DNA of 64,000 nucleotides from Tubulanus polymorphus (lineage: Eukaryota > Nemertea > Palaeonemertea > Tubulaniformes > Tubulanidae), in contig NC_134034.1 of NCBI RefSeq assembly GCF_964204645.1, forward strand, positions 3,380,072-3,444,071, given 5' to 3'. Positions 1-64,000 of the stretch are shown here, in pieces (the stretch's first letter is position 1; every line of letters begins with the position of its first letter). A program made the position numbers and the translations under genes. Below the pieces are notes generated by a model, which ran no database searches, was not told the DNA's origin, and saw only the letters and a list, made by a program, of their open reading frames with translations.

Positions 1-1416
1 AATATGATAAAAATAGTAAGTATTGAAACTGACTTACAGATCACACGCGCCTGGTGCAACTTTTTTTCGTTATGTCGATTCAGCTGGATAAAATTCAGCT
101 GGATTTGCGCATCGATTTGAAAAATTGTTATGTTAGTTGCACCTAAAAAACGGTTCCAAACATGGCGTAATCCGCGAGGCTGCAGCTACGGAATGAAAAC
201 GGTTACGGTTATATTTCACTTATGATTGTCACTCACTCCACTTATATTCACTATTGACTTTGATAATTGCGACACCCCCCTCCGATCCGCCCCTCCCCTT
301 CCCCACTTCTGATGGTGACTATTCGGATATAGTCGAAACGTTGGTTGGAATAGATTTATACCTTTTTTCCGTTATATCAGTGTGGGATTTTCTATACGCG
401 GATTATTTTTTTCGGTAGGGGGGGGGGGGGAGTTCGCGTGGAGCACTACGCGCATTCATCTTAAAGCTCAATTCCACTTCCATGACTTGACTCCTCCCAT
501 CCCCTCCAAGCAGGGCTGATCATGAAAACCCCGTGCAAAACATCCGTAATGAAAAACGGTCGCAAAATTGGTCCATATGGCAGAGATGTTTATGGCCCAG
601 ACGGCAGAGATGCTTATACTCCAGACGGCAGAGATGTTTATGGTCCAGACGGCAGAGATGTTTGTGGTCCAGACGGCAGAGATGTTTGTGGTCCAGACGG
701 CGGAGATGTTTATGGTCCAAACGGCAGAGATGTTAATGCTCTCATCGATTCTCTTTTCAGACGCATCTCAATACTTTCCGATGGATAACGTAGTTGCCGG
801 TGACATTTGCATTGGCTCCAAACTCAACGCCACTACTTCTGACGTTAAAGTCGTTCCCGGAGCGTTCTCCGAATACGCCGTGCAAATCAAGAGCCTGGCT
901 GGATACATCGATTTCGGATCAGTCAAAGAGCTGGGTTGTTTCGGGGGGGATTTCGAAGCGTGCGGCTCGGATGGGTTTACCCTGATGTTTTGGTTACGCA
1001 TGTTCGGAGGTACAGTCGACATTTATATGACAAATCGCGGCACAAATCCGCTAAGCTTCGGTTACTTGATGACACGCCAAAATGGTTACATAAAACTGGA
1101 TCTTCGGAGATGCGTAGACCACGGGCGCAGCGTCAGAACGAAGACCATATCCACCTCGACTCAGTTCAAGGTCGGATGGGTGCACGTGACCGTCACGTGG
1201 ACGATCTCCTCTTCGGTGAATATGTATATGAACGGTACTAAAGTACAGGTGGACGAGGATAAAGAATCGCAAAAGGAGTGTAAAATCGGCGCGGAGCATA
1301 ATTTGATGGTCGGTGTGGCTACCCCACTGGTAATTGACGAGCTACTGTTTTGGGAACTCGTAGATATGAATATGATTCGTAGTGTTTGGGATTATTATAA
1401 GTTACCGTACCAGTAA
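1..1416 (+). CDS. PAN/laminin-G-like secreted lectin-like protein, copy 1 (5' end outside window)
   Basis: Only the 3' part is in the window. An exon tail at 1-15 ends in a GTAAGT donor and joins an exon at 761-1416 after a TCTCTTTTCAG acceptor; phases match (one base left over, two bases supplied). The final exon encodes a concanavalin A/laminin-G-like jellyroll: FTLMFW, RQNGYIKL, VGWVHV, IDELLFWE and a terminal VWDYY. The paralogue at 13065-15497 has the same exon tail, junction phase and domain, and there the upstream exon carries a signal peptide and PAN module, so this copy probably has them before base 1. Family knowledge suggests glycan or protein binding outside the cell; the ligand is unknown. 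An open frame continues upstream through a minisatellite (571-739), but that is intron, not the gene start. Confidence 0.75.
571..739 (+). repeat. 24-bp minisatellite, about 6.5 copies
   Basis: Units of about GCAGAGATGTTTATGGTCCA plus GACG repeat head to tail in the intron of the PAN/laminin-G copy 1 gene, ending about 20 bases before the splice acceptor. The unit length is a multiple of three, so it stays open in several frames and makes false 8-residue repeat proteins. Confidence 0.9.
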
Positions 1417-1595
1417 ACGTGACTATCGCGAGGTACACAATACGACGCTGCTGCGGCAATCGAGGATTCCGCTAATGGCAAACTATGAACCGCCGAGTAC
1501 ACTATGTAGATACTCAGTCCTCGTCGTGAAGTTTATTTATCTATTTAAAGTCGGCCTGCCAAGGGTCCAAAAATGGAATATTACGGCATTTTTTG

Positions 1596-1895
1596 TTAAA
1601 ACCCTTTCAGTGCGTCTACACCGCAGTGCGGTGTATAAATCAGTGATGGATTTTGCTAGTACACCGCACTGCGGTGTATTGATGTAATTAGTAATTTGTA
1701 ATTATATCTATTGAAAAATGGCAGCAAGTGTCAAACATAGTGAAATACTAGTAACTAACGATACACCGCACTGCGGTGTAGACGCACTATAGTGGTATTC
1801 CCATTGTTCAACACACTAGGGTGGAATTTTTTAGAATTTTCAAATTTTCTCCAGCACTATAGGGTATTAATTAGTCAGCACTGAAAGGGTTTTAA
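1596..1895. mobile_element. piggyBac-like MITE, full length, about 300 bp
   Basis: The element is bounded by TTAA and by perfect 18-bp inverted ends TTAAAACCCTTTCAGTGC / GCACTGAAAGGGTTTTAA at 1596-1613 and 1878-1895. TTAA targets and CCCT-type ends are typical of piggyBac superfamily elements. There is no coding capacity. A 17-bp palindrome ACACCGCASTGCGGTGT occurs three times (1618-1634, 1661-1677, 1763-1779), the outer two as part of a longer sub-terminal inverted repeat. A decayed copy is at 27199-27425. Confidence 0.8.
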
Positions 1896-3297
1896 TGGTT
1901 GGCAGCATACATCAATCGATAGATTAGATCCGATAGTACATGAAAATGTCTGTTGCCACTCTGGGGTCCTGATTTTTTAACCTATAGGGGGCGCTGAAGT
2001 TGCTATGGTTAATTACCATATTGTGGTATTGTTCATGTTTCACTTGTTGTATAGAAATCATAAAATGAAATATGCAGATAAATAAGTATAATATTTGCTT
2101 AATTAGTTTAAATATTTCAAATTTTTAAATGTTTAACATCCTGTTACACGAACTTAATTATCATTGTTGTCAGTAACTAGGCAACAGCATGCAAAAACAC
2201 AATTGGAACGCATAAGAAACTGTATTAGTGGGTTCTGAATTCAAGTCATGACACAAAGGTTACCATTTGCCCCGATTTCGCGTATGGTGGTAGGAGTTAT
2301 TATCTATTCACTTGTTTACGCAAGTCAACAATGTATAGTACGCAATGTGACGATCAATGCATAATGTAATATAAGAAAAAATCTTTTTGTTTTTTGTAAT
2401 ATCTTTTTATGTTTTCCCTTTTTGAATCACATATTTTGCTTATACCGCTGTACACAGTTGGCTCCTATCGTACAATCAAACATATTATGTTGCGTTCGGT
2501 GATCCACATTTTTCGAACTATAAAATCTGTTGGGTTATATTGAGAAAATCACGGAAAGATTTTTAATCGAATCTGAAATGCATCTTCGACAACTGCAAAC
2601 TATCGCTGTTCAGACGAAAGGCAGAATCCTGTCGACAATTGACGAACCGAAAATGATTCGGCAGCAGAGAGAACTGGATTTTCAATGAGTGAAGTGAACA
2701 TTTATCGCTGGACTTCGTTGACTTGCCACAGGAACTCAGAGAACTTCGAATTCATATTTTCCTGTTTTGTTTTTTTTTTTAATTTCATTTAGATTCTACA
2801 GAACACAGTCATTTGTATTTTACAAACCGATTCGACGCATGATTCTCGATTAATCGATTTTTCGCAGGTGTTTTCGCAGTTAGACTCATATGCACTTCAA
2901 CAATATCCGAATTGGGAGTCTAATTTCACACTCAATGGGCTCGATGAACAATGCTTAGGGAGATGGGAAGTGGCGAAGTGTTTCTCACGTTTCTTCTGTT
3001 CAAATTTATAATTTGAAAACGTCAATATGCCTCGTCGATTTTCGATGAAAATACCGCTGAAATTCGTGCTACACTTACACGGGGCATGTATGAAAGCCGA
3101 ACGGCTCACAATCGCAAAAAAAACTATTCACAATCGAATCAAACTCAAACGAGGAAACGAGTACCGGATCAAATTGCAACACGGACCGACCGATGTTCAA
3201 ATACTGGTTTCTATAAATTCATACTATAGACCGGTACAGTCGAAAAGTTTCGTCAGACGCTGAAGTTTCATATTTGACGTTCCCGTCGTTTTAAAAG
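1896..3297. other. Intergenic, no gene seen
   Basis: AT-rich sequence between the copy 1 lectin-like gene and the small peptide gene. An open frame at 3027-3263 has no recognisable domain and would lie in the leader of the peptide transcript; I do not call it. Confidence 0.5.
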
Positions 3298-4244
3298 ATG
3301 CTAGGTAAGTGAAAGTCGCGATAAACTAATAGTCACACGGTATTTGGATTGTAGATCTTAGGTAGAGAGTTTAAATAGTTGAAAATCCATAGAAGCAAAA
3401 ACAGTTCAAATCTCATTTTCTAATGAGTTTACATGTATCTATTCTAGCAAACATTTTCGGGAGTTACATTTTCCCCTTTTCAGGCATAGCGCAAATGATT
3501 AAATGTTCATATCATATTGGTATTTTCATATCAGTATGATATGAAAATAACAGTATGATATGAATATTTCATCACGTAGGATACGTTTTTCGAAATGTCG
3601 AAGGTGTCACCGACGAGCGCCGATGGCGCAAAGCTCGGTGCGGGGTTCGGGAAAACGTCTAGATGCCCATGAATGTACTTTCCCGGCTTTTGAACATCAC
3701 AATCCCGACCGAGTTGAGCGAGAATTGCTTTAGTAGTGAAAATTTGGAAATAACGAATTAGGGTCCATCCGATTCGGGAAATTATTCATATGTCCAAAGT
3801 CGGAGCAGCCCCGCTGGAAAATGGAATGCAAACACCAGAAATTAAGAAAATACATTTCATCAGAACACTTTCAAAAGGATAAGTACGACTGTAGCTGCAT
3901 AAAAACACCAGATTTTGGCAGACAATATTTTTTTCGGGCAAAAGAATTATCACCCACGCGTCCAGACTAAACAGAAAACATCTGAAGCCGCTCCAGTTTC
4001 AGTCCAAGTTGCTACAAAAGATACTTTGGTCGAAATGAAGTTGTGCATGAAAAAGAATAACGTTTCGTGTGTTCTATTTTCAGGTCAGGTTTGCAATTTG
4101 CTGCTCAGCGCGACGACAATAGCGGTGGCGTCGCTGTGGACCGTCGCTGCGGCTGATACAGAACGGAATGCCGAGAGACTTACCGATGACGCCGCGGCGG
4201 TGGAAAGAGTTGCTCGCTATTGCGACCCGTGGACCTGTAGTTAA
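3298..4244 (+). CDS. Candidate small secreted cysteine-containing peptide (two exons)
   Basis: A 7-base coding exon (3298-3304, ATGCTAG) ends at a strong GTAAGT donor and joins an exon at 4084-4244 after TTCTATTTTCAG; the phases fit and give 55 residues ending at TAA. Residues 1-26 have a signal-peptide profile: a hydrophobic stretch from about residue 8 and an AAA-D cleavage context. The rest is polar and acidic and ends in RYCDPWTCS, with two cysteines (49 and 54) spaced to form a six-residue ring. Exon 2 is much richer in GC than its surroundings, as expected of coding DNA here. The family is not recognised. It could be a peptide hormone precursor or another small secreted peptide; no dibasic site or amidation glycine is present, which weakens a classical neuropeptide reading. 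The tiny first exon is the weakest part of the model. Confidence 0.45.
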
Positions 4245-4361
4245 TTGAATAATACCATCTACAATTTGCGTACTGCTTTTCACGGCAAATATACAGCATC
4301 GATGCATTCATTCTAATTCAAGTCTTATTATTTTGTGGTTTCGAGCGAATCGGCTCGCACT

Positions 4362-4690
4362 CACCAGATGGCGAAACAATGCACTCACTTATAGATAGTG
4401 AAAAATAGTTCATTTTCGCCGAACTTTGAGCTCTATTTTTAGTCTCCCAAATGGAAATTTTGTCAAACAGGTCATCAAATGTATTTGTTTCAAATTCAAA
4501 TCGGGCATCCCCAATGAGTGTATGGTACAGTTTTTCTGAACAAAAAAGATTTACCGATGAGAAAAGTTCATTCGAATTAAATAGAAACGTAGAAGAAATT
4601 GAACCGAGTAACCACTAGCGAACCTGGCGGATCCTGGCCTACCATAAGTGGAATCCTCGATAGCCACAGTAGCGGTGCCGGCACCCATTA
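4362..4690 (+). repeat. Interspersed repeat family R1, copy A
   Basis: About 330 bp. It starts near CACCAGATGGCG and ends near ACTAGCGAACCTGGCGGATC followed by a GTGGAATCCTCGAT-type block. Copies with the same two conserved ends lie at about 12463-13020, 19981-20312, 24226-24561 and, more decayed, 61528-61716. No coding capacity and no clear inverted ends were seen. Confidence 0.65.
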
Positions 4691-6620
4691 CAACAGAGTG
4701 TTATCACCGTATCTATTTGCATCTTAAACGAACTCCATGATAGATAATGAAACCCGTTTGCATTTTACCAGGTAAACTTCATTTTTCCGCCGTACATGGA
4801 AATAATATTACAGACAATTATAGTTGAATGAATGAAAACTGTTTTGAGCAAATGAAACCAACAATGAACAAATAAACAAACATCTGGGCAAAATTAGAAA
4901 GATAGATAGATAGATTAGCTAATAGATAGCAATCACTGATTTGTCTAATAATCATGACAATGACAATGACAATTCAACGCAACGGCGATAACTGAAGATA
5001 GAATATTATAGAATTCCACATAGTTGTTCTATTGAAACTTTCCATTTTTTTTTTTAGTTCTATTTAAACTTGAATAATAACAATTCTCATAATTCGAACA
5101 TCAACATGAACCCAGGTTAGATCGAACTTGGAGATTAAGTAGAGTTCGACTGTAAATTCGGAACGACCTGATTCTTAAAGCATGTCGATATAATCTAGAA
5201 ACAGTCAAAGCTTGTCATAACGCCAGCCCCGGGACTGTCAGAATTTTGGCGGTATAACGAATGTGGTGATCATGAGATTTGACGTAGTAAACAAGACACG
5301 ACCATTAACCAAATCCAGAATTGGTATCAATTATTCTTGATTTAGGAAGCGTAAAGGTCGTAGCTTATTTCATTCAGATAGTAGAAAAAACCATACCGTA
5401 GATGTGTGATACTGCCAGCAGCCACATGTATCGATGCAAAAACCCTTACAATAATATTTAAGCGTATGTCAATGATAAGTATGCTAGTAATTTCCATTCT
5501 ATTCTAGTCGTTATTGCGATATCATAGCTATATCTAGCAGGTGCCCGTACACAGCAGGTGCGTTTTATTGCTGTCGAAACCTATCATTGGCGTCATCGTA
5601 TACCACAACTATTTGCATCGGACATTTCAAATATCCAAGATAAGCTGCACAACTTAAAATGTTTGTAATATTTTATGCAAATATAGATTGTTAGTACTAG
5701 ATCAACGAATTTCAACAAAAATAATGAGAAGAAAAGTTTTGTCGGACAAATTGTTCGGACATGTTTCGAATAGAGGCGTTCAAACCATCAGAGGTTCGAA
5801 TCTGAGAGAATGCAACCTGAGCCCTCAGCATTCTAGGCCAACAACAGCCTTTATGTCTCGCAGTTTAAGCTTCTACAAAGGAGCGCGTTCTTCTAGGCTA
5901 TGGTTCATACGTACATCGGCAAAATACGTTCTTAAGAATCCACACAAAAAGTTACCGAGTGAGAAACTGATTCGGTATTTTCGACGAAAGATTACACCAA
6001 AAGCAAATTGCACGAATACTCATTTCAACTACAGTCAGATTTCTTGATTTATTTTCATTCCCGAATACAAAATAATACATCATATGAAATATTCCTTGGT
6101 TTACACAAAAGTTCATCTCTTATTTATACACATATGTTTACAACGCCCGTCAAGGATGGACCCACTTGCATATACAAAGATTATACCCGAAATCAGATAT
6201 TTGACAAACAAGTTAAAAGAAATACGTATCTTTCATCTTTAGGTTATATTTATAAATTCATACAATATAATTTTTGAATAAACTTGAATATATTCAACAC
6301 ACTCAATGGAAAAATTCAACAGATCATGATTCGTCTAATGTAGGACCATAATTCTTCTAATAACTTTGGCCTAGTTTTACAGATTTGAACAGGTTTTAAC
6401 CGAGTGAGTTTAAATAAGTGTTAATACGTGGTTATTATGTATGCCTGTGAGACCAAGCCCCGCGCGCTGGTGAAGTCGACGATCAGTTGTTGTAAACAAC
6501 GGAGCGTTTTTTCCGTAGCCTTAGGGGTGGGGAGGGGGAATGGCGGGGGTGAGGCATAGACCACGCAGAATCACATTTTTTGTACATTATGTTGAAATAT
6601 GTACGAGTAATGTTTATCGA
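4691..6620. other. Intergenic, no gene supported
   Basis: Contains a short GATA microsatellite near 4899-4930. An open frame at 5688-6047 (119 codons) has no domain, no signal peptide and no splice context that I recognise. The 3' untranslated region of the Toll-like receptor gene (minus strand) probably occupies the right-hand end. Confidence 0.5.
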
Positions 6621-9600
6621 TTAGCGGTTAGATCGAAACATATTGGCTGGTTGTATGAATCTTTTCTGTTTACCGATCAGGGTAAGACGAACTCTTTTCC
6701 AAAACGTAGAACGGGCTTTTTCGTCTCGCGGGTATTTCATGTAAACGATATTTGAAAAAATCGTCTGCAAGGATTCGGGCATGCGCGATTCGGGTATATG
6801 ATCGATATCGAGCACGAGTATGATGTTATTGCCCTCCTCCACGCACCGGGTCGCCGCCATACTTACCACAAATTCCGTCCATCTTTCTTTGACGAATGAT
6901 TCGGTCAACAGAAACACGACCCACCGAGACCCGTAAACAGCATCCGCGATGTTCTGTTGTATGTAGCCACCGAGCGTAAAATCTCGAAACTCGACGCAAA
7001 ACTTCGAAGCAAACTGTTTAGATTTTTCTATCTCGGGTATGAAATCCAAATAGACAAATTGTAGGTCTTCCATGCTGTGGCTTAAAAATCCGTCAAACTT
7101 CAAATTATCAGGACGGTCAACCATTTTTATGCGAAATGGTTTCGGTAGCAATCGATTGATATTTACCATCCACCAATAGATAAGTTGCCATTTCTTTTTG
7201 GCAACAATTCGCCCAATAGCCATGATTATAACAGCGACGCATAAAGTCGAAAGAGAAATGATTAAATCTTTGTGGTTGTCACATTCTATCCAAGATAACT
7301 CAAAGTTTACGATTGGAACTCCTGATAGTTTTTTTGGTGAATCGCAGAGAAGTTCTAACGTGGTCATGTTGTGTACGGCTTCTGCAAAAAAGTCAAGATA
7401 GTAATGCTTCTTTGTTCTATGACTTCTCAACTCTCTTAGCCAATTTCGAAGGTTTCGCAGTTCACAATCGCATTCTAATGTATTATCGAGAAGAAATATG
7501 GATCTGAACCGTTTCAAATTCATGATTTCAGCAGGATCGAACGTTTTTAGTTGATTCGATGCTAAATTCAAAGTGCGTAGGTTTATCAGCGGTTTTAACA
7601 GACCTGGTTGAATCACGGACAGTCTGTTATGATGCAACACCAAAAACATTAAGTTAGGGGTCGCTTCAAACGTGGATCCATCCAAATGCCTAATTCCATT
7701 TCTGGAGAGATCGAGTAGTTCTAATGACGGAACTCTGCTTAGGATATGATGGAGTACATGAATTGGACAGTTGCCAATGATCGTTCCGGTTAATAGCAGT
7801 CGTCTAAGTTTATAAAACGGTCTCTTCCACGAAAGGTTTTCACACGCGGCGTTAAGCGTTTGTTTGTCTAAATACATATTGAATGCTCCTGCAAAGTTTC
7901 TTATCCCGATGAAAGTCATAGATTCGGGCAACAGATCGAACGACTTCAGGCACAAGAAAACGTAAGAACTAGTTAATTCGATCACAAAGTATTTCAACAT
8001 GCGCAGGTTCGTTATGTCGTTTCTCAGATAGAAATTTCTGTCCAAGGGTCGTAAAGCGCCCCTACAAGGCGATTTATCGTGAACTAGTTCTACAACACTG
8101 CAAGATACACTTAACGCTGTCACACTGTTGTTCAAAGCAAATAATGTGCCACTATCGAAACAAGTAAAGCCTGGTGAATCAAACGCGTAAAATTCTCTCA
8201 GTTTCGGGCTGGATAATATGATTTCTGTCAGATTCAAATTCTGGACGTTGTTCCGCGTCAAATATAATTCACGAAGATTAACGAGTCCTTTGAATTGGTG
8301 CTTTGTGAAATTCGTTTTGCTATAAGACATATCGAGCCTTCTCAAACGTTCGAACCCGCGAAAAAAGCCTACGTCTATTTCGGGTATTCGATTCAACATC
8401 AGGTTTAGAATCTTCAAATTCTGCACCGGTAAATATTTCAATATTGACCTAGTCAACGAAATTGCTTCAAATCGCCACGCACCCCGTAAATATAAAACTT
8501 CTAAGAAGATGCTGTTTTGCAGAGAATGAAATAGATTGTGAATAGCTTCGACAGTGTGCTTTGGAAGACATGATCTTCTCATAAGTCCCACTTGTGGCTT
8601 GGTGTACAAAACAAAATTGTAAGCGAACCATCTCAGATGCTTATTTTCAATGAAAGCCTGTTTGTCAATAAACCGTACTGGATTACATGAAACATCAAGC
8701 GCTAACAGATTCGGTAGATAATGGAACGACCTTGGTCCCACCAGTGAACTCAATGCGTTTTCCGCTGTCTTTAACACAAACAACCTCGGTAATCGGCGCA
8801 ACGGTTTTATGCTCTTTATCCTATTCTTCGACAAGTAAAGAATATTTATGTTATTCTTTATTCGGGGGAACTTCGTGAATCCTTTATTCCTGCAGTTAGC
8901 GATACCATACCTGGAAAATATAGTGCTGATATAGTTTTACGAATAAAGTTTCTTTTAAATCGATTTAATGGCTTTAAATTTGATTGCTTTCAATCAAATT
9001 GCATTGGCTAGCAATGATACAGTGGAAGGAACTAGGGTGGGGATTTCGGCCCCTTCGTCCGGACAGTGTTTGCCAATACATCTTCTCAGAAAAGGGCATC
9101 TCTCCAGGCGCAGATCGGGATCCCCCTGCCCAGCTACCAAAAAATTATTTAAAATTTATAAAATTATCATTTTTATCGTTTTCTCGAAGGAATTTACTCA
9201 AGACAAATGCAGACAGTACCAGATATACGGTACCATATCATCTTATGTTTGACCTAACAATATGCCGTATAGGCCCCATCATCATAAGAGATGTTAGTCG
9301 GCAGTTTAACATAAACATTTATTATGAACCCCCTCCTGGAAAAAAATCCTGGATCCGCGCCTGCCCTCCGCATGACATCGTAGGATGTTCCCTTTGGTTT
9401 CGCATGCTTTTCACATGTAGTACGTTCCTTTTTCATTTGAGTCCCACCTTCCAAGAGATAAGATAGATCATCCACCACCAATAGATACCGATATGATGGA
9501 GAGGCGCAGTGGCCAAGTGGTTTAAGCCGACGGTCACTGGTCTCGTCAATCCAGGGTTTATGGGTTCAAACCCTGGTGGCGACAGAGTTTCTTGGTCGAA

Positions 9601-9997
9601 GGTTCTTCTCCGGTCTCTCCCCGATTGGGAAAAAGAAACATCAAACCTGCTTATAATGCCCTGTGTGGCGCTTAGCGGGTTGAGGCGTTAGAAAAAAAAA
9701 AATACCGAAATGAATTTCAACTTACCCGCGCCTGTAGTAACAGCGACACACCGACGGGCAACCGTAGTAAAAACGTCTGAGGATATCGTCGCGTCGGTTT
9801 GGACCCCGCTTATCGCCGACTATTCCAGAATACGGCATCGGACTATCGCCGAGTGACCGGTATATCTGATAATCCACTGAATTACTTTCTGAACTCCACG
9901 GCGTTCTTTCGATTTCATCATCGATAATTTCCGATATGATACCACAGCGGCACAGCAGTATCGCAACCACGAGAATTAGAAGTTTACAAGCGGCCAT
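6621..9997 (-). CDS. Toll-like receptor (TLR), two exons
   Basis: Exon 1 is 9997-9726 and exon 2 is 8910-6621; the join (GTAAGT donor, TTTTCCAG acceptor, two bases plus one) gives 853 residues. The first ATG is used; an in-frame GTG lies five codons upstream. Residues 1-20 look like a signal peptide. The N-terminal LRR cap is split by the intron: C80, C84 and C86 in exon 1, C97 in exon 2. LRRs follow, with repeats of the form LxxLxLxxN, then one C-terminal cap (CDC...LLC...WIEC), a membrane segment near 640-660 and a TIR domain at about 697-835. TIR box 1 is FDGFLSH, box 2 RDFTLGG (usual PG replaced) and box 3 STFWKR. One C-terminal cap next to the membrane is the single-cysteine-cluster layout. 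Role by family: microbial pattern or cytokine-like ligand sensing at a membrane, signalling through MyD88-type adaptors. Confidence 0.9.
9318..9365 (-). mobile_element. Fragment of a TE end in the TLR intron
   Basis: Read on the minus strand this short stretch contains CAGGCGCGGATCCAGGATTT, resembling the terminal CAGGGGCGGATCTAG of the hAT-like MITE at 36207-36526. Only one end is present. Confidence 0.35.
9500..9702 (+). mobile_element. tRNA-derived SINE with poly-A tail (in the TLR intron)
   Basis: The 5' part resembles a tRNA (leucine-like): an A-box region around GTGGCCAAGTGG and a B box GGGTTCAAACCC at about 9561-9572. A non-tRNA body follows, then an A-rich tail at 9692-9702. The tail and body argue against a functional tRNA gene. 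Confidence 0.75.
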
Positions 9998-10403
9998 TCT
10001 TCCGTCTCTCACTGATCACATCGAACAGACGACCGAAATTCCGTGTACAATGATGCAATGAACGTGTACAATGAAATGTGAAATCAATCGGACAATCCAA
10101 ACAAAACTTCCGGCTTTTTCCGTATCGTTTTCTATATTATTCTATTATATTCATTTCTATATTGATATGATGTATAATGATTCAAGGTCGAATATCAAAA
10201 CTAAAGTGAAGCTGTTTGATAGACTTTTCTATCACAGCTACCTGCAATTATCAAACGCAGTTATCAATATTTTCTTATTTTATAATAGTCATTTCAGCAG
10301 TGGTTTCAACTGAAGGTAGCCACTGTCTATTTCAACCTGACTTGAGAGCATTCCGGGTGGCCTAGCTCGCTAATTTTTGGTAGTACATACCTGATAAAGG
10401 TCT

Positions 10404-10740
10404 TAATAGGACCAGAAAGGACAGGCAGTCGACCTTAATCATGATTTTTTAATCCTTTTGAAACTGTATTGGGGGATATCTAAAAGGTCTTAACTGAAAA
10501 GGGTTAATTGAAGAGAATTGACTCCATGATTTGAAAGTTTAACAAAACGTTCTATGCCTACGTACCAAACTTCAGTTGGTAGGCATGGAGAAATATTGTT
10601 TAAATTTCAAATCATGGAGTCTCTTTTCTCATCTCAGGAACCCCTGTCAATGCAGACTTTTTGGATATCGTTCAATACAGTTTAAAGTGGATTAAAATAC
10701 GATATTTTAGATCAGCTGCCTGTCCCTTCTGGTCCTATTA
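10404..10740. mobile_element. Foldback element, about 337 bp
   Basis: Ends are inverted copies of TAATAGGACCAGAAGGACAG (10404-10429 against 10711-10740, with one or two mismatches). A second internal inverted pair ACTCCATGATTTGAAA / TTTCAAATCATGGAGT is centred near 10570. No open frame of note. Confidence 0.7.
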
Positions 10741-12462
10741 GTTCAACAACTACTTCAACGACCATCGTGCGTACTAAGACGACGCGGGCTCATAGCCGAA
10801 AACGTTGCTCGAAATATATAATACTTATTTACTCAAGAACTTTCATTGCTTTTCGAAAATTGCGATACATGTTTTCCACGTACGTTCGGCAGATGATATT
10901 CTTACGACTAACTGCAATTTGTAGTTAGAGTTTTCAAGTTTAATTGTAATTGTACTTCACAATATAACAGTAATATATTATATCTTTTGGAAGCTACTAT
11001 ACATTAGTAGTGAAAGCTCCTGCGTTAAAATGAATAGTTAACCTAAACAGTACTACTCGTTATATATGTTTATTGTTTTGCATTTCAACTAATGAAAAAC
11101 GTTCGGTAGTGAGGTTATAACACGTTAAGTAATTGGTATCTGTTCATTTCCAATCCCCGAACCCGCCACCCGAATCCGCCCCGAAATGGGATATTTACAA
11201 CTCTTTAATGTCCCGCTATCGGAGAGTGTTTTCGAGCGCATCAAAACTCGACCCCGTTCCATAGATCTCGGGTGAATTGTTTTTCAATTAGTTCTATGAA
11301 AATGCGACGATTGAAATATCGCAATGCGTAACGGAAACGCGACGATAAGAACTCCATGTAATAATAATGAGGCATGTTTTAGTGTGTACATGTTTCAGTG
11401 TTAATTTCGCTGGTGTCTCGAATTCAAGCGGACTTCGAATTCCTGGTAAGTTGCACTGTTTTGTTATCGTAAAAGAATGTACATCAAACAACTCCGAAAC
11501 ATTGAGATAATTGTATAGTTTTGGATAAAAAACGCAAAGTTTGGGCATGGAAGAGGGCGATGCCGGGAAGGAGGTCGTCCGTTCGGCCGATTGCCCCACC
11601 CCGATTTTGAAAGGTCCAAGCCAGGGGGCGGGGGTCGTCCGTTCGACCGGTCACCCACCCCGATTTTAAAAGTGCCCTTCAAAAAGTGCTCTTCTAGTAA
11701 AATACTTTTTTGACATTAATCAAAGAAAAAAATTCTTCATTAGTTTCACAGTTTTATTGAATGATCGCTTTGATAATTTATTGACGAAAAATTTGGACCC
11801 AAGTTTGAGTGAGTAGAGCGTGCACTTTGCGGGATATAGATATTTACAAATCTTTCCGGGGGAAGGACTCCGACCGGGCACAACGCATCTGTGGTGCTCG
11901 CTATACGTAGATACACAACACGTAAACAGTGTCGTTTTCATAATCTAAGAACGCCCGGCCGTTCGATATTCTGGCTACGGGCTTGAGGGGGCTTCACGGA
12001 AACATTTCAAGATTACATTCGCAGTGAGTGCCCTGGGTGACTTTGAGACGAATGGATTGAAAACATGCGGTAATTAAGGATTCTACTTGTCGCAAGTGAG
12101 GAGGATCCACTGCAAATCGCTTGTTACTCGAACTTCAATTTCCCGATTCGTTCAACTCCTCGCGTTCAGTTTCTTCTTCATTTCGAGTAAAAGTCGATTG
12201 CACTTTTCATTGAGGTCGATTTTCAACGAAAACTAAACCAAACACCGATAGAGTATAAAAATGTCCACCTGAACATGGTCACAATATAGTGACAAGTATA
12301 TTGTTAGATACCTAGTAATATATCTATAGCTACGTCCGGGAGATACTTCCGCGTACGCAATTGTCAACCTGAATTTACAGTGTGCCTACAAGTGATTATC
12401 AATTCTGATTTGTCATTCAAGGATGAAATTGCATTCATTATTCGCAGAAGCCAAATATGAAC
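10741..12462. other. Intergenic, no gene seen
   Basis: No supported coding region. A GC-rich block with the core GTCGTCCGTTC is duplicated with a 60-bp offset at about 11574-11660. A possible TATA motif (GAGTATAAAAATG) lies at 12250-12262, not tied to a gene. Confidence 0.45.
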
Positions 12463-13020
12463 CAACTATCCCACCAGATGGCGTAACGATCAGTAGGTCA
12501 TCCCAACGGTCAAATTAGCTAAATTCATTAAGACCGGCTTAGATGTACATAGATCCCTCCAATAGTATATATAGTATTGTAAATTAGTTGATGTATATAT
12601 ATTTCGTTACGTTTTCATTCTCTAAATTTTAATCACTTCAGTGTTGTTTTGTAAATATTTGTATATACATGTGTAATAGTTTTCCTCCATATACCATGGA
12701 AATGGTTGGAGTGTAAATAAAATCGTAATCGTAATCATCCGTTGTCCAAATTAGTTCATTTTCAATGAACTTTGAACTGAATTCTTAGACTCCCGAATCC
12801 ATCACACCACACACAAAATATACAATATTTTAATTCTTCTACTCGGATATCGGTATAATTTTAGTTAATAATTGATTCATTTAAGAGAAAAGTTCATTCA
12901 GTACTAATTGAAATGTAGAAGAAATCTAATGCGGCCGACCAACTCTCTACTAGCGACACCTGGCGGATACTCGCCTTCCATACGTGGAATCATCATAGTA
13001 GCACTGCACTATACCGTATT
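12463..13020 (+). repeat. Interspersed repeat family R1, copy B, interrupted
   Basis: The same conserved ends as copy A are present, but the copy is split by a foreign insertion at 12519-12746. Confidence 0.65.
12519..12746 (+). mobile_element. 5'-truncated LINE 3' end with GTAATC tail
   Basis: An AT-rich segment ends in AATAAAATCGTAATCGTAATC, a short-tandem tail typical of non-LTR elements. It is flanked by direct repeats CAAATTAG (12511-12518 and 12747-12754), and removing it restores the R1 sequence, so it inserted after that copy. Confidence 0.65.
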
Positions 13021-13064
13021 GAAATCAACATTTTTCAGAACGATTTGACGTAAGCTTATAACAC

Positions 13065-15497
13065 ATGCACAAAATGTTGGTGACGTTTCTACTAACGTGG
13101 TTTGTAACGGTGAACGCTGCTTACGGCGAAGATGTCGGGCAATCTGTGGTGCTTTTCAAACGACCGCCGAACTGCGAGAATAAGATACCGGTTTTCAACC
13201 CGCTGAACGAATTCAAAGATATGCTGAGATGTTTGGAGTGTTTCAGACGGTGCGCGGCTGACGATCGCTGTCTATCGGCCTCGTACTCGAAAACGAACCG
13301 GCTGTGCCGCCATTATTCGCGGACTTCAGATTCGAAATGTACGGGACTCGAACCCGCCGCCGACGATACGAAATACTACGAGCGACGAACGGTAAACGCT
13401 ATTGATAAAAAGTACACAATAATTCGTTAAATAAGAAACGAAATGTCTTCATGCACCTGATGACAGTCTCAAGAGAGAGTCAGAAATATCGTGTCTTTTA
13501 GTTTTAGATTCCACGTAGTTCTTGATGGACGAAATTCGGTTTTAAATTTTTTGAATTTGAATGACTGAGTTTATTCACTATTTCTGAGCACAGGTGCTCG
13601 GCGAAGAGTGGTAGGCCTACGTTTCACGTTAGATAATGTATCCATATTCTTAGTGATGGTTGTTCTGCAATTAATTGGAGAAAAAACGTCTGTTAACACT
13701 TCTTAAAATACAATAGCCGCTGGCTCATCATCTGCGGCTGGGATTCGAACCTGTTGGCATCCTTATTTATTGCAATACTTCCACCACTCAGAACAGAGAG
13801 AAAGATTATCGATAACCCCAGGAACTGTATCCAAGCTCATCGGCGAGCGCATGTTTGCAGTCTATGGTTATTCTACGGCCAAGAACTAAATTCAATTACA
13901 TCAATTACATAAGTTAGATAAATACTGATACCAAGCTACATCACGATGACAACTTCATAAACTTTCTAGTTGATTTCTATTTTTCTGATGATTCATTTCT
14001 AACGAGAACAGTAAAATATTCTAAATCTGTGAAAATCTGCATAATAGGTTAACGAAAATCCGAAAGATGGCGGTAATGAATGTGCGACGAGCTTCATCGG
14101 TAGAAACTGTGAATATGATAAAAATAGTAAGTAACGAAACTGATTAAAGTCGGTTTAGCTCATAGGTGCCTGATACAACTTTGTTTACCCCCCAAATATC
14201 CGATAAAGAACAAAGAAGCCGTCAACGTCCGACCGGATTATCTGGTGTGCGTTTCCAGCACGACGCAGGGAAACGCTACTTTTCGTTTCCCTATGTCCCT
14301 AAGTTCAGAAACAACGTTTACGAGATCGAAAATGTTTGATTCCGTGTTTCCGCGTTTCCCAGTGTCGTGAGTATTAGGTTTACGGAGAGACGAACAGTAA
14401 CCTCTATTGAGAAATATTCACCTTTCTATGAATTTCGAGATTTTACAAATTCGTTTCTTTGGTCCGATCGGTTTCTCGTCGAGGTCAAGAATCACAAACA
14501 TGTTCTTACGATAGTCAAAGAAGAACAGTTTCAGTAAATATATCTGGCCCTTAACTTTGGAATGACATCGGTAATCTGGATCTAATCTGGAAAATTCGAA
14601 ACTGTTTTTTAGGAATTATGGAAAGCAACTTTTGCTTATTGAATGATTAGATTATATAGTTTTATTACTTAAAAGAATGTGCATTATCGGGGGTTGAGAG
14701 TTGACGGAATGTCTAATTTTTACATTGCTCCTTTTTTTCTGTTTATTTCTCAGTTTTTCTTAGGACCGCTCCCCTGCCTCCGATATTGTTGATTTTACAA
14801 ATGTTTATCGCAATTAAATCTTTCAGACGCATCGCAATACTTTCCGATGGATGAAGTAGTGGCAAGCGAGGTTTGCATCGGATCCAGACGGAACGCCACT
14901 GTTACCAGCAATGTTGAAGTCGTTCCGGGTGCGTTCTCCGAATACGCGGTGTTAATCCACGAATTTGGAAGCATGGATTTCGGGGTAATCGGGCATTTAG
15001 GCTGTTTCGGGGGGATGTTCGAAGCGTGCGGTCCGGACGGGTTTACCCTGATGTTTTGGTTACACGTGTCCGATGGAAGTTGGGGAAATTATTTTATGTA
15101 TAACGGGGGGGGGGGGTTAAGGCCAGGAAGTTACGGTTACGTTATAACTCGCCAAAATGGTTACATAAAACTGATGTTTCGGAGTTGTCTAGACTACAAC
15201 AATGCGCGCCACGTCAGATATAGGGTCGTATCGAGCTCGACTAAGGTGGTGGTCGGATGGGTGCACGTGGCCATCACATGGGCACTTTCCTCGTGGGCGA
15301 AAATGTTCATAAACGGTACCATAGGAATAGTGGACGAGCAGAATGTAATATCGAGCAATTGCACCGTCGATTTGAGTAATCATTTCTACGTCCGTTCGCT
15401 TTCTCCGACGATAATTGACGAATTACTGTTTTGGGAAGTCGCGGACGTGGATTTGATTCAAAGCGTTTGGGATTATTATAACTCAACCCGCCCGTAA
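13065..15497 (+). CDS. PAN/laminin-G-like secreted lectin-like protein, copy 2 (three exons)
   Basis: Exons 13065-13391, 14048-14126 and 14827-15497 join in frame (phase 0, then one plus two bases) to give 358 residues. Exon 1 encodes a signal peptide (residues 1 to about 21) and a PAN/apple-like module with cysteines 37, 56, 59, 63, 69, 81 and 92. Exon 2 is a 26-codon linker with two cysteines (ECATSF...GRNCEYD), like a fragment of an EGF-type module. Exon 3 is the laminin-G/concanavalin-like domain (FTLMFW, RQNGYIKL, VGWVHV, IDELLFWE, VWDYY). PAN and laminin-G modules bind proteins or carbohydrates outside cells; the ligand here is unknown. The paralogue at 1-1416 shares the end of exon 2, the adjacent intron start and exon 3, so the genes arose by tandem duplication. 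An alternative start is the methionine four codons in. Confidence 0.85.
13725..13800 (-). mobile_element. tRNA-like SINE head (in an intron)
   Basis: On the minus strand there is a B-box GGTTCGAATCCCAGCCGC preceded by a tRNA-like stretch. Similar B-box-centred sequences recur at 32900-32990, 56735-56760 and 60456-60800. Confidence 0.5.
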
Positions 15498-16885
15498 ACG
15501 TGACTATATGAGGGGAGCCTCGGACGCTTCTGTGGCAATCGAGGAATCCACTCATGTCGAGCAATGATCCACACAGGTGTCGCTAGTAGGTGCTTGGTCT
15601 CACGTGTTCAATTTCATCTGCGTTTTAATTAGAATCGAATGAACGTTTTGTCTTAAACAAATCAATTATCATTGGAAGCAATCTGGGGATCCCAGTCCTA
15701 ATGCTGACGATCTCATGACAAAGGCATCAAACAATATTTGGAGACATTTCCTGCAAGTCGTATTGGCAAAAATTCATAAAGACTATATAAATGTTTGGTA
15801 TTGGACATATATTTTGCAATAATGTACATATTTTTAGACACTTTATTCTTTTCTATTAAAGATGATATGTGAACGGATGTGCACTTCGTTATCCATGCTG
15901 GGGCGTAAATATTCAAATTGAAAATATTGCCATTTAGAAACTAAAAGTTGATGTCGTAACCTGGGCAGTAACATGTAACCGTCTGACGGTAACTGATCTA
16001 TTTACCTAATTGTCCGCCAGATGGCGAACTAGTCGAAGGTGGCTGCTCAAACTGCAGTGGCATGCAGTATAGCTGTCTTACAGTCGTTGAAATGCCAAAT
16101 ACTGATAGTTGCGATACTTTTCAAAAGTTTTTTTTTGAATGATCACCAAAAACACCCGGGTCCGGTTTGTATACTGGCGTATTACGAGTTATCCGGGGGC
16201 TAACTCGTTTCATTTTCAATTGAGTTAACCCCCGGGTTAAAGATGATACCAGTCTATAAAACCGGACCCCGATTAGCATGAATTGATTTTCTTAAATTGT
16301 ATTGAGAGGGTTTAAAACCATATAATATCAATGTTTTATCATATCATCTTTTGTAAACAATACCGAGCATTATAACTTACTATATCTGTACGGAGCTCCG
16401 GAGGTGACATGATGAGAAATAGATATATAATGTTTTTCGATCGAAAACATAATAATCTTTTCATTCGAACGGAATGTTTTTCGTCGGAACGAAAATGTGT
16501 GCAAATCAGTCACCGAGAGACATAGTTGTTTAAACATTTCTGAACAAACGTGGTTTGATATCTTATTCGTATGATTTTTTCTTTTTCTTTCGGATGTATT
16601 GAAAATCTTTTATCACAACAATATTTCGCGTTGATTTTTTTCTGACAAATTCATCATTTGCGAATAATTTGACAATGATCAAAATATCAAGACTATAAGT
16701 GAAAACGTTTTGATATTTTCTTCCAAAAAAATAAGCTTTTTCCATCTACGAATTTTCTCAAACGTTGACGATAATTACTAGAATATAATGCTATAATTGG
16801 TGGAATTTGAGAACAGTTCATTGCTATATGGGGAAGGGTGCTGATTAACCCAAGCTTGCGGAACACTCCCTTTTCACTGCAAGTA
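15498..16885. other. Intergenic with several small repeats
   Basis: No gene seen. At about 15840-15915 is a SINE-tail-like segment (GGATGTGCACTTCGTTATCC) also found near 44988 and 56762. At 16000-16093 is a short repeat shared with 31795-31894 (core GATGGCGAACTAGTCG). A foldback element follows at 16158-16270. Confidence 0.5.
16158..16270. mobile_element. Foldback (hairpin) element, 113 bp
   Basis: Outer arms GGGTCCGGTTTGTATACTGG and CCAGTCTATAAAACCGGACC are inverted, as are inner arms around CCGGGGGCTAACTC / GAGTTAACCCCCGG. A better preserved copy is at 28402-28518. Confidence 0.7.
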
Positions 16886-18970
16886 TTAAACCTGCTGGTC
16901 TGAACAGAATCGCAGAAACGACTGTTTCAAAACTTTCGCAAATCTCAGAGCAAAACCTCGGCAAACTTCATTCGTATAGTAGTTCAAACAAATCGAAAAT
17001 CTACCGTCTATGGTCATAGTAACGACGTTGAACGGTCTGCAATCCGAAATATTGTAAAAGTAGCATAATCGAAGACCGGAAAATAATATCCGCGCGTCAG
17101 CGCCATGTTTTAGCACGTCGAAACGTCCCCAGTTCGTAACAAACAGATCAGCGCCGAAAGGTTGTTTCGTCTGAATCGGTTTACCAGATTTCAACTTGGC
17201 CAATTTACAACTTCTGAACAATCTCGACAGATCATTTACTTGATATTCGACCGTTTTCTGCGTGGTCTTCGCGATATTCCAAAATTCGGAACTACCCATG
17301 CCTCGCGGTATGGTTATGGTTATATCGTAGCCACCACGGCTCGTGTAGTCGCCGAAATCGCTTTCGGTAATGCCGACGCATATTCTCGGAGCTCGAAGGT
17401 TAGTAGTCATGCGCACAACCACGTCCTGGCGGGCTGGTATTTTATCCGGTTCTAACATTTTGACTAGAGATTCGGCAACGACCGTTAAGATCAACGCATT
17501 CATTCGAACTCGGTTCTTTTTCGCCGTTCGTAGAATTGCAAATGTTTCGAATTCGCTGAATTCGATTTCGACGAATTGAATTGTTCTCTTCGATGTTTCG
17601 TTATCCCTTTCAGTCATGTAGGTCAGTTTACTGGACAGGTCGGTCGGACGAAACCGTCTCCACACATTCCCCAAATAATACAGCAACCTGTCCCGCTGGG
17701 TCAGTTTCATTTGGGGCGCAAAGTAAAAATCGCGACTAGGCTTTAACGGCAAACTTACATGGGGTGGGCCTACATTGCTGATAAGGTTTTCTAGAACTTC
17801 CAAGAATTCTTTGATAAACCTTATTATAGTTATTCCGTCGAAAAGCAAATGCAGTCCGACCAGGGCGAATTTATATTCGTTTTTCTGAACAGGTTCGAGC
17901 ATCGTTAACTTCCAAACAGGTCGGTTCTCTTCGAAACTAACCGCCAAATCGCGATCTATCAATAATCGATAATCGTCGGCAGACGATCGACGAAAATCGA
18001 TCGTTTCCGCATCCATTTCTCCGACGTATTTCATTGTTCTATTTTGGCTGGTGACGAATTTCGAGATTTTCGCGCGTAACATCGGGTGCCGTCGGTACAG
18101 ATGTCGTGCGGTCGTTTCTACAAGCGTGGCCTGCAGTTCGACCGCGCTGGCGAACGAGAATATAGCCCAAGAATCGCCGGTGCCGGCCTTATTTTCGTTG
18201 AGATTCACGATTTCGTGGCTGGACAGTTTTCTAGCGAATTTTCCTGAAAGTACAAATACGTACTATTAACATAAAGTGACATCTGATCATTTCAAAGTTG
18301 AGACCGGTAAGATTCCACCCGAGTTGTTGTCAAATAAAGGGCAAGAGTTTGTGAAATACAGTAGACTTAGCCTGGTACTGCGGTTAAGTTGAAACTAGCA
18401 AAATTCACCCAGAGTTGGTGTCAAATAAAAGGTAAGAGTTTGTGAAATACAGTAGACTCTGTCTCTTACTGCGGTTAAGTTAAAACTAGCAAAATTCGCC
18501 CAGAGTTGGTGTGAAATAATAAGTAAGAGTTTGTGAAATACAGTAGACTCTGTCTCTTACTGCGGTAAAGTATAGACCGGTAAAATTCTACCCCCAGTTC
18601 GTGTCACATAAAAAGTAGGAGGTTATGAAATAAAATAAACTCTGTCTCTTACTGCGGTTAAGTTGGAACTGGCAAACTTCACTCAGGGTTCGGGTTTAGA
18701 CCGGGAAAATCTAACCCGAGGTGGCGTCATATACTGAGTGAGAGTCTCGCGCGGTATTTTCAGTACCGTCGTATAAAGACGGGGTTCCAAAAATATATTT
18801 CTACCTGTAGCTTTCACTTGTTCGATGTGTAGCTCCAATTCTTTTCGATTGATTTCTCTTATACGAGACGCGCGGCGATTTCGTTGCCAAATTAAGGCAA
18901 ACGTCGACAAAACGATAAAACACACGACCGCGGCGTAGAATTCGAAAATAGATTCCTGATTCTGCGGCAT
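16886..18970 (-). CDS. Membrane-anchored condensation/acyltransferase-like enzyme (two exons)
   Basis: Exon 1 is 18970-18805 and exon 2 is 18243-16886; ACAG|GTAGAA joins CTTTCAG|GA in phase and gives 507 residues. Residues 10-28 form a hydrophobic membrane anchor followed by basic residues. The rest is a CoA-dependent acyltransferase/condensation fold: the catalytic HxxxDG motif is HLLFDG (H187, D191), and there are SDFGDY and TNWG segments further on, reminiscent of alcohol acetyltransferase, PapA5 and wax-ester synthase relatives. The expected activity is acyl transfer to an alcohol or amine; the substrate is unknown. The start is the first ATG; an in-frame TTG lies nine codons upstream. 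The intron holds a 91-bp tandem array, whose decayed end overlaps the open reading frame past the donor, so the frame beyond 18805 should not be counted as protein. Confidence 0.8.
18297..18752 (-). repeat. 91-bp tandem repeat, four units plus a decayed fifth
   Basis: Unit starts are at 18297, 18388, 18479, 18570 and 18662. Each unit contains GTAAGAGTTTGTGAAATACA-like and CTCTTACTGCGGTTAAGTT-like blocks. It lies in the acyltransferase intron and ends near the exon 1 donor. Confidence 0.9.
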
Positions 18971-18997
18971 GACTGCAACTTTGAGAAATTTCGACAA

Positions 18998-20845
18998 CTG
19001 CGCTTCGTAGCAGTTAGGCCCGCGTGGTTAAAAAAAACTCGATGCAATTAAACCGAGCTGTCCAAGTCGAGATATCTGTAAACTCTAATTTTTATACCTC
19101 GAAGTACGTCATCGAATTCCCCCTGCCGGGATATCGAAGAATTAATCGTTATGAGATCGAAAACTTAAAGTTTACGCTAATCGTTTCTCATGTCGAGACG
19201 TAACTCCATGATAGAATCGTTATGCCTAATCGCTATCGAAAGTTGATGTTCACAGAGTTGGTCGAGACATTCATTTTCGGTCCAATTGTTGATGCAGCGG
19301 ATATTCCTTGCGGAATATATAGTCGAAACGTCGGATAAACTACTGTCTCCACTTATATTTTCGGACCGTCTTTCGTCGCTTTTGTGGGATTCTCCCTACA
19401 TTATCGTCACAACACGGATATAGCGTTTATTATACTTTTGAAGTTAACCAGATCGAGCGTATGTTTAGTGAAGGCTATCTGTTCCTAACTCGCTTACACG
19501 AGAGAGACACTGAACAATCCAGATCCAGGAGTTGAGAAACCGGTTTTGTATACAGCGTACGTGTTCTCGGCTGAGCTACGTGTATTAAAAAGTAATTGTC
19601 CGAACTCTGTATAACACAAAACTGTAACGAGTATAGAAATGACAAGCTCGGACAAAATGACCCAGCTCGAAAACTAAGCTTTGAATACTGAATATTCACT
19701 TTTGTCCGCACATCTGTTATATGCCGGCACGTTGGATTACCATTTTAAAACAGATTCCGAATAAATCCCTTTAAAAAAGGGGCTGACTCAAATACCGATA
19801 CGTCCGAATGCCTCCGATTTCACTCTTTTATCCGGACTCTCCTCTCTGGTGACGTGGTTTAGTTGCCGCGGAGTGGGGCCGTGCGGATAAGAAGACACGT
19901 TCAGCATAGCATTAACCGGCAACCAGTCTAGACTCAGAATTCGATACGCAACTAGCCTAAGTGATTGTACAGTCGTTCTCCAATGGGGGACACGCAAAAC
20001 CAGCTATCCCGCCAGATGGCGTAACGAGCAGTAGGTTGTCAGTCAACATGAGTTCATTTTCAATGCACTTTGACCGCCCTGAATCCATATACTCAGCACA
20101 AGACTCCAGCAAATATACAATTCTTTCATTCTTCTTATCAGATTTCGATAAAGTTTCCATAAATAATTGATTCATTTAAGAGAAAAGTTCATTTAGTCTT
20201 AATTGAATTGTAAAATAGATCGAACGCGGACGACCAGCTATCTACTAGCGAACCTGGCGGATCCTCGCCTGCCAAAGGTAGATTGCCACAGTAGTACTGC
20301 GGGTACCCCATTGCGCTCTTTTTCACCGAAATCACCGGATCGTAATCTGATCATAATCTGATAGAAGAGTCGGCCCGAGGCGAGCTTAAGTGATAGCAAG
20401 TAGGTCAGTCGCGTGTGACTTGCATGATTTCGGAGTTCGCCTTTGGTTTACCCAAGGTCTCGGACCCCGTTTCGTGTGTTTCCCTCTCCGTCGAACTTGT
20501 ATAATTTTACAACCGGAATGGTTCGTGGTTTTTCAAGGCTCCCCGGTCGCCAACAACCTCCCCAGAAAGGAAAGTATATTTGATTCAGTCGCAGATAATA
20601 GTGGAGTTCTCTAACAAATGATAAATAGCTACGTAAGACTTCATTAGTACCGTGAGGATTTCTTTTGTGTGAATTCACCAATTCACCAATATGTGTGCGG
20701 AGACAGATGCACAATTATTGTCTGAATGAAATCTCGTTGAGAACGTTGGATTTCGATTCAATTTATTTAAGATTTTGATATGAACAATAAATATCACTGT
20801 AAAGTTTCTATTTTAGACTACCAGCGGTGCTAGAAATGATTCAAG
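18998..20845. other. Intergenic; repeat R1 copy C and GPCR leader
   Basis: R1 copy C occupies about 19981-20312. From about 20420 the sequence resembles the region upstream of the second GPCR (22500-22700; shared ATTTTACAACCG and nearby blocks), so the duplication includes several hundred bases of upstream DNA. A TTTCTATTTTAG acceptor-like site at 20805-20816 may end a leader intron. Confidence 0.5.
19981..20312 (+). repeat. Interspersed repeat family R1, copy C
   Basis: It has the CCAGCTATCCCGCCAGATGG start and the ACTAGCGAACCTGGCGGATC end of the family, spaced about as in copy A. Confidence 0.65.
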
Positions 20846-21799
20846 ATGAATCTTACTTCGGACGTGTTGACTGTAAGTCGACCATACAACAGTTACATCA
20901 TTATCATGTCTTTAGTGAACAGATCCGGAACCTATCGCAATGTATCCGTGGTCATTCTGCTTATAATGTTCCTATTAGGAGCCTTCGGAAATTCGGCTAC
21001 TATCCTGATAATGACAAGTCGTAGATTTCGCCGTCTATCTTACGCTAACTATCTGATCGTTTTGTCTACTAGTGATTTCATGTACTGCGTTGTATTTACG
21101 CTGATGCCTGTTTTACAGTTTGTTCTTTTGCTTTCAAATATCGGTCCGATAATCTTGGTGAATTCACTGATCAGTTGTCAAATATTTGATTCTATAATGG
21201 ATATTATGGGCGCCTGCAGTTCGTGGTTTATAGTAGCGATATCTTTAGAACGCGTGGCGGTTGTGCTCTTCCCGTTCACATCTCGTTTGATATGTACACC
21301 GAGATTCGCCCGATGCGCTATTGCAATCGTTTTCGTAATGAACGTACTTGTAAATGGTATACATCCAATAGTAATTATGCGTTTTTCTAATAGTTTCGGT
21401 TGTTACTATTCGTTTTCCGATCAGTTCCAACGCTTTATGACGTATGTTATATACGTTTTCATCCTGCCATTTACTTTAATAATCATATCGAATACTGTTA
21501 TTATAGTTGTGTTATTCAGAGGTTCAAAAACGATTTCGTCCGATTGGAAAACTACAAAAGCAAAACGTACCACAATAATGCTCGTAACAGTTTCACTCGC
21601 GTTTGCTATATTTACAATTCCAACCACTATTATTGTATTATTACCAATCGCAACCGCACAGAAAGCTGTTTTATATGAGATATTCACTCAATTGCAAATG
21701 AGTAATTACGCTATTAATTTCTACATATATCTTTTACTGGGACGAGAAATTCGTGAATATTTCTGTTCAAAATTCTGCTTTAGAAAATCGGCGAAATAA
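20846..21799 (+). CDS. Rhodopsin-like GPCR, tandem copy 1
   Basis: A single-exon frame of 317 residues with seven hydrophobic segments. A TGA lies in frame three codons upstream of the ATG, so the start is fixed. The N-terminus has NLT and NRS glycosylation sites. TM1 has GNSATILI, the TM3 end has LERVAVVLFPF in place of DRY, and TM7 has NFYIY in place of NPxxY. The NFxIY form resembles FMRFamide-receptor-type peptide receptors, but the ligand is unknown. The tandem partner at 22909-23853 is nearly identical from TM1 to the end of TM3, and the relative at 47379-48395 is more distant. An overlapping frame from 20827 is a shadow. Confidence 0.9.
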   Translation: MNLTSDVLTVSRPYNSYIIIMSLVNRSGTYRNVSVVILLIMFLLGAFGNSATILIMTSRRFRRLSYANYLIVLSTSDFMYCVVFTLMPVLQFVLLLSNIGPIILVNSLISCQIFDSIMDIMGACSSWFIVAISLERVAVVLFPFTSRLICTPRFARCAIAIVFVMNVLVNGIHPIVIMRFSNSFGCYYSFSDQFQRFMTYVIYVFILPFTLIIISNTVIIVVLFRGSKTISSDWKTTKAKRTTIMLVTVSLAFAIFTIPTTIIVLLPIATAQKAVLYEIFTQLQMSNYAINFYIYLLLGREIREYFCSKFCFRKSAK

Positions 21800-22500
21800 C
21801 AATTAATTTAAAAGTTAATTCATTAAAAGTTTAATTCATTCGTAACTACGAATCTTCTCTCATATTTCTCTCGTAGAAGGAAGAAGAGACTTTTTTACCA
21901 TTAATCTGCTATTGATGCACCATAGATAGAATTATACTGCATGGGAGTTCAGTTCTGGAGATGGGGCTTAATCTTCAGTGACAACGGCAATATTCATCTG
22001 AATTTCATTTCTCAATTTCAAGCCATCGGCTGCCACAAAGGATACGGCAATTGCAACTCAATATCTGTGCGGACTCGTACCCGTGTTGCAACAAAAATCC
22101 ACATCTCTAATGAGCCAATGTCTTGTTGATGATTCAGACAAATGACAAGGATGAAAGAGAATTGAATCGTTCTTTTTTTCGCAAACAACGATCACATTTG
22201 GCAGATACAATAGTTTTAAAGCATAACTCATCTATTGTTTTATTATACGAAAATACGATAGTTTTCACGACTGGGGAAATAGCTCCTAAAATACGATATA
22301 CACGCTTTAGAAGAACATGGAACGAACCGGGACGTAAACATTGAACGGATTAGAATTTTCCAAACGTAATTGAGAACAAAGATTCGACCTCCACCACCAC
22401 CACCACCACCAATACTAGAACACTAACACACACACATTTAGGATTCAGTGACTGGCCAGTCACGTAAGAACATAGATTTGAAATATTTTGGAGTTCACAC
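21800..22500. other. Spacer between the tandem GPCRs
   Basis: No gene seen. A short CCACCA microsatellite lies near 22391-22411. Sequence similar to the leader of copy 1 begins at about 22490. Confidence 0.5.
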
Positions 22501-22908
22501 GTCCTTTGTTTTACCAAAGTTCTCTCTGGTGGACGCTGTTTTCACGTGTTTTCCTCTCTACAGAATCGGTGTGATTTTACAACCGACCTGTGCGCTGATG
22601 TTTTGATTTGTATTTCCTTTATAAAAATCTCCCCAGAAAGTCTATATATTTGACTTAGTCACAATAGCGGTGGAGTAACATTTCTTCGCTGAATATGAAT
22701 AGCTATCATGAATAAGACCTCATTAATATCTGCGAGGACTTGGTTTGCGTGAAATTAACTAATCAATATGTGCGGAGACGGTCAGTGCAAACAGTACGAC
22801 AGGGCGTCGCTGAATCGATGGACTCTTTTCTAAATGAAACGTTGGATATCGATTCAATTTTCACACCGCACGGATTCAACTCACATAGCGCTATAGAGTT
22901 GCATCACG

Positions 22909-23853
22909 ATGAATTCTACTGGGATGCAGATTGTCGGTCGACCTTACAACAGTTACATCATTATCATGTCTTTAGTAAACAGATCCGGAACCTATCGCAA
23001 TGTATCCATGGTCATTCTCATTATTATGTTCCTTTTAGGAGCCTTCGGAAATTCGGCTACTATCCTGATAATGACAAGTCGTAGATTTCGCCGTTTATCT
23101 TACGCTAACTATCTGATCGTTTTGTCTACTAGTGATTTCATGTACTGCGTTGTATTTACGCTGATGCCTGTTTTACAGTTTGTTCTTTTGCTTCCAAATA
23201 TCGGTCCGATAATCTTGGTGAATTCACTGATCAGTTGTCAAATATTTGATTCTATAATGGATATTATGGGCGCCTGCAGTTCGTGGTTTATAGTAGCGAT
23301 ATCTTTAGAACGCGTGGCGGTTGTGCTCTTCCCGTTCACATCTCGTTTGATATGTACACCAAGATTTGCCCGAAGCGCCATTTTCATTATTTCCATGATG
23401 AACATACTGGTAAATGGTATTTATCCAATAGTAATTATGCGTTTTTCTAATAGTTTCGGCTGCTACTACGATTATTTTGACCAGTTTCTGCGTTTTATGA
23501 CGTTCGTCATATACGTTTTTATAGTGCCTTTAACTTTGATAATCACAGCAAATTCTGTGATAGTAGTTCAGTTGTTCAGGGGTACAAAAATGGTTTCGTC
23601 TGATCAGAAAACTACTAAAGCAAAACGTACCACAATAATGCTTGTGACAGTTTCGTTTGCATTTGCTATCTTTACAATTCCAACAACTATTATTGTATTA
23701 TTACCAATCGCAACAGCTCAGAAAGAGGTTCTATTCGAAATACTCACTCAATTGCAAATGAGTAATTATGCCATCAACTTTTACATATATCTTTTACTGG
23801 GACGAGAAATCCGTGATTATTTCTGTTCGAAGTTCTGTTCAGAAAATCAGTGA
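22909..23853 (+). CDS. Rhodopsin-like GPCR, tandem copy 2
   Basis: A single-exon frame of 314 residues in the same orientation as copy 1. The N-terminus MNST differs from copy 1, but the sequence from RPYNSYIIIMS to the CTPRFAR motif after TM3 differs at only about three residues. Divergence then rises through TM4-TM5 and the third loop. TM3 ends in LERVAVVLFPF and TM7 has NFYIY. A second open frame (22740-23084) overlaps the start; it is kept open by the same DNA as in copy 1 but does not encode receptor sequence. Probably a plasma-membrane peptide-type receptor; the ligand is unknown. Confidence 0.9.
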   Translation: MNSTGMQIVGRPYNSYIIIMSLVNRSGTYRNVSMVILIIMFLLGAFGNSATILIMTSRRFRRLSYANYLIVLSTSDFMYCVVFTLMPVLQFVLLLPNIGPIILVNSLISCQIFDSIMDIMGACSSWFIVAISLERVAVVLFPFTSRLICTPRFARSAIFIISMMNILVNGIYPIVIMRFSNSFGCYYDYFDQFLRFMTFVIYVFIVPLTLIITANSVIVVQLFRGTKMVSSDQKTTKAKRTTIMLVTVSFAFAIFTIPTTIIVLLPIATAQKEVLFEILTQLQMSNYAINFYIYLLLGREIRDYFCSKFCSENQ

Positions 23854-24225
23854 AATGATAATTGATTTCGAGTTCATTAAATACAACTTTTCTTTGATAT
23901 TTTTCTCATGCGTGGCGGGAAGAAGTTCACTTTTGTTAACCTGTTATTAAGAAGAAGAATTAGAATGGGGATTCTAGTTCGGCGGTTGGGGGTTAATCAA
24001 CAGCGAACAATTTCTCTATTTTCTGCTCTGGCAGTTTAGTGTCGGTACTGATTTTTATCATTCTATATCGTGTAGGTTATAAGAAACAGAAGACAAATTC
24101 CATGAAAATGCGCTTCAGGTAAAGAAGACAGGGGCCCATCGGGTGCCATCATGGATTTACAGCAATGCAACCTTGAACCGTAACCATCTCCGTGTATTAC
24201 CAGATTCATATCGTATAGCCGATTT

Positions 24226-24561
24226 CAATGGGGAACAGGCACACCAGCTATCCCGTCAAATGGCGCCACTGAGATATCAGACGCACTCGATCAAAGTTAT
24301 TTCATTTTCAAGTAACTTTGATCTCAATTTTCGGGCTTCCAATCCAAAGATTGGGAAAATCACACATCGAAATAAACTCTGATTAGTGTGTAGATTTCAT
24401 ACGTGCCACGATTTTCATATATCATGCATAGAATTTGAGAAATTATTGTAAGATTTTAATTGGATTTTAGAAGAAATCCAGCGTCAACGTCGTATTGTAC
24501 ACTAGCGAACTGGCGGATTATGGAGGAATTCCGCTTGCCACAGTAGCGTTGCCGTTACCCT
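24226..24561 (+). repeat. Interspersed repeat family R1, copy D
   Basis: Starts CAATGGGGAACAGGCACACC, matching the flank of copy C, and ends with ACTAGCGAACTGGCGGATTA and a GCCACAGTAGCG block. Confidence 0.6.
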
Positions 24562-25095
24562 ATTGGTGTTGTCATGACAAAGCCTCCCAATTAAAACATG
24601 CAGAAAAATGGCGACGGGCCCCATAAAACAACTAGACTATGCAATATAGTAAAATACAGGATGCCCTATTCCGATTAGTGAATACAACTTTTTCACAAGC
24701 GATAGAATCTAATCTCCCAACTTTTCGACCAACTCAACCATCCATAATCTGAACACACTTCATAATAAAAAAGAGGAAATATTTAATCTGTGCACGGCCG
24801 GCTGCATAATGAGGCCGGGACTAACCAAATCTTTATCGGCCCAGTAACTGAAATTTTCCCAGATTAGACTTGCAAAACTATCGAATCGTATCTGTTTTAT
24901 AAGCACAGGTTAAAACCGAATGCCAGACGATCCGATATTCCGAGAAACATTTCCTTTTTGGGTGTGCCGAAGGACCAACTGAAAGTCCATAACCACATCA
25001 TCGTCTTACTCGCGAGTCCGATTCCACATCCAGTAAATAGAGTATTGTCTATTTCTCAAGGTCGTCGACCAGTGCCAAGGCGATGTTGGAGCAAA

Positions 25096-28000
25096 ATGTC
25101 GTTTAAATTCAATTTTTCAACAGATTTAAAATCCGACGAAGAAGATATTGATAGTTAATGAATAATCATATATTTCCAAAGTATTTTCGAGTCGTTTGCT
25201 TTCCTTGTCATTTTGCTACAAGGCTCGGAAGCTTCACTTCCGGGTCAATCATCGACTCAATGCCGACTTTTGAATACAAATTCAATTAACTATCTTTATT
25301 ATTCGTAACAAACGGATCGTTATTTTTTAGAAATCACAACAAATAAGAAACAGAAAACTGACGATGTTAGACCGGCCAAGAAAATCACTATATCCATTGA
25401 TCCAAAGGTAGAGAAAGTTTGGCAACCATGTTTCCACGACCTCCTTTTAGCTAGGGTAGTTATAGGGCCTACCTAATCGTTGGTGGTAAGCTTTATGATC
25501 GGATGGGCTTGTGAAAATATCCGATCATGAGAATAAACGACATACTGGTTACTAACTACCTTCAGGGTTAGGGTAAGTAAACTCAACGTAATTTCGGAAG
25601 GTATTTTCTGATGCGCTGTTTTGTCGATCTGGATGATTTTATTTAATTTTGGTGTCTTCTGAAATTAAAGTGAGTTACCCTAGTTTGTACATCCTCACTT
25701 GCCAGGGTTTGATTGCTGCCCTGGTCTATTACATCACCCACGATTTCTAAGGCGGACAGTTTCCCGTTCAGCGGCCACCAGTCTATATATCTAGCCAATC
25801 AGATGCGTGGTATTTATAGAGCAAACATCGAGCCCGTAAAAACGATTCAGATTGGCTAGATATATAGACTGGTGGCTGCTGAGTGGGAACCCGTCCGCCC
25901 ATGATATCGTGGGCGATGCAATAGACCAATGAACGGTTTGCGGCTACGGTTTATGATGGCGTAAGCTCCAAACCCTGCCAAACAAACCCCGGCAAGCAAG
26001 GATGAGTTTGGATGTCTCCACATCGTGCCATCGATGCACCTATCAACCTGCTGTCTGTACACACCCCTCAGAAGTTTGACGGACATTCGCCATTTTCTGG
26101 AAACGTGTTCATCCGAGCGTTGCTATCCTCTGTGGCAGTACTCGTAGGCTACCCTAGACATTTTTCTTTGAAAATTAATTAGGGTGTCGCATCTGAATCA
26201 TCAATTTCAGACGGACGTTCACAATTTGTGAAAAATGTGTTCGTCCCCAGACTTCGCAGTTCGAAAGGTGATCGTCTGAGGGGGTTGGTACGGACAGCAG
26301 ATTGACAGCTGCTTAATGATAATTAATATATCTATTCATCAATATAGTCAAGATTTTTTCATCATTCGACCGACAAGATATTTTCAAAAGTGGCTTTAAT
26401 GTACACTTGTCCTACATTATTGAAAGGACATCCCCAAGGCTAAAGGCTGTACCAAAAGAGGGGGGAATGCCCTAGAAATGAGAAAAAAAAACAAAAAACT
26501 AAATCCATCACCATGGCTCCGAGAATATCCAAAACATGACAAAGACTTACTTAAAATCCGGCGGGTGGCAGGGAGATACAATTTCCTTTTGGAGCAATCC
26601 TTCTATTTAATGTAATTGGTTGTCATTTTCTTTTTTTTTTTCAGGATTTGGAAGAAAAAGACGTGAAGGTTTTTACCGTGGACGACGAGACGGAAATTAC
26701 GTTCGTTGACATCGCGAATATTCCTCGAAACGCGAAAGACGGCGACGGTGAAGAAACAATCGCCGAACTGAGTGACCTCGTGCCGAATATTTATGAAGGT
26801 TGAAAGCTTTGCTTGCCGATTATTTTTTTTTTTCTTTCTCGTACAGGTGAACCCCGTTTAATTTGGATTGAGTTCCATAGTTGCAAGTTACGAGTTAACT
26901 TGATATTATTTTATTTTCAACGAGTTTACTCTGAGCCAAATTTTAACTCATAACTTTGGAACCCGGTCCAGGCTATTATACGTGGTGCTTCGGCCGTATT
27001 TAACAGGGGCAGGGGCTGTAGCTACCCCCAGAGATTTTTGCAAATGTTATGCTTGCATCCTATAGAACTGCGTCGGTTTTGGGGTTTCTCTGCCCCCCAA
27101 AACCCCCCCCCCCCCAAAATTGAAATGCTAGGTCCAAATGCCCTGTCCATGTATGCCCTGTATGCGACATATGTGGTTTGATATCTGACTTTTACAATTT
27201 AACCCTTTCAGTGTGTCTACACCGCAGTGCGGTGTATAAATCAGTGATGGATTTTGCTAGTACACCGCAGTGCGATGGATTGATGTGATCAGTAATTAGT
27301 TTTTATCTCTATTTAAAAAAGATGGCAGCAACTGTCAAACATAGTGAAATATTAGTAACTAACGATACACCGCAGAGTAGACGCACTATAGTGGTAATCC
27401 TGTTATTCAACACACTAGCTCTTTCAATGCCCAGTCGACTTACGTCGACAGATTATGTCAGACTGCAGCGAATTGATTTGTTCATTTTCATACCTGAAAT
27501 TTAGGGGGTTATCAAATAAGTAGGCCACTGACTTTAATTTATGCAAATTAGTTCATTTCCTTAAAACGTCACTTTTCATAAGAAAAATTAACACCAACAT
27601 TTTCCAAATGTTCCCTACAAACCTTTCAATTACCATAAAGCTCCATTAACTTATTTACAGGACTGAAAAGGTTCTGGAATCATCAACCTAGTAACATTGA
27701 CAACAGATTTTAGCAAAAGTGCAATTGTTGCCATAATAATGAAATTCTGATTCGTACAACACCCCGTATATATCTATATAGTTAGTCCTCCGTTCCTATT
27801 TATGATTCGTAGAATCATAATCAAACTTAAACTTGCAGGCACTACTTCTTCACATAAATAGGTCACTTCGTACTAACTTGAGATTTGAAAGCCTTGAGGC
27901 CATGAGGTATAATCTATACTAATAAAAACCAAATTAGTCTTATTTACACAAAATGTAGAAAATATATTTTCCGTTTTTTTTTGTCAAAATTGTCAAAAAG

Positions 28001-31000
28001 ATAGAGCTCTGTCAAAATTTTCCGCTAGTTCTGCTTCTGTTTGTCTACGATAAAAGATTGTTAAATGTATCAACATTGGTCCGATTTCCCGCTTTTAAAA
28101 TTACATCAATATAGAAACTCCAATCTGATTAATCAGTTTTGAAGTTGATGCAATCCTGGTGCTATGAGCCGTAAATGTGTCCGTATGATCCGCACCCCAT
28201 GATTTAAGATAATCTTTAATCCATCGAGATATGGTATCGGAAGAAACAGGGCCATGCTGTTTATCGAAACTCACAAATAGATCTTTTCCCGACCGAAACG
28301 GCTCATTTTAATGTCTATCTCTGATTAAATCCAGTACTACGCATACATTTACAACCTGGGAAATTGTAGAAATTCAATAGGCTTCAAATGCTTGTCTGTT
28401 CCAGGGGCCGGTTTTATATAGACTGGTATTACCTTTAACCCGGGGGCTAACTTAATTGATATTGAATTTAGTTAACCCCCGGGTAAAAGGTAATACCAGT
28501 CTATAAAACCGGGCCCTGTTGTTTTAAGCAATTTGTTTACATAAATTATACACTTGTATGACCAACAGAACTAAAGTCAACTGCATACTATTTCAAAAGA
28601 CTGTATCGTTTAAACTATTTGACCTGGTTTAATGGCTAACATCGTCACTCGTTTCTTAGTTAGCTCTCTTAACTTCAAGCAATCCGAATCATCCAATTTC
28701 AAGCCCTTAAGGGGGCGTCATTCGATGAGATATCATTTCAAGAACATTCAATCGAATTAATTTTTCAAACCAAAAGCATTTGATAAAGAACGGGTAATCT
28801 CTTTCAAGTCGGTGTAATTGTATGAGAAAAAAAAATGAATAATTAAAATTTCATGCGTTCGTAATAAATGATCCCCTTCCGAGGCTGCTGGTTCTGGGGA
28901 AAAATACCGGAAACGGAAATTTCATTCATTATATACACATATATAGCTGTAAATCAGCGATAACGGGTTTTCTGCATAAGTGTTTTTCACTACCCAGGCG
29001 CCTCGTGACAGACATTTGCATGTGGAACATTAAAGAAGTTTCCAGTTTCTATAGGCGCCATGTTGTGCGGCCCCTCAGGGTGGAATATAGACAAGCTGGC
29101 GATGCTCAAATTTTTTCGAACGCGACAATTGAACGCGGTTACAGTATTGAAACCGTGGACCGTATTTTTTTTATCGCGCGTCAGTGCTTTTAAATTCCTT
29201 ACTCAAAGATTTATTATTTTCCGTCTCTTTTCAGGTGGATTGAAAATCTGGGAGTGCTCGCTCGATCTGACTGATTACCTTCGTTCTATCAAGGACGAAA
29301 TCAATTTCAATGACAAATCGGTTTTAGAGGTAGGAGACCAACATGTTCATTCCAAATAAATGATCTTCATACTTATGAATTTTGAAATATTTGAATTGTT
29401 TTTTCAGCTCGGGTGCGGAGCCGGATTACCGGGAATTTATGCCTATAAAAACGGTGCTGACGTCATGTTCTCTGATTACGTAGGTACAACAATTCGCATG
29501 GCTGCGTGGATTTTGAATAAGTCGTTGTACAGTTTTTGGCCTACTTGGGACTTTAGTCCCAGCGGGCTATTGCGTTCACTTTTCGTCCGTCGTCCGTCCA
29601 TTCGTCCGTCCATTCGTCCGTCCGTCCGTTAGACGGAATCCAGTTATTTTGGGAAGTTTTGAAGACGCTTCAAGGTAATGTCTTGATATTTGGTTTGTAC
29701 ATGTGTCTACCCTAGACACATCTTCAGCCCAAAAACTGGCCCTCTCAGATTCAAGATGGCCGACTGGCAGCCATTGTTGTTTGTCAAAATCAGCACTTAT
29801 TACACTTTTTGAACTTTTTGAGGGAAATTTTGAAGACGCTTAAATCAATTACCTTGATCTTTCATGTATATTTGAATCCCCCCAGGGCCCATCACCATAA
29901 GAAAAATTGGGTCGATTGGACACAAGATGGCCGTCCTATGACCTTTTTAGTGCCCAAAAATGTCAATTTTGGCCCAAATTCTGAGTCCTGTAGCTTCCTA
30001 CTGGTTTGCCATTTCTCATTGCAATTTTTGATGGGTATTCCTTGGAAAGGGTTGTTTTATACCTGAGCCAGGTATTTTTGATCGGCCATTTGTGACGCAA
30101 TTGGCGGCCATCTTGGTATCAGTACTCATTGGAAGGTGGGAAAAAGTTTTTCCACATTATATTGATACCTAAGCATATTTTGTTACCATAATTAATTGCA
30201 AAGTTGTTGCTCATGACATCATCTATGATTGTGGTGGGTTTTAAGGACATTAGTTTTTCTATATGGTCACCAGGGGGCGTTGAATAGTAGAATAACTTAG
30301 TATTTCCTTATTAGATTGGTACCTAGGCATATTTTGTTACCATGATCAATTGCAAAGTTGTAGTTTATGACATGTTCTATGATTATGGTGAGTTTTAAGG
30401 TCATTGGGTTTTGAATATGGTCACCAGGGGGCGTTGAATAGTAGAATACTTAATATTTCCATATTAAATTGGTAATGAGACATATTTTGTTATCATGATC
30501 AATTGCAAAGTTGTAGTTTATGACATGTTCTATGATTATGGTGAGTTTTAAGGTCATTGGGTTTTGAATATGGTCACCAGGGGGCGTTGAATAGTAGAAT
30601 ACTTAGTATTTCCATATTAAATTGGTAACGAGACATATTTTGTTATCACAATCAATTACAAAATCATAGCTGCTGACATGTTCTATGATTGTGGTGAGGT
30701 TCAAGGTCATTGGTTTTTGTATATGGTCACCAGTTGGCGTTGAACATTGAAATTGTTAGATTGTTGAGCATTGGAAACCACTTCCCAAGTGGGCATGGTG
30801 TCCCTGGACCCCTAGTTTACAGTTTTGTACTACTGATTTGGACGTAAGAAGTCGCGTTTCATGTATCAATTTCACCACGTAATCTAAACAAATATCGAAA
30901 TTGTTTTTATATCTTGGAATAGGGATTGACCCTGTTATTTATTTTTAGGGATTGACCCTGTTATTTTTTTTTAATGGAAGCGCATAATTGGGAAATTCGA

Positions 31001-33392
31001 TTTTGGTTCATTCGATAAATCTTCTGAACCGGCAAGCGACTTATTGCAACTTAAAAGTCCAATTAAAGGGACTTTCGTCCCAGCAGGCTATTGCGTTCAC
31101 TTTTCGTCCCTTCGTTCGTGAATGCAGTTATTTCAGGATGTTTTGAAGACGCTTAATCATTGGATTGTCCTGATATTTGGTTTATACATGTAGCCACCCT
31201 AGACACATCTTCAGCCCCAGAAACTGACTGTTCCAGAATTGACTAAACATTTTCCTTGTCTGTTTGTTGCAGAACGAAGACGTGCTGGAATCCGTGACGA
31301 TTCCGAATGTTTTACTGAACACGGCGAATTGCGATAAGAACGTCGTCCATAAACGCTGTCAGTTCTGGAGCGGCGATTGGTCGTCGTTACAGCAACGACT
31401 GAAGAACAGGTACAAACTCGTCGCAATAGACGATAGCACGTGTATAAGATCGTGACTTTTGGCGATTACTTCTAAGTCAGAGCCTACATCCCTTTCAGAC
31501 ATTCACTATTGAGGTGTGTCAGTTTGCTGACAAAATTCATTTTCGATTAAAAATGTCTCGGGTGAAGTACTGAACACATGTGAAGTGTGGACGATCAGTT
31601 ATGGAAAGTGCGCTGATAAAATGTCAGATGTTGGTAGTTCATTTTCAATTAAAAACGTCTCAGCTGAAGTACTGAACACATGTGTAGGGTGGACGCTCCC
31701 ATTTTGAAAGTTTAAACCCACTCCATGGCAATGTCACGTTCGGAGTGTCAAGGAAAACCTTTAGTTATGGCTGTGGTCACTCCACAGGTGACTGGCCTAC
31801 TGACCTATTTTTCCGCTAGATGGCGAACTAGTCGGAGGTGGTTACTCAAACTGCAACGGCATGCAGAAGAGCTGGCTTACAGTCGTTGAGATGGCGGGAT
31901 TTTATAGAAATCTTTTTTGGTTGAAAAATCGCTTTTTCGGGCCTCATGATTTCTTTTGTAATGTACCATGGAATGGAATGATATAGGTCTGGTGTTCGTA
32001 GTTCATTTCAATTGAAATAGTCTCAGGCGAAGTTCTGAACACGTGAGAAACTGTGCGGTATATTTGAATCCATATATTCGACACACTTTATTTTTCTTTT
32101 CTTCTGACATTAGATTTTAAGCGTTCGTATTTATCTTTCTTTCAGATTCGACGTGATTCTGTCCTCGGAAACGATATATAACCCGTCCTCGTACGCGAAG
32201 CTGTACGATATGTTAAAATCGCTGTTGAAACCAGACGGACGCATGTATCCCTTTTATCGTTCGATTTTTGTCTTTAAAAGGCAAGCGTTATCTCCATCCC
32301 TGTTGGGTAGCGTTCAGAAACGAAATTAAATTTTTTTTTTCGCCCTCTCCTGACCGAGTGCTACCAGTGTATTGTCAGCAGTTTACCCCCAGGCATAAAT
32401 CTAGGGTGCCTTTCTACCAACATGTCCTGAGACCACAATAAGGTCTCCGGATGCGCAGTCCAAAAAAGTACCTAAAATCAACAGGCAGGGCTCCCAATAA
32501 AGTTGCTATTGTTACACAAATAGACGAGTTGAAGTTAAACCGTTATATGTATGAAATCTGTTGGTGCTGAGACTCAAATCGATAATGAAATCCAGGACTA
32601 CTCTTCTTCCTGGATTGATAGTACTGAACATAGTGGGGGGGGGGGGGACTCCCTGTGAAGTTCGGCTCGAAAGTACTGGTATACCTGCCATCGGGATACC
32701 CCTAAACCATAGAAGTTTGATTATTCCTTATGTTAGGTCGGGTATGTGGGGCGAAAACCACTTCAATGCGTAGCTAAGATGCTGGCCTATGAGCCATAAG
32801 CTGGATATCCGCTGAATTTACGCGCTTATTTATATGAAATTAACCCTCGAATGCTCCGAGCTCTCATCGTGAAAATAATAGACAATTCCGCAATTTTCAT
32901 CGACGTGTTGATATGCCCGACATCCGTGGAGCTTTCGTCCGCGGCAGGGATTCGAACCTGATGGCATCGAGAAGCCCTGACTAATTAACCCAGCCGATAC
33001 GACCCGATCCGATCAGAAACGTGGCATACACTGCTATTTTCGTTATTGTCCTTAACGTTTTCGATCACACTCAGATATTTAGCTGCGAAGACGTATTATT
33101 TCGGAGTAGGTGGCGGCACCCGACAGTTCGAATCGCTCGTCAAAACGGAAGCCGAATTCGACATCGAAGTCTGCAAAGAATACTCAGAAGGTTAGAACTC
33201 GATATAATTGAACTCGATATAATTGATTGATGGAATGTACTGATAATATTTTGAACCTTGTGAATCGGTTGGACAAATGTCCACAGTCAATGCGTGCTAT
33301 GCGAGTATGAATAAGATTTGGATTGGCTTTTTTTTTCAGGAGTAAATCGAGAGATTTTACATATGACGTGGAAATCCGATGGCGACGGTTGA
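25096..33392 (+). CDS. METTL18: Histidine protein methyltransferase 1 homologue (METTL18), nine exons
   Basis: Exons 25096-25153, 25331-25407, 26645-26798, 29235-29329, 29408-29479, 31273-31409, 32146-32244, 33075-33190 and 33340-33392 all join in phase and encode 286 residues. The start MSFKFNF matches the family's opening. Motif YEGGLKIWEC precedes the SAM-binding LELGCGAG, which is split by the exon 4/5 intron. SSETIYNP and AAKTYYFGVGGG are family-defining, and the end resembles the METTL18 C-terminus. In other animals the enzyme methylates a histidine of ribosomal protein RPL3. The acidic N-terminal region is shorter than in vertebrates. The exons total 861 bases across 8.3 kb; the introns are filled with mobile elements. 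Confidence is high because every junction is supported by both phase and homology. Confidence 0.93.
25690..26004. mobile_element. Foldback element in METTL18 intron 2, about 315 bp
   Basis: Long inverted arms: CCACCAGTCTATATATCTAG is mirrored by CTAGATATATAGACTGGTGG around a loop centred near 25825. The arms extend outward to CATCCTCACTTGCCAGGG and a decayed inverse near 25990-26004. Confidence 0.75.
27199..27425. mobile_element. Decayed second copy of the piggyBac-like MITE
   Basis: TTAACCCTTTCAGTG starts the copy. It aligns with 1596-1810, but the second palindrome is mutated (GATGG) and the third half-deleted; the 3' inverted end is missing or replaced by unrelated sequence containing CTCTTTCAATGCCC. 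Confidence 0.7.
28081..28375 (-). mobile_element. Decayed tyrosine-recombinase retroelement (DIRS/Ngaro-like) fragment
   Basis: On the minus strand a broken frame reads EPFRSGKDLFVSF, then TISRWIKDYLKSWG, then FTAHSTRIASTS. The TISRWIK and AHSTR-AS-S blocks are typical of the tyrosine recombinases of DIRS/Ngaro-type elements. A stop codon interrupts the frame just before EPFRSG, so the fragment is dead. It lies in METTL18 intron 3, on the opposite strand. Confidence 0.65.
28402..28518. mobile_element. Foldback (hairpin) element, 117 bp
   Basis: Near-perfect inverted arms: GGTTTTATATAGACTGGTAT and ACCCGGGGGCTAACT are mirrored by AGTTAACCCCCGGGT and ATACCAGTCTATAAAACC. Same family as 16158-16270; the arm end recurs near 51721-51740. 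Confidence 0.8.
29534..30820 (+). mobile_element. About 1.3-kb non-coding element in METTL18 intron 5
   Basis: It begins GGCCTACTTGGGACTTTAGT, carries a CGTC-rich simple repeat (29586-29632), and ends near CACTTCCCAAGTGGGCATGG ... CCCTAGTTTAC; the ends are weakly inverted. Its centre is a 153-bp tandem array. A related fragment lies at 31065-31215 in the same intron. No protein coding seen. Confidence 0.55.
30174..30770 (+). repeat. 153-bp tandem repeat, four units
   Basis: Successive CATATTTTGTTA starts lie at about 30174, 30328, 30481 and 30634. Each unit includes GGTCACCAGGGGGCGTTGAA, altered to GTTGGCGTTGAA in the last. Confidence 0.9.
31065..31215 (+). mobile_element. Fragment related to the element at 29534
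   Basis: GGACTTTCGTCCCAGCAGGC through CCCTAGACACATCTTCAGCC matches the first about 170 bp of the larger element, with indels. It abuts METTL18 exon 6 by about 58 bases. Confidence 0.65.
31795..31894 (+). repeat. Short interspersed repeat shared with 16000-16093
   Basis: GATGGCGAACTAGTCGGAGG, ACTCAAACTGCAACGGCATG and CTTACAGTCGTTGAGATGG blocks match the other copy in order. Confidence 0.65.
32895..32995 (-). mobile_element. tRNA-like SINE head in METTL18 intron 7
   Basis: The minus strand shows a tRNA-like stretch with B box GGTTCGAATCCCTGCCGCGG, preceded by GATGCCATCA. The same block recurs at 60456-60480 and 60760-60810. Confidence 0.55.
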
Positions 33393-33659
33393 AAGACATC
33401 GCAGTTCAATGTCGCGCATTTACATTCGAAAATAGGCTGCATTTTGGTTTTTTCGACAAATTCTGTATACGCTGAATTATTTTGCCAGAAAAAAAACCAA
33501 TTCCAATGTCTTACACAGAAATATACTTCTATGTTTTGGTTCGTGGATCTTTGGTCTTAGTGGATTTCACGCCCTGGAGTGCAGAGGAACCCCACTTGAT
33601 ATATTAGTTAAAGCGGACATGGCCTACCCTACATCGTTGTCTTCTTTCTTTCTATCATC

Positions 33660-33840
33660 TGAAATTTTACCTAGATACCAATGCTGCGTAATTTTCTCTA
33701 AACGTCGGTGAGGCACCCTGTCAAACACCTTATAAAAGTCAAGGTAGATTGAGTTTTGTTGTCGAGTATTTCAGTTCATTTCTCTTACGCGACGACAGGT
33801 TAGTTGAACCACTTCTTTTGGGACTAGATCGTTTTGTACC
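33660..33840 (-). mobile_element. LINE reverse-transcriptase fragment
   Basis: On the minus strand SIYLDFYKVFDRVPHRRLEK matches the conserved reverse-transcriptase block (YLDF-KAFD-VPH) of CR1/Jockey-type non-LTR elements. The upstream part is frameshifted. It lies about 270 bases beyond the METTL18 stop. Confidence 0.7.
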
Positions 33841-34543
33841 GAGGATATCAAAGGCGGTGTATCCAGGTGCTCTATTATAATCCAGAGAATGTTACAGGAT
33901 GTCTCAAAAAAAAGTGTTACCGTGGCTTTAAAGATTAATCTTTCATCAACTATAGTTGTTGAAGTAAATTTTCGGAATTGGCGGATATAAGATTGGTAGA
34001 CCAGGATGTTTGCTCGAAGATGGAGTGTTGAAAGAATAAGTCATGCATGACTGAGCACTACCATTTTCTTATGGCCATTAAAATGGAGTTGAACCAATAT
34101 AAGCTGTAATGTGGATTGTGTGTACGGTTTATAAATGATCAGCCGCCAGATTTTCCAGTCCAATTTGCTAAATGTAAGTCTTCAAATGGATAAGTCGTCA
34201 CGTTACTCAAGCCGTCTTTAATTTTCAAAGTCCCAATTTGATTTCACTAATTCGAGTGAAATTACGAGCATTTCGAAACTGATAAGAATAACGCACCAGT
34301 TTCTGGTCTGTCGTAACATGGCGATGCGCTATGGGAGACCCCTTTGGCGCGTAATCCCAAACTCAAGCGGTTACGCAGGTCAGTCGTCAGGTAAGATATT
34401 CAAAAAATTCAAATTGCAAATAAGGCTCTTTAACCTCTGTAAAGAAGATGGGAAATATAGCTGGGTTAGACGCGAGGTTAAGATATGCGATCCTTGGTCT
34501 AACATCGTCTGACTGCTCTCAATACTGACTGCATTCAAAAACC

Positions 34544-34680
<137 letters not shown>

Positions 34681-34862
34681 CTGGCGAACACTGAGAAAAT
34701 TAATGCGTCATTCACCACCGCACGCAGCGCAAATTATGATTATACGTTTGGAAAACATGAGCAAGAACTGATCGGCGGAAAGAGGCGTGGGAAACCGTAC
34801 AGTCTCGCGGCAGTGTTTAACAGTGTAGGAGACACGGCACGTGAAGCGCATTAAAATCAAAG

Positions 34863-35903
34863 ATGTCAAAAACGATGACTACGAACGTAACGGATGGCGC
34901 GATGATTTGCTGCGGTAAATTCTGTGACGGTTCGGGTACGATCTTAACCTACAGTACGATAATGATACTAGCCCGCGCCGCGCTTTATTCGATCGGTGTC
35001 GTTTCTAACTGTCTCGCCTTCGTCGTTCTTCGCCTGATGAGGCTGAAAAGTAGCAGCATTGTATATTTGGAAATGCTGGCCGCGGCCGATACCGTCAGCT
35101 GTCTGACCGGGTTGTTCGGGCGCGAGTTGGTGATGTTCTCGAAGCGCTTCCCGCTGGAAATCATCCGCTACGATCGCGTTTACCAACAGTATTACGGCCG
35201 TGTTTATTTCTACGTGGACGCCGCATTCCAGGCGACCACGACCACCGGTCCGTGGCTGCTGTTCGCGTTGAGTCTAGACCGCTACGTAGCTATCAGATAC
35301 CCGCTGTCCGCCAGGAGCATCTGCACGATTCGGAACGCGACTCGCATTTCCGTCGCGATTTGGATTCTGACGTTTATTTTCGACTTGCCGACGATGTGGG
35401 ATCACGAAACGTACGACCAGGCGCCCGATCGTCCTTGTAGCTTTATCGCGCAAAGGAAATTCCTACTTCTCAACACGAAATATGCGATCTACTACGATTT
35501 CGTGTTCGGTAAAGTTGTGTTGAAGTTCATCCCGGGTTTGGTCGTATTCGGTTGTAACGTTCACATGGCGACGTTGGTCCGGGTGGCCGCTCGCGTGCGT
35601 AACAAACTTCAACAAATAGACGCAACCGAAGATTCGACGAATAGCAAACAAGGACGACAAATCACCCTGACGATATTAGCTTTGAATTTGATTTTTATGG
35701 TTGATTACGGGATGGCTTTGATCAACACGATATTACCGGCGATTTTACCCAAAGGGACGAAATATCGCCCGTATCATTCGGGTCAGTTATTTCACGCTAT
35801 TAATTCTATGATCAATTTATTCGTTTATCTAGGAATTCGTAAAGGTTTCGCAGAAACGCTCGTTTGGTTTCTGAGTTGTCACCGTTTAGGAAACCGATTG
35901 TAG
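34863..35903 (+). CDS. Rhodopsin-like GPCR with intact DRY
   Basis: A single-exon frame of 346 residues, ATG at AAAGATGTC. The N-terminus has an NVT site and a CC...C cluster. Seven hydrophobic segments are present; TM3 ends LSLDRYVAIRYPL with the normal DRY, followed by SICTIRNATR. TM7 has NLFVY instead of NPxxY, and the tail ends in a CH...GNRL segment. The CT-R-AR pattern after TM3 resembles that of the tandem receptors at 20846 and 22909, hinting at a shared family. Codon third positions are much richer in G and C than in those copies. Probably a peptide-type receptor; ligand unknown. Confidence 0.9.
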   Translation: MSKTMTTNVTDGAMICCGKFCDGSGTILTYSTIMILARAALYSIGVVSNCLAFVVLRLMRLKSSSIVYLEMLAAADTVSCLTGLFGRELVMFSKRFPLEIIRYDRVYQQYYGRVYFYVDAAFQATTTTGPWLLFALSLDRYVAIRYPLSARSICTIRNATRISVAIWILTFIFDLPTMWDHETYDQAPDRPCSFIAQRKFLLLNTKYAIYYDFVFGKVVLKFIPGLVVFGCNVHMATLVRVAARVRNKLQQIDATEDSTNSKQGRQITLTILALNLIFMVDYGMALINTILPAILPKGTKYRPYHSGQLFHAINSMINLFVYLGIRKGFAETLVWFLSCHRLGNRL

Positions 35904-36206
35904 TTGACAATGAGATGAAGTAACCGTGGGGGAGGGGGTAGGGGTCACCATACGGGTCGCGACAGAAAAACTTAAGTGGGGAGTTGAACCTTCATTCATT
36001 CAGCCAGAATCAGTGTCAATAGATCGGGGGTGGGGGATCGAACTTGGGACACCCCATGTTTATCCTCCACCACGTGGCGTCTTATTCCGGTAGATGGCGC
36101 GCGTGAAATACAATTCATTCTAAAAGTTCGTTGAATAGTAAAATCCAGCAATTTGATAGTTCAGCAAAATTCCAATATATGGCGAACATATCGTAAGGTT
36201 GAAAAT

Positions 36207-36526
36207 CAGGGGCGGATCTAGAGCCCAATTTAGGGGGGGGGCACCTAATAAATGTAGCTATGATGATACTGTATTGACACCGAGCGGCGTAGGCGCGAGA
36301 CGTTCCTAGCCCGTGGGGTTCCTCCCCGTTCCTAGCCCGTCTGGGGTTCCTCCCCAAGAAAATTTTTGAAATTTAACTCTGTTTTGGGGCCATTTCCTGC
36401 ATTCTGAGGTAAGAATTCATGACAAATACTTTCTCCTCTTCTGCTGCTGATAAACTAAAGCATAAAAAAACGATCTTCACTTAAAGGGGGGAGGGGGCCC
36501 GGGGGCCCCTCCCTAGATCCTACCTG
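36207..36526. mobile_element. hAT-like MITE, 320 bp, with target duplication
   Basis: Ends CAGGGGCGGATCTAG and CTAGATCCTACCTG are inverted. GTTGAAAAT is directly repeated on both sides (36198-36206 and 36527-36535), an 8-9 bp target duplication as made by hAT transposases. The inside is rich in G runs and has a duplicated CGTTCCTAGCCCGT block; no transposase. Confidence 0.8.
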
Positions 36527-37127
36527 GTTGAAAATTACACCGGATAACACATTTCGATCCTGGGGTTACCGCATCGAATACGGTGTATTGTTAAAACCTT
36601 AAAACTTTTTACAATACATACGTTTCAACATAGTATAACTATTGGGATTCAAAGATAGAATAATTCTATCACTTCCCTACCATTAATACGGTATGTGGAC
36701 GTATAATAATTTTGTTTACAAGTATTTACATATATCAAGAGAAAAATAAAAACATTTTCAAAACATAACAAGGTTATATATACGAATACAGTATACTATT
36801 TACAGAAGACTACATGAGGTGTCTATATACATCTAAACCATCTTTAATAAAAAAACGACCTTTGAGTAGCGCCACGTAGCGGCTTATATTGGTAAAACCA
36901 GAAGCTATATTTCAAATTCTTCTAAGTATCGTTGCATATTCGAAACGAAGATATATTGATATCTACAGAACATTACGACAAATATTCATGAAGTATTTCA
37001 AATAATTTTCGAAACTATTTTTTAATGGTAAAATTAATATAATTGATCATTTATTGCATAATTTGGACACCGGTCAGGTACTAGAAGGGTCAGTCATATA
37101 TATCCAAATATTGTACGTTACGTAAGC
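36527..37127. other. Intergenic upstream of U1
   Basis: AT-rich with no gene seen. The U1 promoter (proximal sequence element about 55 bases before 37128) should be near 37060-37085, where AATTTGGACACCGGTCAGG lies; I cannot confirm it from one copy. Confidence 0.4.
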
Positions 37128-37290
37128 ATACTTACCTGGCACAGGGGTGCTCACCGTGATCTGGAAGGCGGTGCCCCTATGGCGAGGCCTGTCATTGCAC
37201 AAAGACTGGTTGACCCATACGATCTCCCCTAAAGTCGGAGACTCGGGTGTACAATTTCTGGTAGTGGGGACTGCGTTCGCGCTGTCCCCG
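37128..37290 (+). ncRNA. RNU1: U1 spliceosomal snRNA gene or variant
   Basis: The 5' end ATACTTACCTGGCA is the invariant 5'-splice-site-recognising sequence. Stem-loop I follows (CACCGTGATC...GGCGGTG), then the stem-loop II block with CATTGCAC for U1A binding, a stem-loop III region with GTCGGAGACTCG, an Sm site (ACAATTTCTGG), and stem-loop IV with CTGCGTTCGCGCTGTCCCC. At 163 nt the length is normal. Loop I reads GATCTGGAAGG where animals usually have GATCACGAAGG, changing two bases of the U1-70K binding loop; the rest looks intact. It may be a variant or a young pseudogene. Confidence 0.9.
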
Positions 37291-38424
37291 TCATTATAAA
37301 AATCAATGCCTCATAGATGTATCCAACTTGACATAAATAGCCATGTTACATGGAGCCCCATATCCGCCTCTGAACTGGTCTTTCAAGTAAGAGCTAAAAA
37401 AATAAATTATTCACTTATGCTTTCGATGTATTAAATAAGGCAGCCAAGAAAATTCTACCCAATCAGTCACTTGCCAATTCAGACTGGTTGGAATATTGTT
37501 TGGATGAACCGGAACTGAATTTCCCAATTATGTGCTTCGATTCAAAGAAAAAAATTCAGTAAACTCGACCGCCGATCACACAACTATATCTCTACTTCGA
37601 TTTCCGATTTCAAAATCAAACTTCCTGTTTCGCTCCCGGCAGGTGTGGTGGGTTTGCAAGGAACACTCAATCAAAAAGTCAAACGAAATTTACCAACCAA
37701 ATAAATAACAGGGTCAATCCCTATTTTAGGATAAAAAAAGATCACTTAAGCTAAACGCGGAAGGCGCACAAAAGAAACTACGCGCTGTGTTCTTTCATTA
37801 TCGCCAACAAAGAGGACCGATATTTCGCAAATTGGATTCGGGAGGTTTAAACCTGGCAAGGTCAAATTACTAAAATTGTGACCTACGTGGCGTTTATCTA
37901 AAAAGCCGATCGTAATCAATTTTAGCTGAACCTCTTACCCTAATGCCCAATGGTTTGAAAGTTTTACGTACGATGGCAAAACATTCAAAACCGAAAAGGA
38001 AAATAGTAATACTGAACGAAATCTTCCCTGCGATCCCCTAAAGAGTCCTATATATACACCGATTACCCTCATAAGATCTTCATAATTTCATGATCGTGCT
38101 TCGTCGTGGAAATCTTTCTGGAACATACACAGAATACCATTTCAGAACCGTCTCAACAATTCGTTACCAATAAATGAAACGTTTTTTGAAACGCTCCATG
38201 ATTATACGTAATTATTCTGACTCATATCGAAAATCGAATTGCATTTTTAAACTTCGTTTAAATACCGTTAATCATTAATTCCGTTTCGTAGAGTATTGCA
38301 TTTCTTTTTAACGAGCGCTGTGTAATCCGTCTCATCCCTATATTCACCGGGAAACGCCCAACTCTAATTGGATTGGAATCTCCTCACTGTGGTTACAGTA
38401 AGACTGATCGAGGAGAACGTCACC
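37291..38424. other. Intergenic between U1 and the composite receptor
   Basis: No gene seen. AATAACAGGGTCAATCCCTA at 37704-37723 matches, inverted, a segment near 30922-30965, probably TE debris. Confidence 0.45.
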
Positions 38425-41400
38425 ATGACGCGCTGTCTCTTAACGTTATTACTCATTCTACTAGTGGAACTGTCGACGGTTCAGACGACTGATTGGATCT
38501 CTACCGATCAACCGTCTGTAACTGTCAGTTCACGGTGTAACAATACGTGGTTTTCGCTCGATTCTACGTCCGGTTACATCCTTTCACCGAATTATCCGTC
38601 GTTTACGCGCGGTGTTGAATGTCATTGGTTCATCAACAGCTCTTTACCGGGTACCTTCCATATCCAAGTTTACTACGACATCGAGCCGTCTATATTCTGT
38701 AGAGATAACTATCTTCACATCAGCGATTCTGATAACTTACTGTGCGGAGGTGGAAAACAATTAGATATTTACCGCAGTAATTCATTATCGTTGATGTTTA
38801 AGAGTGATGTAGATGATGTTGTGAAAGGAAGTCGAGTTTATGTATATTATCGTTTGGAAGAAGAACTCGATCATCTGAAAACTGTTCACGACTGTAGGTC
38901 AAACAAAATAAAACGATTACAAACTTTTAAAACTGGTTATAGATTTGCCGTCGATATGGATAGCTATTGTCGCCTCCTCAAGCTCGAGTGGTCCGTGATA
39001 CCAGAGGGTTTTGGCATGAATTTGACTTTTGAGAAAATAGATTTTAGATTATTACAACCAGGTTTACGTACGACCGTTCAAATTTATGACGGATGGAACA
39101 CAAGTGAACCTATATTTGATATACGGGAACAAACCGGACATCCACCCAGCTCTATTTACACAAAAACTAACAAAGCCTTCATTACTTTTTCAACAAAACA
39201 ACCCGGTTTATCTCTCGAAACTAATTTATCAGTAAGATTGTACAGAATATCAGATTGGAATATTTCTAATCCATCGATTCCGATCTATAAAAACGAATCC
39301 GGAGTGCTCATTCCTGGTATAAAGCCGCATGTTATAACTCAGTCTAAACGCTTATACTGCTGGTCTATCACAGCTGAAATACTGCAGTACGTCGTCTTCA
39401 ACTGGACACGTGATCTCGTCACTTCCGGTGACGTCATCGGTGTCTATAAACTGGAAGGTTTAACGCTTGTCGGAACTGATATTTTACTCGGTAAAAACTA
39501 CCTGGAATCTTTAAGCGTAAAATCTGACGGATTTCTCGTGATATTGTGTTTACTGTTATCAGAGAATTCGGTCGGGAATTCGACATCGATCGACTACAGA
39601 ATAGAATTATTGAGGGAAACAGACATCGAAGTGGAAAATAAAAAAGTGAGTTAAAAGCATGAAAATGCTTTGGAATGCGCATGTCGTAAATGCATCCTAT
39701 CTATTTGAGTCTATGTCAATTAATATGTATTAAATCCGTACACTACATACTTGGATTTAATACTGATGATTTGATTTTATTTGAATCTATTGTAGGTAAG
39801 AATTACCCATAGAGTGACATTTTTCCATCTGTTCCCCAGATATTCGAAACGGAAATTGACGTATCGCATCAGTAGATTTGCACTCAGCTCGAAAGTCGAC
39901 ATCTATGAGGATAAATTAGAATTCACAGTTTTATCAGAGAATTGTGAGAGAGCCGGATTTTATATATATGACGGTGGTAATTTTACAGCTAGACGCTACG
40001 GTCCGTATTGTCCCGCTGGTCGGGGAAACTATGGTCGATCTATCGTCAGTCTGATTACATCGGGAGGACCGGTCACTGTAGTAGCATACGTTAACAACAG
40101 AGATGATATATTAATGACTATCGAGTCGCCGGATGCCCTCATGTTTGTCCCGACGGAGTGCGACGGGTATGTTCTACGGGAAGGAGAACGTCATATCACT
40201 ATGACGTCACATTGTCTCGTGATCACACCAGCAAATCGACGCCTACCGATAGAAAAAATAAACGTATTTTCAGGTCATGAATATCAAATCGACAAATGTC
40301 ATCGTAAATCTATGAATCCCTGTTCAAAGATAAGTCTCGATAGTCACGTGCTGAATACCAGTCTCGTGTTAAACCACTTGGAATCATTACGAACTAAATA
40401 TGAATTCTGGAGGTCAGCACTAATGATTGTATTACGACGTAAATGTCAGAAATTAAAGAAAGGTCAACCGAATTCAGGTTTTAGAGGTGGGGGCACAGAT
40501 AATGGATATTGTGGACTTGTCCAATCATTGAACTTCCCAGGATTACCAACCTCTTCACCCGCCAGATTCTTTGAATTTACTAATCCTACTGACAAAAGTA
40601 TCAATCATTACATCAGATTCCTGGTGAAATTCATTGGACAAACATCGTGCACTAAATCTCTTACTTACCGCGTTAGGGAATCAATATTACTAACACAAAT
40701 TATCAAAATATTTGACGATCCAAACGATCCATTTTCAAAGTTTACGGAAACCCGTCATATAACAAGAATATGTGAAAATAACGCAGTTCCGGGACTTATA
40801 TTGTACAGTTTACTCGGGTATGACTTGTATTTTGAGCTGTCAACTCATTATAGTCCGATATTTCAAATTCAATACACTTTAGAACAATCGCCTTTACTGG
40901 AACATCGAATTAATGGCTGCCGATCAGATTTTTTAGATTCTGGGGTTTCGTGTATCAGATACATCAAACATGAACCTATGAATTGGGAGACCGCTGAAAA
41001 TTACTGTCGACAGAAATATGGAGGACATCTTCTCAGTATCAACTCTCAACATGAAATGAAGGCCGTTAAAAAGCTGTTCGCTACAAAACTGCTTCATGAG
41101 GCATATTCACAAACGGGGCTTATTGTGATGATTGGATTAAAATGGCAGGTAAAATACGATCCATTTATCAAATCGTCATCTCATAGAAACTTCAAAACAA
41201 TGATTAAATAATCCTCTAATAATCTTAAAGGAATATTCACTATTGAATGTATAAATAGTGTTTGTTTGTCTTTTTTAAAGGAGTCCAGTGGTTATTACTC
41301 GTGGTCTGATGGTAAACCGTTAAGTTACACAGAGTGGTTTAAACCTGTTGTTAATGAAACAATACCAGATGTTATTTTAGGATTGATATCTCCGTTAAAA

Positions 41401-44400
41401 ACACAACCGATAAATGACGTCAATATGCCGTGCACGGCGATGATACTGAATAATCCACGAGGATCGGCGAACTGGGTTCGATTCCCGTGTCAAATCATAC
41501 AAACGCATACGACATTCATTTGTGAAACAGAAAGAAACGACTCTTACGCATCTTCGCAAAACGATACAACTGAAATAAAACGGAACAACTTCGAACTATT
41601 TAACTCGTGTCTAAAAGGATGGATTCATATAGAAGCGCATTGCTATCAGATACTTACAGCCTGGCAAACGCTCCACGCTAAAGGTCTAACAATCCCGACA
41701 GCAAAGGAAATGTGTGTTAGAATCGGTGGCGACATAGGTAAAATAACAACTAATTTTGAAATTCAGTATTTGATAAATGTTTTCAACTATCAGCATCAAT
41801 ATGGCGCTATACTGACAAATCTTACAATCGGAAAAATTATGGCATTGAAACCAAAAGTATTTAGAGATTGGATAACAAATATTACAACAGTGAAATGGTC
41901 AATGAATGTCTTCGATAATGTCACAGATGTAGCGCATTCCGTGCTATGTTCCTATAATGTAGCTGGTGAAGTGTTATCTCCTGTGAGCGGATGTAAATCG
42001 TGGCAGTTTCAATGTAACGATCAAAGATGTATCAGCGACCATCGCGTATGTGATACCAGAAACGACTGTCAACACGGTGAAGATGAACTCGATTGTTCGA
42101 GTATAAACTCACGCAGTCAATTCCAGTGTTCAGACGAACTGAGAGTTATTTCAGTCAGTAGTTTCTGTGATTTTGTACGAGATTGCGCTGACGGATCAGA
42201 TGAGAACTCGTGCTATCATACTTCATGTTCCTCTGAACAATTTACGTGTGACAATGGACAATGTGTGAGTAAATATAAACGATGTGATGGTCTGGTTGAT
42301 TGCAAAGATAAATCCGATGAGATCGGCTGCTCTTCGGACAAATGCAACGGGTTTTTGTGTGTAAATGGTGAATGTATCAGTTCTCTGTTGTATCGGGATG
42401 GTGTTGTAGATTGTGGCGGGGACCTCGAAGAAGATGAAATATTAACGAGCAACATAACAATTAAACCAAAAGTTCACTGCACTACAGAGAACTACTGCAC
42501 GACCAATTTCACTTCACTCTGTACAGAATCAGATGAACAAAGATGTTCATTCAATTCTCCTCATTGTTATGCGAGAAAAGAAAGATGTATTTTAGAAAGA
42601 ATGCCGACAGGTTTTCCTGTTTGTAGAAGACTCGAACATTTACTGCATTGTAATGAGTTTGAATGTCCAGCTGTTACAGTGAAATGTCCATCGTCTTACT
42701 GTATACCGATTAGACACGTGTGCGATGGTCGATCAGATTGTCCTCATTCAGAAGATGAAATGAATTGTGAAACGTTTTCGTGTCCAGGAATGTTTAAATG
42801 CGGTGATGAACACAGATGTATTCCTCAGTTGGAAGTTTGCGATGGCGTCGTCAATTGCAAACATAACTCGGATGACGAGGCTTACTGTGACGTCATTTGT
42901 CCAAACTATTGTAAATGTCAAGGTCGTTTCATCAATTGCGAAAATGCCTTTTTATCAGATATTACCGGCATTTTTGCCGAGTCGACTCGAGTTTTGATTT
43001 TATCAAATAACCAACTTCGATTCAATGAATCAACATTTTCCCCTTATCTATACCTTTTCATACTCATTATTTCACGTAATGAGTTATCTGACATTGTCTC
43101 CAACGCGTTTTCTAATCTACGCAATCTAAATACACTAGATCTGTCGCATAATCGTCTAGTATCACTACATGTTGATACATTCACCGGTTTAAACAATTTA
43201 AAGCAACTTTTACTCGCTGGAAATCCGCTGAGATATTTGAACGACGGAAGCTTCAATGGTTTGACGTCACTACCGGTGATCGATCTGCACGGCCTCTCTA
43301 TATCGGTTCTTACTCGTAACGTATTTCGAGGCCTACCAGCGCTGAAATACTTGAACATCAGCGATAACGCAATCAATTCAATATCCAGATACGCGTTTTC
43401 TGGGTTGAGTTCACTGGGAGTTCTTGATTTTACCAACAATTCTCGGATGATCTCTGTGGAAAATAATATCTTCGATAATCTGACGTCTTTGTATTTTCTC
43501 GCTTCGGACGCGTATAAATTCTGTTGTATGGCGCCGAATATTGACCGGTGTCTCCCGGATCCTGATCAATTCTCATCGTGTTCAGACCTCATTGAGAACA
43601 CTGTTCTCAGAGCTGTTGTCTGGATCATCGCTTGTTTTACTTGCGTTTCCAATATTACAGTTATTCTATTTCGTTTTAGGTCGATTCTAGTTTCACCGGA
43701 AACGCAAAATAAATCGTCGGATATCCTCATCATTAATATCGCGCTTTGTGATTTCCTGATGTCCGTTTATCTGTTTCTGATCGCTGGAACTGATTACGTT
43801 TATAACGGTGTCTATTTTCTGAATTCTGAAACTTGGACTCGTAGTTCACTATGCAGCGTAGCCGGAATTGTTGTGACGATATCTTGCGAAGGCTCTTTAA
43901 CATTTCTCCTTCTCCTCACGCGTTTCAGATATTCAAATATCCTCAATCCGCTTTCAGGTAACCCGCTTTTATCCTCAAAAATCGTTTTGATACTCTCCTG
44001 TTTATGCTGGATATTTTTGAGTTTGATCGCCTTTCTGCCGCTGTCTCGGTCGTCTTATTTCGGTGACAGTTTCTACGGTAGCACGGGTATCTGTTTACCT
44101 ATGAATTTGATATCTATAGATGTCAATGGTTGGCAATATTCGTTCGCTATATTCGCTGTATTAAATGCGATCATTCTCACTCTGATAATGATGTCGTACG
44201 TGCAGATGTACAAGTATGTATCCGGAAGCAGGTCCGGTTCGGGACGAGCTGATCCTACAGAACTCGTTCTAGCTCGACGCAGTTTGGTAATCAATTTGTG
44301 TAATTTATTTTGCTGGTTACCGTTAATAATCGTTCAATTCTGCGCCGTATTCTCGGTCGAGATACCGAACCAGGTCGCCGCTTGGCTTGCCGTTCTTTTC

Positions 44401-44508
44401 TTGCCGATTAACTCAACACTGAACCCACTTCTTTACACTATTCTAACTATTGATATGAAATCCATACGAGCTCGAAATAAACGCAGAAAACAACAACCAA
44501 TCAAATGA
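38425..44508 (+). CDS. Composite CUB-like / C-type lectin / LDLa / LRR G-protein-coupled receptor (GRL101-like)
   Basis: Exons 38425-39645, 39796-41148 and 41281-44508 all join at phase 0 and encode 1933 residues. The start is the ATG in CACCATGAC, giving a signal peptide at once; an in-frame ATG at 38368 is less likely. In order: a clear CUB domain (about 37-140), further CUB-like modules to about 500, a C-type lectin domain (about 780-940; CRSDF...WSDGKPLSYTEW...FICE) split by intron 2, a degenerate second lectin domain (968-1083), LDLa repeats (about 1095-1130, 1137-1169, 1174-1208, weak 1213-1241, 1320-1354, 1359-1394), an LRR cap (CPNYCKCQ), LRRs (1428-1588), a hinge with DAYKFCC and a 7TM region (1636-1918) ending NPLLY. 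LDLa plus LRR plus 7TM is the layout of snail GRL101 and relaxin-type receptors; CUB and lectin modules are additions. Probably a surface receptor for a large ligand or glycan. Confidence 0.93.
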
Positions 44509-45289
44509 TGACGAAAACATAATGATAATAATTCATTTTCGATAAATGCGCAGCTTTAAGGATAATTGTTGCATTTGAACAGATAACAATAAGACATTTT
44601 ACATACATCTTACGATATTTTCAATACATTTACTATAACCATTACCAATACAGTTACCAATACCATTACCACCATTACCATTGCCATTACCAATATCAAT
44701 ACCAGTGGCATTAAAGAAACTGGCGTTATAACGTTATTTGTGTTTGACTGTATTTTCAACAAATACATCCTCCTCGCGTATTTCATGAATGTCGTGTTTG
44801 AAGGTTAAAGTGAGTATGTAATCACCAGTATGTGACGTCACTTACTGGTGTAGCTCGGTACCTTCAGTTACGTCATCGATATAAGCATTTAAGAATGACA
44901 ATATAAATTGTGAATTCTGGTGTTTATTTTATGATTAAATATATATTCATAACTCCCCTCATATTTTTGATAATTTCTATTGAGAGGATGTGCACTACGT
45001 CATCGATGGGGCTTTAATGGTTGCCGGCCAATTGAATTACATTGTCAATATATTCAAATTCCTAAAAGCTTTATTTATCCTTAATAATAGATAATTTATA
45101 TTAGATCATTTATTTTCGACAACTTTTCTAAATTGAAATTCATTTAGACACAAAGGAATAAAGAAGAACATATAAGTAATAAGCGATATTAATTAAGTAA
45201 TGTATGCGTCAATAAACTCTCAAGTTATTTTCTTAGCACAATATAGTTTTTCCGGATTAACTGCGTAAGATTTTTTGTTCCCTTCTTCA
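44509..45289. other. 3' untranslated/intergenic region with repeats
   Basis: A CCATTA/CCAATA-type simple repeat lies at about 44637-44707. At 44984-45060 is a SINE-tail-like block (GAGGATGTGCACTACGTCAT ... GGTTGCCGGCCAATTGAATT) shared with 56755-56825. Possible polyadenylation signal AATAAA near 45211. Confidence 0.5.
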
Positions 45290-46230
45290 TATTGTAGCAT
45301 CAATGAACAACATTACTGGACCCTCTCTTTTAGGCTTGGGGTAGGCGGCCGCCTTGTTATGGTTTCCTTAGTTTCACTATCCGCACCAGTTCTTTCCGAA
45401 AAAGCCTTCAGATTCGTGATGTATATGAACAAATTCACGGTACTATATGTGGTCATTAAAACGCCCCCGATAAGGTAAACAATTGCTGGATTTGATTCGG
45501 CAAACGCCTCAGTCCGGCGCTGTCAACGAAGTTCAATACGGTATTCGGAGCGTTGAATGCGAAGAAGGCGACGATTATCCAATTAAGATTGAGTACGCAT
45601 TTGCGTTCCTGTTCGGAGGTGTTCGTGTTTTTGAACTGGACATCCCGTCTGTCGAACTGAGTAGCGACCAAAACCGTCGAGAATATCAAACCAATCCAAG
45701 GAATTATGGTCATCGTCGTCGACGAATAGATAACGATTAATTGCGCTACGATTTCTGAAACTTTGTCCGATTGACAGTTTTTTTAAGCCATGTCCGATCG
45801 TTTTGACGCGGAATATGACGCCTTGGGCGCCTTCCACAACGGCCTAATAAAGTAATATCGTAACGACAAGATTCCGGCGTCGAGTACGGGTCAACAGTCT
45901 CCCGATGTGCAGAGGGACTAGTACCGCTGTACTGCGTTCCAAGGCAAAACACAACAGAATCCACGTAGAGGTTTTGATTACGAAATTGTTGAGCACAATT
46001 CCCAGTTTGCAGGTGAATTCATTTACGGTGTCGAATACGTAAACGCCGTGCGCGGTGCCGGTCACGATGTGAATTCGTTCGAGAGACTTTAACGAAAAAG
46101 TTACGACGTAAATCGAATCGGAAAAGGCCAGCGGTACCAGATACCGGAAGGTGAACGCATCTTACGAGTGACATTGACGGAACATGACGATTATAGACGA
46201 CAAGAGCCACAAGGGGCACTATGGCCGGCC
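45290..46230 (-). pseudogene. Rhodopsin-like GPCR pseudogene
   Basis: Read on the minus strand, pieces of one receptor appear in order but in different frames. These are a TM1 end (VALVVYNRHVPSMSL), TM2 (VPLAFSDSIYVVTF), TM3 with ALERSTAVLVPL, a stop after NLVVTILLY, a TM5 piece (IIPWIGLIFSTVLV), a TM6 piece (WIIVAFFAFNAPNTVL), then a frame change before TM7 (TVNLFIYITNLKAF). At least three disruptions are needed, so it is dead or badly mis-sequenced. Small introns could explain one break but not all. The NLFIY motif and overall form place it with the other receptors here. Confidence 0.75.
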
Positions 46231-47378
46231 TGTCAGCTTTTCATTAAATGACAAATGATGCATTCTTTGGGTTAAATTTTTCCCAAATACACTCCCGGCT
46301 CATACTAGTCAATCCCAGGCTAATAATTTACATAATTCAATCGTGTTTTCATAAGTAGCACAGACAGCGACTGAAGCTGGCAGGAACAAATACCCCAGAT
46401 AAATCTGTTCCCTTGGTCTTATTGATTTGAATTCGGTATAGAATTGCATTTTCTGAAATTTGCTCAACAAAACAGTATTGGATTGGATTTGCTGTTTAAC
46501 CTTTTTCAATAAAGTAATATTGAATTGCATTTGATTTTTTATGCAGAATAATATTTTATTGAATTTGCAGTTTGAGCACATGGCTAATTAGCATATCAAG
46601 GTCATCCATCCGATTTGAGAAAGAGCTATTTTTCCCGGACTTTGCACAATTGTCAATGATATTTTCTGTATTGCAAATAAAAATATTCCTCCCAAAAACC
46701 AAATCAACTAAAGCTTTCACAGAATTCGATCTTGAAATATAATTTTAGATCTTAAAATGAAACCCGGAAGTAAAACGGTAGACGATACCGCGGGTTCACG
46801 TGACACCTGCTGATCTCTGCGGCTAAGCCAATCATCTCGAAATCGACGCTATGTTGCATCATCGAAAAAAAAAGATTGTTGAGTATGTTGCATTCAGTTA
46901 ATAAAGATCCCTCTCCATCTCCCTTACCTGGGCCGTCTCTGAACCAAAATTTTAGACTCAAGTTATTCGACCCTACAATCGATATAGGAATTAAACACAT
47001 CAGCATTTATCTAAAAGATTGTTTGGTAATAAGGAAAGACTATTCTTTAAGGACGTTAACAACTGCCCCTGAGAACTCCCGACTACTGTCCTGTGTATGG
47101 TGGTTGCTGGATAACGAACTGATGCTGTTTTACGTGCATTTTCTCTGTTTAGAACCGATAGATATTTTCCAACCTATTCAGACGTTTCGCTTTAGAATAT
47201 TTCACCATTTACAATGCATTGTGAATATTGATATTTGATTTTGTTACATTTATATATAACACAAGAATTAGTTTTCACCAAATCTTAATAAATATATTGT
47301 GTTAGGTTTCTGAGGATTGATTTTTCATTTGTCGCGAACAATAACTTGTGAGCTTCAATATATATATATAAGAGATGC
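46231..47378. other. Intergenic, no gene supported
   Basis: An open frame at 46876-47238 has no recognisable domain. Low-complexity repeats of a CAGTATTGGATTG type occur near 46440-46560. A run of TA (47359-47370) lies just before the next receptor. Confidence 0.45.
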
Positions 47379-48395
47379 ATGTATATTTTGAATCAGACTA
47401 TGGATACAGTCGGTCCATCCCTTCAACAGTTAATCATGCTCATGAATTCAACTCAGACTCCTCAGATTGGTCGAACTTATTGTAGTTACATCGTGCTAAT
47501 GTCAGTGGTAAATAGATCTGGAATCTACTGTTCAATGTCGCTGTTCGTTCTGCCTTCCGTATTCCTTTTAGGAGTCTTCGGAAATTCGGCGACATTCCTG
47601 ATAATGACAAGTCGCAGATTCCGCGGTTTATCTTACGCTAACTATCTGATCGTTTTGTCGCTAAGTGATTTCGTGTATTGCACCAGTTTTACGCTGATGC
47701 CTGTTTTACAGTTCGTTCTCCTGCACTTCAAAACAAGTCCGATATTCATCATGAACTCGCTGGCCAGTTGTAAAATCTACGAGTTTCTGATGACGCTTGC
47801 GTGCAGCAATAGTTCATGGTTAATAGTGGCGGTATCTCTAGAACGAGCGGCAGTTGTGCTCTTCCCGCTGACATCTCGTTTGATATGTACACCCAGATTC
47901 GCTAGATTTACTACTTTGATAATTACTGCAGGGAATGCACTGGTTCTATATTTCACGCCTGTTTTGTCGATACATTTCACCGACGAATTTTTCGGATGTT
48001 ATCACGAATTACTCGATGAAATAAAGCTTTTCGTCATAATCGTCGTCTACGTTTACCTTTCGCCGTTGATTTTGATTCTGACATTGAATTGCGTTATAAT
48101 CGTTCAGTTGTTCAAAGGTTCGAAACTGGTTTCGTCCGATCAGAAAACAACGAAATCTAAACGAACAACGATAATGTTGGTAACAGTTTCACTCGAATTT
48201 GCGATATTTACACTTCCTTCGACTATAACTGCGTTGTTACCGATCTCATCGGAACAAAAACATTCGTTGTACGACATTTTCGCGCAGTTTCAAATGTGTA
48301 ACTTCGTCGTGAATTTCTACATGTATCTTTTGCTGGGACGAGAAATTCGTGAATATTTCTTCTTGAAAATCCGCGGAAGAAATTCAGTCAAATAA
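47379..48395 (+). CDS. Rhodopsin-like GPCR, third member of the 20846/22909 group
   Basis: A single-exon frame of 338 residues. Its N-terminus is longer than in the tandem pair; an internal MNST at residue 22 matches the start of copy 2, so the shorter start is possible. Shared blocks are MTSRRFRGLSYANYLIVLS, RLICTPRFAR, SSDQKTTK-KRTTIMLVTVSL and LLLGREIREYF. TM3 ends LERAAVVLFPL (no DRY) and TM7 has NFYMY (no proline). It lies 23.5 kb from its closest relatives with unrelated genes between, so it is an older copy. Confidence 0.9.
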   Translation: MYILNQTMDTVGPSLQQLIMLMNSTQTPQIGRTYCSYIVLMSVVNRSGIYCSMSLFVLPSVFLLGVFGNSATFLIMTSRRFRGLSYANYLIVLSLSDFVYCTSFTLMPVLQFVLLHFKTSPIFIMNSLASCKIYEFLMTLACSNSSWLIVAVSLERAAVVLFPLTSRLICTPRFARFTTLIITAGNALVLYFTPVLSIHFTDEFFGCYHELLDEIKLFVIIVVYVYLSPLILILTLNCVIIVQLFKGSKLVSSDQKTTKSKRTTIMLVTVSLEFAIFTLPSTITALLPISSEQKHSLYDIFAQFQMCNFVVNFYMYLLLGREIREYFFLKIRGRNSVK

Positions 48396-48482
48396 TCATC
48401 GATTTCAATTGTAATTCATTTCGAACAAATTTACCCGACATATTAAACAAAAGAAAATTAAGATCTAAAATCTATCATTCAT

Positions 48483-48942
48483 TAATAATAATAATAATGA
48501 TACTGATGGTGATGGTGATGGTGGTGGCGGTGGCGGTGGCGGTGGCGGTGGCGGTGGCGATGGCGATGGCGATGACGATGACGATGACGATGACGATAAT
48601 AGAATTTATATAGCGCGATAATTCCATGCGAAAAAGCAAAGTTCAAATGCGCTCCTTCAGGGTAACATCAAGGTATGCATGGAATAGTTGAGTTTTGATC
48701 ATGGATTTGAATTCATTCAGCGTCAAGTTGAGAACAGTGAGTGTAGAGATCATGGTGTTCAAGGTTCGCGGTGCTTGTCTCGAAATAGATCTACTACCGA
48801 AATTAGCGAGGTCGAAGGAGGGTTCAACAAGTCTGAATCTTTCGGAGGATCGAAGAGAACGTGTTGGTTTGTAGTACTGAAATAGCTCGCTGATATACAT
48901 TGGTGCACGATCTGTGAGGGCCTTAAAAGTCAACAGATTCAC
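48483..48942 (-). mobile_element. LINE 3' end with triplet microsatellite tail
   Basis: On the minus strand 48942-48643 encodes the C-terminal reverse-transcriptase tail of a CR1/L2-like element: LLTFKALTDRAPMYISELF, then TRSLRSSERFRLVEP, ISRQAPRTLN and FKSMIKTQLF. A short 3' UTR (GCGCTATATAAATTCTATTA) then runs into a GTC/GCC/ACC/ATC tract down to 48483. Such microsatellite tails are usual for these elements. This is not a host gene. Confidence 0.8.
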
Positions 48943-49103
48943 TGATTGATGTTTAGACTATTCGATCAAATTACCAATAATTCACTGGACATTTCTCTTT
49001 TGGGTGGTCAATTAGGGATGGATCGAGCTTAGATTTAGATATCATTCATAATGCTCGTTATAGTAAATCGTATAGAAACAAATTCGAATCGACCCAGTGC
49101 CCC

Positions 49104-49219
49104 TGGCCCAGTCTCATAAAAAGATTTATCTAACTCTTCGATCGATTTAATTCCTTCATTGATTCAGTTTGATCTTGAATCGATTTAGGCCTTAATCTAT
49201 TATTGTGATACTGGGCCCA
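49104..49219. mobile_element. Foldback element, about 116 bp
   Basis: Ends TGGCCCAGTCTCATAAA and TTGTGATACTGGGCCCA are inverted with a few mismatches. Confidence 0.6.
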
Positions 49220-49837
49220 GAATAACTGATATCATTCAGATGCGAAATAGTACGATTAATTTCGGAAATCTGTGGTTGGTACCGTATTTCTTTCTGCGGC
49301 GAGGCTGCGCACTTTTGTACCCTGGGTTCATTCAGAATGGGCAAAATATCCTACAAGGAAAAAATCGACGGTAACAACCGATAACAAGTAAAATCTAATA
49401 TACCCGTTTAAAGATCATGATTACATCTTTATTGACGATTTATTTTGGCTGATCATCTCACATTAGTCTAGAATCGACACGTCAAACTGTCTATATCGTA
49501 CAACCATGTCTGCCGGTACATTCAGCAGATGCGCGCTAATCTAATTCACTATCGATATATGGAAACTCAAAATAACTTTATTGGAATTAACTTGGAATTA
49601 TACAATTCATTTTATGATATTAATCGTCGACGATATTAAGCAATTATTTTTCAAGATGTCGATACACCTTTAAGTTAGTTTTCTTGTTCACACTGCGCTC
49701 GGAAAAATTGTAACATTTCTGCAGCAATTAATCTAAACCTGAAATATTATTCTTTGTCGATATACGTATGTTTATTTATATATATATTCCGGTAAGCTTA
49801 ATTGGGTAACGTAATACGTAACGGTGCAGTATCACAG

Positions 49838-50854
49838 ATGTCTAACGTAACCGAAGCGCGGTGCTACAACACTCCGTCATTCTATAAGCACCAGGCTAAT
49901 TACCTGTACGGTATCGGGCCGATCGGAGTCGTTGGTACGGTCCTGAACATCATCTGCGCCCTGGTTCTTTATCGTTTGCAGACTCACTCGGCAGCGTACG
50001 CGACGCTATTCATTTTATCTCTCGCCGATATAGGGGTTTCGATATCGACGTTTCTCTATCACGACATGGTTACTCTATCGAAACTGATCTATTACGCAGC
50101 GGCAATAGTATTCGAAGCCGACTTCGACGACGGCGCGTTCGTCATGTACGTTTTCGCCAACAACTGCTTGCAGCTGTTTTGGAGATGGCGAAATCTTTTA
50201 ACGTTACTAATCTCTTTCGATCGTTTCATTCACGTGTACGCCCCTCTATGGTCGCGCAGAAATTGGAACGTTAAACACTGCATAATCTACGCCGTTTTGA
50301 CATTTCTGAGCTTTTTGGGATTCCATCTGTTCTACGGATTTTACGCTTTCGTACGTGTCCCGGTCACAAACCCTTGTTATCGCGGTAAAGTCTTGGAAAA
50401 GAAAGTTCGAATGTTACGAAGGGCAGATCTGATATTTGTCATCAATATGATTCACCTTTACATTCCTTCAGCTTGTGTTACGATGTTTACCGTTCTACTC
50501 ATTTGCAAGTTAGTAGATTACTCAAAACCCAAAGAAAAAGAAATAGCAAAGGCGCATGGTAAAAAGTCAATCGATGTCCAGAGTACTTCGATGATAATTT
50601 CAGCCGCCATCTTATTCCTATTTTGCAATTGTGCGCAAATGGCGATTGATATGATAGATCGATTTCCTAATATCCTCGGCTCCACTAAACCGAGGGATAA
50701 TGCAGGTTGGAGAATATTTTGGACGGACATATACTTGCTCAATGAGTACTCGAATGCGATTAATTCCGCTATCAATTTCATCGTATATTGCGTAGTGAGT
50801 AAGAGATTCCGCTCCGCCGTATCTTGTCCTAAAATACTTAATCGCGCAGCCTGA
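49838..50854 (+). CDS. Rhodopsin-like GPCR, divergent
   Basis: 338 residues from the first ATG (the open frame extends upstream without an ATG). An NVT site lies near the start. Seven hydrophobic segments are present: TM1 GTVLNIICALVLY, TM3 end ISFDRFIHVYAPL (DRF for DRY), TM6 SAAILFLFCNCAQM, TM7 NAINSAINFIVYCVVSKRFR (NFIVY for NPxxY). Between TM2 and TM3 there is an acidic segment (EADFDDG). The NFxxYC-KRFR ending is typical of peptide receptors of the FMRFamide-receptor type, but the family is not certain. It does not belong to the 20846/22909/47379 group. Confidence 0.88.
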   Translation: MSNVTEARCYNTPSFYKHQANYLYGIGPIGVVGTVLNIICALVLYRLQTHSAAYATLFILSLADIGVSISTFLYHDMVTLSKLIYYAAAIVFEADFDDGAFVMYVFANNCLQLFWRWRNLLTLLISFDRFIHVYAPLWSRRNWNVKHCIIYAVLTFLSFLGFHLFYGFYAFVRVPVTNPCYRGKVLEKKVRMLRRADLIFVINMIHLYIPSACVTMFTVLLICKLVDYSKPKEKEIAKAHGKKSIDVQSTSMIISAAILFLFCNCAQMAIDMIDRFPNILGSTKPRDNAGWRIFWTDIYLLNEYSNAINSAINFIVYCVVSKRFRSAVSCPKILNRAA

Positions 50855-52428
50855 GCAAAACGTCGAGAAGATTTTATAATGCAGGCGTTTAGAAAAATCC
50901 CGACGCCCCTACACTGTCCAGACGTTCGATCTTTCAATATTTGCAAAAACTCATAATACGACTGTTTGACTTCTACATCAATTCGACTTTATTACTTGAT
51001 GTTCTTTCAGCCACTGGAAGTCGAAATTGGTTGTATAGAAACTGCTTATTTCCAATTAAGCCCAAATGCGTATGTGGCACCTCAACTCAAATATCGACGA
51101 GCCTCCGAGCGTCAAATACACGTTCACCCAAAAAAAAAAAAAAACTAAAGCTTACAGATGACTTAGTGATTTAAATATGTTTATCATAATCGGATAAAAT
51201 GTTTGATAATTGAGAAACAAATATAATTCTATTCGTTATAGTATTATATACTACAAACACTATAGAAGATGATTATTCTGAAACAAATCGAAAAATGAAA
51301 CGAGTATTATTTGATGGTTACAGAAGTCAAGATGGTATTTCGGATCAAGTATAAAAATATGGTAAATATGGTATTTCTGCGGGTATCGATCCGCAGTCCG
51401 GAACCACACCTGCAGGCAATTAATAAAGGCCAGACACTCTTCGAAAAAGTGTGTTCATTAAATGTATAATGTTAGTTCCCTTTAGCTGATTCCCAAATTA
51501 AACATGATAGAGTTCTGAACAGTGTATAGTGCAGGGATCAGTTTTTTCAAATGTGCTTAAATGTGTAATGCCCGGTGTTTTAGAACATTTTCGATTAAAA
51601 GTATCTCGGCTAAGTTCTGACCAGGAGAAGTCTGGATGATCACAAATCGGACAAACCGGCACGATAATGTCTAACGTGTGCAGGCTGCAGAATGACGCCG
51701 CCAGGTTAAAGTTGAAAACGGTTTATAGAACTGGCCCTGTTATTTTCTAAATCGATTTTTCTAAGATGATTTTTCGTTATCAATGGTTAGCTTCAACGGG
51801 GGGTCGTGTTTTCATTTCTCCACCAATCCTCGCGCTTCTCCGCTGTTTCTCATCTGAAATTGATAAGGTTCGATCAATAAACCGTTCAGATATTCAAGCA
51901 AAGCGTTGGATTGCCGTGCAAAGTGTCGTTTAATCACTCCATAGCCTAAAATTGGGTATAATGATGGCAAAACTGCTAATTTCTGATGGGTGCGGGGTCC
52001 AAGCTACCAGTTGAAACCTGCATCACGCTAAATGTATCATGTTTCGCGAGGATCTTGTAGGTTTTTTTATTCAAATTCGTTTGATACCAAAGTTTGAGAT
52101 GACGATGGGTAGACGTCATGAACAGATATGATATCGGTGCACCACCAGGTGGCAGGACTATAGGTCTGTAATATAGTAGAAATTAGTTCAGTTTCATCTG
52201 GTATTTCGAATCCAACATATTGGGCTCGACTATAGTCGAACTAAACGAGGGGAATGTCAGTTTCAGTCGGAACGTGTTCTTTGATGGCCGATTGATGTAC
52301 CACAAGAAAAAGATTCTTGAATATGAATTTTTAATGCACACATGACCGAGTCGTACGAGCGACAACTGGTTGGTTGTAATCAGCGACACCTGGTGGAACC
52401 ATTTTTTTCACAAGGCCGCTGCTACTGG
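50855..52428. other. Intergenic, no gene seen
   Basis: Includes a homopolymer A run near 51130-51143, an arm of the foldback family (AGAACTGGCCCTGTTATTTT near 51727) and, near 52228-52246, a CTCGACTATAGTCGAAC block related to the foldback element at 55946-56172. The 3' UTR of the PITP gene (minus strand) probably lies at the right end. Confidence 0.45.
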
Positions 52429-55400
52429 TCATATATTGATTACCTTGTCGAGTTCGGTTTTGGTTTCTTCCTCCAGTTTACGAATATCCTCGATTGTCAG
52501 TCCGTGCCACGAGTCTGTCCAGCAGTGAACCCTTCGGAAAAATTGGGTAAATCCCCTAAACAATGCCTGTTAATTAAAGAAAAGCGAAAGGATGATAGAT
52601 CTTAATGTAGTGTATTTAGTGAAACCCTCCGTGGCGCTGACCTACATTTTCGTAATCTCAGCGAGACTGATTACGCAATTGAAATATATAATGACACATC
52701 AGCGCCACCTGTCGTATGATAACAGCATAACTATAGAAATTGACTGAGGGCCACCCGCTGCTTGATTTCGGCAAGACTAATCATGAGAAATTCAACACAA
52801 ACTGTTGGAAAACACAATCGTTGGTAAGATTGTGGCGATTGTGAATTACGTGGTTAAAATGCGATTAATGAGTTTTGCTTTCGATCGCGTTCAACGGGCA
52901 GCTCTGTCTGGTATGAACAGAAACGGCTCTATTCCACAGATCGTGAAACTTACTTTCTTTATTAGAGATTCAACTTTCGGTTGCAATCCGAACCATTTGA
53001 ACTTGTACGAGCACAGTTTGTACACACACATCGTCGGCATGGAATCCTGCAAATCAAAATATGAACAAAATTCCCATCGTTTTCATTTCTTGTGTTATTC
53101 TCCCCCATGAAACTACTGATTCACTTCACGGATATTTCGCGAGAGAAATAACACTATGAATCTACGTATTTGAACAGGAAATACTACAATATTTACAATA
53201 TATCGATAATGACGAATTTTCCATGATTGGCTGGCTGACTAATAAGTACATAAGTTAGCTAGCTATAGAACCAAAATGTGCATTTATGCCGGTTTTAAAG
53301 TTGTTTAATTATCCATAAAACTGAAAGAGAGTCAGAATTAGTCCATGTTTCATTCATTTCGACCCGGTTATCAAATTCCTAACTGAAGGAGGAGCTGGGG
53401 TCGGATTCTGAGATTATTTCAAAACGGGACATCTTCGGGCGTTAGATTCGCAACATCGCCGACTCGATTGTGCGTCAGAGAGTTTCGCCATCAAAAAGTA
53501 AAATATCAACGTCGTTAATAAATAAAAATCCACAGTAGATTTGTGGAAAAAGTTTATTTTCTAACCGGTTCGAGGTTAATCGCAAACCTCATCTACAGAG
53601 TAATTAAAATAATAAAAATAAGGTTTAGAATTAACCTCGAAACCGTTAGAAAACAAACTTTTTCTACAAATCTACTGTGGGTCGTTATTCGTTAAACATA
53701 CTGAAATTTATATCAGTTCACTATAGTCATCAATGTCATTATCGGTGGACAGACTCCGCAAATATTCGATACTTGTAGATGTACAATCGAACGCACCGCT
53801 AAATGTCACCGTAACGCCGACCGTACAGGGGTGACGTGTACACGCAATTCCGGTCAGGTGTATTGACAACTGGTCACCTGAAGTTTCAACCAGCTCACTA
53901 TAGAATCAGGGATAAAGATAAACAGTTTTTGAAATAAGAAAAATAAACAACGTTTTTCCATTTTAGCATTGCAAAGCTTTTAAAGGTCGCTAAGGTAGGC
54001 ATCCGATAATAGTGTGTGAGCGAATAAGGATAAAAAGGAGAAGAGTAAGAAGGAAACTGATTCCAGCGTTTGAGAGAACTCTTAGAGAAAGTAAAATAAG
54101 TGTGCACGTGATCATCGACTCATTATGATTCGAATGCATTTTTGGAGAAGGCCATTTTGCATGATGTGAAGGGTTCGAAAGTGAACGGATCTAAGGTTAA
54201 TTACGAAAGGCCTCTTATAATGGTTTCTTTTCTCTTTCGTCGTCACATGGGACGTGGCAATGTAATCCGATATGCTTTGGCGTGGTCACTTGACAAGTGA
54301 TACCTAACCTACTCACCGAATTTCCAATAGATGGCAAACTAGGAGTTTTTTCAAATGAAGACGTGACCTACTTTTGACCTCAAGATTTGGGTCACAGATT
54401 ACTCCACATTCAAACTTTGTATACCAAACATTTTCTGATAGCTCTTACTACTATTGGCAGATGTTAGTTTTATGGGTCTTTATTCATCGAAGACGTATTC
54501 GGATCGATTTTGAAATTAAACTCAACACAAATAATGATTTATTCCCCACCTTGAATTCATAATCGGCAAAATAGTCCCACGCAAAAGGGAAATATCAAAG
54601 TTCGCCTTCGACGGAAAGTGATGTCGCGTCACTAAAAGCCGTCGGTCAAGCTGGGCGTGGCGTGCAGATGATCAGTAGTTGACCGCATTACTTCCGGCTG
54701 AAGATTCGTTTCGTTTCGGCTCTGAATCTGTCGTTCGTTAAACAATACAGAAAGTAATTGACGCTCGAGGCTAGAGGGGTCAGCACGTCGGTACCGAATT
54801 TCGATATGGTTTCAATGACTGCGGCTACGTTTGAATTCGGCGGCGTGAGTCTTACGAATTTCACTAGTAGGTTTATATACGGTTTCAGCGAAGTGGCCGA
54901 CTGCAAAACGAGGAACGAAACGACGACGGCGATTGCCATTTTAGTGGCTTCGCGGTCGATGTTTCGGTGTTTGGAATAACGCGTCAGATTCGCGCGATTT
55001 TTGCCGACGTTGCGAAGCACGAAAATGAGAATCGCATCGAGCGCGAGTAGCAACAAAACCGGTAGTACATTCGTGAACAGAGACGTAAACATCGATTGGG
55101 CTTTGCGATAGAGTTTTGCAGTTGGTGATAACTTTGTTCTGTGCAATATTCTGACGCGAATCCCCGAGCATACTTCCGTGGCGTGACCAAAATTGCCAAC
55201 ACGTAACATCAAAGCAATCCCGAAAAAAGCGAATACAACGTATTTCAGGAATATACACGCGGATATACGTGGTTTAGTTATCTGGGCCTGCGCGAACAGC
55301 GGGAAAGCGATGCCTATTACCCGTTCGGTCGCTATCAGCACCGTCATCCAGTTCCTCGTCAGTTTAATCGAATTGTCCATTAAATGCATCGCGAAATAAA

Positions 55401-58400
55401 GCTCGTAAAAACCGACGAATCGTTCGTTTTTCCGCGGATTTCGTTCGAGATAGCGTCGAAGCGTCGCTCCGTAGACCGCGACGTTCAGCAGATGACGTAG
55501 GAACTCGCGAAAGAACTTCGAAACGAGAAACGAAATATCGGCGACGGCTAACGCTTTCAGCAGGAAAATCGACCTGTGTTGCGACGACTGACGTTTCAGG
55601 ATCGTTATGTTCAGACTATTCAGGAAAATACCGACAACGATGATAATCGGCAGAAGGATGAGTCTTCGTACAAAAGCGCTCGAAATTTGAAGTTCATTAC
55701 CGCATAATCGACCGGTATTGTTCGACATAGCTGTTACGCGGACAATAGGTAATTTGTCGTGGACGCAACACGGGGAATCGGAATACATTCGCCTAATATA
55801 ATATGCGTTTCCCATCAAAGTGAAAATAGGCAGATCATATAAACATATATTGTCTCGGGGGTATGATTAAACCCGCGCAATAGGAAGGAATAGATTCAGT
55901 TTAATGAAGTTGCAGATTTTAGGAGGAAAATCAACAGTCTAGGCAAACCTCGGTTATCGTAGTTAGTCGACCATAGTCGAACTAAATGAAACCGAATGTC
56001 CGTTAGTCGGAACTATGGTCCGGAAATGGTCGACCACAGGATTCAGCGCGGTCGCTGTATTTCCGACCCATTTCCAAGATGGGCGACACTGTGAAACACG
56101 TTACGACCGAATTACAGTGCGTTCGGTTATAGTTCCGACCATTAGTCGACTAGCTACGGAAACCGAAGTTGGCCCTAGTAGCTACGTATACGTGGGGGTT
56201 AGATATGTTCGCAAACGGACACAACACATTGTCCTTTAAACCCGACGTGCACGACGCAAGACAACACGGAACAATGAGAGTGAGAAATGTTTCTGAGCGT
56301 TTCTTCGTGTCGTTTGCGTTTTAGGGAAACGGCAAACATAGTTTCGGGAACATTCTGGGATCAAACAAATTTGATTCCCTATTTCTATGTTTCCGTGTTC
56401 CTTGCGTCGTGTGCGTTGGCCTTTACAATTCTCAGTCCAAGACATCTGACCATTGGGGCGCACTCTTATTTTATTTTTGATAAATTTTGATAATCTTTTT
56501 TTTGAGAGGATGTCATCCTCGCTTGCCAGGGGTCCGGTATCACTCCCGAACTCGCTGCCACCAGCCCCCTGGCCTCACGAAGCGTGATTTCATTACTGGC
56601 GCTGTTGCGCATGACGTCATATATCGATTTGCGAAATACTTCCTTGTTCAGTGAAACGTTCGCTGATTGGTCCATTTAACGACTCCAACGACTCGTGAGG
56701 TCAAGATGTTCGGGGAACAGTTTTAGCGTAGTGGGTTCGAATCCCTTGACGGGTGAAGATGAGAGGATGTGTGCTACGTTATTTATAAATTAGGGCTAGA
56801 CTGGTTGCCGGTCAATTCAATTCAATTCAATTATATATCGATATATTCAAAAGCAAAATCATTTCACTGATCCTTGCTGTCATATGATTTATAATATATT
56901 TCGTAATACAACTGTGTTATTTTCAAGGCGTCAATACAATTCCAAAGTTAGTTTTCTTGTTATTGTTAATCATTACGTTTGACCATAAATAGGACGTCAA
57001 CATTTGATAAAAACACGTAGCGCTGTATAACCTAGAATAAACAAGCGTACTATAAGAGGGTGCATTTCTGGTACCGGTAATACTCACCTGCCAACCTGTG
57101 GCTAACGGACCGCGTCCAGTCGTCTTAGAATGATAAAAAGTTGGATCCTCTTCTTTCTTATAATCCTGAAAATTAAAGCCACATTCAGTAACGGGCTATT
57201 TCAATTCAAACTAAATTGTATTTCAAAGAGCCCCTGCACAATGTGCAGGACAAAACAGGTACCGATATGTGCAAGGCGATTGTTTGGTTTTAGAGAATTC
57301 TAGTTGTGGAGATTAAGGATCCGCCGTGTGTGAGGATCCGACACTCAGGTGTCGTCAGTAGCTATTCGGTTATCCGTGTTTATTAATTTCCCTTCTACAT
57401 TTCGATTTAAATCGACTCTTTAAGATAATATCTATACTATACGCTATACTTGAAGAGTGCATTAAATGGGTTCGTTCGATGATATTTAAAATCGGGAGCC
57501 TAAAGTTCCAGTTTAAAGTTAAATGATGCAAGTGAACTAGCTCTACAAGTCCTGTATTCAGGTGGGAAAGCGCTGATGTTATACCAAGTGCCCTGGGTGA
57601 AATGAAAATTGCATGAACTTACATTTGGTTGAACCAAGCTATTGTTGGCAATATCGATGTCGACTATTTCTCTTTTGCCGATGAATTCATCTGGTATTTC
57701 GAAGACCTACAAAATTGTTATAAAAAAATGGGGATGTTTAAGTATAGGCGAATGAAGATAACTCCAAAATCAATTCAAATAGGACTTGCTTAGCTGATAA
57801 GACCGAAATCAAGGGACACAAACAAATCACCAGAATCGGCTCAAAATAATGACTGCCCATTTGCACGAATAACTCATCGGCTCAAGGGACAGTAGCCGCG
57901 ATCACACGAGCATTTTTGGCACGGCCTAATTTGGCCCGGAACAACTGTTTACACGGGTGCCAAATGGGCCCCAGCCTGTTTGGCCCGGGCCAAATTTGGC
58001 CCGACCAAAAAGTCGGACCAGGCCCGAGCCATCTATGACAAATTATATTGCGTTTGAATTGCAACTGGCACCGGAAATGATCCACTTCGCTTTGTTTGAG
58101 CATTGTTTAGTATCGAGTGAATGGCCCGAGCCTGATCCGTGCTAATTTGGCCCGGACCAAATCGTCTCCGTGTGATCGCGGCTATTGATTGGCTCGAAAT
58201 TAAACTCAAACAACTGACTAGTCAGCTACAAAAGAAATCTAGCGGGTTCAAGCGTGTGATCTGTGTGCATTTGTGGCCAGCACACAGATCACATTGTTCA
58301 TTGGGGTTTGGTCCAGGACTCGCGAGATTTTCAAACAACACGGAAGTAACGTGTAATAAATGATGACTTGAATTGCATGACTACCTACCACCCCTCATTA

Positions 58401-61400
58401 TTGTTGGAAAACTAAACGTTCGGCACTGACTAAAAATTAGTAATAACATTTTAGAAATGGCCAGAATTTTAACTTAGGTTCTATCTCATTTTTATTTTAC
58501 AATTGCGATTGGTACAATTTTTTTTAAACGGCCGTTAAGGCTTCATGTTTCGTCTGCAATTCACTGCAAATAGTTACGCAACTACGCACATTTCAGTGTT
58601 TTTGGCAGCTGTACACTCAATCGGCACCGTTCGTGACTAGCTTCACTGCGGAATTATCATTAATTAACATCGCCATATCACATCATCAACTTATATTGTG
58701 CCTTAAAACCCTTACAGCCGAAATAATTGAAATGTACACACGATTTCTATCATTGAAAATTGAGAGAGTGGCCATGTTTGTGTTTGCTGCTTCGCGTAAA
58801 TCCCGCGCGGTGGCGCAACCGCGCGGAGTGGGGCCGATACGTCTAGTCCTAGACTCAGTCCGATTAGTCGAAGGCACAAGTGACTCAGGTAAACTACAGC
58901 GTCAGCTCAAAAGGAGTCTTTTATTGATGAAAAGGTAATTCTAAACTAGTAACCTAAATTAATAAGTTAACAGGAACGCAGCTTAAAGTAACTAAGATAA
59001 GAAGACACGCGAGACCAATGCTGATGATTACAATGACCCATACGATGAGACATGTTTGAGAAACCGGATTCAGGGACCAAGGACCGAGATTAATATACGT
59101 TATTAAGAAGGAAACTTACATTTTCTTTAGTACCGTCGTCGTTATCGAAGTGAAGAGTATCGACGATGAACAAGAAACCGTCCTTCATGTACGGATTCTG
59201 CAACAATACGTGAAAGTCTAAATGAATGATGCATTGATTTTGTAATCGACTTTTGCCTTATCTTATGTGAATACCAGTACGACATGAAAAATGTAAATCG
59301 CTTGCACTATGCCTGAATGAGATTAATGTAACTCCCGAAACAGTTCAATCGCTACAATGAATATATTTACTCACTAGAAAATGGGATCCGTGCTGTTTTT
59401 GCTGCTATGGATTATAAACGATCTGAATTCGCTCCCAAATATCTACTTCCTAATTCCCTCAACTTCCCTCAACCTTGGGCGCCATTCGGGGCCTCTTAAA
59501 ACCCATTGAGCGTCTAGCAGGTTCGACGTTTCTCGTATCCTCCGACCGACTGAGTGCCATTCGGGGTATTATCAGCAGACCCAAGGGTTCTTCCCAAATA
59601 AAGGGAAGCTTTATATAAGACACCATCGACCAATCAGTTAGGGGCTCTTGCTACCAATCAAACCAATGAAACCTTGTTTGACGGGACCAGTTTTGGAGTG
59701 ACACACCGCTACTACCGGGGTTCGGGCCCTTCAAATACGGATTAACGAAAGATCTGTCGATATCTGAAATCTCCCGAGGGAGAATGCATGGGTGGAAAAT
59801 TGATTGAACGCAAATAATACCGAAAGCGATGTTTTGCATTTTGGGTATGCGTTCCAGGCCTCTTCGAGTATTTCAAGCGAACCCGTAGGAGCCAACGTTC
59901 GAATAAAACGCGGTACTTTCCTGAAACGATAGAAAGATTTGCAAATATAAAATCAAAGTGGGAAAACACGCGATTCTAAGACTGCAATAAATAATTCAGG
60001 GTCTTTGGTAAATAAGGTTTCGTTTGATAATGTTATCTAACAGAACCCACTAGTTTTTTCATCCCCATGATTACGATATATGTTATATTTGGTTAGTCAT
60101 CAGCTCTGACCGTTAAATCGCAATGATAGTTTCTATATCCTCTTTATAACGTATATGTAAAATATATTATGTATGCGAGCACCAATTCAATACAATAATA
60201 TAACAATAATTCAACACCTTGTAGTCCTATTTTCGGTCTTAATTCCCGGTGTTCAACTAAAAGAACCGGAATGAAAAGTATTCGTTAACCGAAAGTTCGT
60301 TAGTTTTCATTTATCTTCAATCTTTAATCATATCTTTCGGTTTTTCAACCGTTTGTCTGACATTATTGTCGACGAACCGCGAATTCTAAGTTATCATGTC
60401 CTAACAACATTTGAAAAAGTTCTAAAAACCTTCAAAAAACGGTCACACGCCATCCTCCCTCGGCGGGGATTCGAACCTGATGGCATTGCTACACTCAGCC
60501 GCGGCACGAACCCCTGCCGCAGTAGACCGTGTGCGCAGGTACATGCGCAGCTTTGCCACACGAAAACTTGCGGCACCAATCAGATTGCTCGTTGTATAAT
60601 CGCTGAGACAAATTTGGCACGGACGAACTATAAATTTGAAAACCCGGTTTAAAATAAAACGGGATATCTGATTGGCTAATAATGACATCATCTAAGCTGC
60701 GCGTGTAGCTGCGCACACGGTCTAATGCGGCAGGGTTTCGTACCGTGGCAATCACCACGATACCGTCAGGTTCGAGTCCCTGCCGGAGGAACATCAGGTT
60801 TGAATCCCTGCCGCGGGGAGGATGTCATATGCAAGTTCTATGGAGCGTCGTTGCACGGTTTACTGTCCTGACCTCACTTCTCACAGGCTACCGCCCGCGC
60901 CCGAACACCCCCCCCCCCCTCGGGAGGATAAGGAGCTCTAAAAGGCACGTACGTTTGCAAATGGAGAATCTTGTAGGTGTATTGTCCCTCGTTACTGGGT
61001 TCATTCTTCACGACTTCGTATCCTTCACCGCCTCCGGTCTCCAATTTGTTCGATTCTGATATCGTGTAGAGTCTTGCGATTTCGTGCTGAAAATAAACGC
61101 TCGATATCAATATGGATAAACATCTTTTGCTTATTACAATTGCTGGTCGCAAAATACTCGAGTATTGAGGTCCCCGTGCAACCAAATATACCGCTAGATG
61201 GCGTGCGTATCAATATTTCGACATTTTCATTCATTTTCAGTTAACTTTCTTTCAGATTTCTAGCGTTCCGCATAATAAATCCCTTGATATTTGGGATTCC
61301 AATATAGTTCGTCTTGTTCATCGCTTGTTGAGAAATTATGGATTAAGACTTTCTTTTTCTACTTCATATATGTAATGTAATATGTAGTTCTTATCATGCA

Positions 61401-63490
61401 TAGTACGTTGTCAATCGTCTATGACAAATAAATATCTGATCCAATATTTCAACTTAGGAAATACAGCCGCAAGACGTAGTCGACGTTTCATCTCCTGCAT
61501 AGGATTCGATTTTCATTTTATGTTTACCACATGGCGTGTCAGGCCCCAATATGGTGTGACGAGCCTCAGGGGCTTGTGACGCCATATGCAGCAGGTCAAG
61601 ATAAGATTGCCCTAGATGGAATTTTGGAGAAATGGAAAATGCGAGTGTCGCCGACTGAATTCACACTAGCTAACCACTCGCTTGCCACAAGCGGAATCCT
61701 CGACTGCTACGGAGTCGTTTTTTTTCATCGAGGCCTATCTGATGATATTTGGACTCGGCAGTTTGAAAATCCAGTTTCATGTTGATCTAAAATTGAAACT
61801 GAATTCATTTCAGCTTATGTATAACCGACTGATAAAATGGTATTCAAAATCATTCGAAAATTCGAGAGTTTGAATCTCTACCACAGCATAGAATTGATAT
61901 TGTATGCAATGCTGGGTAATTTTCGATTTTGATTCATTCATTATCGTGACGTGTGCAATATAAATAGATATGATTTATCGTATTTATTCCATTTACTTAA
62001 TTGGCCATATATGGTAAATTATCAATTGGACATACGGGTCAATTACCAGTACCCAGCCCCAGTTGGTATGAAATTGGCAACAATAGGTCTTTTTAGAGAA
62101 TGCATATATACAAAAATTTACAATAAGTCATGTAAGTAAAAGTGAATTACTGCTTGTCCACGCATTCGTGAGAAAAATTAGCAAATTGTAATTGGAAATT
62201 CGACATTTGTACGTTGGTATGGTGTACCTAATGACGGGTGGCCAAAATTTTCTCGACTAGTAATTACGTAGGAACCGAAAAGAAATGAAACGGTGCACCA
62301 TGTCGCGACGGCTTCTGTCAATCCGGGGATATTGAATTGTATGTGTATCGATTAAAGACGTGTTTAGAAGCGTTAAGCACACGCGGCACGTGTCGGATTT
62401 AGGTTTTGCGAACAGCCGTTTCTAGACTGGGCTATTCAAATGCGCATTGATCGTAAAATCCGGAATCAGATGAATATTTGTATCCGCAATCGAATAAGTA
62501 TCATTGCGGTCGTATACGATTTGATAACATGTAACCTTACTTTCTTTTGAAATGCCGTTCATGTATAAATGTACAGTTAAGTCAAGCCTTGGCTAGCCTA
62601 AGCCAATCCTATCCATATGACACTGATTAAGGGAGCATCTCAAAATTTCGATAGTTACTTCAATTAGAATAACTCGCGGAAAGGGGGGGGGGTTGGTGGA
62701 GGCCTACCGCGGATTCATCACGACTGTGGGGTGTTAAACCAATTAGACAGTTATTCTAATTGGCGGAACTATTGAAATTTTGAGATGCTCCCTAAGAATG
62801 ATAGCTCTGTTGAGTCTTTGGGATGTAATTATGAAGTTTTTAACTCACCTCATCCACTGTCATCGGCAGACGTATTCGGCTGCAAGAAAACATGGACAGA
62901 TCAGAAGCGATATTAGATGATCTCATAGCTCATCTCAGCAGACTTGACATATTGGGGTAAATGTATCGTTTTATGAGAGTACCGATATTGACCCCCTCTA
63001 GCCCAGTCACGAGTTCTTAGGTGGTCTAAAATGTATACAAATCGGTCATCCTTATTACCGAGATGACGTATTTTACCGAGATCAACCGAGATGAAATGAA
63101 ATATAACATATTTATTTATTCCTTATCGATTTTAACAATTGAAATCATATTATATCGGTAATAAATGCCGTTAGATTCAGTTGGATTTTGGCGAATCTGT
63201 TTTCCGATGAAAAAGTTGGCGAAAATGTTAAGCAAGCAGTGACATTAGAAATGACGGATTTATATAACGGGCTTTGACATGTATGTAGGTTTATTCGTTA
63301 AGAGAAATTGCCCAGGACGAAACACAAAATATCATCGGCCGGGGTGTCAACAATTTTACTCTCTTATCGATCAACCGCTAAATAAAACGTCACAGATAAG
63401 TCAATACAAAAGAAACATAAACACCTACTATTCTACAATGATCGACGCATCTTCTAGGTAAGGTGCCATATCATCGTATTTCGTCGGCAT
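52429..63490 (-). CDS. PITPNA/PITPNB-like: Class I phosphatidylinositol transfer protein, divergent, nine exons
   Basis: Exons 63490-63429, 62879-62849, 61086-60953, 59920-59821, 59197-59120, 57706-57623, 57165-57088, 53046-52954 and 52566-52429 join in phase and give 265 residues; the last five codons plus stop follow a weak donor-like GTAATC, so a further short exon is possible. Landmarks: EYRIRLPMTVDE, ETGGGEGYEV, GQYTYK (T68, K70), EEAWNAYPKC (N99, C104), TGRGPL, FKWFGLQ and WHGLTIEDIRKLEEET (E252-254). The phosphoinositide-contacting Thr, Lys, Asn and Glu of known PITPs are all present. The membrane-entry WW pair is WF (207-208). The stretch between TGRGPL and the MCVYKL block is about seven residues shorter than in vertebrate PITPs, so a missed micro-exon is possible. 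Role by family: moves phosphatidylinositol and phosphatidylcholine between membranes. Intron 7 contains an intact GPCR on the same strand. Confidence 0.9.
53530..53681. mobile_element. Foldback element, about 152 bp, in PITP intron 7
   Basis: CCACAGTAGATTTGTGGAAA and AAGTTTATTTTCTAAC are mirrored by GTTAGAAAACAAACTT and TTTCTACAAATCTACTGTGG. Confidence 0.75.
54688..55815 (-). CDS. Rhodopsin-like GPCR nested in a PITP intron
   Basis: A single-exon frame of 375 residues from the first ATG; a later methionine (MSNNTGRL, 30 residues in) is an equally possible start and carries an N-glycosylation site. Seven hydrophobic segments: TM1 IIIVVGIFLNSLNITIL, TM3 end IATERVIGIAFPL (ERV for DRY), TM5 NVLPVLLLLALDAILIF, TM6 AIAVVVSFLVLQSAT, TM7 VNYFLYCLTNDRFR (NYFLY for NPxxY). 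GC content is raised over the surrounding intron. It lies between PITP exons 7 and 8 on the same strand, so the PITP precursor RNA contains the whole receptor in sense orientation; it may be a retrocopy or simply a single-exon gene engulfed by intron growth. Ligand unknown. Confidence 0.88.
   Translation of the reverse strand: MGNAYYIRRMYSDSPCCVHDKLPIVRVTAMSNNTGRLCGNELQISSAFVRRLILLPIIIVVGIFLNSLNITILKRQSSQHRSIFLLKALAVADISFLVSKFFREFLRHLLNVAVYGATLRRYLERNPRKNERFVGFYELYFAMHLMDNSIKLTRNWMTVLIATERVIGIAFPLFAQAQITKPRISACIFLKYVVFAFFGIALMLRVGNFGHATEVCSGIRVRILHRTKLSPTAKLYRKAQSMFTSLFTNVLPVLLLLALDAILIFVLRNVGKNRANLTRYSKHRNIDREATKMAIAVVVSFLVLQSATSLKPYINLLVKFVRLTPPNSNVAAVIETISKFGTDVLTPLASSVNYFLYCLTNDRFRAETKRIFSRK
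55946..56172. mobile_element. Foldback element, about 227 bp, in PITP intron 7
   Basis: AACCTCGGTTATCGTAGTTA is mirrored by TAGCTACGGAAACCGAAGTT, continuing inward with GTCGACC/TTAGTCGAC blocks. A related piece is near 52228-52246. Confidence 0.65.
56249..56414. mobile_element. Foldback element, 166 bp, in PITP intron 7
   Basis: GCACGACGCAAGACAACACGGA is mirrored by TCCGTGTTCCTTGCGTCGTGTGC with small gaps; the inner part also pairs (GAAATGTTTCTGAG / ATTTCTATGTTTCC, weakly). Confidence 0.7.
56508..56850 (+). mobile_element. Composite of small repeats, including a tRNA-derived SINE tail
   Basis: Begins GATGTCATCCTCGCTTGCCA, similar to the ends of the foldback element at 25690-26004. Further on is a B-box GGTTCGAATCCC (about 56729-56740) followed by GAGAGGATGTGTGCTACGTT and a GGTTGCCGGTCAATTCAATT block shared with 44984-45060. 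Confidence 0.5.
57892..58184. mobile_element. Foldback/MITE-like element, 293 bp, in PITP intron 5
   Basis: TAGCCGCGATCACACG is mirrored by CGTGTGATCGCGGCTA. The inside repeats TTGGCCCGG-type blocks (a TTTGGCCCGGGCCAAA palindrome near 57980). Confidence 0.75.
60456..60560 (-). mobile_element. tRNA-like SINE head in PITP intron 3
   Basis: The minus strand carries GGTTCGAATCCCCGCCG with an upstream GATGCCATCA-type block (here AATGCCATCA), as in the copy at 32895-32995. Confidence 0.5.
60722..60815 (+). mobile_element. tRNA-like sequence with duplicated B box in PITP intron 3
   Basis: A plus-strand tRNA-like stretch with CGTCAGGTTCGAGTCCCTGC, followed at once by a second CATCAGGTTTGAATCCCTGC. 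The tandem B box suggests a partial duplication. Confidence 0.5.
61528..61716 (+). repeat. Probable decayed copy of repeat family R1
   Basis: The right end has GCTTGCCACAAGCGGAATCC TCGACTGCTACGGAGTCG, matching the family's right-hand block; the left part is weakly similar. Confidence 0.4.
62628..62796. mobile_element. Foldback/MITE element, 169 bp, in PITP intron 2
   Basis: Perfect arms AGGGAGCATCTCAAAATTT and AAATTTTGAGATGCTCCCT flank a core with a run of G and a second inverted pair (ATTAGAATAACT / AGTTATTCTAAT). Confidence 0.85.
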
Positions 63491-64000
63491 CTTGGTTGGT
63501 TTAGTTACTTATAGCCTGTGTGTAGACTTCTCGGAACTAGAGTTTTTGGGTGAGGTTATTTCGACGCCTGTGCCCTACTGTGCGCGTGCTGGTTATAATC
63601 GGCAGCTTAAACCCATGTCAGGCGACGTGGTGCTTAAGGTGCGTGGTGCTTACATATATATAGGCCTACGCAATATCGTATTAAAGTCTATATACGGTAT
63701 ATATTGAGAGGAAAGCGCTGGTTTTGTGAACATGCGGGTCATATATAAAAAAAACGTGCCTGCTTCGGGTAACAAATGCTATGACCTTATACACACGACT
63801 TCAAACGCACAAAAGACCGTCGATCGTACGAAGCTTTTTAACCAGAATACCCCACTCTGGTCGTTTCCTTAACTTAAAACTCTCAATTCTATATTCCACC
63901 TTGCGACAGCCCACGCAGAAGGCTAAATTTTCGCTTTTTAGAATTGTGCTTGTTAAAACGATTTGTAACAACTGGCTTTTTGTCGCATTTCAATTCTAAT
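63491..64000. other. Upstream of the PITP start; no gene seen
   Basis: This should hold the PITP 5' UTR and promoter (minus strand). Open frames at 63492-63707 and 63781-63999 show no domain. Confidence 0.4.

Follow-up and report, generated by a model that had tools for sequence, protein, structure and literature searches.

Type C LGRs have been described mainly as hormone receptors. N. vectensis has one such receptor and T. adhaerens three, and published relatives from Nematostella and Trichoplax combine CUB, LDL, LRR and 7TM modules with the type C hinge. A further 41 LGRs of T. adhaerens fall outside the canonical types; a large expansion of LGRs is therefore not in itself without precedent. 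According to PMC8286064, GRL101 is present as a single copy in the ambulacrarians studied, and Veenstra argues that it is an IGF receptor. In Biomphalaria sudanica, the schistosome-resistance region SudRes2 contains clustered CTL-LDL-LRR-7TM GRL101-like genes, for which a recognition role has been suggested. As described in the main text of PMC12297450, the cluster holds 12 GRL101-like genes (two incomplete), six further genes with GRL101, CTL and LDL lie elsewhere, and the validated variant is located not in any GRL101 gene but in a Zn-RING-IAP neighbour.

The window analysed here is a 64,000-nucleotide stretch of Tubulanus polymorphus contig NC_134034.1, and all features discussed below are on its forward strand. 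Three exons joined in phase 0 give a 1933-residue protein that is open throughout and ends in one terminal stop, in agreement with the model proposed in the first-pass annotation. Exon 1 (38425..39645) opens with ATG and a hydrophobic N-terminus, signal-peptide-like as judged by eye, followed in open frame by a CUB domain, a weak second CUB and residues without an assigned domain. Its donor, at 39645, agrees with the consensus at 8 of 9 positions and leads into intron 1 (39646..39795; GTGAGT...TTGTAG, phase 0). Exon 2 (39796..41148) encodes ~370 residues without a domain match and then the N-terminal half of a C-type-lectin-like domain, CTLD1, which is interrupted by intron 2 (41149..41280, phase 0). 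Exon 3 (41281..44508) supplies the C-terminal half of CTLD1, a possible CTLD2, six LDLa repeats, LRRs, the hinge, the 7TM domain and the stop.

The splicing is supported without RNA by the gain in the Lectin_C match on joining the two halves, the linkage among paralogues, and the conservation of exons and introns against a sister copy. The Lectin_C score rises from 25.5 bits for exon 2 alone to 43.0 bits once the halves are joined across intron 2, and the joined match spans profile positions 2-106 of 107. All 30 exon-3 loci compared, namely the window's own copy and 29 others, have a relative of exon 2 upstream in the same orientation, and its donor always reads CAG|GTA. The intron 2 acceptor occupies the homologous position in 25 of these loci, is shifted by three bases in two and was not placed in three; in the 27 loci where its length was measured, intron 2 spans between 79 and 465 bp. 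An almost complete exon 2 free of stops is present in 22 of the 30; in the others it is damaged or truncated by the end of the locus. Exon 1 is found upstream of exon 2 in all seven copies fetched without prior knowledge of exon 1, and likewise in two further copies chosen for their already known CUB match. In the comparison with the sister copy on contig C10, identity is 88-96% over the exons and 71% over intron 1; intron 2, at 92%, is conserved no less than exon 2.

That last value, from a single pair compared, and a gene model drawn from DNA sequence would suit an artefact in which exons 1-2 and exon 3 belong to different genes. We regard this as very improbable, since the lectin domain is complete only when exons 2 and 3 are joined and front and back remain linked in 30 of 30 loci and for 53 of 54 CUB matches on contig C6. 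The same linkage, across paralogue loci and C6, led us to set aside both a fusion by assembly error and a separate gene made of exons 1-2. A single composite gene of three exons thus looks real, as proposed earlier; a split into two genes was looked for among the paralogues and not seen there.

The front of the protein was annotated in the first pass as CUB-like modules, of which one is clear and a second probable. The first unit (38557..38829) alone scores 30.7 bits (4.3e-7), above the Pfam CUB cut-off of 21.4 bits. The probable, diverged second CUB (38986..39201) covers positions 28-99 of the 110-position profile at 17.7 bits (E 0.0047), below that cut-off, and the value of 6e-11 for the whole of exon 1 is the sum of the two stretches. 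All eight exon 1 copies match Pfam CUB at E up to 1, and cubilin and MASP are among the matches of a PDB profile search with the CUB domain. Several CUB units across exons 1-2 were also considered. Five segments of these exons, aligned by hhalign with a small CUB profile that combined the window family with five CUB sequences from the PDB search, gave probabilities of 4.1, 0.1, 3.2, 0.1 and 49.8 (reversed controls 0.6 or below). The value of 4.1 belongs to the second CUB stretch, and the alignment behind 49.8 covers 9 residues only. Of the five segments, Pfam CUB recognises just the first, at 17.7 bits, and has no match in the other four. With hhalign probabilities of 50 or less and Pfam scores below cut-off or absent, we claim one CUB, treat the second as probable and regard further units as no more than possible. 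For one front segment, structure prediction gave a low-confidence all-beta model that is most similar to other beta-sandwiches. The label "complement-like" depends on the one clear CUB domain; the CUB module is common in non-complement proteins.

CTLD1 is divided between 40912..41148, which holds the Lectin_C match of exon 2 (2.3e-5 for this exon alone), and 41281..41526. All 23 exon 2 copies match Lectin_C at E up to 1, whereas no Pfam profile matches the three unassigned exon 2 segments at E up to 10. Sugar-binding C-type lectins typically carry EPN or QPD and WND motifs at the calcium site. In CTLD1 the EPN place reads QPIND and the WND place reads W-V-R-F-P-C, of which W, R, F, P and C are identical in 24 of 24 aligned copies. 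CTLD1 has a Lectin_C match but lacks the classical sugar-binding motif, and the glycan recognition proposed earlier is not supported, the WND motif being absent. Of the two lectin domains first described, the good one stands, at 43.0 bits when joined, whereas the "worn" one is not matched by Lectin_C even at E up to 10; its place (41608..41952) is at most a possible degenerate CTLD2, with a match to UL45, a C-type-lectin-like profile, at E 0.16, below cut-off.

The back end agrees with the first description. Six LDLa repeats (41986..42894; Pfam Ldl_recept_a 7.5e-34 in 6 stretches), with a Cys-rich insert after the fourth and acidic calcium-site residues largely kept across 24 copies, precede LRRs with a Cys-rich cap (42895..43491; LRR_8 1.6e-23). 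These are followed by a type C LGR hinge (DAYKFCC..., 43507..43590), which aligns with that of RXFP1, and by a rhodopsin-class 7TM domain (43591..44445; 7tm_1 9.1e-20). CWLP and NPLLY are present in 24 of 24 aligned copies, so that NPLLY is intact as reported. The acidic position of DRY is F in 22 of the 24 copies, including FRY in the window copy, and Q in the other two. The protein possesses the LRR ectodomain, Cys-rich hinge and rhodopsin-class 7TM domain of an LGR, the LDLa repeats before the LRRs expected of type C, and the multiple LDLa repeats of type C2 or GRL101. By bit scores against solved structures only, hinge and 7TM are nearer RXFP than type A or B receptors: hinge and 7TM together score 174.7 bits with RXFP1, 106.4 with LHCGR, 81.9 with FSHR, 81 with TSHR and 46 with LGR4, and the 7TM domain alone 154, 82 and 38 bits with RXFP1, LHCGR and LGR4, respectively. 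The assignment of the back end to the relaxin/GRL101-like type C LGRs, as first proposed, is supported by this comparison.

The gene has roughly two to three hundred relatives in the genome, a family overlooked in the first-pass annotation because the genome beyond the window was needed to see it. The hinge signature has 285 genome matches (reversed control 0), and two protein searches locate at least 203 distinct 7TM places, ~15 of them divergent LGRs. Exon 3 has at least 43 matches at 71% identity or more, the window copy included (43 of 794 candidates scored), and 40 of them span nearly the whole exon. Among the 7TM matches listed, 93 of 127 lie in frames of at least 1000 aa with no stop within the match. 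A second DNA pattern for family counting gave 385 matches against 246 in its control and was dropped. On contig C6, 53 of 54 CUB matches have a hinge 5.0-7.2 kb downstream (mean of 2.1 under random placement). Pfam CUB scores in other members are 47.7 bits (L041), 33.5 bits (L039) and, below cut-off, 19.4 bits (L040). A distant member (L038, 34%) shows the domain order of the window gene, with six LDLa repeats, and keeps an acidic residue, D, at the DRY position, where the expanded-clade copies examined have none. Many members stand in tandem clusters. We also note other short 7TM genes within the window, and that tandem 7tm_1 genes adjoin the composite receptor gene. Overall, the family looks like a large, lineage-expanded set of composite type C LGRs with conserved linkage of front and back.

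Selection was compared in 20 intact copies of the 30 fetched, hence picked for intactness. The 7TM domain, with dN/dS of 0.18, is more constrained than the front (0.46-0.51 in three parts of exon 2) and is under strong purifying selection. No region compared in exons 2 and 3 has a pooled dN/dS above 1; single pairs exceed 1, as do 11 of 190 in the opening part of exon 2. A parsimony test of the sites with at least three changes gave one codon with p<0.05 among 1481 sites; fewer codons fall below p=0.05 than chance would give, so the test is low-powered. Diversifying selection was thus detected neither by pooled dN/dS nor by the site test. For 16 of 18 copies, the nearest relative changes from one gene region to another.

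We put at roughly 40% the probability that the gene encodes a cell-surface recognition receptor, most likely an innate one for pathogens or non-self, drawn from the expanded family. The CUB/lectin-like front would bind a ligand that is either external or on a cell surface, the LDLa-LRR-hinge part would pass binding to the 7TM domain, as in RXFP1, and the latter would engage a G protein; the plan would be that of a variable front upon a constant signalling back. The conserved front-back linkage, the family size, the long stop-free frames, the stronger constraint on the 7TM domain and its affinity to RXFP1 are all consistent with innate recognition. Many immune receptor families show diversifying selection, of which there is no sign here, and the lectin domain is without the classical sugar-binding motif. 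As the acidic DRY residue is absent, normal G-protein coupling is not assured; its loss may raise basal signalling or alter coupling. SudRes2 offers a precedent, but its validated variant, in the account of PMC12297450, lies outside the GRL101 genes.

Expansion alone would suit chemosensation equally, and other short 7TM genes lie in the window. Chemosensation typically uses large tandem 7TM families, and other tandem 7tm_1 genes adjoin this one. Receptors for environmental or conspecific cues, with a front that captures macromolecular or lipoprotein-borne odorants, are possible, if rather doubtful: an ectodomain of ~1,630 residues is unusual among odorant receptors. A GRL101-like gene is enriched in the sensory tentacles of the crown-of-thorns starfish (PMC6267866). 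A role in hormone reception, with an insulin/IGF/relaxin-like peptide as ligand in the way suggested for GRL101 and the front acting as co-receptor module, would agree with the RXFP1-like hinge and 7TM and with Veenstra's argument; it is unlikely, as hundreds of copies are disproportionate to a hormone system and the ambulacrarians studied have a single GRL101 (PMC8286064). Allorecognition or gamete/self recognition, in which many germline variants bind like or partner molecules between cells, would draw on the 285 hinge matches, the divergence weighted to the front and the shifting relationships between gene regions; with no positive selection detected by the site test, we consider it improbable.

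If innate recognition is correct, a type C LGR core has been put to use in recognition, in numbers comparable to the repertoires of odorant or immune receptors, and the snail SudRes2 locus, whose genes share a similar plan, gains a wider context. A broader proposal, which we advance tentatively and with more doubt than belief, is an undescribed germline system of two to three hundred composite GPCRs. Here a faster-evolving CUB/lectin-like front would sit on a common relaxin-receptor-like 7TM domain, tandem duplication and exchange among copies would have generated the diversity, and innate or self/non-self recognition would be coupled directly to G proteins.

RXFP1 has one LDLa repeat and is not known to carry a CUB or lectin domain. 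Human RXFP1 (PDB 7tmw) is the best hinge/7TM match among solved structures, and differs in having E at the DRY position, where the window family has F, Q or H. Lymnaea stagnalis GRL101, a type C2 LGR, resembles the window gene in its several LDLa repeats, LRRs and type C 7TM domain, and differs in having twelve LDLa and six LRR; in PMC8286064, "lectin" is never mentioned and "cub" occurs only inside a DOI. The Nematostella and Trichoplax receptors share CUB, LDL, LRR, type C hinge and 7TM with the window gene, but include Fibronectin type II, and no lectin domain is mentioned for them. The SudRes2 genes likewise unite CTL, LDL, LRR and 7TM in one protein and form a tandem paralogue cluster, in contrast to the roughly two to three hundred genes here, and "cub" is absent from the main text of PMC12297450. 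Our literature search found no report combining CUB and lectin in such a receptor, nor a family of this scale.

The composite 7TM receptor gene (38425-44508, forward strand) comprises the three open, in-phase exons that the first-pass annotation had named (38425-39645, 39796-41148 and 41281-44508), with a product of 1933 residues whose N-terminus, judged by eye, resembles a signal peptide. Exon 1 encodes CUB sequence (Pfam 6e-11, the sum of two stretches), exon 2 codes for the N-terminal part of a C-type lectin domain (2.3e-5), and the six LDLa stretches (7.5e-34), LRRs (1.6e-23) and rhodopsin-class 7TM domain (9.1e-20) that had been claimed were all found by Pfam domain search in exon 3. The proposed CUB-like modules stand for the first unit, which alone scores 30.7 bits against a cut-off of 21.4; the second is weak (17.7 bits, below cut-off) and shifts the result only slightly towards the earlier proposal. 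The one good lectin domain is borne out, reaching 43.0 bits over profile positions 2-106 of 107 once the exon 2 and 3 parts are joined (exon 2 part alone, 25.5 bits), while the second, "worn" one went unrecognised in the domain search. About 640 residues lie between the first CUB unit and the lectin domain, ~70 of them being the weak second CUB; the remainder, which has no match in Pfam, may represent diverged CUB units. Profile comparison of this stretch did not show such units, and the low-confidence predicted fold of one part is generically beta-sandwich-like at most.

Intron 2 splits the lectin domain. In 30 exon-3 loci fetched from the genome, including the window's own copy, a relative of exon 2 lies just upstream on the same strand in all 30 (nearly whole and stop-free in 22), and the donor is invariably CAG|GTA. 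The acceptor falls at the homologous place in 25 loci, three bases off in two and is unplaced in three; the intron measures 79-465 bp in 27 loci. Exon 1 precedes exon 2 in all seven copies fetched for it (58-90% identity), and likewise in two more picked for an already known CUB match. Exons 1, 2 and 3 share 94.4, 88.4 and 95.7% identity with a sister copy on the same contig, and introns 1 and 2 share 70.6 and 91.7%, so intron 2 does not stand out from the exons in this pair. In L040, a further family copy (G000:C9:2873700-2880500), a 1461-aa frame crosses intron 2, and a read-through or intron-retaining form is therefore possible there; other long frames (1566 to 1585 aa) occur among the 7TM and hinge matches listed. 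The six LDLa, LRRs and 7TM are held together in the single exon 41281-44508, as in the paralogues; according to the part of Veenstra (PMC8286064) covered here, such repeats usually occupy one exon each. A retroposed ancestor as the source of the missing introns would leave intron 2 inside the lectin domain unaccounted for.

The family is large. The hinge (43507-43590) and 7TM (43591-44445) together gave at least 127 matches in the genome, every one of at least 489 bits, a lower bound with 127 of 500 candidates scored; 107 of those listed are stop-free within the match, and 93 are stop-free and lie in a frame of 1000 aa or more. Together, two 7TM searches cover at least 203 distinct places among the matches listed, about 15 of them divergent LGRs, or 237 places when the first 100 listed hinge places are added. 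A degenerate DNA pattern for the DAxKFCC hinge occurs 285 times (reversed control, 0), some of these belonging to divergent LGRs. About a dozen divergent, LGR-like 7TM places stand at 36-51% to the C1 member described below; they include G000:C7:17891054, C7:2296758, C4:848794, C5:7763005 and C7:19447264, and a single-copy GRL101 or relaxin-type receptor of the conventional kind may be among them. Places on small contigs C22, C32 and C60 could be haplotype duplicates, and recurring spacings on C6 (22549 and 12708 bp, then 22548 and 12708 bp) point to recent segmental or assembly duplication; for these reasons we put the family at roughly two to three hundred.

The architecture is shared. A CUB query gave at least 150 matches of at least 162 bits each (150 of 341 candidates scored). 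Among the matches listed, 83 of the 150 are followed within 12 kb by a co-oriented 7TM match (81 within 7.3 kb), and in no case is there one on the opposite strand. The remaining 67 may stem from copies outside the 127 listed, a point checked on C6 alone. Every hinge place on that contig is listed, and there 53 of 54 CUB matches are followed by a co-oriented hinge at a distance of 5.0-7.2 kb; 200 random placements averaged 2.1 such matches, with at most 7. Contig C1 carries a distant member (34% identity over exon 3) with CUB (2.3e-12), a lectin domain broken at roughly the same position, six LDLa, LRRs and 7TM; the domain plan thus appears to predate the expansion.

Several other coding frames share the window. 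A single-frame LRR-TIR protein of Toll-like-receptor type (6621-8936, reverse strand; LRR_8 1.7e-34, TIR_2 4.5e-7) lies about 30 kb from the composite gene, which is flanked on both sides by three related short 7tm_1 receptors (20840-21799, 22897-23853 and 47352-48395, forward; 89% and 60% identity). The domain search indicated further 7TM frames at 34845-35903 and 49802-50854 (forward) and 54688-55866 (reverse); the latter two are under the 7tm_1 cut-off, and the last matches Srw better. Two Laminin_G_3 frames (553-1416 and 14793-15497, forward) are 54% identical to each other, and a 458-aa frame (16886-18262, reverse) has a weak, below cut-off Condensation-domain match (4.6e-4).

Compared with solved structures, the hinge and 7TM score highest with RXFP1 (174.7 bits), followed by LHCGR (106.4), FSHR and TSHR (~81) and LGR4 (46). 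With its several LDLa repeats the receptor would fit type C2 (GRL101-like). CWLP and NPLLY, the latter already reported as intact, are so in all 24 aligned copies, window included. The acidic DRY position is F in 22 and Q in two of these copies in the expanded clade, H in the further copy L039, Q in L040, and is kept as D in the distant C1 member. When the acidic residue is lost, class A receptors often show raised basal activity, and the expanded clade may do so too.

Calcium-dependent sugar binding by C-type lectin domains follows the WND and EPN/QPD motifs. The WND place here reads WVRFPC, with W, R, F, P and C identical in 24 copies, and the EPN/QPD place reads QPIND; because both motifs are replaced, classical calcium-dependent sugar binding appears unlikely, and the glycan recognition suggested previously is not supported. 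Pooled dN/dS over exons 2-3 of 20 intact copies, chosen for intactness from 30 fetched, takes these values by region: the three unassigned exon 2 parts, 0.46, 0.51 and 0.49; lectin domain, 0.22-0.27; possible second lectin domain, 0.44; LDLa, 0.20-0.27; LRR, 0.29; hinge, 0.15; 7TM, 0.18. The site test on the same exons identified one codon under positive and 129 under negative selection (p<0.05). In 16 of 18 copies the nearest relative changes from one gene region to another, a pattern that suggests exchange between copies but that weak signal could also give.

Most likely, the front would bind an extracellular ligand, as its domain types imply, the LDLa-LRR-hinge segment would relay this to the 7TM, as in its homolog RXFP1, and a G protein would respond, judging from CWxP and NPxxY, both of which are intact. 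Recognition, with innate immunity foremost, fits the size of the family, its constant back with a faster front, and the snail precedent; a chemosensory role of the family is a serious rival.

In the openly accessible literature searched (main text), neither CUB combined with lectin on one LGR nor a type C LGR expansion of such size turned up. In the portions covered, PMC8286064 and PMC11863921 treat GRL101 and relaxin-type receptors, with no "lectin" and with "cub" in references only; PMC11521371 holds nothing on the CUB-lectin-LDLa-LRR-7TM architecture; and PMC10140915 describes bivalve proteins with CUB beside C-type lectin domains, GPCRs being unmentioned. From similar portions, several LDLa occur in cnidarian LGRs (PMC4079206), and a GRL101-like gene with six LDLa is enriched in starfish sensory tentacles (PMC6267866). 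Type C LGRs of Nematostella and Trichoplax carry CUB, fibronectin II, LDL and LRR, and Trichoplax has 41 non-canonical LGRs (PMC9545775, in part). A snail resistance region contains clustered GRL101-like genes that combine CTL, LDL, LRR and 7TM, "CUB" being absent from the main text as covered (PMC12297450).
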